A stretch of DNA of 64,000 nt from Apostichopus japonicus (taxonomy: Eukaryota > Echinodermata > Holothuroidea > Aspidochirotida > Stichopodidae): the NCBI RefSeq assembly GCF_037975245.1, contig NC_092580.1:2950501-3014500 (forward strand), given 5' to 3'. Made by a program: the position numbers and the translations under genes. Under the pieces are notes generated by a model. That model searched no databases. It was given only the letters and a program-made list of their open reading frames with translations, and was not told the DNA's origin. Shown here in pieces: positions 1 to 64,000 of the stretch. Positions within the stretch are counted from its first letter, which is position 1. Every line of letters begins with the position of its first letter.

Positions 1-3000
1 CGGTAGACACTACGTATACTAATTCTCTAGTAATAACGACAAGTTTAACATATCCAAGTCAAAGTAAAAGTCACAACTTAAAAACAAAATTTTCACTACA
101 ACAAAAAAGCAAGAAAAGGGACACACCCTAACTCTAGTACGCTAACATACGGAAAACTACCATCGATTTGTTGAATCACCAATTCATTAACAGCTGATTG
201 TTCTGGGTGCATTAGATTGTTAGGCCTTTTATTACTACGCAATTTTTAAACAGGCGGAAATAAGTGGCATTGTCATATAGGGGTAACGTTAAAATATCAT
301 CCACGACAGAGCCAGTACTAAAATCTCACAACTTGAACCTTGTATAATCATGACGGAAAGTGGGTGTATAGCGGTAGCCTATTCATAACTACTTTATAGG
401 AAAGCACTTGTTTCTTTTTATTTACACTATTGACATTTGTTTACACTATTGACAGATTTGGTTACGGTGCTGGTTAAACGTATTCAATGACCTAGCTCGT
501 GTGACCGGCCTATAACAAAGAACCCACAAAATGGCTTTGCACGGCTCGAACAGGAAAGTTCATTTTGACAAAGCATTGGCATTTAATCGTTCAGTCTCGC
601 GCTTGATGTGAATTAAATAATGCAGTCATTCAGCGTGAATAATTATATAACAATGCACACTTTCAACACAAAACAAAATCTAATAATTTCTAACATTCAG
701 CAATAATGAAGGTGTTACTCTATTCACAATTTCAAAGTACTCACGAAAACTTATCAAACAGCTACAGGGTTGTACAAGCAGCCACGGTCACGTCAGTGTA
801 TAGTGGCGTAGTATATAGATGGTAGCCTGTACGTTATACTGATGCTGAAGTGTAAAAGCAAGGAAAATATAATTTATCTAAAATTAACTGTTTAGTTTTA
901 ACTACAGGTTTCTCCATCGAGAAACATAACAGAAAAAGAGCATGGCTCATTATGTTTGGTTAATTCACTATAGCATCAGCGGAGCCGTGATTGTAGTTGA
1001 GAATCTTTGAAAACGCACCAAATTCGTACGTTTTGTTTAAATGCTTACTGTCTAGTTTTGTTCAAACTTAGGCTATGACCAGCAGGGAACTTCGGTTTAT
1101 CTCAGTGATAAAATGTTCTGCTGTTTCTCGGAATGAACGCCAGACAGGATTGAATTATATTACTTTCTACCCATTAATAACATGATTGGGCCACTGGTAA
1201 CTATCACAATCATTGCAACAGCCCTCGCTAATGGTGGAAAGCACCTTTAGCTCGATGAAATGAAAGTTAATCAAGTTATTATATGGTCATTGTGCCTCTA
1301 AATTGCAATATACTTCAACTATTCTACGACAGATGTGAATTATAAATTCGTATGCGTTCAATCCAGGGACGTAGCTAAGACCTGATGCTTGGGGGAGGGG
1401 GGATGGTGTAGTGGCTGCATATCCAACTGGATGGGTTTGAAGCCAGAAAATTACGACTGCTGCCTTGTACCCCCCCTCCCCTCCCATCCCTAAACCACCC
1501 CGCGCTACTCGTCATCGATACGGTCAGTGTCAGTCAGACACCCCATCTTTGGCGACTGCACTTTTGTTCCGATCTTTTCTCGATACATATGTACCGGGCC
1601 ACTGGCACTCACTTCACAAACTTATTAGCCCCCCTCCACCCGCCCCACCCCTAACCAAATATTTTTGTGAAAATTCGGGCAATATGCTGATAACTTTTCG
1701 GGCACCTACTGAAAGAAATATAATTTGTAATGTGTTTTTCAATGGTTAAACTGATATTATTATTGCCGTTAATATTGGAACGACTTCCCCAATAATTCTA
1801 ACCAATATTAAAGGGTAATAACACGGAAAATGATTGTAGATATATGTTATTGGCATGCGATAAAATGCACATTAACATGTGGAACGCGCGCGAAAAAATT
1901 GGTTATATGTTTATCGGGCAAGTCGTTAGGGGGGCCAGATCAAATTGGGCTCCTACGCCTATAGCGGTAGTTCTAAAAGGCATTTTTTTTAATATTCAAA
2001 ATCATACAAAGTTTTGTATGGTGCAGAATAAGAATTGCGAGATACAATTTCTCAAAGTGGCAAGGAAAACGTGGTAAATATGACTGATTAAAGGGCAATT
2101 TTGACCGATATTTTTCAATTTTTAGGTCATTCACAATCATAGGCATATATGAATAGGCCTAGATAAACTAGAATGAAACAGTCGGAAATTCCGACTGTTG
2201 CACTCCAATTTGCCAACTATCGTCAGTTTTGCCAAGTTTGAGGTGTAAGACACCCATACAGCCTCCCCCCCCCCCCTCTCGCCCCTGGTTCAATCTCCCA
2301 TTCATGTACTTTTCGCTGCCCAATTTGATTTGTTAGGGGTTTTAAAAGTAACAAAGTCCAATATTTCAGGTAGCTGAACTTAAAATAAGTTAAAATTCAA
2401 TTTCTCATGTGCAACAGCTTTACTATAATCTTTACTTAGGTAGAGTTCAAGAATGTTCAGTTGAACCCCCATGCTGATTTAAATAATCCTTCAATAATGT
2501 GAGTTCTTTCACAGTGTTATCATATAAACCAGTTTGATCAAAAAACACTATTGCAACAAAGTTGCAATAATTGCAAACTGCATACTTTTAGTTTTTCTAA
2601 CATAATACACAAAATGTGTTCGAATTAATCAAATAAAAGCGCCTGACAATAAAAATGAATGTTTTATGACATTTTAAATATTTATCTACATTTGTAAATT
2701 CAACTATTCATCACACAAGTTTTGAAAACATGCACTACCATATAATGATGTTGCTTTTATCAGTTACAGCACAAAAAAAAGTAAAACTCATTATTAGACA
2801 TTGGTTAGCTCATTTGTAAATTTGTATTTAAGTGTTTGTCTAACTTGGTAGCATCACATAAAATGATCAATGATATTCTAAATAATGCAGGCATTTCTGG
2901 AAAAGCATGTTTGCCACTTCCGCCATCTTTTATAAAAAAATGTAAAATATTAAATTATCTACATATGTAGTGGATTAAAAGCAGTACCAGCGTATACATT

Positions 3001-3232
3001 TCTAATTGTTTTAGGCATTACCTCTTTCAAGTAATTAATCAGTTTAGTCAAATGAACTTCGTAACCAACTAATTCAAATATCTTAAAACATGTTAAGGAA
3101 ATGCAATGTCTACAAATCAACCAAATAATTAATGCAAATGTTAAAACATTTAACCAAATATAAACAATATATATAATCCTATATATATATATATATATTC
3201 TTGCAGAAAGCAAACGTACTTGAATTAATACG
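1..3232. other. No gene recognised; AT-rich intergenic DNA
   Basis: I see no coding signature or conserved protein match on either strand. The open frames here are short and follow base composition, for example the proline-rich frame over the C-rich tract near 1471-1500. A C homopolymer run sits near 2266-2277. Confidence 0.5.
3181..3198. repeat. (AT)n microsatellite
   Basis: Uninterrupted AT dinucleotide run just before the left edge of the fucosyltransferase duplication. Confidence 0.8.
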
Positions 3233-4620
3233 TTTCTTGAATTTAGCTAGTCTATCAAGTGGTAGACTCAGAAGGAAAAGGTAGTGGGAGTTGACTCGGA
3301 TCTCTCCATTCATCCATAAATGTACCAATTCACCAATCCAAACATATAGCTATATACATATACAAACACACATACATAGTTTGACATTTTCAATTTACAA
3401 AAAGAAGAACATTCTTGCTTATTTCATTCCCGTTAAAGCATCTACTTCTCCCTGTCAATTGCGACATCCACCAAAAAACAGTTCTCTCGTTTCATTGAAA
3501 TGAAACTTTTCGCCGTGTTTTGCTCTTCTCTCGTGCTCTGACAATCTACATATAGAATGGCATCTGTATATTCTGTCTTTTCCTTTATGTTGTTTCATCG
3601 TGTAGCCTAGTCGTCTCCAAGAATGATATCTGTTGTATTTTTCTTCATCGCTACCAATTTCCTGAATTGTCTTTGAAAGCATTTCCAATGACGAGAAGTC
3701 TTGAATGAAAATGAACGAATTCGGTGGAGCAACTTTTTCGTATTCTTCATAATCACAAGTTCATAATCACCACAAGCCCCAAACATAGAGATATCCAAAT
3801 ACTTTTTCAAGGAAAGAACAAGGTCAAGTCTTTTATATTGTCTGGAACTAAGAGAGCAATGCGAACTCGTCCACATTATTAATTTAGTCTTAATACTGAA
3901 CCAATTCACATCTTCATCCTTCGGCGAATCAAATTTTTGGAACCACCCATACGGAGTTGGGATGTCTGATTCAGTGTGATAGATAAACGATAAATTAAAC
4001 GTCACCCCTCGTATGTCTTCGGGTGGTCGTAGAGACACACATGTCAGCGGGGACTCATTAGTATGTAGCACCCAAAACTGAGACATGTTCCGTTTGTTAT
4101 GGAAATCTTTCCACTGAGTTCTTGTAATGAAGTTAGTAGCCCCAGTAGAAAACACAACTATATCGGCTTCTGCCACTTCAGCAATAACATTATTAACGTA
4201 AAACAGCGTTCCTTCGCAATGGCACCTTAGAGGATAGTCGATTATAGGTTGATGACGTCCACGTCCAACAATTACGACATGCACACTAGAGTAGTTTTTT
4301 CTTGCCATGAAAAGAGTACGTAAAGTTTTGTTGACAGTCTTTGCTGGCTTGTAGTTGTTACCAACTTTTCCCCGCAAGTGCGATGTTACGTATGTTTTCA
4401 GAATCCAAACGAAAAGAATTGCCAAACCAGCAGATATGCTGAGCCATTTTTTCAAGCGCATTGTGAGTCCGCAAGTAATTATAAGAGTTTAAGAGGTGAT
4501 ACTACAAATTCGAATAACACACAGAAACGAAATATTCGGGCCAGTTCGTGTGTTAATGGTGTCATTGACTTACACACTACAGTCGTCACTTTCAAGGCCT
4601 ACCAAAGCATCGATAGAAGT
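3233..4620. repeat. Segmental duplication, copy 1
   Basis: The block aligns with 11571-13560 over the whole fucosyltransferase reading frame, the 3' flank (shared GAATTTAGCTAGTCT near 3239 and 11569) and the 5' flank (shared GACTTACACACTAC near 4567 and 13502). Copy 2 carries roughly 440 nt more than copy 1 in the 5' flank, at about 12980-13450. Identity is uneven: very high over about 3440-4085 and clearly lower further upstream. Confidence 0.85.
3419..4461 (-). pseudogene. Alpha-1,3-fucosyltransferase (GT10) pseudogene
   Basis: This is a broken paralogue of the intact gene at 11717-12895. The frame from the Met at 4461 keeps the short cytoplasmic end, the type II membrane anchor (ISAGLAILFVWILKTY) and the first half of the catalytic domain, including the acceptor-side block SDIPTPYGWFQKF. 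After CGDYEL the frame is lost. Copy 2 has 147 nt between two matching points where this copy has 8 nt, a net loss of 139 nt that shifts the frame and removes the region containing ENS and ITEKFWDA, the GDP-fucose-binding motif of GT10. The lost frame resumes near 3749 and runs to a stop at 3419-3421, ending CQGEVDALTG plus two residues like the intact copy. A truncated product could be made but should not transfer fucose. Confidence 0.9.
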
Positions 4621-4744
4621 TTCAACTGGAATGGTGTGAGGCCCGGAGGAGCGTCACGTAAACGCCTCCGTACATAGGTGGCACCACTGCTGGAGTAGTT
4701 GTCCTGTTTGTGTGTATTGTTTTATTGTTCCCTGGGGGTATGTC

Positions 4745-5035
4745 TTATCTAATATTATTATTATTATTACGCCGTTATTTATATAGCGCATAATCCACAA
4801 GCTCTATGCGCTTTACAATTAACCCTGGTCATTGGTAACTTGTCACACATACACACCAAAGTGTGCACAATTCAAACAATCTCTCCTGGGGCACAACAGT
4901 GCACCACAACCACGTGTCCCCTGGGGAACTTCCCATAAGGTGCATCCACAAACCGGCGCACGCAACTATATTTACAAGTCACCTCGCAAGTCCCCATTTA
5001 TACACCTTTTATATACAAAGTGAATTGTTGTAGTT
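4745..5035. repeat. Probable interspersed repeat with ATT microsatellite edge
   Basis: It begins with an ATT trinucleotide run, then TTATTTATATAGCGC and GCGCTTTACAATTAA, wording typical of dispersed elements in marine invertebrate genomes. A shorter relative occurs near 40081 (TTATAAAGCGCTGTGCAAAG). No terminal repeats or coding capacity are visible, so the class is unknown. Confidence 0.35.
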
Positions 5036-5304
5036 TCACATGCTTTTTTATACCTTTTGTTTCCGTCTCCCTTTCAGCTGTCCAGCTCTCGAGACAATAG
5101 TCTGGTTCCTCCGTAGCTATGTGGAATGTTCGAGCCACGTGAAGATCTAAGGTTTCGAATCAGTATTTGAATTAAGTTAGGGCACTTGCAAATTTGGTTG
5201 CCAAGAGTGTTCTGTTTTTGGTGTTTGCCATGAGAGCCAATGCAACGTGTAGCAATTGATATCTACACATGTCAATCATCACCGAAATCGGGATTTGGAA
5301 TATG

Positions 5305-5840
5305 TTAATGAGCTAAATCGATGATATGTCGATTTAAATAGGTATATGTCAATTTGAGTTGCTGAAAACTGGTATAAGTCCAAGGAAATGGACTTATACC
5401 GATTTAATTCGACATATCATCGATTTAAACTGGTATATGTCGATTTAAATTGACATATACCGATTAATTTTCCTAATCATCGATTTAAATCGGTATATGT
5501 CGATTTAAACTGATATAAGTCTTATTAAATCGGTATATGTCGATTTAAATTGACATATACCGATTTAATTCGACATATCATCGATTTAAACTGGTATATG
5601 TCGATTTAAATTGACATATACCGATTTATTTTACTAATCATCGATTTAAATTGGTATATGTCGATTAAAATCGATGATATGTCGAATTAAACTGGTATAT
5701 GTCGATTTAAATCGATGATATGTAGAATTGAACTGGTATATGTCGATTTAAATCGGTAGAAGTCAATTTAAGCTGCTGGAAACTGGTATAAGTCGAAGGA
5801 AATTGGTATATGTCGATTTAAATCGGTATAATAGTCGATT
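5305..5840. repeat. Palindromic tandem repeat array
   Basis: About 0.5 kb is built from shuffled units of roughly 20-25 nt such as GGTATATGTCGATTTAAA and CGACATATCATCGATTTAAA. Units occur in both orientations, so adjacent units form local palindromes around TTTAAA or ATCGAT. The outer edges share a motif (GCTGAAAACTGGTATAAGTC near 5350 and GCTGGAAACTGGTATAAGTC near 5774). No gene overlaps it. Confidence 0.9.
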
Positions 5841-7595
5841 CCCCACGATTTGAGACTGATGGCCCGCCATATACCTACGCGTGTATCGGTATGGTTACCT
5901 ACTGAATCATACAGACATTCCAGAGTGGTTTCTTCAAAAGCCATGTATTTGGAAATTTCAGTATAAATTAAAGAAAGGTTAGTAGCTATTAGTTAGTTCA
6001 GCAGATCCCTTATTAACTATAGTGTTCACTACACAGTTGATCACGATGCCATGATATGTGTTATATGCGCTATTCGTTCTGAATATATTTATAGTCTTAA
6101 CTATAGAATTGAAACATTGATTACCAATGACTCATTAGTTACGCAGATTCAAATGTATATGCATTCAGAGAGTTGTATCATCATCACGTGATTTTTGTTC
6201 TTTCATTATTAGGTATACAATTATAACTCTATTTAAGTGGTACATGGTGTAACAGAATCAAAGACTACTATGTTCTTTTTTTATCCAAACTAGTGTCACA
6301 CAGTATGCGCCCATTAAACACAATTGTATTTTTAACACTTTTCAACAACATTTCGTCAGATGTCGGGTGATGTTATGTTTAACTTTGTTAGGATGTTTCA
6401 TGTTCAGTCGCTTTCAAAAGAAGAAACCAAAAGTTTCATCAACATTTAAACCAAGTTATTTTAATTTTATCTAATTGTTTTCTCTCTTTTTAAGTAATTT
6501 TCGGAACACCCCATTATATTATTATGAAGTGATAACCACATACGTTTGATAATTTCAGTTAAGACGATGTAATGCCATGTAATGACATATGATTTGATTT
6601 TCTTGTAGAGTCGTAAAGATTAATAGTCGTTGCATACTATTCATGAAGTAGGAATTACGTTGTAAAAACACCCGTCTTCTTATTGGGGTGGGGGAGGGGG
6701 TTGCATTGCATAGCGCGGAAATTGACATTAATGTACTGTTTAGAAGTCATTTAAGGCCTAGATACAACATAGTTCAACAAGGTATTGCAGCAAAATATGA
6801 CTTACTATTACTTCGAAAATGTCATAGTTCGAAAAGCCCTTAAATTTATCATTATTCCATTAGGTCTAGTCTACCTCTTTGTAGTTTAGCCATACCTAAA
6901 CTACCTAACCTCTGGCATATAGGCAGAATTGCACTGTTTTTTGACTTACTGACCTTCGATTTCTGACCGTTGAAACTGTGACGTCATTAGTAACGGAGAC
7001 ACTACATCCTATACCAAGGCATACTACCACCAAGTTTGAATCCCATATGCACCACGAGTAAGGAGGAGTTCGCGACACGCATTTCTAAGTGCTCACTATA
7101 CACACTTTCGGACATGCTTCATCATCTGACTCAATCATTATGGAACCCCAACATCTATCTATTCCTACATCACCATGGTGGATCTCCTATTGCCCGTAAT
7201 CCCACAATATATGCAGTCCCATGACATTTGCTGTTATGATAACCCATGAGCATTAATAGTTCTCCTGGAAAGTTATACCTATAACGATTGTCCCCGATGT
7301 TGTGAAACAACTGGACAGTAAGATAAATGGTATTTATGTCAAGAGGCGGCCGTTGAAAGAGGGTCAGCGTTACCGCGACTCCTAAATTCTTTTAAGAATT
7401 TACGTTTCTACTTGTCCGGGGGTAGAATGAATTACAATAAAGAACAGTTATATGGTGGTGACGGACATCTCAAGCTAAATCTTCCATATTTTCATAATTC
7501 TGTTGCGAAGTTATTATGGAAAATAAAACTGCCTATAACCTAAGACATTGAATTGAAAGGAGCACGCATAGTAGAAGGAAGCTTATACTACTACA
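5841..7595. other. No gene recognised
   Basis: AT-rich sequence. Only short open frames without protein character are present; a G-rich tract lies near 6690. Confidence 0.45.
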
Positions 7596-8460
7596 TTTCA
7601 TTCATTTATTTTTGTTCTATGACAACATAAGTATGACATATGACATAGAAGGAGATAAGAAAAAAACTTGTGAAAGGAAGTGTACTAAAAAAAACCTGTA
7701 GGGCTTGTCGGGTAGTGACACTCCTTGAAAATAACAGAACTTTACCAATAGAAAAGAGAAACAAAAAACAAAACAAACAGAAACCACCCTTCCTCTCCCT
7801 TCCCTCACCCCCCTTCCCTCACCCCCTTCCCTCACCCCTCCCCGCCCAGTTTCATTTCACAGTTCTAGTACATGTTGATGAAGTACTTTTGTAAGTTTTT
7901 TCTAAAAGCAACTAAAGAAGGCATCGCCTTTAAAGTGAAAGGTAGGGGATTCCAAAGTGCGATGGCCCGATGATGTAACCTATTTTTAAAGAAATTGTTG
8001 TGACATTGTCTTGGGTGCAGGTAATCAGCTTGCCAGGTATTTTGAGCGTGAATGCTTGAGTTTTGTGTAAAGAAGGCATTCAGAGTATCTGGTAGCATTT
8101 CATGTAATGAACGATAAACAGAACTGAGGACATTGAGAGTAAAAAGATCAGTAAGCATCAGTAAATTCAAAAACTTAAATAACACGTTTGTGTGATCCCT
8201 TGTGTGAGAGAGAGTAATATGTCTGATCGCTCTTTTCTGTAAAATAGTTAGCTTGTTTAACAAATGATTACTTGTGCCAGACCAAATGATACAACAATAA
8301 GTCAAATATGGTAGTACTATAGTGTTTGATAAAGAGAGACCTTAAAACGTTTCTGGAAGGGTGTGTTTAAGTTTTGACAAGATGCCTACGCCTTTTGCAA
8401 CAAGAGAGGAAATATGGCTACGCAACAGAACATACTTGGAGAACGTATATACAACACACA
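7596..8460 (-). mobile_element. 5'-truncated CR1/L2-like LINE, 3' end copy 1
   Basis: On the minus strand the C-terminal part of a non-LTR reverse transcriptase is readable: LVAKGVGILSKLKHTLPETF, then (after a one-base frame slip near 8338) NTIVLPYLTYCCIIWSGT, then LLNKLTILQKRAIRHITLSH and, near the end, HHRAIALWNPLP. These match the thumb and C-terminal signatures of CR1/L2-type elements. A pyrimidine-rich 3' UTR follows, ending in short ATGAAAT-type repeats at about 7598. A second copy with the same 3' UTR sits at 20897-21567. The element is dead (truncated and frame-shifted). Confidence 0.85.
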
Positions 8461-8499
8461 TTGTAGGCAAGTCAGCTGGGAGTGTTACAATCTGTTCCT

Positions 8500-9990
8500 A
8501 CACAATAAGCAGCAATGGAGGTCGAAATTAAATCTGAGGGCTGTAGCTGTTGATATGGCTGAAAATGTGGAATTTATGGAGCATGAAGTAGAGACTGTTA
8601 AGGAAGCCATTAAAAAAAAGTGAAAAAGGATGATTTGGAGACCTGCGGTGAAACGTTATTGGGATGGAGAAGGTAACCCATAGTAACATGAAAGATTTGG
8701 AACAAAGATCCCGAAGAACAATCTTATTTTTCTTAAGGTCTCCCGGAAGGCAGTGAAGGCATTTCTTCAAAATGACATTTTGAACACTCTCATGGGATTA
8801 GAAGGTGATGTTACACTTGAAAGAGCTCATTGGTCCCGCAGCGGACCCCCACGCTAAAATAACCGGACACCGCGTCCTATCCTTTGCCGCTTTGGTTTAT
8901 TTGCTGACAGGTACAACATTCTAAAGATTGCTCCTTCGACGTTGTAAGGGAAGGTTTTTAAAGGTAAGAGAATTTTCATTAGCTATGACTTGAGTGTGTC
9001 TGTCCGAGATAGTCGAAATGAACTCCGTAAACAGCTCCCCGAAGTAACAGGACAGAGCAGTGTGAAGTATACATATACATCCCCTTGTCTTTCCCTGTGA
9101 ACCTCATTATAGTAAAGGAAGATGGAAATAGACAAAAATTGAATGGTAAATCGACTGGACTGTTCGCTATTATGATTGATACGTATGTTTTGTCTTGGTT
9201 CCAGTCAGGACCGTTTATAAACTGCTACCGGCACACATAATTCAAGTGGCGTCGCTATTCTTATGAACAATAAACTCAAGTTTAAAGCATGCAAGGAATT
9301 TAAGACCCGACAAGAAATTAAACAGCTCTATATCTAGTATTAGGGTATCTTACATTTTTTGTTTATTGTTGTGTATGGTTCAAACATAGACACCCCTTCA
9401 TTTTTTGATGATGCTAAGCGGATTATTGACGTTTCTATGAGTGCGCATGTCATTGTTGTTGGTGATTGGAATGTAGTGTTGAATACTGGGATTGGATTCC
9501 CTAAATTACCTCTACGTCAACAATCATGGAGCAAGACAGGTTGTAAAGCAGTTAATGAATGAATTTAACTTATTTGATGTTTGGCGGGTCCTACATCCAA
9601 CATATATCAAGTTTACGTGGTGTAAAAAAGCACATCCGAAATAAAGTCGTTCAAAATTCTTTTTAATTTATTTTGGACATTTTAATATAGTTTTGTCATC
9701 CAAAATGTCGCACGGTTATTTGTCAGACCACTCTATGATTAATACAATTTTTAAACTGAGCTTTGTAGCAACTGATAGGGGATACTGGAAATTTAATAAT
9801 TCATTTTTGAGAGATACTTCGTGTAGGAGGATGATAAAGCAGGTTTTAGAAGATACCATTACTGATTATGTGTGTTTTATGTGTCTTTTTATGATCTTAA
9901 GAATATTAGTAAACTTGAAAACATATTCAGTTCGTGATAAAGTTCAGTTAGTTTTTGAACCCTCCTCATGAATAATCCCTGAGGATTATT
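8500..9990 (+). mobile_element. Degenerate L1/Tx1-like LINE (ORF1 plus endonuclease part of ORF2)
   Basis: Three plus-strand pieces in the expected order match an L1/Tx1-clade element. At 8515-8625 is a coiled-coil-like ORF1 segment (MAENVEFMEHEVETVKEAI). At about 8690-9110 are ORF1 RRM and C-terminal traces (LEQRSRR, LERAHWSRSGPP, GKRIFISYDLSVSVRDSR). At 9359-9562 is an apurinic-type endonuclease block (VIVVGDWNVVLN), followed by FNLFDVWRVLHPTYIKFTWC. At 9693-9830 are the closing endonuclease motif GYLSDHSMI and the linker GYWKFNNSFLRD. Several stops and frameshifts lie between them, and the reverse transcriptase is missing. Confidence 0.8.
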
Positions 9991-9997
9991 CATGAGG
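9964..9997. repeat. Perfect 15-bp inverted repeat (hairpin)
   Basis: Arms CCTCATGAATAATCC (9964-9978) and GGATTATTCATGAGG (9983-9997) flank a 4-nt loop, CTGA. It falls where the LINE remnant stops being recognisable. Confidence 0.9.
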
Positions 9998-11570
9998 ATC
10001 TCTTATTCCTCTTTTATTAGAAAGACTTAGAATAAGAGAGAATTGTTTCATCAACCAACACACTGTTATGCCTCACTTACAAAGGTCGAACAGATATTAT
10101 CATAGAAAAACTATATTTTGTGTCTTGTTTTGCAAAACAGTGTAAGAAAAACATATCCAATGCCACGAGGTACAAATTCTAAGCTATACATCCAAGCAGA
10201 GGATTATTGCAAGCTCAAGGTTAAGATATTGGGATATATTCTTCATTCTAAAGACATGTGTACATCTATAACGGCGACATCAGTGCATGTGTTACTTATA
10301 TATTTATATACTTATATCTTCAGTTAATCATTTTATTCATTAGCCTACACCAAAATGCCCACTTAAAATTAAAAATTGTTCTAGTACACCAAATTTTAGT
10401 GTTACATGCATGAATCACTCCATATGAGAGAACGTTTACTGTTCACACCGTTGACAACAGCCACTAAATCTAGGTTCCACAACCTACTGATAAAGGCATT
10501 GTCATGCCGTTGATAACGTTTTTCTAATGATTGTTGCACTGCCAAGGGTTATATTCTGTATTTGGTTAACCTTCTTATGTGTCAGAAGCTTGTTACAAAC
10601 TGTCAGAAGCTTGTTACAAACTGTTAAGCTGGCAAGCATTTAAAACTCGTTCTTTTGCTTTCACATAATGAACCTTCAGAGTACGATAATGACGTGTAAA
10701 CGTCTTTTGAAGCAGTGTGGTCGAATATTTGCTAGGCTTTTCAAACTTTCTTGTCAACGTTTTGAAAATATCTGTCTACGTCATTTTCATCGAACTGAAG
10801 AAGTAGTCTTATGTTCTGTGAGAAGTCGAAAGACGATGAAAATTTTCCTTTGTAACTTTTCGTTTCCAGCGCTTTCAGAGCTATTTCATGTTCATATTCC
10901 TTTAGTGTAACTTCTTTTTCTATCTTAAACTTTTCACTTTAACGTTTTTCTCTTTGTTTCCCAATTCTAGTTCACTAATCTTCAATTTGATTGATTTTGT
11001 TTTTTGAATTTTTCCCTTTCACCACAATATTTAACAACTATACGATTCAACTGAGGTTTCTTAGCAGCAGGGGGTACTATAATGATTAGGTGCTAAGCTC
11101 AATCTAGAAGGTTATCATTCGGATATTTGGACATTTGGATAACCCATCTACATCCTCAACATTTAGTTCAATACGTGATACGAATGCTTCAGCCGTTGTA
11201 AAAGCCATATCGAAATATACATACAACGCTATTACATACGCATAGAAACACTTAAAAGACAAGAGACACTAATTTAATGCACATTTTACTATTCTGGTAG
11301 TTTTGGAAAATATGTAAGTTTATCCAATTGGACAGGCCCCAAATAATATATGTTACGAAGTCCAGATACTATGAATTGGAGACGAATACAATAAAGTAGA
11401 TAAGAGAGGTAGTCTTTCAAAAAGAATCTAAGCAGTGTCTCTTGGTGAAAACAAACAACTAAACACTTTGGATAAAACACAATATGTTCTTAGGAAATAT
11501 ATGTAAGATCTAATGAACAAACTTACGGCAAACGTGTATAATTGGGTTTCAGAGCAACAAACATTTCTTG
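9998..11570. other. No gene recognised
   Basis: AT-rich spacer between the LINE remnant and the intact fucosyltransferase block. No open frame has recognisable protein character. Confidence 0.45.
10580..10621. repeat. 21-bp tandem duplication
   Basis: The unit TGTCAGAAGCTTGTTACAAAC occurs twice head to tail, without mismatch. Confidence 0.9.
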
Positions 11571-13560
11571 AATTTAGCTAGTCTAATAAGTATATTCAAA
11601 ATAGAGAGGTTGTGGGAGTTGACTCTGATTTATCCATCCATCCATTAATAAACATACAAACACACATAAAAAGGTTGACATTCTAAATGTACAAAAACAA
11701 AACGAAATATTATTGCTTATTCTATTCCCGTTAAAGCATCTACTTCTCCCTGACAATTGCGACATCCACCATAATATAGTTCTCCCGTTTCATTGAAATG
11801 AAACTTTTCGCCGCGTTTTGCTCTTCCCTCGTGCTCTGACAATCTACATATAGAATGGCATCTGTATATTCTGTCTTTTCCTTTATGTTGTTTCTCCGTG
11901 TAGCCTAGTCGTCTCCAAGAATGATATCTGTTGTATTTTTCTTCATTGCTACCAATTTCCTGAATTGTCTTTGAAAGCGATTCCAATGACGAGAAGTCTT
12001 GAATGAAAATGAACGAATTCGGTGGAGCAACTTTTTCGTATTCTTCTCGAGTTGCGCCGTACACAACCGGTACTTGGTTGTATATTGTTAATGCGTCCCA
12101 AAACTTTTCTGTTATATATTGCGAGCAGCAACTATTTTCTAAGGCCAGAACAAATTTATATTCGGAAGATGTTTGCAAATATTCATCTCCACGAAGTTCA
12201 TAATCACCACAAGCCCCAAACATAGAGATATCCAGATACCTTTTAAATGATAGGACAAAGTCTCTTCGTTTATATTGTCCGGAACTAAGAGAGCAATGTG
12301 AACTCGTCCACATTATTAACTTAGTCTTAATACTGAACCAATTCACATCTTCATCCTTCGGCGAATTAAATTTTTGGAACCACCCATACGGAGTTGGGAT
12401 GTCTGATTCAGTGTGATAGATAAACGATAAATTAAACGTCACCCCTCGTATGTCTTCGGGTGGTCGTAGAGACACACATGTCTGCGGGGACTCATTAGTA
12501 TGTAGCACCCACAGCTGAGACAAGTTCCGTTTGTTATGAAAATCTTGCCACTGATTTATTGTCATGAAGCGTGTCGTCCCCGTAGTATATACAACCATGT
12601 CGGCTTCTACCACATCAGCAGTATTATTACTTACCTCATACAGCGTTCCATTACAATTGCACCATAGAGGATAGTCGATTGAAATTTGATAACGTCCACG
12701 TCCAACAATTACAACATGCACATCAGGTTTTCTTTTTGCCCTGAAAAGAGTATGCAAAGTGTTCTTAACAGTCTTTGCTGGCGTATAATTGTTACCAACT
12801 TTTTCCCACAAGTATGATGTTTCATATGTTCTCATAATCAAAAAATAAATAATTGCCAAGCCAGCAGATATGCCGTGCCATGTTTGCAAACGCATGGTGT
12901 GTCCGCAGATAACTATAAGAGTGTTAAGAGGTAATACTACAAATGCGAAAAACACACACTTGAACGAAATTTTTAACAGCTCATAAAATATCACAACGAA
13001 ATTCACAAAGAGTCGTCAATAGTGGTACGAACATTTTTACAAATGCACTGATCTAGACGATAGGGGTGGCCAACGTTTACGATGTACGGATCTACTATAT
13101 AACACACTACTGCATTTTCCAAGCAGAATTAGTGTTAATTATGGATGCTTTTAACCACCGCACTGCTTTAATATTGATCCAGATTTGTATAATTACGATA
13201 CGTTGTTTTCTAAGAACCCATTCGTAAAATTTCAAATTATTTTACTTTTCGGTTATAAGGACATAGCCGAACAAAGTCAATGTTTCGTAAAATAGCGAAC
13301 ATTTCTTATCGCAATTGATCAATCATGAGTGATGTCGTTAATGCACAGGTACAAAACATGGTTTGGCTTCCTCCAAAGTTTTCGGAATCCCAGAAAAATT
13401 ACCATTTACCATACATGATGGCGCTCATTACATTGACGTTTAAAGCTCAAACGGGCTAGCGCGTGTGTTTAAGGTGTAGTACCACAATTATACCTTCCAC
13501 AGACTTACACACTACACTCGTCACTTTCAAGCCCTGGCAGAGCAGGGATATCATTTTTCA
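11571..13560. repeat. Segmental duplication, copy 2
   Basis: Partner of 3233-4620. It carries the intact fucosyltransferase, and in its 5' flank about 440 nt (roughly 12980-13450) that are absent from copy 1. Confidence 0.85.
11717..12895 (-). CDS. Alpha-1,3-fucosyltransferase, GT10 family
   Basis: Intronless gene for a type II Golgi membrane enzyme that transfers L-fucose from GDP-fucose onto GlcNAc in N-glycans or Lewis-type antennae (family knowledge; exact acceptor unknown). From the Met at 12895 it is 392 residues, the usual GT10 length. A short cytoplasmic end is followed by the anchor GISAGLAIIYFLIMRTYE, a short stem, the domain block NLSFIYHTESDIPTPYGWF and the donor-binding motif with LALENSCCSQYITEKFWDAL then VPVVYG. 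A Cys-rich C-terminus ends CRNCQGEVDALTGIE. N-glycosylation sequons include RNLSQLW and HTNESP. The frame stays open to a Met at 13006 (429 residues), but the paralogue has an upstream stop in that frame and shares the 12895 start directly before the anchor, so I prefer 12895. Confidence 0.92.
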   Translation of the reverse strand: MRLQTWHGISAGLAIIYFLIMRTYETSYLWEKVGNNYTPAKTVKNTLHTLFRAKRKPDVHVVIVGRGRYQISIDYPLWCNCNGTLYEVSNNTADVVEADMVVYTTGTTRFMTINQWQDFHNKRNLSQLWVLHTNESPQTCVSLRPPEDIRGVTFNLSFIYHTESDIPTPYGWFQKFNSPKDEDVNWFSIKTKLIMWTSSHCSLSSGQYKRRDFVLSFKRYLDISMFGACGDYELRGDEYLQTSSEYKFVLALENSCCSQYITEKFWDALTIYNQVPVVYGATREEYEKVAPPNSFIFIQDFSSLESLSKTIQEIGSNEEKYNRYHSWRRLGYTEKQHKGKDRIYRCHSICRLSEHEGRAKRGEKFHFNETGELYYGGCRNCQGEVDALTGIE

Positions 13561-16029
13561 ACTGGCATATCATACCTAGCAGAGGTATTGCTATGTCACG
13601 GCACTTGCTAATGATTATATCATGACCGTTTAGATTTTTGAAATACTGAATCCAAACCCCTTTTTTCTGCTCGTTCGGAGTAATATCAAAATGTAACCAA
13701 ATAATTTAAACAAATAAATGGTTGACATCACCATCAATCCTCCTTACTTTCACATCACCTGTACCTCACATTATTCTATTTTACATAAAGACAGAAAAAG
13801 CAATGATAGTAGCTGAGTTTTAGTTGGAATTCCGGAAGTCAAGGCGCAAGCTGCGCTAAGAGGTCATTCAGTTTTTATAGCGGATGCGGTGTAACCATAT
13901 ATTATGCTTCGGTAAAATTCTGTTAAACTACAGATAATGTGCCGTAAACGATTTTTAAAGGTAATCTCTTGTGAAAATAAACTGATTTATTACTGCTTTT
14001 AAATTCTGAAAGGTTTCTTATGACACCGTTGTAGTTCAACAGTTCCATTGCAAATCGAGTAGGCATCGCATATGGTTACCATTTCTTAAACAAAGGAATT
14101 CAAGCTAGACCATGGGCACGCAAATTCATCGCCTTGACCAACTGCTCTACCTTTCTATAACAAAGTCCTTAAAACAGTAGGTCACTTACCGTATGTTGCA
14201 GTGACATTCTTTATATTTTCAGTGATTAGAACAACCGCATTCATTCGGCAACCTCGCCTACGGTCGTATGTTAGAATGATAGCTTAAATGTACATGTACA
14301 CTTTGTACCTACGTACGTGCACAATGTTCGTGGTGTCTGCATTATAGTACAGTACGGTTTTCCCCAAACAAAGTACTGTCGCCCTAGTCAGCATAACCAT
14401 ACGATAATGGTCGCAGAATATTGCTGTCTGGTTTACAAAACATGCATCATATAATAGTTTAGTTTAACTGAAAGCAATTCTGACTCATACTAAAGTATTT
14501 CGATACTTATGTAATTATAAGCAAAGACGATACGAAAACTAAGTACTAGGTCACGTGATCTTTGTAAGCAACTGTTGTATATCAATTAGCTATTTGATGG
14601 CGATCTGTCATAACAGAAACGGGCAAGTCCTATAAAACTAATGATTCAATCGTCACAGATTTAAATGGTTATAAGGCTTACAAAATATCCAACTTAAAAA
14701 TGATTGACCAATTAAGCAATCACATTCGCTTTGACCAAGTAAGACCGTTGAGATTAAGAAAGAAAAACATGAAATTTCGTGGGTTTGATGATATTCTTTA
14801 TTGACAAACGACGTCATTTTCTTGTGATTTCTGTGGTAATGCACTCTCTTGTGCAATTATAGCAACAATTACTTTGGGTGACCACTGACAGTTTCTGTTC
14901 ATTGATAAAGCTATATATCCAGCAACTTTTGTTTAGTTTTCTTGTCGGACTGAGGTTTGAAAATAAAGAAAAGTACAAATGCAATGTTCATGTTCTAATT
15001 AATAAGTCATAATGCAAACAGTTAAAAAAACGAAACAATATTGAATTAAAATTAATAATATTGTGACATGTGATTTGTAAAAGACTACAGTGCATTGGAA
15101 TTATTACACTAACAGAAAATCGTTGCTGAGCATGTGCATTTATTGTTTAATAATTGTAACTGTCCGTTCTGTCAAATACCAGAACGTTATGGACTTAAAG
15201 TACCATTCCACCCGAAACTAACATGCACCGGTTGGTCGTAGAATAACAGTTGAATGCTGTTTCAATTACATAACGGTGCTTGCAAAGGATCTGTCTTTAC
15301 GATTATTTAACCTTTGTACAATTACACATCATTGCCGTTTTGTATCAATAATAGCACCTCCGTACAATATTTACGTTGCATGTTCATAAAAGGTGTAACA
15401 AATTCATGTTGTTTATGGTCTCATTGATAAACTGATTTTACTGCTGACTCATGGCACAATGGAGGAATAGGTTTGGAGGATCATTTGGCTCCGATTTGTA
15501 CAAAATCATTGAGTCCGAATGTGGTTCAGCTTGTAGTTTTATGTTTAAATTATGAAACATTTTCGGAAGTTCGTCATAGTAGGTATCGCACCATTTTAGG
15601 TCCTTTCTGAAACTGTCCACGCACCGAGTCTCATTTACAAGATACAACATATGGTCTAAACAGGGTCATTATGAAACTCCTTTGGAGGGCTACCACAAAG
15701 ATTTTGTAAAGCGCCGATAGCGCTGTAACACATCTTAGGATTATCGTATCATGAAGGAGAAATATGGCTTATTATCCAAAATCATCCCGTTTGCGACCTC
15801 ATTATTGCAGTAATCGACTGGCTGTACCGAGACACGATTTATCCTAAGCCAACCTACACCATTCCACAAAGACTAAACACACACACACACACACATTGTA
15901 AACTGGTAGGTCTCGCATTGTGCCCCATATTAATTATTTTAGAACATTTGAAAAGCAAGAGATTCAAATTGTACTTTAGAAAGCAATAACAGCAGCGGTG
16001 CTCACATCGTTTTCAACTTCCTTTATTTA
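13561..16029. other. Spacer between fucosyltransferase and gene A; no gene recognised
   Basis: Mostly featureless AT-rich DNA with a tRNA-like fragment (14090-14155) and a short (AC)n run near 15878-15894. A 70-codon minus-strand frame at 15438-15650 has protein-like composition, but I match it to nothing. The 3' UTR of gene A is expected just left of 16030. Confidence 0.4.
14090..14155 (-). other. tRNA-like sequence (pseudo-tRNA or SINE head)
   Basis: On the minus strand, TAGAGCAGTTGG (14138-14149) resembles an A box. About 32 nt further, GCTTGAATTCC (14095-14105) resembles a B box, which is tRNA-like spacing. I see no convincing acceptor stem, so this is more likely a SINE fragment or dead tRNA copy than a working tRNA gene. 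Confidence 0.35.
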
Positions 16030-19000
16030 TTAGAGATCATAATACTGTCCTTCGACGTCATTTTCATCGCACTGGGACTCAGATGGATTGTTCTTTACAA
16101 TGAGGTCTCCTCCCTGAAATCAGATAAGATCGAGTAGTAAAGATGTATTAGTACAGTTCAGGCCATACCCAAATTATTTTTCTTAATTGTTGCTTAATTT
16201 ACGACACACAATGAATCTAGTGTTTAAAGAAACTGGGCCCCCCACTCACTTTTTATAATATACATTCCGGCATTACCTTTAATACATACTTCTTACTACT
16301 TTCCATCACTTTCTTGATATCTCTAATCGACGGACGTTCATTGCAACTGTGTGTTAGACACATTCTCATGATTGAGGACCTGAAAGTAAACAAGAGAAAT
16401 TAACCCAGCATTTGTATTATAAAACATGAACACAATATTTCCCAAACTTTGCATTTTGCTTTCCAGATGGCTCCGAACGAAAACACAAACTTGACATTGT
16501 ATGTCTTAGAAGAAGGTCCCTTTAAATACTGTGCATATACTTACATTTGTAGATTCTTTCCAGCTACCAATGAATGCGTTATATTGTCATAAGTACATAA
16601 AAAAATACTTAAAAGAACGAGATCAGTCTTACAGTTCACGTGGGAGATGAGATGTCTGGAGAATTACAGTCAACTGCCGGAACATTTCATTTTCGTGTAA
16701 GGTAACGATTTCCTTCAACGTTTCGGAGCCTATAATTTGGAAAACATGATTGTCAAAATGTCGAATCTAAAAAAAAGGAATTATTTCTTTATCATAATGT
16801 TTGTAACATAACTAGTTACCATCATTTAAAAGTTCATCCTCTGACTATTATGAAACTGAATTTCTAATAACTTAGGCTAAACTGTGATGTATCACTGTTA
16901 CACTCGTGAAGATTATTAATATATTTTTAATTAATTAGGACGCGGCTGTGTAATGGATACAGCTGCGACGGAGAAGATAAGAAGGTGCGATACATAACAG
17001 CAACAGTAATGGGGTAGGTTGGGGATGGGGTGGGGTGGTTAGTGAAGCAAGCATGCTGGGAGGAGGGTAATCGGTCTCGTGGTGGCATTTCGCCATTAAT
17101 TATACTGTACTGATGTCACCTTCCTACACTTCAGTCCTATCGGCCTTTGACGTATTCTAGCTGTTATCATCTATAAAACACTCCATATATATCATCAGTT
17201 ATGAAGCTCGGACTGACACAGTTGCAATGACAAAAGGTTTTCTTGTGCCTTCCACCGTTAGGCAAAATGAAAACTGAATAATCACCTTTAAAGAATAATT
17301 CATAATACAATACCAATAAATATTTCCCAGAAAGTTATGCCAACCGCCCAAACGTCGCTACACTCTGTGTAATTCAAAGATGACTTGCATTCTGGCGCTA
17401 ATGACCAACTTGTGTTATCGTCCTGTGGATAATAGAAAAAAAAATCAACATTGAAATAAGCATGATGTATATCAACGACAAGGAAATTTTTTAAAGAATT
17501 AAGAGGAAGAAAAGGCTATCATTTTAATTACCGATTTTATACGCAGTACCAAAAACGATTCCGCATCTTTCAAGGAACAAAAATGTTGTAACTTGCAAGT
17601 GCCAGACATGTCTACTAGTACTTGTTGAATGCATAAACCCGGATGACAGCACTACGGAGAAAGCAAATAAGTACAGTCTGCTAAATGATTCTGAAAACCA
17701 GCTTGTGCAATGGCGTTTGTATATGAAACAAAAGTCTTCCTTAATGTTATAGCCTTCATGGAGCTTAACTCTTTTTTCCTTTGCGTGGTAAATTACTTTC
17801 TAATATTGCCTTCTAATGTTATGAAGCGACAAATGACAATAGTTAAATATTTTCTGATTGTATTAGGTATACGCTTTCACCCAGAGCAAAGAGTACAGTC
17901 AACATACTTATTTGTTGTTTGGTCCGGAAATGAGCCGTGTCAATAATGAAAGTATCATGGAAAATGTTAATTATAAACTATCCCAGACATTTCTAATTCT
18001 AGAACCAGAAAAGAACGAAAGAATGCAACTGATTGTATTATATGTTCGAATATTCGTAATATTTAGGTGTAAGGAATCGGAAGATATCTATGATAGGCAA
18101 TTTTCTATTACGGAAACATTCGTTTGCAAATCTTAATAATTTGTAATCAAGTTAATGACATTTATGAGCTAGAATGTTTCAATCAAAGAACCAAGCAGTA
18201 TTCAAATGCATAGGCACTGCATATTCTCACAGTCGGAATAAATAGAAGTATCACTAATAGTAAATTATAAATACCTCCATTAATGTATATGATGTAAGTA
18301 TAAACTTCTTTCTAATGACCTACCGCTTGAAAAGCAAGGAATTCCATACCACTGACAATACCCAATCCGTATTGTAAAGTTTCTACAACACTGGTCTCGT
18401 GCATGACAGCGCCAATGTTAGCGTAATCGGACATTAGGTGCAAATTCAAGCTTTTCATCTCAAAACACTCTTCAATCATATAGGTTAAACCTGTTTTGAG
18501 GAACGAAAGAGTACATTTGCTTCTGAGAGTATCAGTCTGAGGAATATTGTTGTTATAAGCATTCATCTTGAAACATAATGAGATCATCGCCACTGAGAAT
18601 GACGTGATCTCGTTATATAAAATCATATATATTACATCATATAAAATATAGAATACGATCAAATAAATCAGCCAGGTTTGAGAACAATGATATGAAACTG
18701 GGTGTACTTTATCATAGATAAGAAGTTTACCTTTTAAGTAGAAAATACACATTTCCGTTTATAATTAAACCTTTTCTTTTTGTTATTTAAATATTACCCT
18801 TTTGTTGCAAAATAAATATAGACAACCCTAATAAATAGGAATTGAAAAGTAGCTATTATAGAGAACTTGATTCCAAGTGGACATTAATGTGGTATAATTA
18901 TTGCTTAGCAACAACATAAACTTATATTTGCCTCTTTTTTTATTTGAACATTTTGTATGTTGTTTTAACAATTTCGATGGCATCCAGACAAACATTGAGG

Positions 19001-22000
19001 AAACAAGTCTTTATAAAAAATGGCTTACATAATTTCTCGTAATCGGAGATTAATTATTCCGTTATTCCAAACGTTGTTTGGATGCATGTTTTACCATATA
19101 TTGGCTAAAAATATCAATTTTGCAAAGGCGTATGTAAGAGGTCAACGTTGGTTAATCTTAATCTCATATCTTCGTAATTTATGATACAAATAACGAATAA
19201 TCTCTTGACATTGCAACTGATATTATTTCATGTTCAAACAACTAAACTATCGGATTGTTGCCCATAAAGTAGAAATATATATATATATCATGCCTTTTAT
19301 GTCTGAGAATAGAGTTTAGGACGACAGTATGTCAAGATATATTATGCAAAATGTGTTTAATTAAAGCATATTGAATTTAGGAAATACCTTCGTGTTGACA
19401 GTATCCTAACGTCTTTAAAACGTTGATGTGGTTGAGCAATTTTATCTTCGTATCAATGATGTTGTGCCACAACGATTTCGTTTCTTTGGGCGTGGCACCT
19501 ACAGATGAGCAAAAATTATTGAGATCACGTAGGAGTATAATTTGTGAAAAGTATAATTAATAATAAGTTTTATAATGACAATACGATAAACTAAAAGCAG
19601 CCAAATATAAGATACATTATTTTCTTATTTCCAGTCAAAAGTGTCCAAACATTATTTATATGATGTACTGGCTATGATAGTTAAACAGACAATTCGTTGC
19701 AATCGTGACGAAAAAACCAACCATCAACGTAGGAGATGGTTACATTCAATCTTTCGCCTTCAGAGCATGACAGCGTTCCAGTCCATTTACAAATTCCAGG
19801 CAATGAATCTATTTGTTTGATGAAAGAAATGTTTTGCCATCCGTATACTTTAGAACTTTCTCCTTCGTACGGATTTACAATATCTGTTTCCTCATATTCT
19901 GTGAAACAAAAACGGTAAATGAGTAACTATAAAACTATGAAATATCCATGAAGTTTAACGACGATTTCGACTCAAACACAGCTCATGAAATACACTGGGT
20001 TTTTAACTAGGGGTGTTTATGGAGGTAAATACCTATGAAATACTTCATACTTATGAAATGAAGATGTTAAAGGTCAATATCTATGTTAAGGTTTATATCA
20101 TTGTACACTTTGTTCACCGATCTTTGACGATGTAACTACATTGAACGTACAATTGCTGTGTTTGTTATTCAACAATGATTTGTTTCTATGCATGTTTTGT
20201 ACATGTTGTTTTGCAAAAGCACAGTGACGGGTATAGAGTTTCGCTTCATAGCATCATAGAGAATTACCTGTGAGTGCTCCATCGAAACTGTCGTTGTCTT
20301 CGGGTGGTGAAAGCTGCAAGACAGATACGTGTCTATGGGCAAGTAAAACATGATCTGACGTATTACACCAGACCGTCTTTGAATTCTTCAACGTAGCCAA
20401 ATAACAGAATGGTTCACGTCAATGCTTACTTAGAACTGAGTACGCATGGTTGAAGCTCCTAGGTGTACACAAACTATTTATTGATGTGTGGTAATTGTTT
20501 AAACACATCAGCAAAGAATGATTTCCTGTTGATTATTCAAAATGATTTTAATTGTATCATTTGTTCGACTGAAAGACCAATAGAGAATTTAGCTATAACG
20601 GATTAGCTCTATAGAAAGAGTCGAATCTATTTCTGTGATGTTAAATATCAAATGCATGTAACCATCCGTACGAGAGTCTGAAAATTAAAGTCTTATTTTA
20701 CACAATATTTATCGCATATTTATAATGTCAACGAAACGTGATTCAGGATAATATTATTAATCTTAATATATTGAACACTATATAACATATGGTGAGATTG
20801 TGAACTAAAGTAATTTCACATTTTATAGTTCTTTATTCTAACGAACAAAAATAAATTACAAGATAACTGAACAAAAATATTTATTTTATATTTACAACAC
20901 ACACAAGTAATCATTTGTTAAACAAGCTAACTATTTTACAGAATAGAGCGATTAGACATATTACTCTCTCTCACCCAAGAGATCACACAAACGTGTTATT
21001 TAAGTCTATGAATTTACTGAAGCTTACTGATCTGTTCAGTCTCAATGTCCTCAATTTTGTTTATCGTTCATTACATGAAATGCTACCAGATACTCTGAAT
21101 GCCTTCTTTACACAAAACTCAAACATCCACGCTCACAATACTAGGCAAGCTGATTACCTCCACCCAAGACAATGTCACAACATTTTTTTTTAAATAGCTT
21201 ACATCATCGGGCCATCGCACTTTGGAATCCCTACCATTCACTTTAAAGGCGATGCTTTCTTTAGTTGCATTTAGAAAAAGCTTACAAAAGCACTTCATCA
21301 ACATGTACTAGAACTGCGAAGTGAAACTGGGGAGGGGTGTCAGGGAAGGGGGTGAGGGAAGGGAGAGGAAGGGGTAGTTCTTTTTGTTTTGTGTTATTGG
21401 TTCTATTTTCTATTGTAAAGTTCTGTATTTTCAGGGAGTGTCACTACACGACAATCCCTACAGGGTTTTTTAGTACACTTCACAAGTTTAGTTTCTTATC
21501 TCCTTCTATGTCATATGTCAAACTTATGTTGTGATAGAACAAAAATAAATAAATGAAATAAATGAAACAGGTGAAAGTGGACAATGTCAAAGTAGAGCTG
21601 ATTGCATTGAAAACATTGCGTATGATCGTTATATGAAATGCTGAAAACAACGATACCTCTGTATTTGAGTAATGGAATGTTGTAAAGCTGTTCCGAAAAG
21701 AAGAAGAAAAGGGAAGAAAAATCTTTGTGTCAACATGCATACGGAATTGACTGCATATTGAATGATGCAAGCTTCATGGGAATGCCCCAATACTCTTCAT
21801 TTAATTAAAACTTCGATTTAATTTAATTTTTAAAATCAACGAATCGTAACAAAAAAGAGAATGTTAAAATATAATAGTGAGGACATTATTACTGACAATA
21901 AAAAGCACAATATATTACTATAATAAGTTATTAAATCACAAAGAGTAGAACATGCAGTTGAAAGATAAATTAATGATTGAGGAGACTATTGACAAAGTTT

Positions 22001-24600
22001 ATCAAGAAAAAGTGTGGAATGGAAGTCCCCGGAGAGCAAGCAAAACAGGCGAAAGAAAAAAATGGAGTAAACACTGACAAACTAATTTCAAAACAAATGA
22101 CAACACCACTCCATCCAAGCCATCGCTACGATAAAGGTTACAATGAATTAGAATAGTTAGACGGGATAAAAGATAAGAAACGTTAGGAATACTTAGATAA
22201 CAAAGGAGCTTTGTTACAAGTTGTAAACTTAGCAATGGTATGTACAGACTTGAGACTGTCACTCAAAGAATTCCAGGTCGTAGGACCTTTGAAACAGATA
22301 CAATGCTGAATGGAATTCCAATAGTTTACATGAATGCTGAGAGAGTTGTAGAATCTGTGTGGTGGTTAGGTATACGAAATAACGATTGGAGAAAATGGAG
22401 TTTTAATCACGTAGGTAGAGTCTCATTGCAAACTAGAACAAGTTTGAAGTTTGATGATTGCTGTTGTCATAAATATTGAGGATTACTGCAACAAAGAGGG
22501 AATAGCTAATTTCTGTGATGGAAGGCACTGTCCCCTGTTTTTGTTGAAGAATATGAAGTTTCTGCAGACGCGAAGGATTGTTGTTGGCCCAGGCAGAATT
22601 ACAGTAAGGTAGGATAATGTGTCAGTTATCATTATAATGGAGAATGCTGTTTGGTAGGTGAACCTCAGTCGGTTGAAAATACTGATTCCTTTAGAAACAT
22701 TGCTGCACACAATCTACCCAGTGCTTTCAAGTTAAATATCATGATGTAAACCCCTAGGAATTTAGCAAGATGAAAAAATGTGATATGATTGTTGTAGATA
22801 CAGAAAATATAACTCAGGTACGAATCCAGTGGTAATTGTGATGAATTTTCATTGTAATAAATATATTCTGAAGTTGATAATTTCATTTAAATAACCACAT
22901 TCACTAACGATAGCAGTGTAGGATTTCTGTTCTGTATCAATAAAACAGTGTGTACAATAATATCTTAGCTATGTACCTATAACAAATTTGCCTCTTACAC
23001 TTAACGGATATGACCAAAACAAATGTTACCAAAAGACATGATCTGTATCAGATAAAATCGGTGAAGCCTTAATATCTTACCAAAATAGTCAGTACATACA
23101 GGAGATGACAAGGATTTGCAGTTACTCTTCGACATTGAATATCCCATTATCATCAGTATGCTGAAGATTGTCTGCTATTGTATGAATAGTTTCACAAATT
23201 TCATACAATGTCGGATTTGCATTGCAAAGCATTAAACATTCAAACCCAATGTTATCATGCTTAACACAATAGCTTTACCTCTATCATTTATCCGGTAATT
23301 CTCTGTATGGTGTCTGCAGATAGTGAGCATAAATTAATGCATTTGAAATGCATTAAGTTTATTCAGCTTTAATTTGCACAAAGTTTGGCTACACTGAATA
23401 TCTGTTTATGAAGACATGCCTCGGCGGACATAATTCAGATAGATTCACAGTATTAATAACAGATTAAAGCTTAAAGGATCTATGTATTAATATATTCAAC
23501 CAATTGGAATATGAACTGGGCTTTTGTCAATAATAACATTAAGATTGATGACTCATTGAAATCAGCCATAAACAACAAAAATGTATAGTTCTAGTCTGTC
23601 CTTAACGTACTTTCATTGAATGGCTAGTAAATAGATACCTACCTCTCCACTGAAGGCAACCAAAGGTTACCGCACATATAATAAATGCGGAGATTATGAC
23701 ACCTGCACCCAAACATGCAAGAATTAAAATATCAGACTCATCTATAAGCGGTGCATCCGTGGTGGAAGAGAACTCCCTCAGTGGAGTTGACGTTACTGCA
23801 AATATATCAAAATGAAACATTAAAAAGGCAGAGGACGGACACATGACTAGTCAAGAATGTTTTGGTGCAGACCCACCAAATAGCCTGTGCGTTATACCTG
23901 TTACACTAGTTTTCTGTCGCAAAATGATGGATTGAAACAGTGATTACCGATACATTGTTGCCTTCGTCTATTATTTGATACATCCCCTTAGATCTCAGTT
24001 AAATAATTATGCTGAGAGATAAGTTAACTTATCATAGAACTATGTTATATGCTATGATTATGATTACATCAAAACAGAGGTCGCGAGTTGACAAGGAGTG
24101 TCACTCTCGTCATTTGGTGGTGCACTAACAAGGATAGTTTAAAGGAAAATTCGTGTTTGACGGATAAATGATGAGCATATCACACGCATCTCGATATCTG
24201 GATTACGCGATTTAGGAACTGTATGCAAAACAAACTTCCTCGTTCATCAGTAAATATAAATTAGCACTACCCTTTTAAGGTTCCAGTAACATTGCAGCCG
24301 ATAAACTCTTACCGTTGATAGAATCTTCTTCGGATATGTTTGGATGCATTTTGGTGACTATTTTGCAGCAGGTCGCGGATATATACTGAGCTCTGAACCA
24401 AAGTTTTCAATTGATCTTTTGGCTGTGTTTGATCGGAGTTGCTGCTCTCGTCCTCTTTCACGTGTACGATGTTATCCACTTTCCATGTGAGATTGACAGG
24501 ACAGTGTTTACTTGGCTGCAAAAGCAATGTACAAACTAAGGAATTGATTCAATCAGAACAAGAGGAGATGGACAGTCATTTTGTGTTTCAAACTGCAGGA
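16030..24600 (-). CDS. Gene A: Ig-domain receptor pseudokinase, 5' end not found, possibly a pseudogene
   Basis: Predicted exons, 5' to 3': 24313-24600 (Ig), 23639-23795 (membrane), 20268-20332, 19722-19898, 19388-19498, 18324-18490, 17532-17651, 17314-17422, 16633-16729, 16277-16379, 16030-16113. All junctions are GT-AG and phases join without conflict. The kinase-like domain has a degenerate glycine loop (LPGICKWTGTL), VTIS for VAIK, hinge YMIEECFEMKSL, HPGLCIQQVLVD for the HRD loop, HFC for DFG, APE, SDVWAVGITFWEIF and NERPSI. The tail ends EGQYYDL. Catalytic Lys, HRD Asp and DFG Asp are all replaced, so phosphotransfer is unlikely; a scaffold or phosphotyrosine-docking role is inferred. 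No signal peptide or first Ig exon was found, and the Ig exon is frame-broken. The kinase exons match gene B in length and remain open, which argues for past or present selection. Confidence 0.8.
17532..17651 (-). CDS. Gene A catalytic-loop exon, degenerate
   Basis: A 120-nt phase-0 exon. Its translation begins CCHPGLCIQQVLVDMS and continues CKLQHFCSLKDAESF. HPG stands where active kinases have HRD, Gln where the metal-binding Asn should be, and HFC where DFG should be. The gene B exon (52713-52832) has the same length and the same class of changes. Confidence 0.88.
19722..19898 (-). CDS. Gene A kinase N-lobe exon
   Basis: 177 nt. It encodes the juxtamembrane stretch with NPYEGE, a glycine-loop remnant and the beta-3 strand ERLNVTISYVD, in which Ser occupies the usual ATP-anchoring Lys. 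The paralogous exon is 54541-54711. Confidence 0.82.
20897..21567 (+). mobile_element. 5'-truncated CR1/L2-like LINE, 3' end copy 2
   Basis: Same element family as 7596-8460, inserted antisense in a gene A intron. It keeps LTILQNRAIRHITLSH and CRHN-region text up to the frameshift near 21185, then HRAIALWNPYHS-type sequence in another frame. It has a purine-rich 3' UTR and a tail of AAATAAATGAAA repeats at about 21541-21567. No target-site duplication is obvious. Confidence 0.85.
22000..22740 (-). mobile_element. Degenerate CR1-like LINE fragment
   Basis: The minus strand, read across several frames, gives LPNSILHYNDN, YCNSAWANNNPSRLQKLHIL, FAMRLYLRD and WNSLSDSLKS. This order is typical of the C-terminal end of CR1-type reverse transcriptases. 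Many frameshifts mark an old copy, in the same intron as the 20897 insertion. Confidence 0.65.
23639..23795 (-). CDS. Gene A transmembrane exon
   Basis: It encodes a Ser/Thr-rich stalk (TPLREFSSTTDAPLIDESD) and a single membrane helix (ILILACLGAGVIISAFIICA). Two donors are possible. AG|GTATCT (exon edge 23639, phase 2) joins directly to the next exon at 20332; AGAG|GTAGGT (edge 23643, phase 1) would need an extra micro-exon like the one proposed for gene B. Confidence 0.75.
24313..24600 (-). pseudogene. Gene A membrane-proximal Ig exon with compensating frameshifts
   Basis: Acceptor GGCAG|TC and donor AACG|GTAAGAG bound 288 nt with the same phase 1 edges as the gene B Ig2 exon. Both ends read in one frame (VLQFETQNDCPSPLVLIESI at the start; ISATCCKIVTKMHPNISEED at the end). 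The middle reads only in a second frame (SKHCPVNLTWKVDN), and the first frame has a TAG and two TGA there. Two opposite indels would explain it. The exon is either dead or carries two assembly errors. Confidence 0.65.
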
Positions 24601-27600
24601 CTGCCGGACTTAGAAGAGAAAACGTCTATAGGACGGGATGCTCACTAGGTACATTGTATATGGTAAAAGTTTGTTGAAGTGAACAATTTTCGCTTTTACA
24701 GCGGTATTCCGAGACTTAATTATATTCCTTTACATCAACATACCATCCAATTATGAGATTGACAAAATTATTGTCCTAAAAAATGGTGTATCAAATACTT
24801 TTCGTGTTAAGTTTAATGGACAGGACTTACTGGAGCAGTGAATTTCACATAGACAAATATGTTAGATCTTTGGAGAAAAAAGGTAAAATATAAACTTACT
24901 CAGTACTCAGAAGGACTGGATTTAGAGTCATGAAATGAGCAGTACATATCACACAAAGTCCGTGGCAAAGATCCGCAAGCTATAATGTATACTTGCGTCA
25001 TATATGACAATCAAATCTCAATGTTATCGCTGATGCATCATGCAAATCTCATTCTTCACATACGGAATGAAGAGCGATATATAACGTTTATGAACTTGCA
25101 TAGGGAATGACCTAAGTTTCTAATGTTTGACAGTTCATTGACTTTCCCAATATTAGTTTCGGAATGCTGCACAATATGTATTTTGCTCAAACAGTTAACA
25201 TAATTATCCAGCATATATCCATTTGGACACTTTTGTCTGACATTTTAGTAATGTTTAAAAGTTTACAACTCATTAAGCTCTTGATGGATATACAAGTTCA
25301 GGAAACTGATAGTAATAAGTAAAAGCTTAAAGTAATTACAAATGATTATAAATAACTTTACGATTTGCAGTGATCCAGTTGTATGTAAGTGTAAGCTATT
25401 TCTCACAATTTAGCTTAATGTTTAATCTTAATGCATTGTCCTTTTAATATGGATCAAGGAAATATAGAACATTCCACTGAAGCCTATTATGCTTCCTGCA
25501 GTTAATGACTTTTAATTCAAGTATCATAACACTCATATAATTTCTTTGAAGGTCTTTAATACCCGAATGTTTGATGAATTACATTATGAATTTTGTCCCT
25601 TGCAATTGAAAATATGAAGCTTATATGAGGAACAAAATACGTGATCACTTAATGATTGCTAGAAAAGAAGACAAATAAAACTTGAAGTAAGAAAGGACAT
25701 ACTCAACACAATATGTGTTGTTCATTTAATACAACACCCGAGGACTCCAGGTATTATTACATAAATATAAATATAAAATGATGCAAGTGTAGGCCTAGAG
25801 TGTGGATGGAGATTTGTAGTGCGGTGCAAATGGGGCATTTGCCTCAGGCTGCTTAACAATTAGACTGCGGATGTTGAGGTTTATGCACAACTTTGAACAA
25901 CTGGTCCCTGTCCATACCACACGGACTGACACACTCCGGGCACTTATCGTTATCTCAAATAGGATGGCTGTTTGGGGCAATTGCTTCATAAAACAGCACT
26001 TATACATGCACGTAATGTACGTTTATATTACGATTCACTGTTTACAATTTTGTTCTAATGGGGAAGTACCATTTGCGGTAAGGGTGTCTAGGATAACGTT
26101 TTACAGACACAGTGTACCATTTGATATCCTTCGCGAACAATGGAATCTCCCCTAGGGCATATATATTTAATTCTAAAAGTGAAAATTTATTCCTTTCCCT
26201 AAGCTGGTGTGTCTTTACACTGTCGGGAGATGTTATTCACTCATAATTGTTTTGGAGGATTAGAGCAATTTCGAACAGAACAAACTTCCGACATTAACTT
26301 AAGGGTAGTATCAGTAGCCTACCATGGACTATTAGCCAAGTTTAAACATTACGCTGGTGACGATTACACCTATTATTACAGTCTTAGCCCTAAGTCCTAC
26401 CCATACCCCCCCCCCCTCCGTTCAGTCTCTTCTTCTTTTCAATACAAAAACAGACATATTATTCCTTATTTTCTTTAATATCGAAAGCAGTCAGCCTGAT
26501 ATAAAAATGATCTGCCTCTTTTTCTATACCGCTTCAGTCTAAGTGTTTGCTATTCTTGCTGTAAACGTGTTTGACTACTGTTGATTTGACATATCGTTAA
26601 GCTTATTCAAAAACAAATATTAATCACTGTATAGTCAAACTTTAACGTAAAAGGGTGGATCCGACTACGAAAGCTCTACCTAGTTGTAGCATAGTGGAAA
26701 TATGAAAAAGTTTACAACTGTGTACTAAGTCTATGGTCTACTTTTTATACTATCGGTCTATATCGGTCTAAATTAGTCTAACAAAAGCAGTTATTGTGAT
26801 CCGATAGCAGTCGTAGTTATGACCATCATAAACACCGCGTATATGTTTTGTGAAGGCGGTGATGCTCAGCTGCTTCTGTTATCTGGAAGATAAGTAGTGT
26901 GCTGAAAGTGTCCTGTGCTAGTTCATGCTGAAAGTCTGTGGTACTTGACCCAACTCATAACTCACCAAAAGTTCTTCAACTGTCTACATTTGCTTTCAAA
27001 AATATTTATCTTTTGACATAAGTAGACATTCAGCCACTGACGTAGGGAAATCAAATGACGAACACAAGAGTGCTATGTTAGCGAGACTTCCTGTTTTGAT
27101 GCATTCGTCGCAAACTCTGTACTTAATTGTATTCTTTTGCCAACAACTCAGTCCTTCCGACACAGAGTTAAACGTGATAATTGTGGTTCCATGAATGCCT
27201 AGAATCGACATAAATTTATGCTTATAAACTTGCAGAGTTTGTTTTGACGTTTTCATTAATTATTTGAAGGGGCAAAACAGGAATAGCTGCTCTGATCACA
27301 TGTAAAAGTGACAAGCATTCATCTGAAAAGAAGTATGTTTTTATTAATATGAGGAATATTCACCTTTTTTAAAGATCCATCGCCATAATTTCATATTTCC
27401 CCCTCTTTCCCTTATGCAGTAAAAATAAAACTGTGAAAACCAATGTCTGATGGTTTGTTCTATATTTCAAACCAATACTATACAATACAATGCAAACTGA
27501 CATAATATTCCTAGTTGGATTATATGCTCCTTGATGTTTATTTAACAAACCAGTTTTATGATTGTGACCTTAAATTGAACGTGGAAATAAACACGTCCTT

Positions 27601-27978
27601 GTTGCAAGAATACGCAAAAACAATGTAAAGGAGATTGACATAACATACTGTAGGTATTTTTAAATATTGACAAGTAAACAAGCGGTAAATCGGTAGTTCA
27701 GTGACTTAAAATAAACCCAATTAAGAGCAAGACAAGAAAGAGTATGCTATTTGAATCTTTTTCAGTTTCCTTTCAAATCGTGGACCTTGATCGGTACGGA
27801 AATTTTCTGGAATGTTAATGAATATAACCTTTAAAGGAAACATTTTGCAATTGTTCTGTCCTTTGATCAAGTATTGCATGCAGATTTACATTCTTGCTGA
27901 AATGATCCATAATAACAAACTTATATCTACTGCTACGATAAGTTAAAGGTAGCCTGTTATGTCTGAAGAAGATGATAT
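24601..27978. other. Spacer between gene D 3' end and gene A; no exon recognised
   Basis: A signal peptide and first Ig exon for gene A would be expected here by analogy with gene B, but I found none. Near 24750-24860 the minus strand reads CSSKSCPLNLTRKVFDT, which resembles the gene A Ig text SKHCPVNLTWKVDN, so a decayed duplicate Ig fragment may be present. Confidence 0.4.
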
Positions 27979-28179
27979 TTAGATTGAATATTCGTATCGT
28001 GATGATCCAGGTAATTTGTCACGATTAGAGCTTTGTGAACGATCATGTCTACTGCGATATGAGCAATCGCGAGATTCTGATCTGTTCCTCTCACGATATT
28101 GATGATCTAGTCGGTCTTCCATATTTTTGACCTGGTTAGTAATTGTGTTTACTCGGACAGACACTTTCTGCAACGACTC
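27979..28179 (-). CDS. Gene D last exon: coiled coil and RS-rich C-terminus
   Basis: 201 nt including TAA, with acceptor ATATTCAG. The start, ESLQKVSVRVNTITNQVKNM, continues into EDRLDHQY and shows heptad-like spacing of hydrophobic residues. The remainder is rich in Arg, Ser and Asp (RNRSESRDCSYRSRHDRSQS) and ends SRYEYSI. The dipeptide pattern recalls RS-type or phosphorylatable basic tails; two tyrosines lie in the last six residues. Confidence 0.85.
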   Translation of the reverse strand, partial: ESLQKVSVRVNTITNQVKNMEDRLDHQYRERNRSESRDCSYRSRHDRSQSSNRDKLPGSSRYEYSI

Positions 28180-31100
28180 CTGAATATGTTGTATAGACCT
28201 TGGAATAACACTATGGCAACTAAATAACTGTTAATAAGTCTTCCGTCATATTTTATTTTTATTTTACTATGTTGTAATCAGCTTTTACAGGCGCATTTCA
28301 ACAAAGCTATCCCAAAATCTAAATGCCGGGCCAGATAGTCTTCCATTGAGTGTAGAAGCAGGTTATATATTTCCTTTGGCGTTGGGTGGTCAATACCGTT
28401 TATTAATTATAATCTACGACACCATTACTGGTAGTTTTACAATTGTAAAATGTCATCATTATCGTCACAGCTAAACGAAGAGAGCATATCAACTTTAAAC
28501 GACATAGAAGGTGACGTAACGTTTATGTTAAAGCGATCCATACATAAATAACTAACTACATCAAATTTAACCCTATTTATTCACGAGATTTGTGAGTAAT
28601 TTATATTAGATAAAAATATTTATTGCAAAATTACGTAACAATCAAAATACATTTTATCGAAAACAGAATATACAATACACATTAATCGCAAATTTACAAA
28701 CATTTCCCAAATTTTATGAATATGGTATGAACGTTCTATATATATATATAAGATAATGTCAACATTTTCCAGATGAACAATTATTATACAAAATGTTGTT
28801 GAACATTCTCGCAACAAAATCCACCAGAAGTTTATAATATTGTGGGCTTCTCTTGTCCAATATTCGGCGTCTGTAGTTTGGTTTGTTATTTACAGAAAAA
28901 TTAATTCTTTTTTTCACTTTTCATTGGAATATTTCAGTTCCAAGATTTCCACAAAAAAGTCGTAGTATAGCTTCAGGGAATGTGATCGCCAGATATCCGA
29001 AATACAGAGTTCCAAATTTTTTTGGTAGACTTACGGCTATGACGTAATGGTAGAAATGAAAGTCATAGATTTTAACACCTTTTAGTATGTAGTTTTTCCA
29101 TAGACTTATATGAACCTTTTTCTTTGAAACCTATATTAAATATAGCGTCAGAGGCAAAGCATGGTCCGGCCATAAAAGGTACCGAAATTACATAAGGTAC
29201 ACATACATCAAGACTTATGAAATAAAATGTAAACACTTATTTTGCATTTCATTTGCATACAGTAATATTTTACACTAGTCTACTACAATATTATACGTTA
29301 AAGTAATGACATCACTTGACAACACCATTTTTAAAAAGTTTCCAATACTTTTAATTCGTGTTTCGTTTCGTGGAAACATTCGAGGGACTGCGTTCGTTCA
29401 TAACGCTAATATATATTGGTACCTATGAGGATCAATTAGTATATGAAATATAAATGTAACGGTATTTCGTTGGCTGTCACGTGACGTATTGTGTCCATAC
29501 CTAACCGTTGTCAAGAAAAGTATCCATCTTCTTTAAAACTGAAAAATTAAGAAATGCAAAAAAAGAAGAAGAGATAGGTGAAAGTCTGTAATTATTAACA
29601 GTACTGTTAGCTACTCTCTTGAATGGTAGTTCAATTGCAGACGCGTTAACAGGAATTTACAAACATATTCCAGCTCTAATGAAATGAAAGGTTTATTTCG
29701 AGGAGATTAGTACCAACAGCTTTTCGATCATGATCAGTCGAGTGAGTGGAACTTTTTGCATTCAACAAAGGACGAGGCTTGGAAACAATGTAATTAACAT
29801 ATTAATTAAATATTCTTTCTGGTAACAAAATTGACTTTATCATACCTTTATGTTGTTCATAAACGTTTTCCGAGCTTCCAAGTCCATCTACACAGATATA
29901 AGAAAAACTGTCATTGTCCGTTTACATTAATGTTCAAAGGAAAGGATCCACACGTGTATTTACCCCCCCCCCCCCACCAAAAAAATGCAGAAAAACTCAG
30001 TGAGTCATTGCATTGTTAATGTGCACATTTCGGTATATTTTTTTAATCTGGTCATGTCAACATGATGGTCAATGTGTAAAGGAACGAATGACACACAAAC
30101 AGTTTTTATTATTACCATAGGTTACGTAATTTAATAAAGGTACCATACACTGAAACATAGTGTCGTTAGCACAAATCAATTAATTTAAACTTACCAGACC
30201 GGACGAATCTAGTATAAGTTTCATTTCACCCTTATTCATCTATTGTGGTATCAAAAGAAGGAAAGAAAGTAAATTTGACTATGTTTATAGCTTTGGTTGT
30301 AAATTAAAACAACTATACGCTTATGTTAACACTGTAAACATATAGCAGCTGGTCGTTTGATTCGTTAAAAGAATTTTATTGTAATGACAATCATGTTACG
30401 TGTAAACATAAATCAGTACTTCATTCATTTGAAAGGGAGAAGTTTAGTGTTAATTTTTTTCAAACGTAAAATACTATTTATACAGCAAACGATTTGGTAA
30501 CAGTTTTGTCAACTTTTTATAACGAAAATCAACCTCGCACTGAGGTCACAGAACGTATCTTGAAAAACACATATTACCTTATACGATTTTATAATGTGAT
30601 TAAGTAGTTTGTCCTTCATGTCAACTCCGATCTTTGAATGGAAACAGAAAATTGAAACGTAGTGTTTATTGATATAAGTTGTACAACTCGATTGAATACT
30701 TGAATGAAACAAAAGCCACCAATAACGTTAAGGAGAAAAAGGTGTGTTGTGTCCATTAGTGGTAAACCATATTCACCTTTTAGCAATTTTTGCACTATCC
30801 AAATTCATTTTGTGGTTTGTGTATTTTTTTAGTTCGTAATTGATTAAGGACTTTCATAACTTAACGTTACAACCTTTCAACCTTTTCTTGCGTCTAATGA
30901 GCCCGAAGAACTGCCACATGGAAAGTAGTGGTATTTGACGACATTGATTATAGGCCTATCCCGGGAAATCGAACATACGAATCTTCATCAAGAGCAAAAT
31001 TGTATTTAAAGAGAAAGAAAAGCTTGATTGTGATTGGCTTCTTGCAATTTTGCTAAGAGAATGTTAAGTACCTGTGCTTGATGTACCATCGTCATGATCA

Positions 31101-34100
31101 CACGGTTACAGTCTCTGTGTTAGGGGGACTGGGCTTGAGAGTGTATACGTTTGTGTGATTTCCATGCTAGAGCTAAATCTTATATAAATTTTCCTAAAAC
31201 GAAGCTTGATTAGGAATCATAATAGATTGGTGACAGACGTTAGCATATTAAATATTCATTGACAAGTGACTAAGGTTTAACAAGTTAGTAACACATGGTT
31301 CAAACTCGTGAAAGTACTCGAATCAGGAAAGTATAATTTAATTTAGGAAACCAACAATTTATCGACTTACCAATTCTTCAAGTGAAAGTGAAGCCACGTA
31401 GCGAATCCAATTTTCTTTGTTCCACTATGGGAAGCAACAATCATTATATTAAAACGAAATGCTTTTCAACTCTATATATGCGAAATTTTACGACCCTCTC
31501 CGAACTATCGCTTCTACCCACACCTTTGACCAAGCCATAGCTACATACGATCATGTTATTTGTTTAATGTGCTCAGCTAATTGGGTGGGGTATGGCATTA
31601 TTACTCCTTTGAGCTGTGATGTGTAGCAATAGTAGAACATCGATAGGTGCATTTAAGAAACCGTGAAAAGCTAATTTTACAGGGAAGACTAATATAGCTC
31701 ATAAAAATCTTCTGTATTAAATAATCAGGTGCCTTAAAAACAATATGTCATAAAAAGGTTTAAGAATAGAGATAAACACATGGTAGCAAAATTATCAGAC
31801 GCAACGGCGCTTCCGTAAACTCAGTGAAAAACTGTTGATCTTATTTCGTTTTCATATATATTTTGATGCATATACATCATATGCAAAATTCTGTTGAAAG
31901 TAAAATTCCAATGCCGTTAAAGACACAGGGATTCATGAAAATGAACAGAAGCTACTTACCGCATCAGTTCGAATGTAACCATTGAGCAGTTGTTCAAATA
32001 CGTGTTCTGACATCTGAAATTAGAATAAACCTTTACTAGCCTTTTACTATGTCCAAATCAAGCTTTTGAGTACATTGACTATTTGTGGTGGTCTACATTA
32101 TGCCATCAATGATCTATAAAAGGATTTCTGAGTTGTATTGAATGAAACAGGGATGTCTTCCCTGGAAACATAGTATACAGGATGATGTAGCTTGAAGAAA
32201 CGTTAGAACGGTATATAGAGATCGCCGTCAGCCAAGGGCACAGCAATTGGAATACTAGTATCTGGTTTAGTTGCCAGAAAGCAATTGCACTTGTTATTGT
32301 TACAACATTTATATCATGGAAGGTTCATCTCGTATTATAATGGAAATATTTATAAGAAACGTTGGTTAAAGTCCATTCGTCGAGCACCGGAAATCCTATA
32401 TATATATTTGCCTGTATATGAAGTGGTACATTAAAACTTTATAACTTATAAAGTTATAAGGAACTTACGAGATTTTCTTTCAGTATTGTCTTTAGTTCTG
32501 GGTTGACAATTTCACGAACTTTTACCTGCAGAACAAGATCAATTCATTATTTTTTAGTATTTGTGAACAGTGAGCTATTTTCGAGATAGTCAAAAGGAGA
32601 TAAAACGACAGAATGGTTCAAATAACTCGTTATCCAAAGTTACAAGAGAACAAATGTTGGTTGGGTTTTGAACGTTCATTGTCATTACAGTTTAGATTCT
32701 GTCGCCCCAATGGAAGCAAATTTCAATATTGGATTCGACTTATGTCATCAATTTAAATATAGGATAAAATCTCTCTTTGTTTAAAGAGTGGCTTTCACTG
32801 CTGCTGTGTGATATGCTTTTTTCAAGGAAATATACAGTATGTTGCCAACTCATTTATGAATATATATTAATGAATATAATGATTTCATTGTTCAAGCTAG
32901 TGATATGATGTACACATCTTTAACGATTGAAAAGGAAGAAACGTTTTCACATACTTTCTTTTCTTTAATAAGATTTTGAATTTCAACTGAATAGATTCCA
33001 TCCGTAATCTGCAATATGGAGAAATATCGATATTTAGTGGAATGGTTAGTAGTGGTGGTACACAGCAAAGATTATCGCATGAGGAATTTCAAACGGGCAA
33101 AAGCATGCACATGTGGTTTTGAAATAATGCTCAAAATTTGTATAACAATTGAGTATATATTATGAGAAGTACTGCAATAGATAGCATTTAAATATTTTAA
33201 TATTGTACGGTTTATATTAAAATAAAGTTTTTTTTTCACTTACCGTTTCTCAATTTAAAGACACAATAGGTTATTATTATGTCAATGTCAGTTTCAGCTT
33301 AAGTAGTTCATGGTACTTTATCAAGTGTGGACAATAATGATCGTGGACATGTATAGAAGTATATTATCTCGATGGAAAGACCCGTGATTAAATATATTAC
33401 GAAGTGTTAGACACAGCAGACTGTTTTAAACATTAGCTCTGGTATATTTAACTAAGACATTTAAAATCACCATTCTTGCGCTTTTCAAAAGCACGTTATG
33501 CACAGTTTCTTTTGCATTACATTCATGTCATTAAAATAGCGCAGAAGACAAAATATTAAACTTATCGACAGCCACCATTCCTTGTTTGCCAGTTGTATCC
33601 TGTTCGAGCTCTATTAAGAGCTCCTTCAGGCTTATAAACGAGAACTAAAATATTGAGCTTGTATTAAGCAGCTCGCGTATTATGAGACCAGACTCAGGAA
33701 AAAAAACGAACATGTAGCATTCAATGAAGTTTACTAACTTACGAAATTTTCTTTCAAACTCATATGTAACAGTTCCAAAAATGAGTTTGTAGAGAGCTGT
33801 AACAGAAGAAAAGTAAACAGGTTCCATTGAGAATATGAGCATCACGTTCCTGGCTTGGGACATATTGTTGAATATGAATGTCTGGAAGATTCCGGTACAA
33901 CTATGTCGAGTTATATCCCTCTTCCCAATTAAAGAATCATTCGATTAGAAGGGAGGGAGAGAGAGGACGGATAATCAACAACTTCAAAAATTACGCGGTC
34001 TTGCTGTAGTTGTAAATAGAACATTTAGCTTTTAATAAGTTCAGTTGAATATAAAGCGGCAGTTGTTAAAATTAATTGTTGTTACTCACCCAGCTTTCTT

Positions 34101-36563
34101 TTTCAAATGAAACAATTGTCTTATGGTAGTCAGTCTTTTGTATCTGAAGCGCAACAAAATAGAGTTTGAACAGATGCGTGACAATTACGATAATGTTTTT
34201 GCACATCATCGCCTTGACGTCATTTATTGTATTGTATATAATGATTATGACCAGAAGGGTTTAAATATTCATTTTTCCACATTCATGTGCAGCAGCTAAT
34301 CTACTTACCATTTCACCCTCAATGCTCCCTACTATTATATCTGAAAACACTTCACTTGGGATCTGAAAGGGGGAAGAAAAAAGTAGTGTATGTAAACTAA
34401 ATTGTTATCTCGGGGCAACTTAACATCACATTTATGAATGAATGTTCGTAGGCTGAGTTGAGATGGGTGTATAGACAAGTCAAAACATGACGACTCTGCA
34501 GTAAATTACTTTCAAAGAACAGCGAAACCAAACATCAAAGACCTTTCAGGTTGCCAGGTCTTGTCTTCCAATGAAACGTAGAACTAGAACGATAATCCTA
34601 AAAGAAACGAATAAAAACTAAAATAGCCGATCACCAAGTTAAGAAGCATCACTCACAATCACACAATTACAAAGCTAAAACTTACTGTCTTTTTGTTAAA
34701 ACTGAAGACCACAACTTGTAAAAATATCCTTGTCACGTCCTGAATTGGAAAATAATATTTGAAATGAAATGTATCTCGTTAAACACATTGATAATAATCA
34801 ATTGTTATTTCTTTATGGCTAAATTATGCTTGACTGAAACATTCTTGATAAAAATATTCAAGTTTGTATTCTTTTCTCTTGTAAGTGTGGATGGAAAAAT
34901 GGATTTAGCAGCTTCTTGGTAAAAAGGGTCTTGTTTAAATATTTATGCTACTTTGCAGCTTACTATGCAGTTCATTGGTGCAGCCACAACAGGCAATAGA
35001 GTTCTTTGTATGATTAAGAGGAAAACGAAAACTGACATGGAATGTCTGAACAAAGACATTGGTGTTCCATTGTAGGAATAGTTAGATTTCCTCAGGAATA
35101 TACCGTTGGGACTTGAAATATATGCTTGCCTTAAGACTAGAATGGCTTCAAAGTTTCAACGATGTTGTTAGGTTACGCCACTTACTGGGGATATTACATG
35201 ATAGGGGCAGAGATATAAATAAATGAAATCATATCCACGTGTCGTTTGTGTTGGAGAAAAATACTTTCAATGGTTACGAGGCATTAGAAAGTTTTTGTAA
35301 GGCTTGCAACATCCTTTGATGGTTCTGTGTTATGCACTTTTTCCATAGAATCCTTGATGTTTCCCTGTTTATCCTATTTTTTACTAAACTAAAATTAAGT
35401 AACTGCAGCTTTCGAAAACATAACTTCTTGCTCTTACAGTAATACCATTAAACAAAATAATTAAAAGGACACAGCAGTGTATGGTAACATCTTGCTCATG
35501 TAAAATTAACAACAGTTCATCGCCAACTTTGACACAAGACGAATACATCTTAAACTATATACCTTTACCTTGTTGTTTTGCAACGATTCTATAAGTTTCT
35601 CCCTCCATTCATCTTCCGTTGTCTGGTGTATAAGAATAACATATATAATTATATAAATAATAACAGTAGGATATTTTGTCATTATGTTGAACGGTTACAG
35701 TAATAACATTACAAAAGTATTCATTAAAAAGGACACAACAGTGTATGATAAGTACTACTGTAGAGAGTGTGTTGTCAAGTGGCTAAAGCAATGGAATGTC
35801 TATCTAAGGATTACATGTTCGAATCCTGACCAGATCATTACATTGTGTCCTTGAGCAAGGCACTTAATCTCTTCTGCTACTCTTAACCGAGGTGTATAAA
35901 TGGGGTCTGTGGGTACACTCCATAATTGTGGTACACTGTAGTGCCCCGAGAGGGATTGCTTGATGCTATATTTTAATGAACAATTAATTTTCAGGGTTTT
36001 AAAGCAAGTGTCAGTCTGGGTAAAAATGATATGCCCATATAATTCAAGAGTAATAGAGGTGACTATGTATTAATTATTCGTTTAAAAAACGAGTGGGACA
36101 ACTTTTTCAAAGTGATGTTCACATGCAAGATTTCGAAAGGCGAAAATGAAACAATAAACTATGACTCCACCCGCAATAAGACCAATCAGAGTCTCTACGT
36201 TATTTGATCAATTAATGTAGACAGTTGACAGCATTAGACTTATATTATGAAGTGGACATGATTATATCACCTCTTGACATATCGCCATCATATTAATTGT
36301 ATCTTTAAGAGACTTATATAATATTTATATATATATATATATGTTGATACTAGATGAGACTAGTGGAACACTAGTAGTTGTTACTCGGAGTTTCACGCGT
36401 TATAGCGATCTTCAGACAACTCAGAGTTGTCTGAAGATCGCTATAACGCGTGAAACTCCGAGTAACAACTACTAGTGTTCCACTAGTCTCATCTAGTATC
36501 AACATATATTACGCTCTGTCCAATGGACATAGAGCACTCTGCGCCAAGATAGACGCCAACCTA

Positions 36564-36600
<37 letters not shown>

Positions 36601-39600
36601 CACACATTTGTACATACCAATACTTTGCTCACTAGTTGCTGTAGTAAGGTGTACACATTTTGCCGTTCAGGCTCCTGTTTTGAAAAGTAACAAGACTTTC
36701 CATAAATATTTAACAGAGACCTGAATCAGCATATGAGTACATTGAAAATCAGGTACCGTGGATTTGACATAAAAAAGTTCGGTTGCAAGGTCTCTGCAAA
36801 AGTATAAATTTCCACGATACTTGAAGAACCAACCTTTTTATAACATTCATGAATTGACTGTAACAGATACGGGTACGGAACCTGTAAACAACCAAGGAAG
36901 ATAAAGAAAGTTAGGCATTGCTCGAAAAAAGGAACGATGAACCTTGAATCACATCAATCAATTTTGGAATTAGTGATATCCTGTTACAAAGAAAATGTGC
37001 ATTTCTAAAAACAAAAAAATCATAAATGAATACTTGTATTCTTTTCGCTTGAGATATTCTAATAAATGTTGTAGGTCGCACAGCAAAAAATCAATATTAT
37101 CTCTAGTGACAATCTGACATAAATAATATGCTCTAAACGACATTTGTTTCTCTGAATTTTAGTTCATTACGTCCGCAAAGTGAAATATCTTAGTTAAAAC
37201 TTTATTTAACTGCTACTCAAGATAGGACAAAACAAATCGACGGCCCTGCCTTTATGCACTTCAGCATACAACAGTGAATCAGTGATGTAATAATTACCTT
37301 CTCGCCGTCGCCATCAAAGCTAATGTTTTTGAAAACGATGTCATTTGATATCTAGTTTGAAGAAAAAAGCAAACAGGAGACAGTAAAGTATACTAAGAAG
37401 GTTAACATATGCAGGTCAGTTAGCAGAAAAAAATCACTAGGGACCGTTTTAAAAAATACTGCAATGCTGTAAGATGTATGATAGATACAAGCATTAAAAC
37501 GACTGCTTCATTCAATTTCTTGCAAGCAACAACTGTTATCATATTGAAGAACATAAATAAAGTTTCATTCTTGCTGATGATGATTGATAATGATTATGAT
37601 GTACTTACAGCCCCTAATATGTAGTAATGTAATAAATGATCCGTTGTTTTCTTGTGTTTGTACTGTGGCAAAATAAAAGCAATTAAGTTAGAACATATAT
37701 ATGATCCTAATTAAAGATATAAAGACGTACTTACATTATGCATACGTTTAATTTGTTATCATGTGCAAGTATATACATTAAATTACCAATATCTTGTTAT
37801 TCTTACAAAAGCTTTGTTTTTGTTTACTCAGTATACTCAGGCAAGGAAATTTAAATAACTTTGAAATCCTACCTAATTTGCGCCTAACATTTATTTAAGG
37901 GTATACTCAAGGAGGGTAGTGTTTAAATATACGCCAGATAAAACTTCATAAAGATTAGGATTGCACTTAAGAGACGGACAGGATTGTGTTTGCCGTACAA
38001 CCCAAATAATTTCCTTACCTTGTCTTCTATCTTTGTATATTTTATTATTTCATCACGTATACGTTGAAATTGGACCTTCAAAGAAAAAAATCATATTGTA
38101 TGTAAAAGTGGAAAATAAGCTACAAATTGTTTTAGGAGCCGAGGTATGCAAGCAAAGTAAGGCTTTTGGCATACGAGAACGCTGGAATGAACTTTTCTGA
38201 TAAGGTGGTAGTCCTAAATTATTCAAGAATGTGTAGAGATCGAGAAAAGAGACTCACCTGTTCTTTATTCAGAAGAGGGCTTGTAATTAAAGTGTATTGC
38301 TGAAGTGTGATCTGTTGTAAAGGAGGAATATGTAATATTAAAAAAAAAACACTTGGTGATGTTTAAGTGCAAAATTGCGATGAATGATATTAACCAACGG
38401 TACAAAAGGTTCAAAAACTAATATCTGTCAGTAAAAAATGGTTAATTAATAAATAAAAAAATCGGATTCATTGTGTGTTGATCATAAATCAGAGTGACAT
38501 AATTGAAGCTTCAGTAGAGTCGTTATTTGTGCGATATCATGTCATTAAAGGATTAGTTTATGTGAAAGCCAATTTAGATGTTTATAATGCAATATGATGG
38601 AACCAGGTATTAATCGATACATTAACACATACACGCAAACGGACTTTGATTGTGGTATTTGTTATATAACAGTTAATGTTACCTGCTCAGTCGAAAACAT
38701 TTCTCCCGTTATCTCCAAATATTCGTCAACTGAAAGCTACATAAAGAAACATTTAACAACTTAATTAAGAAATATATACAACAGTATGCGTCATTATATG
38801 TAGGGTCATTAAAGTCATTGCTTTATTCGTAATGTTAAGTGAAAGAAAAATATCTCATACAAGAGACTGACCTGATTAACTTCAACTATTGTTCGTAGTA
38901 TTTCAACACCCTGGAAATAGATAATGTTAAACAGAACAAATATTTATGTTTACTCTAATTAATCTACTTAACGTTGTGATTCTTGTTTTGCATATTTTAT
39001 GAAAGACTTTCAAAACATATCAAGTGCTCCACCAAATCGTCTCTTACAACTATAAGAGACCATTTACAAACAATTTAATGTGACAGACACAAATACCAAA
39101 TGCATCTCAAGAACCAAAGTATACCTCTTATCTAATTGAATGCTACTAAATAACTACTATATATCTCTACGATCGGAATAAAGAGAAATTAAAGAGAATA
39201 ACGGTGAACAGATGTGGCATTATGAACATACGTTAGCCTTCGGTTCAATGGCCGCAAAGAGTGTCATCATACAATGCAGTGTCTACAAATGTAAGGTGAA
39301 GAATTGGGTTAGATAACACAATAAGGTTATATAATACAATTAGGTTAGATAATACAATAAGGTTTAACTTAGATAATACAATTAGGTAAAGATAATACAA
39401 TTATTAACCTATTTGGCCACAGCAAGAACAGCAAGAAATGTTATGTAAGGAGAATCTTTTGATATATATAAAAGGATAAAATGCAAAGTCGAGGAAGGAG
39501 GGGGGATTAATTTTTTGACAATATTATTTTATTTCAACTTCCTGAACTCCCATTGTGTAACGTTTGATCCAGAAATTGAAGTACCAGATGAGAAAACTTA

Positions 39601-42600
39601 CAAATAGTTCAGGTTTCAAGAAAAAACAATTGAATTAATTGTTAATGCCTTTATCACATCCGTCTAGTCATAGTGATCATGGATTTTTGAATGGTGTCGT
39701 CGTTGGATCGTTGAAGCCGACTTCTATGTAGGGATCATTGATGTCCACCCCACTCTGAGACATGCTTAGGCTATCAATTCTAAAATTAGATCAACAATAA
39801 GGTTGATATACTTTGTTTCTTTGTGGGATTGAAAAGTGAGGAAGGGGTGCACAGTTGCTAACCCTTGGAAACGCGCCTGTTTGTATCTATCCATTTGTTT
39901 TCTATCGCTACCGTAGTACAATGAGTTTTCTTAATGGTTCATATGTACTTACTTTGTAATCTGCTTGCATCTGTGTTACAAGCGACTGGAGATGATCAAA
40001 TGGGTCCCCCTTTAAATTGAAAGAAACATAAATTTAGCACATCATTATAGACTTAGCAATAGAGCTGAAAGGTTCTAATAAGTTATAAAGCGCTGTGCAA
40101 AGTACTTTTGCCGCCCCTCTCTACCACAAAAAAAGGAAGATAAGTCATCGATCTTTCATATTTTTTAAATCTAGAATTTAAAAGTAAACTGCATCAAGAT
40201 TCCCTTTGCATAAACCAGTTTCTGAGAGGAATACGATTCTGGCCATTTTGACGGAGAGTTTGATTAATTTGCATTACTATGACACTTTTCATTCAACCTT
40301 CCTTTAACTGAAATAAAAGCCCACAGAAGACTGTATTACCTATTGAAATGTTAAGGAGGCGTGATATATTGTGATCTTATTGGAAGAACTCTTTGATCAA
40401 CCGAAGAATGCATTCATGTAATGTATGTCTTGGATTTCGTGGATCTACTTGTGATCCCTGCACAAAAAATCATATAAAAAATCACTGCATATACTCCTCC
40501 ATGATCTGACTTATGGACGGTTCCAGTTCAATAAAATCAAAAGAGAGCACATACCTTTGAATTACTTTGAAATGAACTCACTATCGTCTGCAGATCTTGA
40601 ACCGTAGCCTTGAATGAAGAAGAAAATTAGACGAAATCATTACAGAATGAATACCTATTTACAGTTTTATTTAAAAAATAGAAAAAGAGTTATTTTCAAT
40701 TCCATTTTACACAGATCCATATTTTCATGATATCTTCACTAGTCGCAATTTCAAGCAACAGAATAAACGTGTCTTCAAGTAACATAGTAACAAAGTAAGG
40801 TTTAAGGTAAGAAAACTTTTTTATGTCATCGAACTCATATTTTGAGAAAAAAAACATACGTTGTATAGTAACTACTTTTCTTACCGTGTCATCCTTGCAC
40901 TTGGTACAAAATTTCGAGAAAGAGTTTTCAAGTTTGATCTGCAAAGGTAGAATAAAGTAGCATATTACCTTGACATGGTCGTTACAATTATAGGTAAAAA
41001 ATAATATATTGTCTAATTAGTCAATATAATTGTATAACATTTCAAAATTACAAACATTCCTCTGTAATCACTCGGCTGTTTAAACTTGAAACATTTACTG
41101 TGGCTAAAGCACCTGTGTGATATAGCCTTTTTACTTGGTGATATATTCTGAGATCTTTCAAACCGCAATGTTGTTGGCCATGTATTGAAATACATAAATA
41201 GCTATTCTACTTGCATGAACACGGTTTAATACTATTTTTTTGTTAATATTATTGAAATTAATAAAAACTAAAGTTACAATCCTTAGAACAAAATTTGGGA
41301 GATTAGGAGGTTGCTTAAAGGAAAATGTTAATCAATGAAAAGGCCAACGATATGCAACATTTATGTTAATTTTTCTCTATTCACAGAGTACCTTTAAGTA
41401 CCTTTCTCAGCGTTACACCTGAGTCCGTGAAATGTTTTTTTTTTAACGATAGTTGATTAAAAATGTAAAAGGGATAACTAAGCAAGCACTCTTGGTTTTC
41501 TACACCTGGCACTTTCTCTTCAATATGCTGAAGAATCTTTACCTGCATCTCTGTCGACATCTTTGGTGTTACATTTGAATCGGTAAAATCTTGGTTCTTC
41601 TGTCGTTGGATGATTAAATATGTAAAAGAGATAGATAAGCAAGTACTTTAGGTTTCCTCCCGGTTTGTTGACAGGTTGCTCACAGTAATCTGTCATCATT
41701 TGAGTTGTTTTAGAAAAGGTTCAAATAAATAGTAAAATTTAATTGCTGTGAGGATATAACACCGAATGAGAAATTTTGAGCGAATGGCACAGAGAACAAA
41801 CGTTTTCAATACAATACCGTTGGGAACTACATGGTTTAAGTGACGAATCAAGCGACTTCATGAAGTATCATGTGACTTTGTGCCTTTACATAAAAATGTA
41901 ATTATTACATAAAACAGATCAACCTCATATAAAAAAATGCTAAGACAAATCTGATCTTTTAAGTAAATGTATTCCTTCCCCGTTATTGCGAGTTTATTTT
42001 TCAAACTTGGCATTCCATTTTACATATCGAACACTTATTATGAAAACACGTTTACATACATTTGTTGGTATCATTGAGACCGTTTCCCCTGCATCCTCTT
42101 TATCGGGACCATTTGATGTTCTTTTTTTCTTTTTATTTCGCTGTACTGAGAATTTGAATATGAAGATTATATTAAATATTCCTTTATCATTTAAATTGTA
42201 TGGTGGGAATACACAAATCTTAAAAAAAAAAACATTTTATTACCACAAATTGTTTTTGTGTCTCTGCATGCTAATGTTGTTTCTAATTAACTACCTATTT
42301 TCGTTACTCTTTATCTCAGCCTTATTTTTTGCAGTCATTGGTTACATTAATTTTCACTTGTTTATTCTTTAAAGATAAAATACGAGAACAAAAAATTGCT
42401 TTGTGCGATTATGTTCTTCCCAAATAGAAATATTTCACTGGGCAGCGACATTAAATTTATCTCATAGTGTCTTTCATTTTCGTTGCTACAATTTTGAAAA
42501 TATTAACGCTCTCATAAGTGATTGGCCAAGCAGTGTTATCAACTCCTATGATGCTTTAATTAATCTACACAAATCGTAGCCATCGAAATCGAAAACCTTG

Positions 42601-45600
42601 CACACTCTGTATACTTGGCAGTAATGAAAATCACCATACATTTATAAAGACAAACAGCAACACCGACTGCAACAAAAACGGTAATAGCAATAATAATTAT
42701 TATTGCTACCACGAGCCCTGCGTTGTTCGATTGTTCTAGTGGACACACTTCCTCACCTGGAAACGAAATATAAACATATATACGTTATGTATTAATTTGT
42801 ACTTATATAAGTACCAGATGAAAAAATCTTGCTGGTTCCTAGTTTTGCCATTACCGTTATCAAATGCATTCAATATCTTGCTTCAGTGATATGTTACTAC
42901 CTATCACTATATTATCATTATATTATATTATATATTGATAGGCTACCCAGTTATGAAATTACATTTTCGGCTGAGCAACATGATATTCATATTCACCCAT
43001 TAAAAATGATTCATGTGCAAGGGAAGACTATAGCAGGTTTTTTTTTGCTTTATACAAAATTATTACTGTTGTGAAAACACACACACTTCACGTACGTTAA
43101 TTTGATGAATAATTTAAAAACAAAACTGAGAGAAATGGAAAAGTGACTGTAAGTATGAGAACATCTTAACTATGTCAACCAAACAATATGCATTGCTGAA
43201 CAATTCATTTTCAATAAGATATTTTCTCATAGTTAACTAACTTCATTGAACTCAATATGGACATAGGGGATAAACAAACTCTCGCGACTTTTCAATCGAA
43301 TGAAAAGTAATACTGCTAATACTAAATTAAGACATTATGATAATACAATCATGTTTAATACTTTGAATTATGGTACCGGTCTTTCATCGAGAAAATTGCT
43401 TTTTGTAGCGAGAAAGTTAAATGAAGAAAAACATACTTAGTACGAGGTCTACTCTTGATGGTTTAATTCGTCTTCCGGAAACGTGTGGCACAGCCGGGCA
43501 CATGAAAGCAACCTTACCACACCCCTTTATTTCGTATTCAACTGACAACAAAGTACAGAAGGTGCCATTTCCTTGCTCTAGGTGCGTTTCTATTTTCTCG
43601 TTGAACAAACTGACGGCAGTATTTGAACCAGGCCCGACTTCTACTGTCAAGTCAACGGGTGGTCTCGCTCCTGATATGGAACAGCTTATTGTTCCGGATA
43701 AAGAAGAATATTTGATGCACTGTTCGACCTTTTCACATCCTTTGATAACTGTCACAGGGTTTCGTGGCATGACTGTAGATGAATATCATATATAATTGGA
43801 ACACGTTTGATGTATAAATGATTCATGAAATAGTTACATTTTCTTTTTGTTGTTTCTTCACTAAAATATTAATTTCTCTACAGATATTCATTAGTTTTTA
43901 TCTCTGTCCCTTTGTATCAACCAGAGTGACCATTAGTATAGCGTAACGTGCAGCATTTGAAGTGTTGTTAGGTACTTCCCTAATAATAATCAAAGGCTAC
44001 TGCATTTCCAGATTATTTTCCATTGACAATACTATTCAAGTGATACACAAACATACCATAGACGATTGATGAATACTAGCATTCAATGACACAAAACTTG
44101 AAAAGAACTTACCTAACACTTTTAAATGTACAGTATGCTTTGAAGCGTCAGTTTCATCACTAGAAATGCATTCAAAGGAACGTTCGTCTTCATATGTGAA
44201 ACCATTAAATTCCACCCTCCCATCAGGCAACACATTGCAGTTGAATTTTGCCGCACAAGGAAGATGTTCGTCGTTAGGCCACGCTTCCATTACTATTTCC
44301 TTAGTTCCATTTATTGACGCGGTTTGAAGCCTGCCAGTGGGTTTATCATTCATTGGGCACTTGATTTGAAAACGTTCATTGTCGTTAACGTATTTAACTT
44401 CTGATGTTATTCTCGAAACTGGAAGGTTCCCTTCGACCAAACATGATGCATTTGTTACTTTAGCTACTGCATGACCAGATGCGCTACATGTAAGGAACTG
44501 CAATGTGAAAGCCCTTTTGGGATGTTTGAAAGTTACAATGGTTGTGTACAGTTGGGTAGTGTCGTTAAATTGTTTCACTTCATTGCTGAGAAGAGTAGTA
44601 CCGTTATCATTCATTAATTTCAACTCTATTTCAGGATTTGTATCCTTTGCAATGCACAAGACAGTGTTTTCATCTGTTTCTTGATATTGTTTGCAAAATG
44701 ATGGTGACGACATGCAGTCGGTTATTGCTAAATCTTTTAAAATAACTGTGAAACAAAAAGAGAGGAAGAAATTGATTGAATACTGAGGGTTACCGGCAGA
44801 GGGAATGGGTAATTGACATCTTTACCAGGTTTTGCGTTTGTTTTGGTATGAGAGTAAAGTAGTTCAACTAGTGTAGTGGGGATATAGTTCAATATTTCTA
44901 TGAACTTAAACTTAAGACAATGTACGGGTATAAGTTCAAATACTAATAATTGTGTAATTACTCACACATTTATTTTTCATAGTTACAATAAATCATTATT
45001 TAATCCCTTTCACGCTATAATGTGTGGTAAGAAGATCGATGATGGGTATATTCGGGAGGTAAAAATTATTAACAGCTTCAACAGCAAATATAAAATACCC
45101 AGTTTTTACCTTTCCGTCAATAAAAAGATTGCAGTAAAATATATTCATGCAGGCCATTTTCATGTGAAAGTTGCTTACCCAAGACAATAACCATGATCTC
45201 AGATCTGGAGTTGCTTCCATCTGAATGCAGGATTGATACCGTGTAGCTCCTCTCGTGACTTAAATTAACTTCGTTGATAACCATTGATCCATCATCCAAT
45301 ATGTCATACTCTCCTGATGAATAGCCAGTCCCACTTTTCCTGGTGCCATCAATCCGTAAGAAGGAAAGGTCGGTTTCCGTGAAGTACCACCTTACGGTGT
45401 GAAAATTTCTGTCGTACTTGCAAGTAATCACTGCTTTCTGGTAACGTTCAACATAGTACTTTTCTTCACATTCAGCTTTTGGGAGGTTTACATCTTCTGT
45501 GCAGGTATGAAGATCAACATGAAGTGTAGGAAAAGTACTTTACAATCTAACGTCAACATCAATCTTAGTTCTAGTGCTTGTCAGCCTAGGTACCAAGCCC

Positions 45601-46071
45601 ATCGTGATTATTGCTAGCAACATTTACTAATATTATCCACACATCCATAACGTCATGTTATTTTACAGAAGGGGCAGTGAACGTTAAATAACGATGAATG
45701 CGCCGTCTTTGTTCATAAATGTTGTACTGACATTTCTATCTCCATGAACAATTCCCTATATTTTGCGAAAAAAACTATTTTCCTTACATAGTTATAGGAG
45801 AATAATAAGAAACGTTCGATTGATTTTCGTAACAGTCCTGAGATGCGGTGACTGCATATGGCTTAATATCTTGGTTAACCATTACCAACTTACCGTTTTC
45901 CGAAGGGGAGAGGGATAACACATGGAGACATATTTGCCGTATTTGAGAGTTATGTCAACTGAAACAAGGCGCACTGACATATATTTCCTCAAAAAACTTA
46001 CCACTGACTATCAGGAAAGGCAGCAATGTTAATGTAAGAATGAGTTCTATGTACTTCACTTGTAGAGTCAT
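27979..46071 (-). CDS. Gene D: Ig-domain membrane receptor with an 18-residue micro-exon repeat tail
   Basis: A predicted 982-residue type I membrane protein from 31 exons. Exons 1-6: 46002-46071, 45179-45496, 44113-44745, 43437-43772, 42640-42756, 41402-41418. Then come 24 micro-exons between 40938 and 29846, and the last exon 27979-28179. The exon lengths sum to 2949 nt, divisible by three, with matching phases throughout. Residues 1-23 are a signal peptide and 24-452 are about four Ig-like domains. A membrane helix follows within 453-491, the 18-residue repeat region is 498-916, and a coiled coil with an Arg/Ser-rich tail is 917-982. There is no kinase domain. Extracellular exons are phase 1-1, the usual Ig-shuffling phase; all tail exons are phase 0-0. 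It lies between pseudokinase receptors A and B on the same strand. I recognise no family with this tail, so its function is unknown; ligand binding outside and helical oligomerisation or scaffolding inside are inferences. Confidence 0.85.
28180..29845. other. Gene D last intron
   Basis: The longest gap near the 3' end of the tail region. No further 54-nt exon was found, though decayed ones could be missed. An AT microsatellite lies near 28737-28751. Confidence 0.5.
29846..34362 (-). CDS. Gene D micro-exons 15-24 (tail repeats)
   Basis: Ten phase-0 exons bounded by AG and GT, in transcript order. 34309-34362 IPSEVFSDIIVGSIEGEM; 34090-34143 IQKTDYHKTIVSFEKESW; 33743-33796 LSTNSFLELLHMSLKENF; 32955-33008 ITDGIYSVEIQNLIKEKK; 32469-32525 VKVREIVNPELKTILKENL; 31960-32013 MSEHVFEQLLNGYIRTDA; 31371-31424 WNKENWIRYVASLSLEEL; 30578-30631 IGVDMKDKLLNHIIKSYK; 30195-30239 MNKGEMKLILDSSGL; 29846-29887 MDLEARKTFMNNIK. 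Seven are exactly 54 nt, one is 57, and the last two are shorter (45 and 42). The aromatic at position 6 and the paired hydrophobics at 9/10 and 13/14 are clearest in this block. Confidence 0.85.
34686..38075 (-). CDS. Gene D micro-exons 8-14 (tail repeats)
   Basis: Phase-0 exons in transcript order. 38019-38075 VQFQRIRDEIIKYTKIEDK; 37609-37662 YKHKKTTDHLLHYYILGA; 37298-37351 ISNDIVFKNISFDGDGEK; 36834-36881 VPYPYLLQSIHECYKK; 36624-36674 EPERQNVYTLLQQLVSK; 35569-35622 TTEDEWREKLIESLQNNK; 34686-34739 DVTRIFLQVVVFSFNKKT. Lengths are 57, 54, 54, 48, 51, 54 and 54 nt. Donors include GTAAGT, GTAAGG, GTAATT, GTTGGT, GTATTG and GTAAAG; the GTTGGT and GTATTG donors are weaker and could mark alternatively used exons. 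Confidence 0.82.
35762..35965 (+). mobile_element. tRNA-derived SINE
   Basis: The head carries an A-box-like TGGCTAAAGCAATGG (35780-35794) and a B-box-like TGTTCGAATCC (35816-35826) at tRNA spacing. About 25 nt later comes TTGAGCAAGGCACTTAATC, a conserved body motif shared by many metazoan SINEs. It sits in a gene D intron, antisense to the gene. Ends are approximate. Confidence 0.8.
36337..36509. repeat. Perfect giant palindrome: two 86-bp arms around one base
   Basis: Arms 36337-36422 and 36424-36509 are exact reverse complements around the single base at 36423. The middle reads CAGACAACTC-A-GAGTTGTCTG. It lies in the gene D intron between micro-exon 12 (36624-36674) and micro-exon 13 (35569-35622), next to AT and CT/AT microsatellites. 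Confidence 0.95.
36563..36600. repeat. (CT)n(AT)n microsatellite
   Basis: Compound dinucleotide run, CT then AT, ending 24 nt before the 3' edge of micro-exon 12. Confidence 0.9.
38258..40938 (-). CDS. Gene D micro-exons 1-7 (tail repeats)
   Basis: Phase-0 exons in transcript order. 40885-40938 IKLENSFSKFCTKCKDDT; 40555-40608 ATVQDLQTIVSSFQSNSK; 39953-40009 GDPFDHLQSLVTQMQADYK; 39232-39282 TLHCMMTLFAAIEPKAN; 38872-38910 GVEILRTIVEVNQ; 38683-38736 LSVDEYLEITGEMFSTEQ; 38258-38311 ITLQQYTLITSPLLNKEQ. Lengths are 54, 54, 57, 51, 39, 54 and 54 nt. This membrane-proximal block is the most divergent from the consensus and includes the shortest unit (13 codons). Confidence 0.82.
39308..39405. repeat. 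Minisatellite, about 20-nt unit
   Basis: Four to five imperfect repeats of the type TTAGATAATACAATTAGG, within a gene D intron. Confidence 0.75.
41400..41670. repeat. Diverged tandem duplication around the 17-nt exon
   Basis: The segment from about 41402 (CTTTCTCAGCGTTACAC) aligns with one from about 41561 (CTTTGGTGTTACATTTG). Both run on through ATGTAAAAG and AAGCAAG text, giving a period near 160 nt. Only the first copy keeps splice sites around the 17-nt exon. Confidence 0.65.
41402..41418 (-). CDS. Gene D 17-nt micro-exon linking membrane helix and repeats
   Basis: Acceptor GACTCAG and donor GTACTT bound 17 nt. Taking one base from the membrane exon it reads C-VTLRK, converting phase 1 to phase 0, which is exactly what is needed to join the phase-1 membrane exon to the phase-0 repeat exons. 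Without it the chain has no correct join that I can find. Confidence 0.6.
42640..42756 (-). CDS. Gene D transmembrane exon
   Basis: 117 nt, phase 1-1. It reads EEVCPLEQSNNAG, then a long helix LVVAIIIIIAITVFVAVGV followed by AVCLYKC. The donor T|GTATGG is chosen for phase; ATG|GTGATT two bases further is an alternative. Confidence 0.8.
43437..43772 (-). CDS. Gene D Ig exon 4
   Basis: 336 nt, phase 1-1. Ig-like features are GTISCSISGARPPVDLTVEV, a hydrophobic strand TFCTLLSVEYEI, and KVAFMCPAVP supplying the second cysteine. No canonical Trp is present in strand C. Extra cysteines suggest additional disulphides. Confidence 0.75.
44113..44745 (-). CDS. Gene D Ig exon 3: two Ig-like domains in one exon
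   Basis: 633 nt, phase 1-1. The first domain is marked by NTVLCIAKDTNPEIELKLM and FTLQFLTCSASGHA. The second is marked by NERFQIKCPMNDKPTG and EDERSFECISSDETD. Several N-glycosylation sequons (NGT, NDT, NAS) are present. An intron between the two domains, seen elsewhere in the gene, is missing here. Confidence 0.8.
45179..45496 (-). CDS. Gene D Ig exon 2: V-like domain lacking the second cysteine
   Basis: 318 nt, phase 1-1. It has AVITCKYD, then HTVRWYFTETDLSFL (strand C Trp), then GSMVINEVNLSHERSYTVSI. The position that is normally Y-x-C reads Y-T-V, so the canonical intradomain disulphide cannot form. Confidence 0.8.
46002..46071 (-). CDS. Gene D first coding exon: signal peptide
   Basis: ATG at 46071 opens MTLQVKYIELILTLTLLPFL then IVS, a classical signal peptide, with donor G|GTAAGT. 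Phase 1 joins to exon 2 (EDVNLPKAECEE). The 5' UTR and promoter were not resolved. Confidence 0.85.
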
Positions 46072-49000
46072 CGCTATAATCGAATGGCGGTTCTATGAAA
46101 GGAAGGTCTATGGAGAAGATTACAAATAACGATTACGAAATGATATTACTGATATAGATCATAAAATTCACTGTTATGCAACGGTATCATAAGGTTTTTA
46201 TCATTTCTGTAGAAATGTATAGAGTACTAGCCACTGGAAAGTTGTATTAGCGTGGGCCTGGATCGACAGCCATTAGAAACAGAAATAAACCCTCGAACTT
46301 TAGCTGAAACAACGATAGAAAGTTGCTTCTTAAATTTAATTAAAGAAACGCATTGAAAATGCCACTTTACGGCCGTTCATGAATTAGGAAGAGTTTTTTC
46401 GTTTTCAAAGAAACACTATCATGGTCATAGAAAATCTTTGACAGAAATTGTTACCACAATATCATTCTACACCTATATACCATGCTGCGTAATATCGACC
46501 AATGAATATCTGCCACAATGGTCAAACAATTCAGACTTAAAATACATACCGATATAGACCAGTCATTTAACAACACTTTCAGATTAACGGACCAACGTGA
46601 TTAACTATAGCCGTGGTGTTAATCAACCTTATGAGAAACTGGTAGTAAAGGTAGTGTGAATGTTAAAGCAAACATTACTAGTCAGTCGATGTATAAGCCA
46701 AACAGAAAGACTACGTGGTATGTCGGACTGTGTGAGATATATCACGAAATTGTTCAATAACTCAGTACAGAGTCCAAGTTGAAGTCATTGATGGTTTTAT
46801 CTATGATCGATGCTTACGAAAACTGATAAACTGATAACTACGAGACAGTGGTAAACAACTTAATAGCTGCATTTTGTGTTTGCAATGGTTGTTTACCGTT
46901 TCATACAATCTAGAAAATGTAATGTAAAGTGAAACCACAGTTCACTTGACTTTTGAGTTGCTGATTTTTGAAACACATCAGCGCAGTCAGATTAACAGTA
47001 CCTTTGAAAATATACTGCACTGTACCATAGATTAAAATGATACGTTTAAAGTAAACTGAAAAGCTACATTCAATCTATCATTATTTCTTTCATCGTCACC
47101 CTTTCAAGGTTTGCATAGCGTTTATAGCTTTCACCAATATCAATCCTAAGGGAATATTGTCCTAAGAGCATGGTTTTTGTTCACTTACCCGATGACGGTT
47201 CTATTATTTGTTTTTGATTTGGCTGAGTATTTCATCAAAAATAATTTTATGCGGTATTTGTATCATTTGTAACGAAACTCAGGTACGAAGACAACATTGG
47301 CATATCTTTAGACATCAACTAATGAGCACACGGAGTGATCGTAATATTACCCGACGTACATGCTAAGCGTTGATCATCATATATACACCTTCTTTATTAT
47401 AAATGTTGCACTAAAATTTCGCCCTCATCCATTTTTCATCAACCCTTGGAGTAATACGGGTGTAGGAAACGGGGGGGGGGGGGGGTAGGTGCACACGGGG
47501 TACAATTCTATGGTATGGATTAAGACTGTGGAAACATCGATACAAACAAGATCGTTTCTGGACTCTTGTTAGGTAGATTGTTGAAATTGATCCTTTGATC
47601 ATTAATTATATTATATTCCTGATAGTGCTTTATATTTTTCCTTTAACAGTGACATGGTTAAACGATTGTTTCGTGGTGTAATGTTACCTTATGTTGAAAA
47701 CATAGCTAAAAGTTGCCAATTAAATCGTCAAAGTTACAATGACACATCGTCTATGCAAAACTTATCATTGTGTGAACTAGTCTCATAAAGGAGTTTCGAT
47801 CATTCCAGGAAATACTTAACTTAAAGAGGTAATGCGATAGCCTATACATTACATTTTTGACGCATTAAATATGAAGTACAGTCATATTTTCTACTGTTTG
47901 AGAACAAACGGCACAAGGTTTTTCTGAAATGTGGTATGCATTGATTTAAAGGTCATATTTAAACACTAAACTCGAATAAATTGGAATTAAATACGCTACC
48001 ATTAGTTACGTTTTCAACCTCTAACTGAACAACGTAATCCCGTCACTCAATTTAACAGCATTAACAGATAGCCTATATATCATGAACATATGTGAACCAG
48101 CTGTAGTCTTGTATTTAACTTATCAAAACACTTTGCATTCTTTAAATGAATAGAAACTCACACCCTAACTTACCATCGCAGAGCTTTTAATCATCACGTA
48201 CTTTGGGCTTACGGAAAGAATGCATAGTTGATAACTGAGCGACTCGTTTGCAAAGACTTAAACATCTATTGAATCATGTATGTGCAGGAGCAGACCTATA
48301 TACTACTAGTGGTGATGTCTAACGTGAGTGTTTGTTATTGTAATCATTTAAGATTCGTGATATTCAAGGAATAGATTGCCTTAGTCTGCCCTTTATTGGT
48401 AAATAAGCCACCGAAACTCTACATTTTGGGGATGACAGACGAGGCGCGACCAAGAACGCCTATAACGAAAATAACGGACAGCAGGTTGTTGAAGAATTTT
48501 GAATAAATGTCTGCCTTGCAGGCCAGAGTTGATAAAGTTGTTTACGAGGTGGAACAGTTTTGAATAGTTGCAATCACTAGTGCATACGTATTGTCTGAAG
48601 AAACTGATAGAGGTATGATTACATCCATGTTAAAAAAGTATATCGAACGACTTAGATTTATAGTAGAGTCATAGAAACTCTAAATAATCCTGTAGAAATA
48701 AAGACTAATTGTTCGGTAAAGAACTGTTAAAGTTGGACACGGTCTTTAACTAAGACACAGATATGCACGTCATTTGTGAATTAGGTGTTACAAAATATAC
48801 GACATGAAACATTGTCTTAGTGTCCTCAGTGCGTAAACAACCGAAGACCAGTTCTGCGACTTAGGTTGTCAGCTGCGTCTCACGTGATCGAGATCGTGAT
48901 TTCACAATTAATGGATTTTAACACAAATTAACAAAATCTTTTCAACTACATATAATTTGCTTCTGTGGGATTACCATATTAATTAACTTTCTTCTTTAAA

Positions 49001-49757
49001 CTGTCCTTGAATTTAACGAAATAATAGTCATGTTTTAAATGTGTATGCCTTATATTGTCATGCTCTAATCTTTTAATTAAAAAATCGATATACTTACATA
49101 TTTAACATTGTTTTAACAATCCATAAAGTATTTGCCAAATTTGTTATTACTGTATGTACTTATCAGACTAGTGTTGTCATATACACCATCAACTTTTATG
49201 ATGTTTAAGTCTTATTTATCTCCAGCGTTGCATCAGCGTCCCTTTTGATTTCATTCCTATCTGACAATACACAGTAGATGTTGTTAATTGTTGTATAGTG
49301 AGGGACATCATCTATACTCGGTTTGATTTTGGAATCTGTTAGGTTTAATGTGTGAGTTTTTGTTTATCCTAAGGTTTAAGAAGGGGATGGGGTACTTGGG
49401 TTGGTCATCAGTAAGGATTTTAAATAATGCTATGTAATACACGTGAAGCCAGACATAACACAGGGGTTTACTAGAATGCTCTCTCAGCTCATGTTCGAAG
49501 TAGTCCAGCGTGCTGACCTATGACAAATATATTCTCTCTTTGTTTATTTGTATTTCGCCTTTTCGTAAACCATATTTCTTCGGCATGTCATACAATATGT
49601 AATTTACCGTTACATATATATGTATAATATTCAATAAAGAGAACAATATATGTCTTTGCGTGACAAGTCACGCCTACATAATTCAGTTAATGTTTGCTTA
49701 CTCATAATTACAAAAGCGATGCGACAACTATTAGAAGTCACCTCAGATAAGACTATG

Positions 49758-49805
49758 TGTTAACTAAGAACTAAGAATTAAGACTAAGAACTAAGACTAA
49801 GAACT
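49758..49805. repeat. Short tandem repeat, AAGAACTAAGACT type
   Basis: Three to four imperfect copies of AAGAACTAAGACT in a row. Confidence 0.7.
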
Positions 49806-49858
49806 ATGTGTTAGAAAACATACTTTAGAGGTGTCTTAAAAAATCGATTCTGACTGTT

Positions 49859-50143
49859 CATTTAAATTGCTGATCTGCTAGGTAGGAAGGAAGCTTAATA
49901 TGTTGCATTTTAAATTCTCATCTCAAAGGTCAAAAGAGTGACACTAAAAACAATACACATATACACTCAAATGCAAAAATTATAATATAAACAATGTAAT
50001 ATAAACATTTAAATTGCTGATTTTCTAGGTAGGAAGGAAGCTTAATATATGTTGCATTCTAAATTCTCATCTCAAAAGGTCAAAAGAGTGACATTAAAAA
50101 CAATACACATATACACTCACATGCAACATATAATATAAACAAT
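49859..50143. repeat. 147-bp tandem duplication
   Basis: The unit starting CATTTAAATTGCTGAT at 49859 repeats at 50006 with few mismatches, including shared TAGGTAGGAAGGAAGCTT and CAATACACATATACACTCA. Copy 2 ends near 50143. Confidence 0.92.
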
Positions 50144-50779
50144 CTTTTATAGTTGGGAATGTGATAATCAATCACGCTGGATGTTTTTATTGCTGTTACT
50201 GTAGTGGCCGTTTCATATACGATAAATACAGAGGCACCACCCCCCCCCCCCCCGTCACACAGACACACACACATGCACTGTTATAAAGAATATAACAACA
50301 AAGTCCCAGTGTATGATACATAGATACATAGCAGTCGACTTTTTTTACGTTGTGTCAAACTTGAAAAAGTAAAGCACCTTTTAGCATCTGAGGAACATCG
50401 ATTATTCCAACCATTCTCAGAGGAACACCCTACCCCTAATACCCCTCCCCTGGACGACCTAAACTATTACCCCCAACCCTTCCGCCGTATCGAAAAGGTA
50501 GTTGCGCCGCTAGATAGATACTGTATGTAACGTCCATCTAGAGCAACGTCTGAAAGTCTATTTCTTATTTATTCTGTACTGTGATCCAACAAATTGCCAT
50601 CAACGAAATCCACTCAAATCACCGAAAGTTATTATTATTCGACCTTTTAAATGAAGAAAAGAAAGATTTTTAATATCTTTTTTAATGCTTTAAAAGAAAA
50701 ACATTCGGTAAACAACGTTTCTGATATCGCGTCATTTCATAAGAAAAAAGTAATAACATGGTGAAAATGCAGCATCATT

Positions 50780-53700
50780 TCAGCCAAGCTCGTCATATTC
50801 GTCGTATATGTCAGTTCCATTGCATTCTTTGTCGAATGGGCTTATCTCCATTGTCAGAAAACGTTCTTCCTAGAAGAGGAAAATGAAAAATGTTTTTGGT
50901 AAAATAGCACTAAAGGAAACTTGATTGAATACTATACATTAAAGTTTCTTGTTTTTGTCTCAATTTATTCGTATGATATGCTATCATAATAACTGTAGAT
51001 TTCAGACACGATCAATTTGAATCATTAGGTTTTAACCTGTATTTAAACAAATGATCCGTCAATTTTGATGCTTGGCTAATATTAGAAAAAGTGCCGAGCT
51101 TGTATTTAGCACCATGAAGTGAAACAATCTCTTCCTTATTAAACGTCAACAAAGATGTAGTAAAGTGAAAAAGAACCTATAAATATGAAACATTGGTCAA
51201 CCTTTTCTTGGCACAGTAACTACTGTGTCTTATTGACCTCTTTTGTAATGAACATCAAGAAATTATTTTGGTCCTTAAAATGGAATGTGATTACCTTTAT
51301 AACACAGCTTTGCCTGTTTTCCATCACTTTCTTAATTTCTCTTACTGAAGGACGGTCGTCAGGTCGATAGGTTAGGCACAGTTTCATGATTGAGGAGCTG
51401 CAAAAGCGAGAAAAGTAAAACCGTTTTTCATTAAGAGTCGATGCAGATCGGTCGTGTTTTTTTTTGATGAAAAAACACAATAAATTGTGCATATTGTTAT
51501 AATTAATCTTTTTTGCGAACGGTTAGTGTAATTTAATCAATATACCTTAAGTAATAACAATTCTTTCAAATTTCTAGAAGAAAGGACAGCTTACTATTGA
51601 AAATTGAGATAAATACTAAAAAAATACAAAAAAAAACATGCATCGGACAGCAAGAAAGAAGTGAATGATTAGAATGTTCAAATCTGATACATGAAACATA
51701 ATTTGTAGTAAATGTTGATGATATTTATATGAATATCGAGCAGACGTTGTTGACAACAAAATATATCACAAACGAAATAGTAAACGTCTTATGAATGTAA
51801 AATCACATTATTGCCAGAATGAATAAAAAGTAATAATCTTACAGCTTCTGCGAAATATCAGACTGCTGGTGATGAAAGCTGAGCTGCTTCTGCATTTCAA
51901 ATTCATGTGAAGCAACAATTTCTTGTAGTTTATCTGATCCTATTTGAAGAAAAAGACCTTGTATTCAGAACAGTTATAACTTACTCTCTTAAAGAGATAT
52001 TTTGAAATATCCTATTTACTGTAAAATTACTGCTGATAATTTTTCTTTCCTTAAATCTTTTTATATAGTGTACATTCAGTTGCGATAATTTCGTAAGGTG
52101 TTTGTCTCTTTCAAACTGCATTGTCTATATTAATTTTCAACCATAATATAGAGCAAAGAGACAAAACTGCATTGTCTATATTAATTTTCAACCGTAATAT
52201 AGAGCAAAGAGACAAATCTGTAAAGAAAGGTTGCAAGAAGCTGCACTTTGTTTCTCACGAGCAGCGTTGTAACGGTTAACTTGGGGTAAAGTTTCTTTAC
52301 ATGCTATAGGAATATCTAGTAACAATTATTAAGAAATCCTAGCATGATTTAATTTACTATTCCAGAATAATTGAATGCCAGACTTAACTTGAAATACAAA
52401 CATTTGTTTACGGATGATATCTTTTAGTTTTTTCTTTTAGTTTAGAAAAAAATGTTGAAATTGTACCTAGAAATATTTCCCAGAATGTTATTCCAATAGC
52501 CCATATGTCACTGAACATTGTGTATGTGTCTGAACTCTTGCTCTCTGGGGCCAATGACCACAATGAGTCCTCGTCCTGTGGATGCAAACAAAACTGTCTA
52601 ATGACTTTAAGAAATATTGAAAGAAACTAACCATTCTATATATTACGTACATTGTTGCCATAAGTTTTTAATTGGCTGAAAAACGGTGAGAACTGAATGG
52701 TCGTAAACTTACCCTTTTTATATTCATTTTCAGAAATGTTTCCGCATCTTTTGAGCAGCAGAAGTTATGTAACTTGCAAGTGTCAGACATATCAACGAGA
52801 ACGTGCTTGATGCATAAACCTGGATGACAACACTTTGGAGAGAAAAAAAGGTATGCAAGTTCTTTATTATAGGACAAATGTATTATTCATATACACCAAA
52901 GTTTGATAGTAACACACGATAAATTTATTCAAATTACGGTTAGGCGGGAAAATATCACCCATTACTCCAAATTGTTACTGTTGGCTAACATTAGTATCAA
53001 AAGGAAGGGAAGGCACGCGTTCCTTTGACTAGTCCGTTTGTGTTGTTTAGTCTTATACTAGATTTTCAATTTCCAAAGATTTGAAAAAGTGACTGCATCA
53101 ATTGTTGTAAGATGCTATGTCAAGAAAGAGTTAGTGATTAAATGGTTACTTTTGTGAAAATCTGTTTATGTTTTTGAAGTTATAATTCACGCGCAATCAA
53201 AACCAATTTTCTTGTCAATATTTCCTGTTATTATGTAACTTTCCTCCAAATAATCACCTTGACCAAAGGTTTTTTCAGTGACGAAACGAAAATTTAACGA
53301 GTATAAATTTGTGATAAGTACAGTTTTACCTATACGTCTAGATTTGAGCTTTTCAAGCATGCGGCAAGAAATTATTGTCGGGGTCATAAGCTCGTTATTG
53401 GATCTACATGATTCGCAAATGAAACACTATCAGAGTTTAGTCGCACATGATAAGAAACGGTTAAATACAGTTAAATGCACAAAGTTCTAGTTCCAGCCAT
53501 TGTCGTTCTTACCCCTTGATACGTTAGAAATTCCATGCCATTTACAATACCTAGTCCATATCGCAAACTATCGTCCAGGTTGGCTTGATGCATTACTTCG
53601 CCAAAGTTGGCATAATCTGATACAAGGTGCAAGCTTAAACTTGTCATTTCGAAGTACTCTTGTATAATGTAGAGTACACCTGCATTGAAAAAGCAAATAT

Positions 53701-56700
53701 TGCATTTAGATGCACAAAAACTCACTATTACAGCATATGTATATCTAAAGTCATAAACATATATGTGCTTATTTATACTGTGTAAGAAATTTTAACTATT
53801 GTTTTTTTAACATTTTAATTGTTGCTTAATGGTTTGCACACATATTAAACCCGAAGAACCCAATACTATTTGCAAGTTTATAGCTACTATGTATAGCTAC
53901 AGCGTTTGCTCTGTGACTGTGACAGACTTCGGCTTTAAAAGACGGAAGTTTGGTTAAGTGACAGAGTGCCTTACTTTCTCACCGAGTCATGTGTTTTTTC
54001 TTTGTAAAGAACATTGGTAACAAAATATATCTAGGGTTTGATCAAAAAAAAAATTATAATGATGCACCTTCTCGTTTTGGTGAAAATGGAATATTTGTTA
54101 AGTCACACAAAGCTTCGCGCCAAACAGGAGTTATAGAAAATAAGTTCAGCACCTGTAAACATAATTACCTTCGTGCTTACAATATCCGAGCGTATTCACG
54201 ATGTTCTGGTTTTTGGCCAGTTTAAGTTTAGTATTGCTGCAACTATGCCATAGACGCTTGGCCTCTGCCGGAGCATCCGCTGAAGTAATTAAAAGATCAG
54301 AAATATTATACATCGACTAATGATAGAACTTCCTGGAACCGACGTATTCACAAGAGGTAGTAAGCTGCCGAATCAATAAATGACTATACCCACCTACACA
54401 CACATTTGGATTTTATTAGGCTCTTTACTCTGTTATCGATTGTATTTGTTCTAGTACTGTTATAAAGTTTGTTGAGCAGTAAATATGGACCTGTCGAATT
54501 GCAAAAGATGCTTTGCTACCTGTAAATAAATTTACCCTACCCTCAACATAAGATATAGCTACATTCAGTCGTTCACTATCGATACGGGATAGCTTTCCAG
54601 CCCATCTGCAGATTCCAGGCACAGAGTCAATACTTGTTAAGAAACAAATATTATCACGAGAGTATATTCCCTCGTTTTCTCCTTCGTAAGGGTTCACAAC
54701 ATCGTCGTATTCTGTAAAGAAAATGATAATTATAACTGATATTGTACCTATTCCTAATGACCACAAAAAGCAAGTTATACCATTTACATAATTGTTATTT
54801 TTTCAGGATATTAAGTATAATATCGTTGCTACTGCAATAGTTGTTTTCATCTAAAGGATCAAGTAGTTCTGGCGTAACGAAGTTTTTCACCTTGATTCAG
54901 TTGTTATTAATTTACTGTATGTAGACCAAGATATGGCCAGTGCTATCAAATAATTTACAGCGTTGTCTTGTAAGAAGAAAAAAACAATCAGTTACCTGTC
55001 AAAGAGCCGTAAAAACTGCTTTCTTCAGAAGTATTATCATTCGATTGCATTTGCAAGGTAGTAATATGGCTGCAAAGAAGATTCTTCCTGTATTAATTGT
55101 CTGATGAGTTCACAGGGTGAGCGTAAACACATGGAGGTAATACTGTCATAAAACTGCTAATTCTTCCTCGTGTTAGCATCACACATCGTGCATACCTTTC
55201 TCCATATTACCAGTCGATACATTCGTGGTAAAACACTATATAGACTACATGTATGGTATACTGGTTGAACAGACATGGATGAGTGAAATGAAATTATGCG
55301 GTTTTCCCATTGTAAATTCTACGCTATTGTTTTATAGGTACTTGTAATGTACTTGTGTTGAACGAGCACTGATTACAATTTTTTCGAGCATAAGTGCGCT
55401 GAGTACGTGCTCAAAAGTACTGGAGTACCGTTCATGTACTGGAACCGTGTATATTGACAGTTTAAATGAAAATATTGCATAAAGCTAACTTACCTCTGTA
55501 GCTGACCTACGTTACGTTGTAAAGCTGGTCATGATAAAACAAAATAGAGTTATATCTTAAGTTATTTCGCAAACGACAACTATACAGCATTTTTTGTCAT
55601 TTGGAGATCCTTGTTTTATATTCTTTTATTTCCAAAGCCTTTATTTATCTACAGTTCTTTTCGGTTGCTAGTAAAATGTTCACACCTTCACACAATACAG
55701 GATAAACTTATTTGCTAATCACAGACTCAAAGCATTGTCAGATTCAATGAAATAATGAACAAATGAACTAAACTCAGTTAAAAGGCGGTGGAATTTAAAT
55801 TAAACAGTCCAACACAAACCTAATTTGTCCCACTGCTGTGTAAGCGTCACATCAGATACGTAGGAAGGAGATAGGAATTTAGACAATGGTTCTCCTCTAT
55901 TTCGAAGTTTAACTACTTGCAATAGGAACATTGGTGCTTTTTAGTAAGTCACTTTGTTTCAGCAAATGTCACAGTGATTGATATGACTAAAAATTTAAAT
56001 AGCAGCTGTTACCATGATCAATGGCAATCGTTTAAGTAACATGGAAGAATGATGTTCTCTTGTAGGTGCTTACAATTACATTTCACGCATCCACAGGTGA
56101 TGGCACACACGAGGAACACAAAGGCCAAGAAACCAGTACCCGAGTAAGCCATAACAATTATATTAGAATCAAAACTGGACGGCGCAACTGAAAATAAGAT
56201 ACGCATTAAATGTGTGTTAAATCGGCTGTCCAAATTAAGGTTAAGTAGTCAGAAATTATAGTCGAAACTGACATCGATTAAAGTAAAATTTCTTAAGAAC
56301 ATACTTTTACACTTGCATGACCAACTTGAGAGATTGCAATGGATGCTTACAATTGCAAGAAACATCAACAAACTTGAGGTGTGAGAATTGCTAAAATGCA
56401 TGAAATAGGCAGCTGAAACAGAACATACCGTGTAAACTGACCTTTACAAATATCACCACCATTTGTCGACAATTTGAACGAAGTAATGCAACATACCATT
56501 CCAAAATTAGCATACACTAACTGTTATTCTAATTAACCTGCTACATTCGATGATGTACGAATTTTAGTCCATGGAAGGATTTGTCCATTGTTCGGATGGA
56601 CAGCTTAAAACAATGCTTCAGTTTTGTATCGAACTTACCATGGATGTAAACAAGTTTCGAATTATTTCCAAGCAAGCAGGTGATGTTATCGTGATTACGT

Positions 56701-58730
56701 CTTATAAAAAGACTCAGCACTGAGCCAGACGTAAATATTTGTTCTTTTGTTGTATTAACTTGAAACAGTTTCTCTTCTACTCCTTGCAGTGTGTCAATAC
56801 CGTTCACCTTCCATTTATATTTTATTATTGGGTCCACTAGATCGCTATAGCACTGGAAGTTGTAAGAGGTGAATTCCTTCAGAATAAGGAGCGAAGGACA
56901 TTCTTTTTCCATACAAAGCACGGTAATGCTAGGATCTGTAAGATAAGGATACGTTACAAAAAAGTGATCTCTAACTAAGGGTACGCTTAGAAGAATTTTT
57001 TATATACCACGCCTTGCCAATGAAATTGGATCTTTACCGATCAAACGTAAATCGAAACTTATAAAGCTGTCAAAACCTTAATTACAGTATACATATGAAT
57101 ACCAGTCATCAATTCATACATACCTTTAATATTCAACGTGTAAGTAAACAATGTTTCTGTCCCATATAAACATTGGTACGTTCCTACATTATCTGATGAA
57201 AAGCGTTGGAAATGTAAGAAAGAATAAGTATCATTAATTTTTCCTTCTACATTTTCGACTCCTATGCCACCAGGGGAAAAGTCACTAGCGAACAATACTT
57301 CCTCATTAAACTTCCAGATGGGGCTGTCGGATTGGTTTCCGCCATAAATGCAATATATATAGGGAGAACTCCCACGAACTACTGTCTCGTTTATACGAAC
57401 AGGCGTCACTGTACAGAAAAAAAAATAAATAGGAATCACGACTCTAACATTGTATTATATTTCAGTAAGATATAATACTATTCTTGGTAATTATGATCAA
57501 AGCGTGATATATTAAACGAAAATATTAAACGAAAACTTACTCTTATTGATTAATTAAGGGACATGACTCTTAATGGATGGGCAAATGTGGATATAGTAGT
57601 TTATGCATTATGGTCATTGCAGCCAACTTCCCCACCCCCAAATCAAATGGTGCATTCTGTGGTATATTTAGACTGCAATTTAGGTTTTTATTAGAAGCTC
57701 AAGACGGAAGTTTGTGCGAATAAATAATAATAGACTGATTAATGTAGGGACCTGAACCTTTATGATAGGAGGAGGGTACACCCGAAGTAGTGGTCCTTTC
57801 CCGGTAGAATGCAAACACCTCTCAACTGGATTGTGTGCCCAGACGGCGTTGGGGGCAATGGCCTAAGCCACCACTCCCACTATGCGAAATTTAATTATAG
57901 CACACCGAATGACATCGGAAATATGAACAACTTTTTTGTGATTTATTTTCTACTTGGCTCCGCACTGACCTGAAAGTTACAAAATGTTCCTTTTTTAATC
58001 GAGGAAAAACCGGATCAGAACTCAATTAGTAAGAAAAAACCGGAATGGATCGATAAACATACCCTGTCCGTTTAAAGAGGATATCTTATTGAACAGGAAG
58101 AAGGTAAAGTAAATTGCGATAACCTGAAAAGATTGAACAAAATAAGGGATAAATAGTGAATATTTAAAGATATGTGAAGTTCATCGTACTTTGCATCCAT
58201 GTAAAGTGTTTTCCATACCAATTTTAACTGTACGCCATACAACAAAGCCTCGTTAAAAATACAAGGTGGAGTGCCATGCCACAGAACTTTCAAATTAAAT
58301 GTGTATTAAGCCTCCTCGAGGGGGGAGGCTGTCAATGAAACTATGTAATTTTTTAATAAGTTAATAAACAGATTAAACAACATCTCAAGTACATTTTTAA
58401 TTGCGACATTAAAACTTCCATGGGATTCATAAACTTCGTTAAAATATTACCGTAGCTACTTGAGTTCAAGGACAAAATCAAGTGCAAATGGTTTTGATTT
58501 CCTGCATGAAACTTTCACTGCTTTAACAAAAGAAATGTTTTATTCTGATACTTTCCGGGTTTGCCTTAGCTAAAGATCTGATTAACTTTGTAGTAACATA
58601 TGTATACATTATTGTTCGTCATTAGATACAACAGTTTGGAATGAAAAACCCTTACATTTACTAGTAATTTTTTATTATTTCTACCTCCAAAAAGTAAGAA
58701 GAAATTGCTGTTAACTAGTATACGTACCAT
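50780..58730 (-). CDS. Gene B: Ig-domain receptor pseudokinase (complete prediction)
   Basis: Predicted 604-residue type I receptor. Exons: ATG at 58728-58730 (5' UTR extends upstream), 58063-58123, 57124-57408, 56639-56935, 56074-56187, 55494-55506, 54996-55069, 54541-54711, 54169-54279, 53513-53679, 52713-52832, 52467-52575, 51843-51939, 51295-51397, 50780-50869. Lengths total 1815 nt with consistent phases. A signal peptide (VIAIYFTFFLFNKISSLNGQ) is followed by two Ig domains, a membrane helix, and a juxtamembrane segment with SSFYGSLT and NPYEGE. The kinase-like domain has LPG-type loop remnant, VAIS for VAIK, HPGLCIKH for the HRD loop, NFC for DFG, APES, SDIWAIGITFWEIF and DDRPSV. The tail ends TDIYDEYDELG. 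With Lys, HRD Asp and DFG Asp replaced it should be inactive. The intact frame suggests a functional pseudokinase, perhaps phosphorylated by a partner kinase on its tail tyrosines (inference). Confidence 0.85.
52114..52215. repeat. 51-bp tandem duplication
   Basis: The unit starting AACTGCATTGTCTATATT at 52114 repeats at 52165 with one or two changes. It lies in the gene B intron between 51939 and 52467. Confidence 0.9.
52713..52832 (-). CDS. Gene B catalytic-loop exon, degenerate
   Basis: 120 nt, phase 0-0. It begins CCHPGLCIKHVLVDMS and continues CKLHNFCCSKDAETF. HPG replaces HRD, His replaces the catalytic-loop Asn and NFC replaces DFG. Acceptor TCCAAAG and donor GTAAGT are good matches. 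Confidence 0.9.
54541..54711 (-). CDS. Gene B kinase N-lobe exon
   Basis: 171 nt, phase 1-1. It contains VVNPYEGENEG, the glycine-loop remnant SVPGICRWAGKL and beta-3 ERLNVAISYVE. The VAIK lysine is Ser, exactly as in gene A. Confidence 0.85.
55494..55506 (-). CDS. Gene B 13-nt micro-exon candidate
   Basis: GTCAGCTACAGAG sits between acceptor ACGTAG and a consensus donor GTAAGT. It converts phase 1 from the membrane exon to phase 2 required by the exon at 55069, reading C-QLQ-S. Without it the membrane exon and the juxtamembrane exon do not join in frame. Confidence 0.55.
56074..56187 (-). CDS. Gene B transmembrane exon
   Basis: 114 nt, phase 1-1. It reads VAPSSFDSN, then the helix IIVMAYSGTGFLAFVFLVCA and ITCGCVKCN. 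The cysteine-rich inner face could be palmitoylated. Read-through past the donor T|GTAAGC would give about 17 further residues and a TGA, a possible kinase-less form. Confidence 0.8.
56639..56935 (-). CDS. Gene B Ig domain 2 exon
   Basis: 297 nt, phase 1-1. Ig marks are YNFQCYSDLVDPIIKYKWKV and SVLSLFIRRNHDNITCLLGN, with both cysteines and the strand C Trp present. It is the intact counterpart of the broken gene A exon 24313-24600. Confidence 0.85.
57124..57408 (-). CDS. Gene B Ig domain 1 exon
   Basis: 285 nt, phase 1-1. Ig marks are SSPYIYCIYGGNQSDSPIWK and SSDNVGTYQCLYGTETLF, a full V/I-type set with the D-x-G-x-Y-x-C motif. Confidence 0.88.
58063..58123 (-). CDS. Gene B signal-peptide exon
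   Basis: 61 nt, phase 0-1. It reads VIAIYFTFFLFNKISSLNGQ. The only start that fits is an ATG ending an upstream exon at 58728, with donor GTACGT directly after the ATG. Confidence 0.65.
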
Positions 58731-61700
58731 TTTCCACCAGCCAATCAGAGCTGCGTTTTTACACATGGAAGGTCCCTGAATAGTTTCCGAATGAAGGGTC
58801 AGTGCTGAATTGTGTGTTTGCTGTAAGTGAGATTGCCAGAGATGTTGACTCACGAGTGAAACACATTTAGTCTTCTTAAAATCAACACAGTCACATATTT
58901 CACATTGAGACATAAGTAACCATTCCCTTCTAATATAGTTTAACACACTAGTGCACTGAGAATTCCTTGTCAATAGAAGTGAAGGTTATATAAACGTACG
59001 ACTACATACAATCTAAATTATTAGCACCTACCCTCAGGCATCCCTTGTAGTCAATGGAGATGTTAATTTTCTGTGAAAACGTATTCATTCCATATTAACC
59101 TTCATATGCTTCCCATCAATAATTAATCCGACCAGTGTTATATGTTTTCATCAGAAATGATAGGGTAATGAGTGCAATATAATCGCACTTCTTTCATCCG
59201 AAAGCTGTCCTTGTGTTTACTTTTATATGAAATACAAATACTTGGTAACGACAATTTTGTATCATATACATTGTCTTATCAAAATAATACTAGATTTTCT
59301 AGACATTCAATACATAACGCGGCAATTATATAACGAAATGCGTGTTGTATAGCAATCATATGACTTCCACTCTAACAATAAACAGACTACATTTTTTTTT
59401 ATAACTAACTAATAACGTTTATATCGTGCCTTAAAACTTGATGTAGTCTTACCCGCAGAGAAACACTGGCTTGCACACATTCAGTATTACTGCATATAAA
59501 TATCAGGCACAACCATGTTCATTGAATTCAACAGATGTCATGCAAAATTGCCACCGTCCGGGAGAAGTATTTCTTCCAGTTACTGATTTACTGAAGTTAC
59601 GATATTAGTTCGTGAACGCTCTATAAAGTAATTTCATCGCTTGAAAGATACTTCATGTTGTCCTTGAAGACTAAAACTTGTGGTAGACAGCAAATATCGC
59701 GAACTTTGCATCAATTGCCATAGGAGGTAGTATGCGTACATTGAAGTTTGTAGTAATGATTCCTAGAACTGCTAAAGCTGAACATCTCGTCATCTGCCAT
59801 AAAAGAAACTCTTGTCAATACTCAAAATAAATATAAATATATTAGTTTCCAAAACAATGACCCTTGTAATTGTAATCAGCTTGTTTCAGGATATACATTT
59901 TGACTTTCATGCTTTTGTTAACTTGACGTGCGTCTCACTAAAAGTTTCGTCATCTACTCGCCGTGTTGGTGATGTAGCACAAAGGCATGCGCTTAACTTG
60001 TAATGCCTGGCATTTAGATTCTGTTAATTAAGTTATCCAATCATTCAACAGTTCGACAGCTAGGAAGGCATGAGACAACTGTTGGACTAATGTTAGTGTT
60101 TGCTGATATGAGGCAAAGTAATAGAGATGTGATTTAAATGAGAATTATCAAAGCCCTGTGAATATCTACAGCAACGTAACAAAGTTATATAGAAACAGAA
60201 GCTCACGAACATTTTCCAGCAAAATTTTAATAGTTTTGTGACATTACCAACTTCAATGTGGGATAAACTTTTGCATCTCTAAAATGAGGAAAATATAATT
60301 TTTTTCTTCATGCAAACAAAAGTCCATAATCAGGGAGGTAAGGAAAGGGAATTAAGTGGTATATTTAAGCCTCTGTCAATAATTTGCAAAAAAATCAAGA
60401 AGCACGAAAGGGATATATTCCAAGGAAAGGTCATTAATTGCTCTTTATTTTTTAATAAGAAATATCTGAGAGTGTTGCAGTCTTTGCAGGCCTTGCCTAT
60501 TACACCTTCAGCAATGTGACATAATACATTCTAAACGAATGAGAACTCCACTCTTCCGGAAATGTACAATGTCCTTAAAAATTGGTATTGGGAAACACAT
60601 AGTTTGTCTGAAATGTAGCAGCTTCAGGGGTTTACCTGCATTGATCTTGCTCTGCCGGCTCGTAGGGCCCTGTACACTTTGTCAGAAATGGTTTGCCATC
60701 ACACTCTCTCTCTCCACTCACCTCTCTCTCCACCTCTAACTCCTTATCTCCCTATCTCCCTATCTCTCGCTCAGAAATACCCTCCCTCGCCTCTGAAAAC
60801 ATCATATTTGGTATAATCTGTTTTTCGATAAAATAGAACGACGATGCCTTCTTTCAATGTAAAAATATAGTACAATATCATTACAACTATATCGTGATCA
60901 ATTTAAAGGAAAGACCGTAAACAAAATACTTGGTGTTGGTGATTTTACCTCATCGTGAAAGTTCTTTTAGAACGTCTACAAGAACGCGAGGCGCTTTCTA
61001 ATTTCAATATAGTAAGGTACATAAATTGTATGAGTGTTGTACAACTACATATTCGACATATTTTCTTTCTGATATATTTCTGTTATAAGGGTACATGTAA
61101 ACACATTAATGCCTCTGGATCAACCCCGTGAATTGCTTATTTAGCCGGCAGATTATTGCGATCAGCGAATATCACACAGAGTAAAGATAACATAAAACTC
61201 ATGCATACATTTACAGAATTTTCAAATTTATTTTCTCTTTAGCGAACAATGAGCGATATACAAAACGCACGGGATTCAAATATATAACATTGCAAATGAT
61301 TATTAAAAATCAAAATTAAAAATCAAATGATTGATTAATATAGCAATTTCAGATACCTAATGTTCCAAACACTTTTGTAGTCGGAGTACATTTTACGAGT
61401 GCGATGTCGGAAAACGTATTTCTGGAAGATGGTGAATATTACTGGATAATTCGGTTATTTTCGTACATTATCGACCATTTGTACCAGCATACAATAACAC
61501 GTCCTCTGATACTTGTTTAGTTGAAATGTTTTAGCTTAAAAAAATTCAGTTCTTCACAAACACAATAGGTCAGATGAAAAACTTATCACAAATTTAAGCT
61601 GGTTTAGAAACTTATCAAGGGCTAATGGTCTTCAAATCATCACTGATGGCCCCGTTGTTTGAATGAACCAATACTTTATTTTTGATACAGGATCAAACAG

Positions 61701-62846
61701 TAAGAGCTCAAAGTATCCCTTAAATGGGGAATTATAGCAAAATATAAGCAACCGAAACGTGCATGCAAGTCTTACATGCATTTTTCGCGATGGCATTAAA
61801 GATGAGAAAAAGCATTGTTTTATACAAGCATACCAAATACGATTATTTCGATAAACTGGTACAGCTGATATTTGACAAGTTGTCATTGTAATAATATTGT
61901 AGATGTATTTAACCTAATTACATTCCAATAATTCAGTCTTTAAAATTGCTGAAAACAATATTTAACCACCGATAATACGTTTTTTCTAGAGGTGACCAAT
62001 GATTCTTAACTGCAGTATCCCTTTAAATGAATGCTTATTAGTTATTGCTACGTGCATATCAGCATCTGTAAACAATAATGTGGATATCATTGTACTTCAA
62101 CCTTTGCGTAAATAAATTTACCAGATATGCGACTCATGCTGATACAGAGCAGACCAAACTTGTAACCAGATATTGCAGAGAAAAATGTGTGAGTCATTTC
62201 ATTGTCATGTTAATTGTTCATGCTCAAACGTTATGATGTGTGGTGAATATTCTGTAGCGTGTTACCTTTAGAGCTATACTGTCACTTGATATTGATTATG
62301 TTATTTCCTTATCTTGCCAAACTGTCACAGCTGAGATGCCAGCTTTACAGCATTCTTATTGAACACATGATGAACATTAGTAACATACTCTTTGCATCAA
62401 TTAAAGTCTCTTTTTACTACTATGCAATTAGCATGGAGACATCGGGCACACACGTAACACAAGAAGCTACACATGCATATTTTCTTTTATCAAAGGGGCC
62501 TCTGCGAATACTATATTTGTTTCTATATGTTAATAATGGATTATTGTTTGACATTTATCGATGGTAGTAACTTGCACCCATCTTTTCCAGGTAGTGTAAC
62601 ATGTCGAAATTTAATTGGACTCAAGATGCAACTTTACGACACAATGTGTCTCTTTTGCAACAATTTATTGAAATGCTGCCGATAAAATAACGTCATTTAA
62701 CAGTCAGCTCTCATGATCAGTGAATGTAGGAGTTGTCAAATTTTACAAGCTTCAGTTAATATAAGCCAAATTAATCAGAAATTATATTAAAATGTAAAAA
62801 TTAAAGAAAATCAGGAATTCACACATGGTCGGAAGTCATATAGTCG
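58731..62846. other. Spacer between gene C 3' end and gene B 5' end
   Basis: No gene recognised. The gene B 5' UTR and promoter should lie immediately right of 58730. A CT-rich low-complexity stretch runs from about 60703 to 60775. Open frames here have no recognisable protein character. Confidence 0.45.
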
Positions 62847-63975
62847 TTATCTTAGTTCGCAATACTTTTCTTGCCATCCAAGTTCATGCCTCTGTGGTTC
62901 AAAAGGATTGCATTTATTATCCTCTACCGTATCCAGCTGAATATAAAAGCAAACACAGAATAAAATGAAAAACCTAAGTCAAAACATATGGCAATTAGTG
63001 ACGTGCGTGATAGTATGTAATATGTTTTTTTTCACGCGGTTTATTTAATTTATGGGTCAATTAAAGCAATATATGCTAAGCGAGTTCTAATGTTGGAGAA
63101 CAAAATACATTTGTTGTTGTTATCTCGACGTCTCCTCTTTGGGAAATTAAAAGAATTGAATGTTTTGTTTTTAATCTGCTTACCCAACAAAGTCTAACAG
63201 TACACAAAACTGCACCATGCCCAGGGTGAACATTAATTTGTTTCCTAAGTTCACGATATTTGTTGTAATGTAAAAGTTAAACAGTGCTTCCTACTAGTAG
63301 TCTTAGAGTAATTCAGTCCTAGTAGAATTCATCATATTTACTGAAAGGTACAAAGTGTCTTATTGTTTACCATTACGACTTTAACATCTTCAATCGATGG
63401 ACGATTCTCAGCCCGATGGGCAAGACACAGTTGCATGACTTCACAACTGAAAACAAAATTGAGGAAAGGAGTTAAAGTTAAAGTTAAGATAGGGCACGTG
63501 AAGAAAATTTAGGAAAATAACATAGTTTTCAGCTTGCTTACAGTCTTTCTGGTAGATGAGACTCTTGAAGCGACATTCTCAGTTGGCGATTCATTTCAAA
63601 TTCATCCTGAACAACTATTGATTGGACAGTATCACAACCTAATTAAAGAAAGAAAAATATATGTTAATGCATGAATACGGTGTTGTAAGCTATATAGTTC
63701 TCATTAAAAGTTTTTATTTTTAAATTAGGTTCATACGTTGCCTGTGTATGTATTTAAAATGTACAGAATTATTTAATTGCTTAGTGTTCTATTTACTCAT
63801 ATTTATTAAGACCTAACACGATGCAAACGTTAATTGTACTGGAGAAAGGAACTGAAACGGTACCTCCATGAAATATTTCCCAGAATGCAATGCCAATCGC
63901 CCATACGTCACTCGATGTTTTATATTCACTAGATATCCTGCTTTCGGGAGGCAATAACCATGAACGTTCTTCGTC
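62847..63975 (-). CDS. Gene C: third receptor pseudokinase, 3' part only, cut by the window edge
   Basis: Four exons fit the A/B plan: 63864-63975 (112 nt), 63542-63638 (97), 63371-63446 (76) and 62847-62936 (90, with TAA). They encode ERSWLLPPES, SDVWAIGIAFWEIFHGG, FEMNRQLRMSLQESHLPERL, LAHRAENRPSIEDVKVVM and a tail ending QEKYCELR. Compared with A and B, APE is PPE, the first exon is one codon longer and the RPSI exon is 27 nt shorter. The catalytic loop and N-lobe lie beyond 64000, so whether this member is also inactive cannot be seen here. Confidence 0.8.
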
Positions 63976-64000
63976 CTGTAAATATTAATTAATGTAAACT

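Follow-up and report, generated by a model that had tools for sequence, protein, structure and literature searches.

A predicted Apostichopus japonicus immunoglobulin receptor with a cytoplasmic tail of symmetric microexons, each read as one short helix

The closest described precedents for the gene analysed here come from a bird and from the sea cucumber itself. Chicken BG genes encode an Ig-V ectodomain followed by a membrane exon and a long tail made from many tiny exons, with 13-36 tail exons per gene (mean 26) in the B12 haplotype; the number of exons varies between genes and alternative splicing of the tail has been reported. The BG exons are 21 nt long, with a few of 18 or 24, their first codon is split between exons and they encode heptads thought to form a coiled coil (PMC5938342, PMC4046983, in the portions available to us). 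In Apostichopus japonicus, the receptor AjNLRC4 has an Ig ectodomain, a membrane location with two membrane segments predicted, and an intracellular NACHT; it binds beta-actin and acts in the phagocytosis of Vibrio (available part of PMC8699970).

The gene described here, W, lies on the minus strand of a 64,000-nt window of the A. japonicus genome (NCBI RefSeq GCF_037975245.1, contig NC_092580.1, positions 2,950,501 to 3,014,500, forward strand), and coordinates below are positions in that window. In outline it resembles the chicken BG and butyrophilin genes: an Ig-V domain is followed by a membrane span, and the tail is divided over many tiny symmetric exons. The original prediction held that no described receptor has this design, a claim that is not supported, as the BG genes have its outline (PMC5938342, PMC4046983). 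The units differ, however: BG tails use 21-nt split-codon heptad exons, whereas those of W are mostly 54 nt, in phase 0, and read as one capped helix each. One animal is a bird and the other an echinoderm, and the likeness is one of gene layout.

W begins with a putative signal-peptide exon (46002..46071, ATG at 46071, ending in phase 1), assigned from the sequence and an N-terminus hydrophobic by eye. An Ig V-set exon follows (45179..45496, Pfam V-set E=8.8e-7), then an exon with two Ig domains, one of C2-set type and a second (44113..44745, Pfam C2-set_2 E=3.4e-5 for the first). The two-Ig exon has 11 paralogues in the A. japonicus genome and was modelled by AlphaFold2 mostly as beta strands (mean pLDDT 82, six sequences); Foldseek with the Ig exon model returned generic Ig structures at TM-scores of about 0.3-0.4. 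The V exon had no PDB match by phmmer at E 0.1, and PDB sequence searches with two of the Ig exons returned nothing useful. An additional ectodomain exon (43437..43772), an open reading frame without a Pfam match, appears Ig-like by its cysteine pattern, judged by eye. The transmembrane exon (42635..42756, donor position uncertain) reaches a mean hydropathy of 3.26 over 20 residues, bearing out the earlier placing of a membrane helix upstream of the array, and by hydropathy an equivalent segment is present in W and all its paralogues (12/12). Next come a basic juxtamembrane exon in phase 0, RNKKKKRTSNGPDKEDAGETVSMIPTN (42060..42140), and a possible further exon of 57 nt, KNQDFTDSNVTPKMSTEMQ (41543..41599), an uncertain AG/GT phase-0 candidate for which no counterpart was identified. 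An Rfam search of the window found nothing.

The array of microexons runs from 40938 down to 29846. As originally claimed, all 24 intervals have an AG acceptor and a GT donor and are open in phase 0; this count is a minimum. Microexons 1-5 (38872..40938) lie at 40938-40885, 40608-40555, 40009-39953, 39282-39232 and 38910-38872, and microexons 6-12 (36618..38736) at 38736-38683, 38311-38258, 38075-38019, 37662-37609, 37351-37298, 36881-36834 and 36674-36618. They are followed by microexons 13-17 (33743..35622) at 35622-35569, 34739-34686, 34362-34309, 34143-34090 and 33796-33743, by 18-21 (31371..33008) at 33008-32955, 32525-32469, 32013-31960 and 31424-31371, and by 22-24 (29846..30631) at 30631-30578, 30239-30195 and 29887-29846. 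Together they encode 421 residues. Their lengths are 39, 42, 45, 48, 51, 54 and 57 nt, with 54 nt in 15 of the 24. A search for a terminal, stop-bearing exon of W gave none that was convincing. Short, lysine-rich terminal-exon candidates were seen 3' of the array in paralogues A, E, F and C.

Short exons of this kind are individually weak, with own-genome matches no better than E 1.8e-5, and the array might be chance or decayed sequence, an AT-rich intron with spurious open frames between AG and GT. With a splice-consensus filter alone, positions 29000-42757 yield 31 candidates on the array strand and 5 on the opposite strand; at exactly 54 nt the counts are 15 and 1. Lengths were then counted over the array segments of W and its paralogues (12 arrays, five covered in part). 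Open AG..GT intervals of 36-63 nt on the sense strand number 311 in length class 3n, 74 in 3n+1 and 66 in 3n+2. The antisense strand also has a 3n excess, smaller and unexplained (87, 48 and 46), and the peak at 54 nt is therefore the stronger evidence: 152 intervals, against 7, 4, 6 and 5 at 52, 53, 55 and 56 nt. The exon caller's count was 184 to 0, which is partly circular because its profile was trained on the same genes. The antisense excess is the other point in favour of chance, but set against the strand bias, the 54-nt peak, and the conserved exon order and dN/dS of about 0.5 in three close pairs described below, it leaves that reading extremely improbable. We ruled out chance open frames on the strand bias, the peak and the register score that follows; judged from the DNA, the microexons look real.

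The fifteen 18-residue peptides of W share a common register. Their leave-one-out profile score is -3.9. Shuffling residues within each peptide gives -12.8 (sd 1.6) and rotating the peptides gives -12.9 (sd 1.8); none of 500 shuffles or 500 rotations reached the observed score. Likeness no greater than that of shuffled AT-rich codons had been named in advance as grounds for dropping the idea, and the 18-mers survived that comparison. Sequence evidence supports the prediction of a cytoplasmic tail whose tiny symmetric exons share one hydrophobic pattern.

The original prediction went further, seeing in the 18 residues five turns of one helix in register; on this reading the exons together would form one long helix or a coiled coil. 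The length is indeed that of five turns, the pattern within each exon is amphipathic, and a coiled coil is the form proposed for chicken BG tails. Across 95 non-redundant 18-mers, hydrophobicity at positions 6-15 fits one helix face (r = -0.98), a value partly fitted since the direction of the face (265 degrees) was chosen by where the window peptides are hydrophobic. Across the exon junction, at positions 16-18 and 1-5, the pattern is off that face (r = +0.51): hydrophobic residues fill position 17, which should lie in the middle of that face, in just 11% of the 18-mers, and position 1, on its far side, in 66%. Exon starts also carry the marks of new helices: 25 of the 95 have a capping box at positions 2/5 (1000 shuffles average 4.7 and never exceed 14), and 47 have a hydrophobic pair at positions 1/6 (shuffles average 11.2 and never exceed 23). 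No periodicity over two, four or six exons was seen. The continuous 18-residue helix was rejected on the break in the face at junctions, and we hold it very unlikely. Since this break coincides with a capping pattern at the exon start, we read each exon as probably its own capped helix of about three turns.

In eleven paralogues from the A. japonicus genome, microexons of this kind likewise come after Ig and transmembrane exons. Exon order is conserved in 9 of the 13 gene pairs tested: in seven the observed order scores above all 300 permutations, and in two more it is reached by 1 of 300. It is not significant for A-D, where 38 of 300 permutations reach the observed value, or for W-I, W-J and W-K, where the arrays of I, J and K are covered in part. 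Four paralogues were compared exon by exon with W, and for 19 of its 24 exons one or more of them has a colinear counterpart whose score lies at the 95th percentile of all pairs or higher. Exon 36881-36834 (VPYPYLLQSIHECYKK) is matched in B, C and A, and exon 31424-31371 (WNKENWIRYVASLSLEEL) in B, C and D with scores of 38-53; exon 36674-36618 has no counterpart in any of the four.

Growth of the tail by in-frame exon duplication had also been proposed. It is visible in paralogues A, E and F, where one exon type occurs 8, 5 and 7 times, but not in W itself, where no tandem copies of similar exons were called. Paralogue F is without exons that A and E have between the same neighbours. Among pairs of duplicated copies whose flanks are under 85% identical, the exon is more alike than the flanks in 162 of 180. 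For A/E, A/F and E/F dN/dS is 0.51 (bootstrap 0.37-0.75), 0.53 (0.38-0.81) and 0.45 (0.31-0.65), with off-frame controls not all near 1 (0.65 in frame +1 for both A/F and E/F). The ratio is 0.54 for W-B and 0.80 for W-C, from just one usable exon pair each, and 0.93 for F-H over five. These ratios show purifying selection among the close paralogues, and not for W.

Skipping any one exon would indeed leave the reading frame intact, as originally stated, but the conserved order argues against freely interchangeable exons. This bears on the possibility that splicing diversifies the tail, with microexons, above all similar tandem copies, included alternatively or, as in splicing of the Dscam type, exclusively of one another to give many isoforms per gene. 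The symmetry of all 24 exons in phase 0 and the tandem copies in A, E and F would suit such a gene. We nevertheless think it unlikely, as the exons are position-specific in a kept order and mostly have counterparts, which is as expected of a fixed fold, and W has no called tandem copies. Alternatively, the helices might bind lipid or rest against the inner leaflet of the membrane instead of packing as a protein scaffold; repeated short amphipathic helices with aromatic residues would be suited to this. However, tail identity to W over the tail length (20-27%) is near that of the Ig exon (29-33%), and this, together with the conservation of position-specific exons, suggests specific packing and makes the leaflet reading improbable.

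Database searches did not place the tail in a known family. Pfam matches to the W, A and C tails were all below family cut-offs, and no helical-repeat family (TPR, HEAT, ARM or others) matched any of five tails at E 0.1. The best tail matches, with E 0.0037 and 0.0044, are to single unrelated families and appear in one member apiece; we take them to be chance. NCBIfam gave no convincing match to the spliced tails, nor did a PDB sequence search with one tail, and the best PDB hit of a tail profile had E 0.69. No intronless or processed copy of the tail was found in the genome; matches were short and weak, all on C20 at or near the family arrays, and the longest (up to 84 query residues, 35-43% identity, E 0.03-0.08) were taken as chance extension into introns.

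Other genes have short symmetric exons. Schistosome micro-exon genes have runs of them, shorter than those of W, and mostly encode secreted or small proteins; we know of none that encodes an Ig receptor with an 18-residue register. Collagen encodes Gly-X-Y. Fibrillar collagen resembles W in having 54-bp exons of 18 residues (PMC4450265, in the part available), but the W peptides are without Gly-X-Y and we ruled out collagen-like exons on this ground. We found no description of such a tail in the literature searched (open-licence papers, by titles and the starts of abstracts), and the available parts of PMC13428168 and PMC13228809 make no mention of one.

Compared by layout with AjNLRC4, as described in the available part of PMC8699970, W also has Ig domains (V-set, C2-set_2) followed by a transmembrane helix. 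It differs in having one membrane helix against two predicted segments, and a microexon array and no NACHT match where AjNLRC4 has an intracellular NACHT. At least 150 V-set-like exons in the genome match the V-set exon of W, itself counted among them. Among the matches listed, 30 of the 150 are followed on their own strand, at no more than 20 kb, by a listed NACHT match, which is the layout of AjNLRC4; one has such a match upstream and none has one on the opposite strand. None of the 12 V exons listed on C20 has such a downstream NACHT match, and none of the 106 NACHT matches listed, out of 487 candidates, is on C20. No NACHT appeared among the Pfam matches of five tails, and no minus-strand open frame of at least 150 aa lies between 29.8 and 42.6 kb. 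The clade of W thus has the helix array and no detected NACHT, as judged from the best 106 of 487 candidates and inspection of open frames. A tail detectably derived from a NACHT exon was rejected: hhalign of the tails against three NACHT exons gave a probability of 0.2%, like three column-shuffled controls (0.6, 0.0 and 0.1%).

Our best explanation, which we think reasonably probable, is that W is a type I Ig receptor with an exon-per-helix scaffold tail, in the place of NACHT, that relays ligand binding. The predicted product would comprise a signal peptide, Ig domains of the V-set and C2 types followed by the Ig-like segment of another exon, a single membrane helix, the basic stub and the tail. 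Splicing would join its microexons, mostly all and in sequence, and the encoded chain would fold as an all-alpha scaffold or solenoid with one short capped helix per exon. This scaffold would occupy the position held by the NACHT NTPase in related A. japonicus receptors of the AjNLRC4 layout, and may relay ligand binding through cytoplasmic partners that it recruits, which might belong to the cytoskeleton as with AjNLRC4. In-frame exon duplication and loss would alter tail length between paralogues and keep the frame. By analogy with AjNLRC4, W is presumed to act in coelomocyte immune recognition.

More tentatively, one clade of a very large echinoderm Ig-receptor set may have swapped NACHT for a kit of one capped helix per symmetric exon. 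Tandem duplication and loss of exons, and possibly splicing, could then retune the length and partner surface of the signalling tail, which would parallel the tails that evolved independently in chicken BG. W suggests a second animal lineage with an Ig-receptor tail of many tiny symmetric exons, built on a helix unit that differs from that of BG. In a genome with so many V-set-like exons, it represents a further branch, one in which no NACHT was detected, alongside the sea cucumber's known phagocytosis receptor of the Ig-NACHT type. The one-exon-one-helix design would offer a clear system for testing how helical scaffolds grow by exon duplication.

The genomic sequence places the microexon array in a receptor context. 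On the minus strand of the window (C20:2950501-3014500), a signal-peptide exon (46071-46002) is followed by the V-set exon (45496-45179), an exon with two Ig domains (the two-Ig exon, 44745-44113) and one more ectodomain exon (43772-43437). The transmembrane exon starts at 42756, a basic exon lies at 42140-42060, and 24 microexons then run from 40938 to 29846. The original prediction of 24 short phase-0 exons bounded by AG and GT, 15 of them of 54 nt, held throughout: all 24/24 intervals have these borders and are open in phase 0, with lengths of 39-57 nt (exactly 54 nt in 15/24) and a summed coding of 421 residues. A terminal exon of this gene was looked for but not found. Within one array intron lies an inverted repeat whose 86-bp arms match perfectly around a 1-bp centre (36337-36509).

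The array gene is seemingly flanked on the same strand by two similar receptor-like genes (~18.3-23.9 kb and 51.2-57.5 kb), their likeness and membrane segments being judged by eye. In the second, an Ig_3 match falls below the cut-off and similarity to a tyrosine kinase is weak (E 0.026). Two minus-strand frames, 3607-4488 and 11717-13015, match glycosyltransferase family 10 (fucosyltransferase) in Pfam.

A consensus splice filter alone gave 31 candidates on the array strand of the window gene versus 5 on the opposite strand, and 15 versus 1 for 54-nt candidates. Across the array segments of 12 genes, this one and its 11 paralogues, sense open AG..GT intervals of 36-63 nt numbered 311 of length 3n, 74 of 3n+1 and 66 of 3n+2, with a peak of 152 at exactly 54 nt and 7, 4, 6 and 5 at 52, 53, 55 and 56 nt. 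The antisense strand of these segments has a smaller, unexplained 3n excess (87 vs 48 and 46). The register common to the 15 window 18-mers was reached by 0/500 shuffles and 0/500 rotations, so these peptides are, as predicted, more alike than shuffled controls. A profile-based exon caller found 184 sense and 0 antisense exons in the 12 genes, and 4 in 36 shuffled sequences, a count that is partly circular because the profile was derived from the same genes.

The shape of the unit was analysed in 95 non-redundant 18-mers from 158 54-nt candidates, splice-only ones included, on a helix face that we fixed at 265 degrees from the window gene's peptides. Over positions 6-15, hydrophobicity tracks distance to this one face (r = -0.98). 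It had been proposed that five turns per exon keep the hydrophobic face in register across exons, but the same helix carried on through positions 16-18 and 1-5 gave r = +0.51, and the proposal is not supported; hydrophobic residues occupy position 17, in the middle of the face, in 11% of peptides, and position 1, which points away from it, in 66%. Start-of-exon patterns that we take to be a capping box (S/T/D/N at 2, E/D/Q at 5) and a hydrophobic staple (residues 1 and 6 both hydrophobic) occur in 25/95 (mean of 4.7 and at most 14 in 1000 shuffles) and 47/95 (mean of 11.2 and at most 23) respectively. We read each exon as probably encoding one short capped helix that ends in a turn close to the border of the exon. 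No exon periodicity of 2, 4 or 6 was seen, and Pfam, NCBIfam and PDB sequences yielded no convincing relative of the tail. The spliced tail would fold as a solenoid or bundle.

At E 0.01, the genome has 11 relatives of the two-Ig exon, with 28-33% identity: ten form two clusters on the window's contig (C20), and one, paralogue C, lies on C12. A transmembrane-like segment follows the Ig exons in 11/11 paralogues (12/12 with the window gene), and all 11 have small phase-0 exons downstream; 10 kb each was taken for paralogues H, I, J, K and M, hence their arrays are partial. In K (L008) and M (L010), repeated lysine-/threonine-rich 57-nt exon candidates, which may be another type of repeated microexon, lie after the membrane segment and before the helix array. 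Two more V exons, C20:25580678-25580983 and C20:25282443-25282751, the second with an in-frame TGA, lie outside these paralogues, and the V exon of paralogue F itself is absent among the V-set matches listed.

Exon order, compared in 13 gene pairs with 300 permutations each, is conserved in most of them. It scored above all permutations when the window gene (W) was paired with A, B, C or D, and in B-C, B-D and A-B; 1/300 permutations matched A-C and C-D. It was not significant in A-D (reached by 38/300), W-I (188), W-J (54) and W-K (32). Of the W exons, 19/24 have a colinear counterpart that reaches the 95th percentile in at least one of A, B, C and D, for example VPYPYLLQSIHECYKK / IPYPYFLQSIHNKFQG and WNKENWIRYVASLSLEEL / WDRDRWIKFVTELANEDL. 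In a global alignment of five tails, identity to that of W is 20-27%, close to the 29-33% seen for the Ig exon across five aligned paralogues.

The suggestion that the tail grew by exon duplication holds for A, E and F, in which a single 54-nt exon (VDKESFLTFTMSLLKE.L type) is present 8, 5 and 7 times; in W, no such copies were called. Flanks are under 85% identical in 180 of the 190 copy pairs, which are non-independent, and 162/180 of these show greater similarity in the exon than in the flanks. When the pairs whose upstream flanks are less than 85% identical were pooled, dN/dS was 0.41. The tandem units holding the copies reach 93% identity in A and 90% in F; those of E are 72-81% identical, and duplication is therefore recent only in part. 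Read by eye, exons present in A and E between the same neighbours are missing from F. In-frame exon duplication and dropout thus occur in these three genes. Copy number may vary between individuals at the intragenic tandem duplications of A (L018, L023), E (L022) and F (L025).

Tail dN/dS was 0.51 for A/E (25 exon pairs), 0.53 for A/F (20) and 0.45 for E/F (17), with bootstrap intervals below 1; the off-frame controls were 1.09 and 1.15, 0.65 and 0.89, and 0.65 and 1.11. The A/E Ig exon gave 0.37. Further tail values were 0.50 for A-H (7 exons), 0.39 for E-H (6), 0.93 for F-H (5) and 0.35 for K-M (7), with W-B (0.54) and W-C (0.80) on one exon each and zero usable exon pairs for A-C. The constraint on tail exons applies to close paralogues and leaves W itself aside.

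The V-set exon of W has at least 150 genome matches, counting itself (of 378 candidates, 150 were scored), with 88 of those listed on C16, 21 on C9, 13 on C12 and 12 on C20; what they share is a V-set domain, which does not imply membership in one receptor family. The exon caller found 0, 0, 1, 0 and 1 exons at five sampled V loci off C20 (10 kb each), and therefore no array there. One of the five, L031, had 14 sense versus 2 antisense splice-only candidates, 0 of them of 54 nt. Three of the five have more Ig-like frames, a membrane segment and then a long NACHT-like frame: L030 (C16:45820314, plus strand), L032 (C12, from 25162919 downward) and L034 (C16:41726499, plus strand). Pfam NACHT was significant in both frames submitted (E 1.6e-14 and 3.3e-6), and the third coincides with a listed NACHT match. 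Among listed matches (106 for NACHT, from 487 candidates), 30/150 V exons are followed within 20 kb by NACHT in the same orientation, versus 1 with NACHT upstream and 0 on the opposite strand. Of the 12 V exons on C20, none has a listed NACHT match in that downstream position. An hhalign comparison of the array with three NACHT exons found no relation.

This order of V exon and same-strand NACHT in 30/150 is the layout of AjNLRC4 from A. japonicus, which the published account describes as a membrane receptor with an Ig ectodomain, NACHT inside the cell and two predicted membrane segments; it supports phagocytosis of Vibrio, binds microbes and interacts with beta-actin (PMC8699970). A report on the holothurian Chiridota heheva notes V-set domains in its NLRs too (PMC8913654). 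The genome may contain a large Ig-NACHT surface-receptor repertoire, with AjNLRC4 perhaps as one published case.

The statement that no described receptor has the design of W is not supported, as chicken BG has it in outline: an Ig-V domain is followed by a membrane span and a tail of 13-36 exons, of which most measure 21 nt, and exon number varies and alternative splicing occurs (PMC5938342, PMC4046983). It is the closest published design we met. The likeness is one of design and kinship is not established; BG exons differ from those of the W family in size, phase and helix unit. The papers listed by the literature searches give no description of a W-type tail.

We infer that the microexons are spliced together into one tail, which would form a helical scaffold. 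On ligand binding, this tail would recruit cytoplasmic partners, and it may occupy the place that NACHT takes in related receptors.
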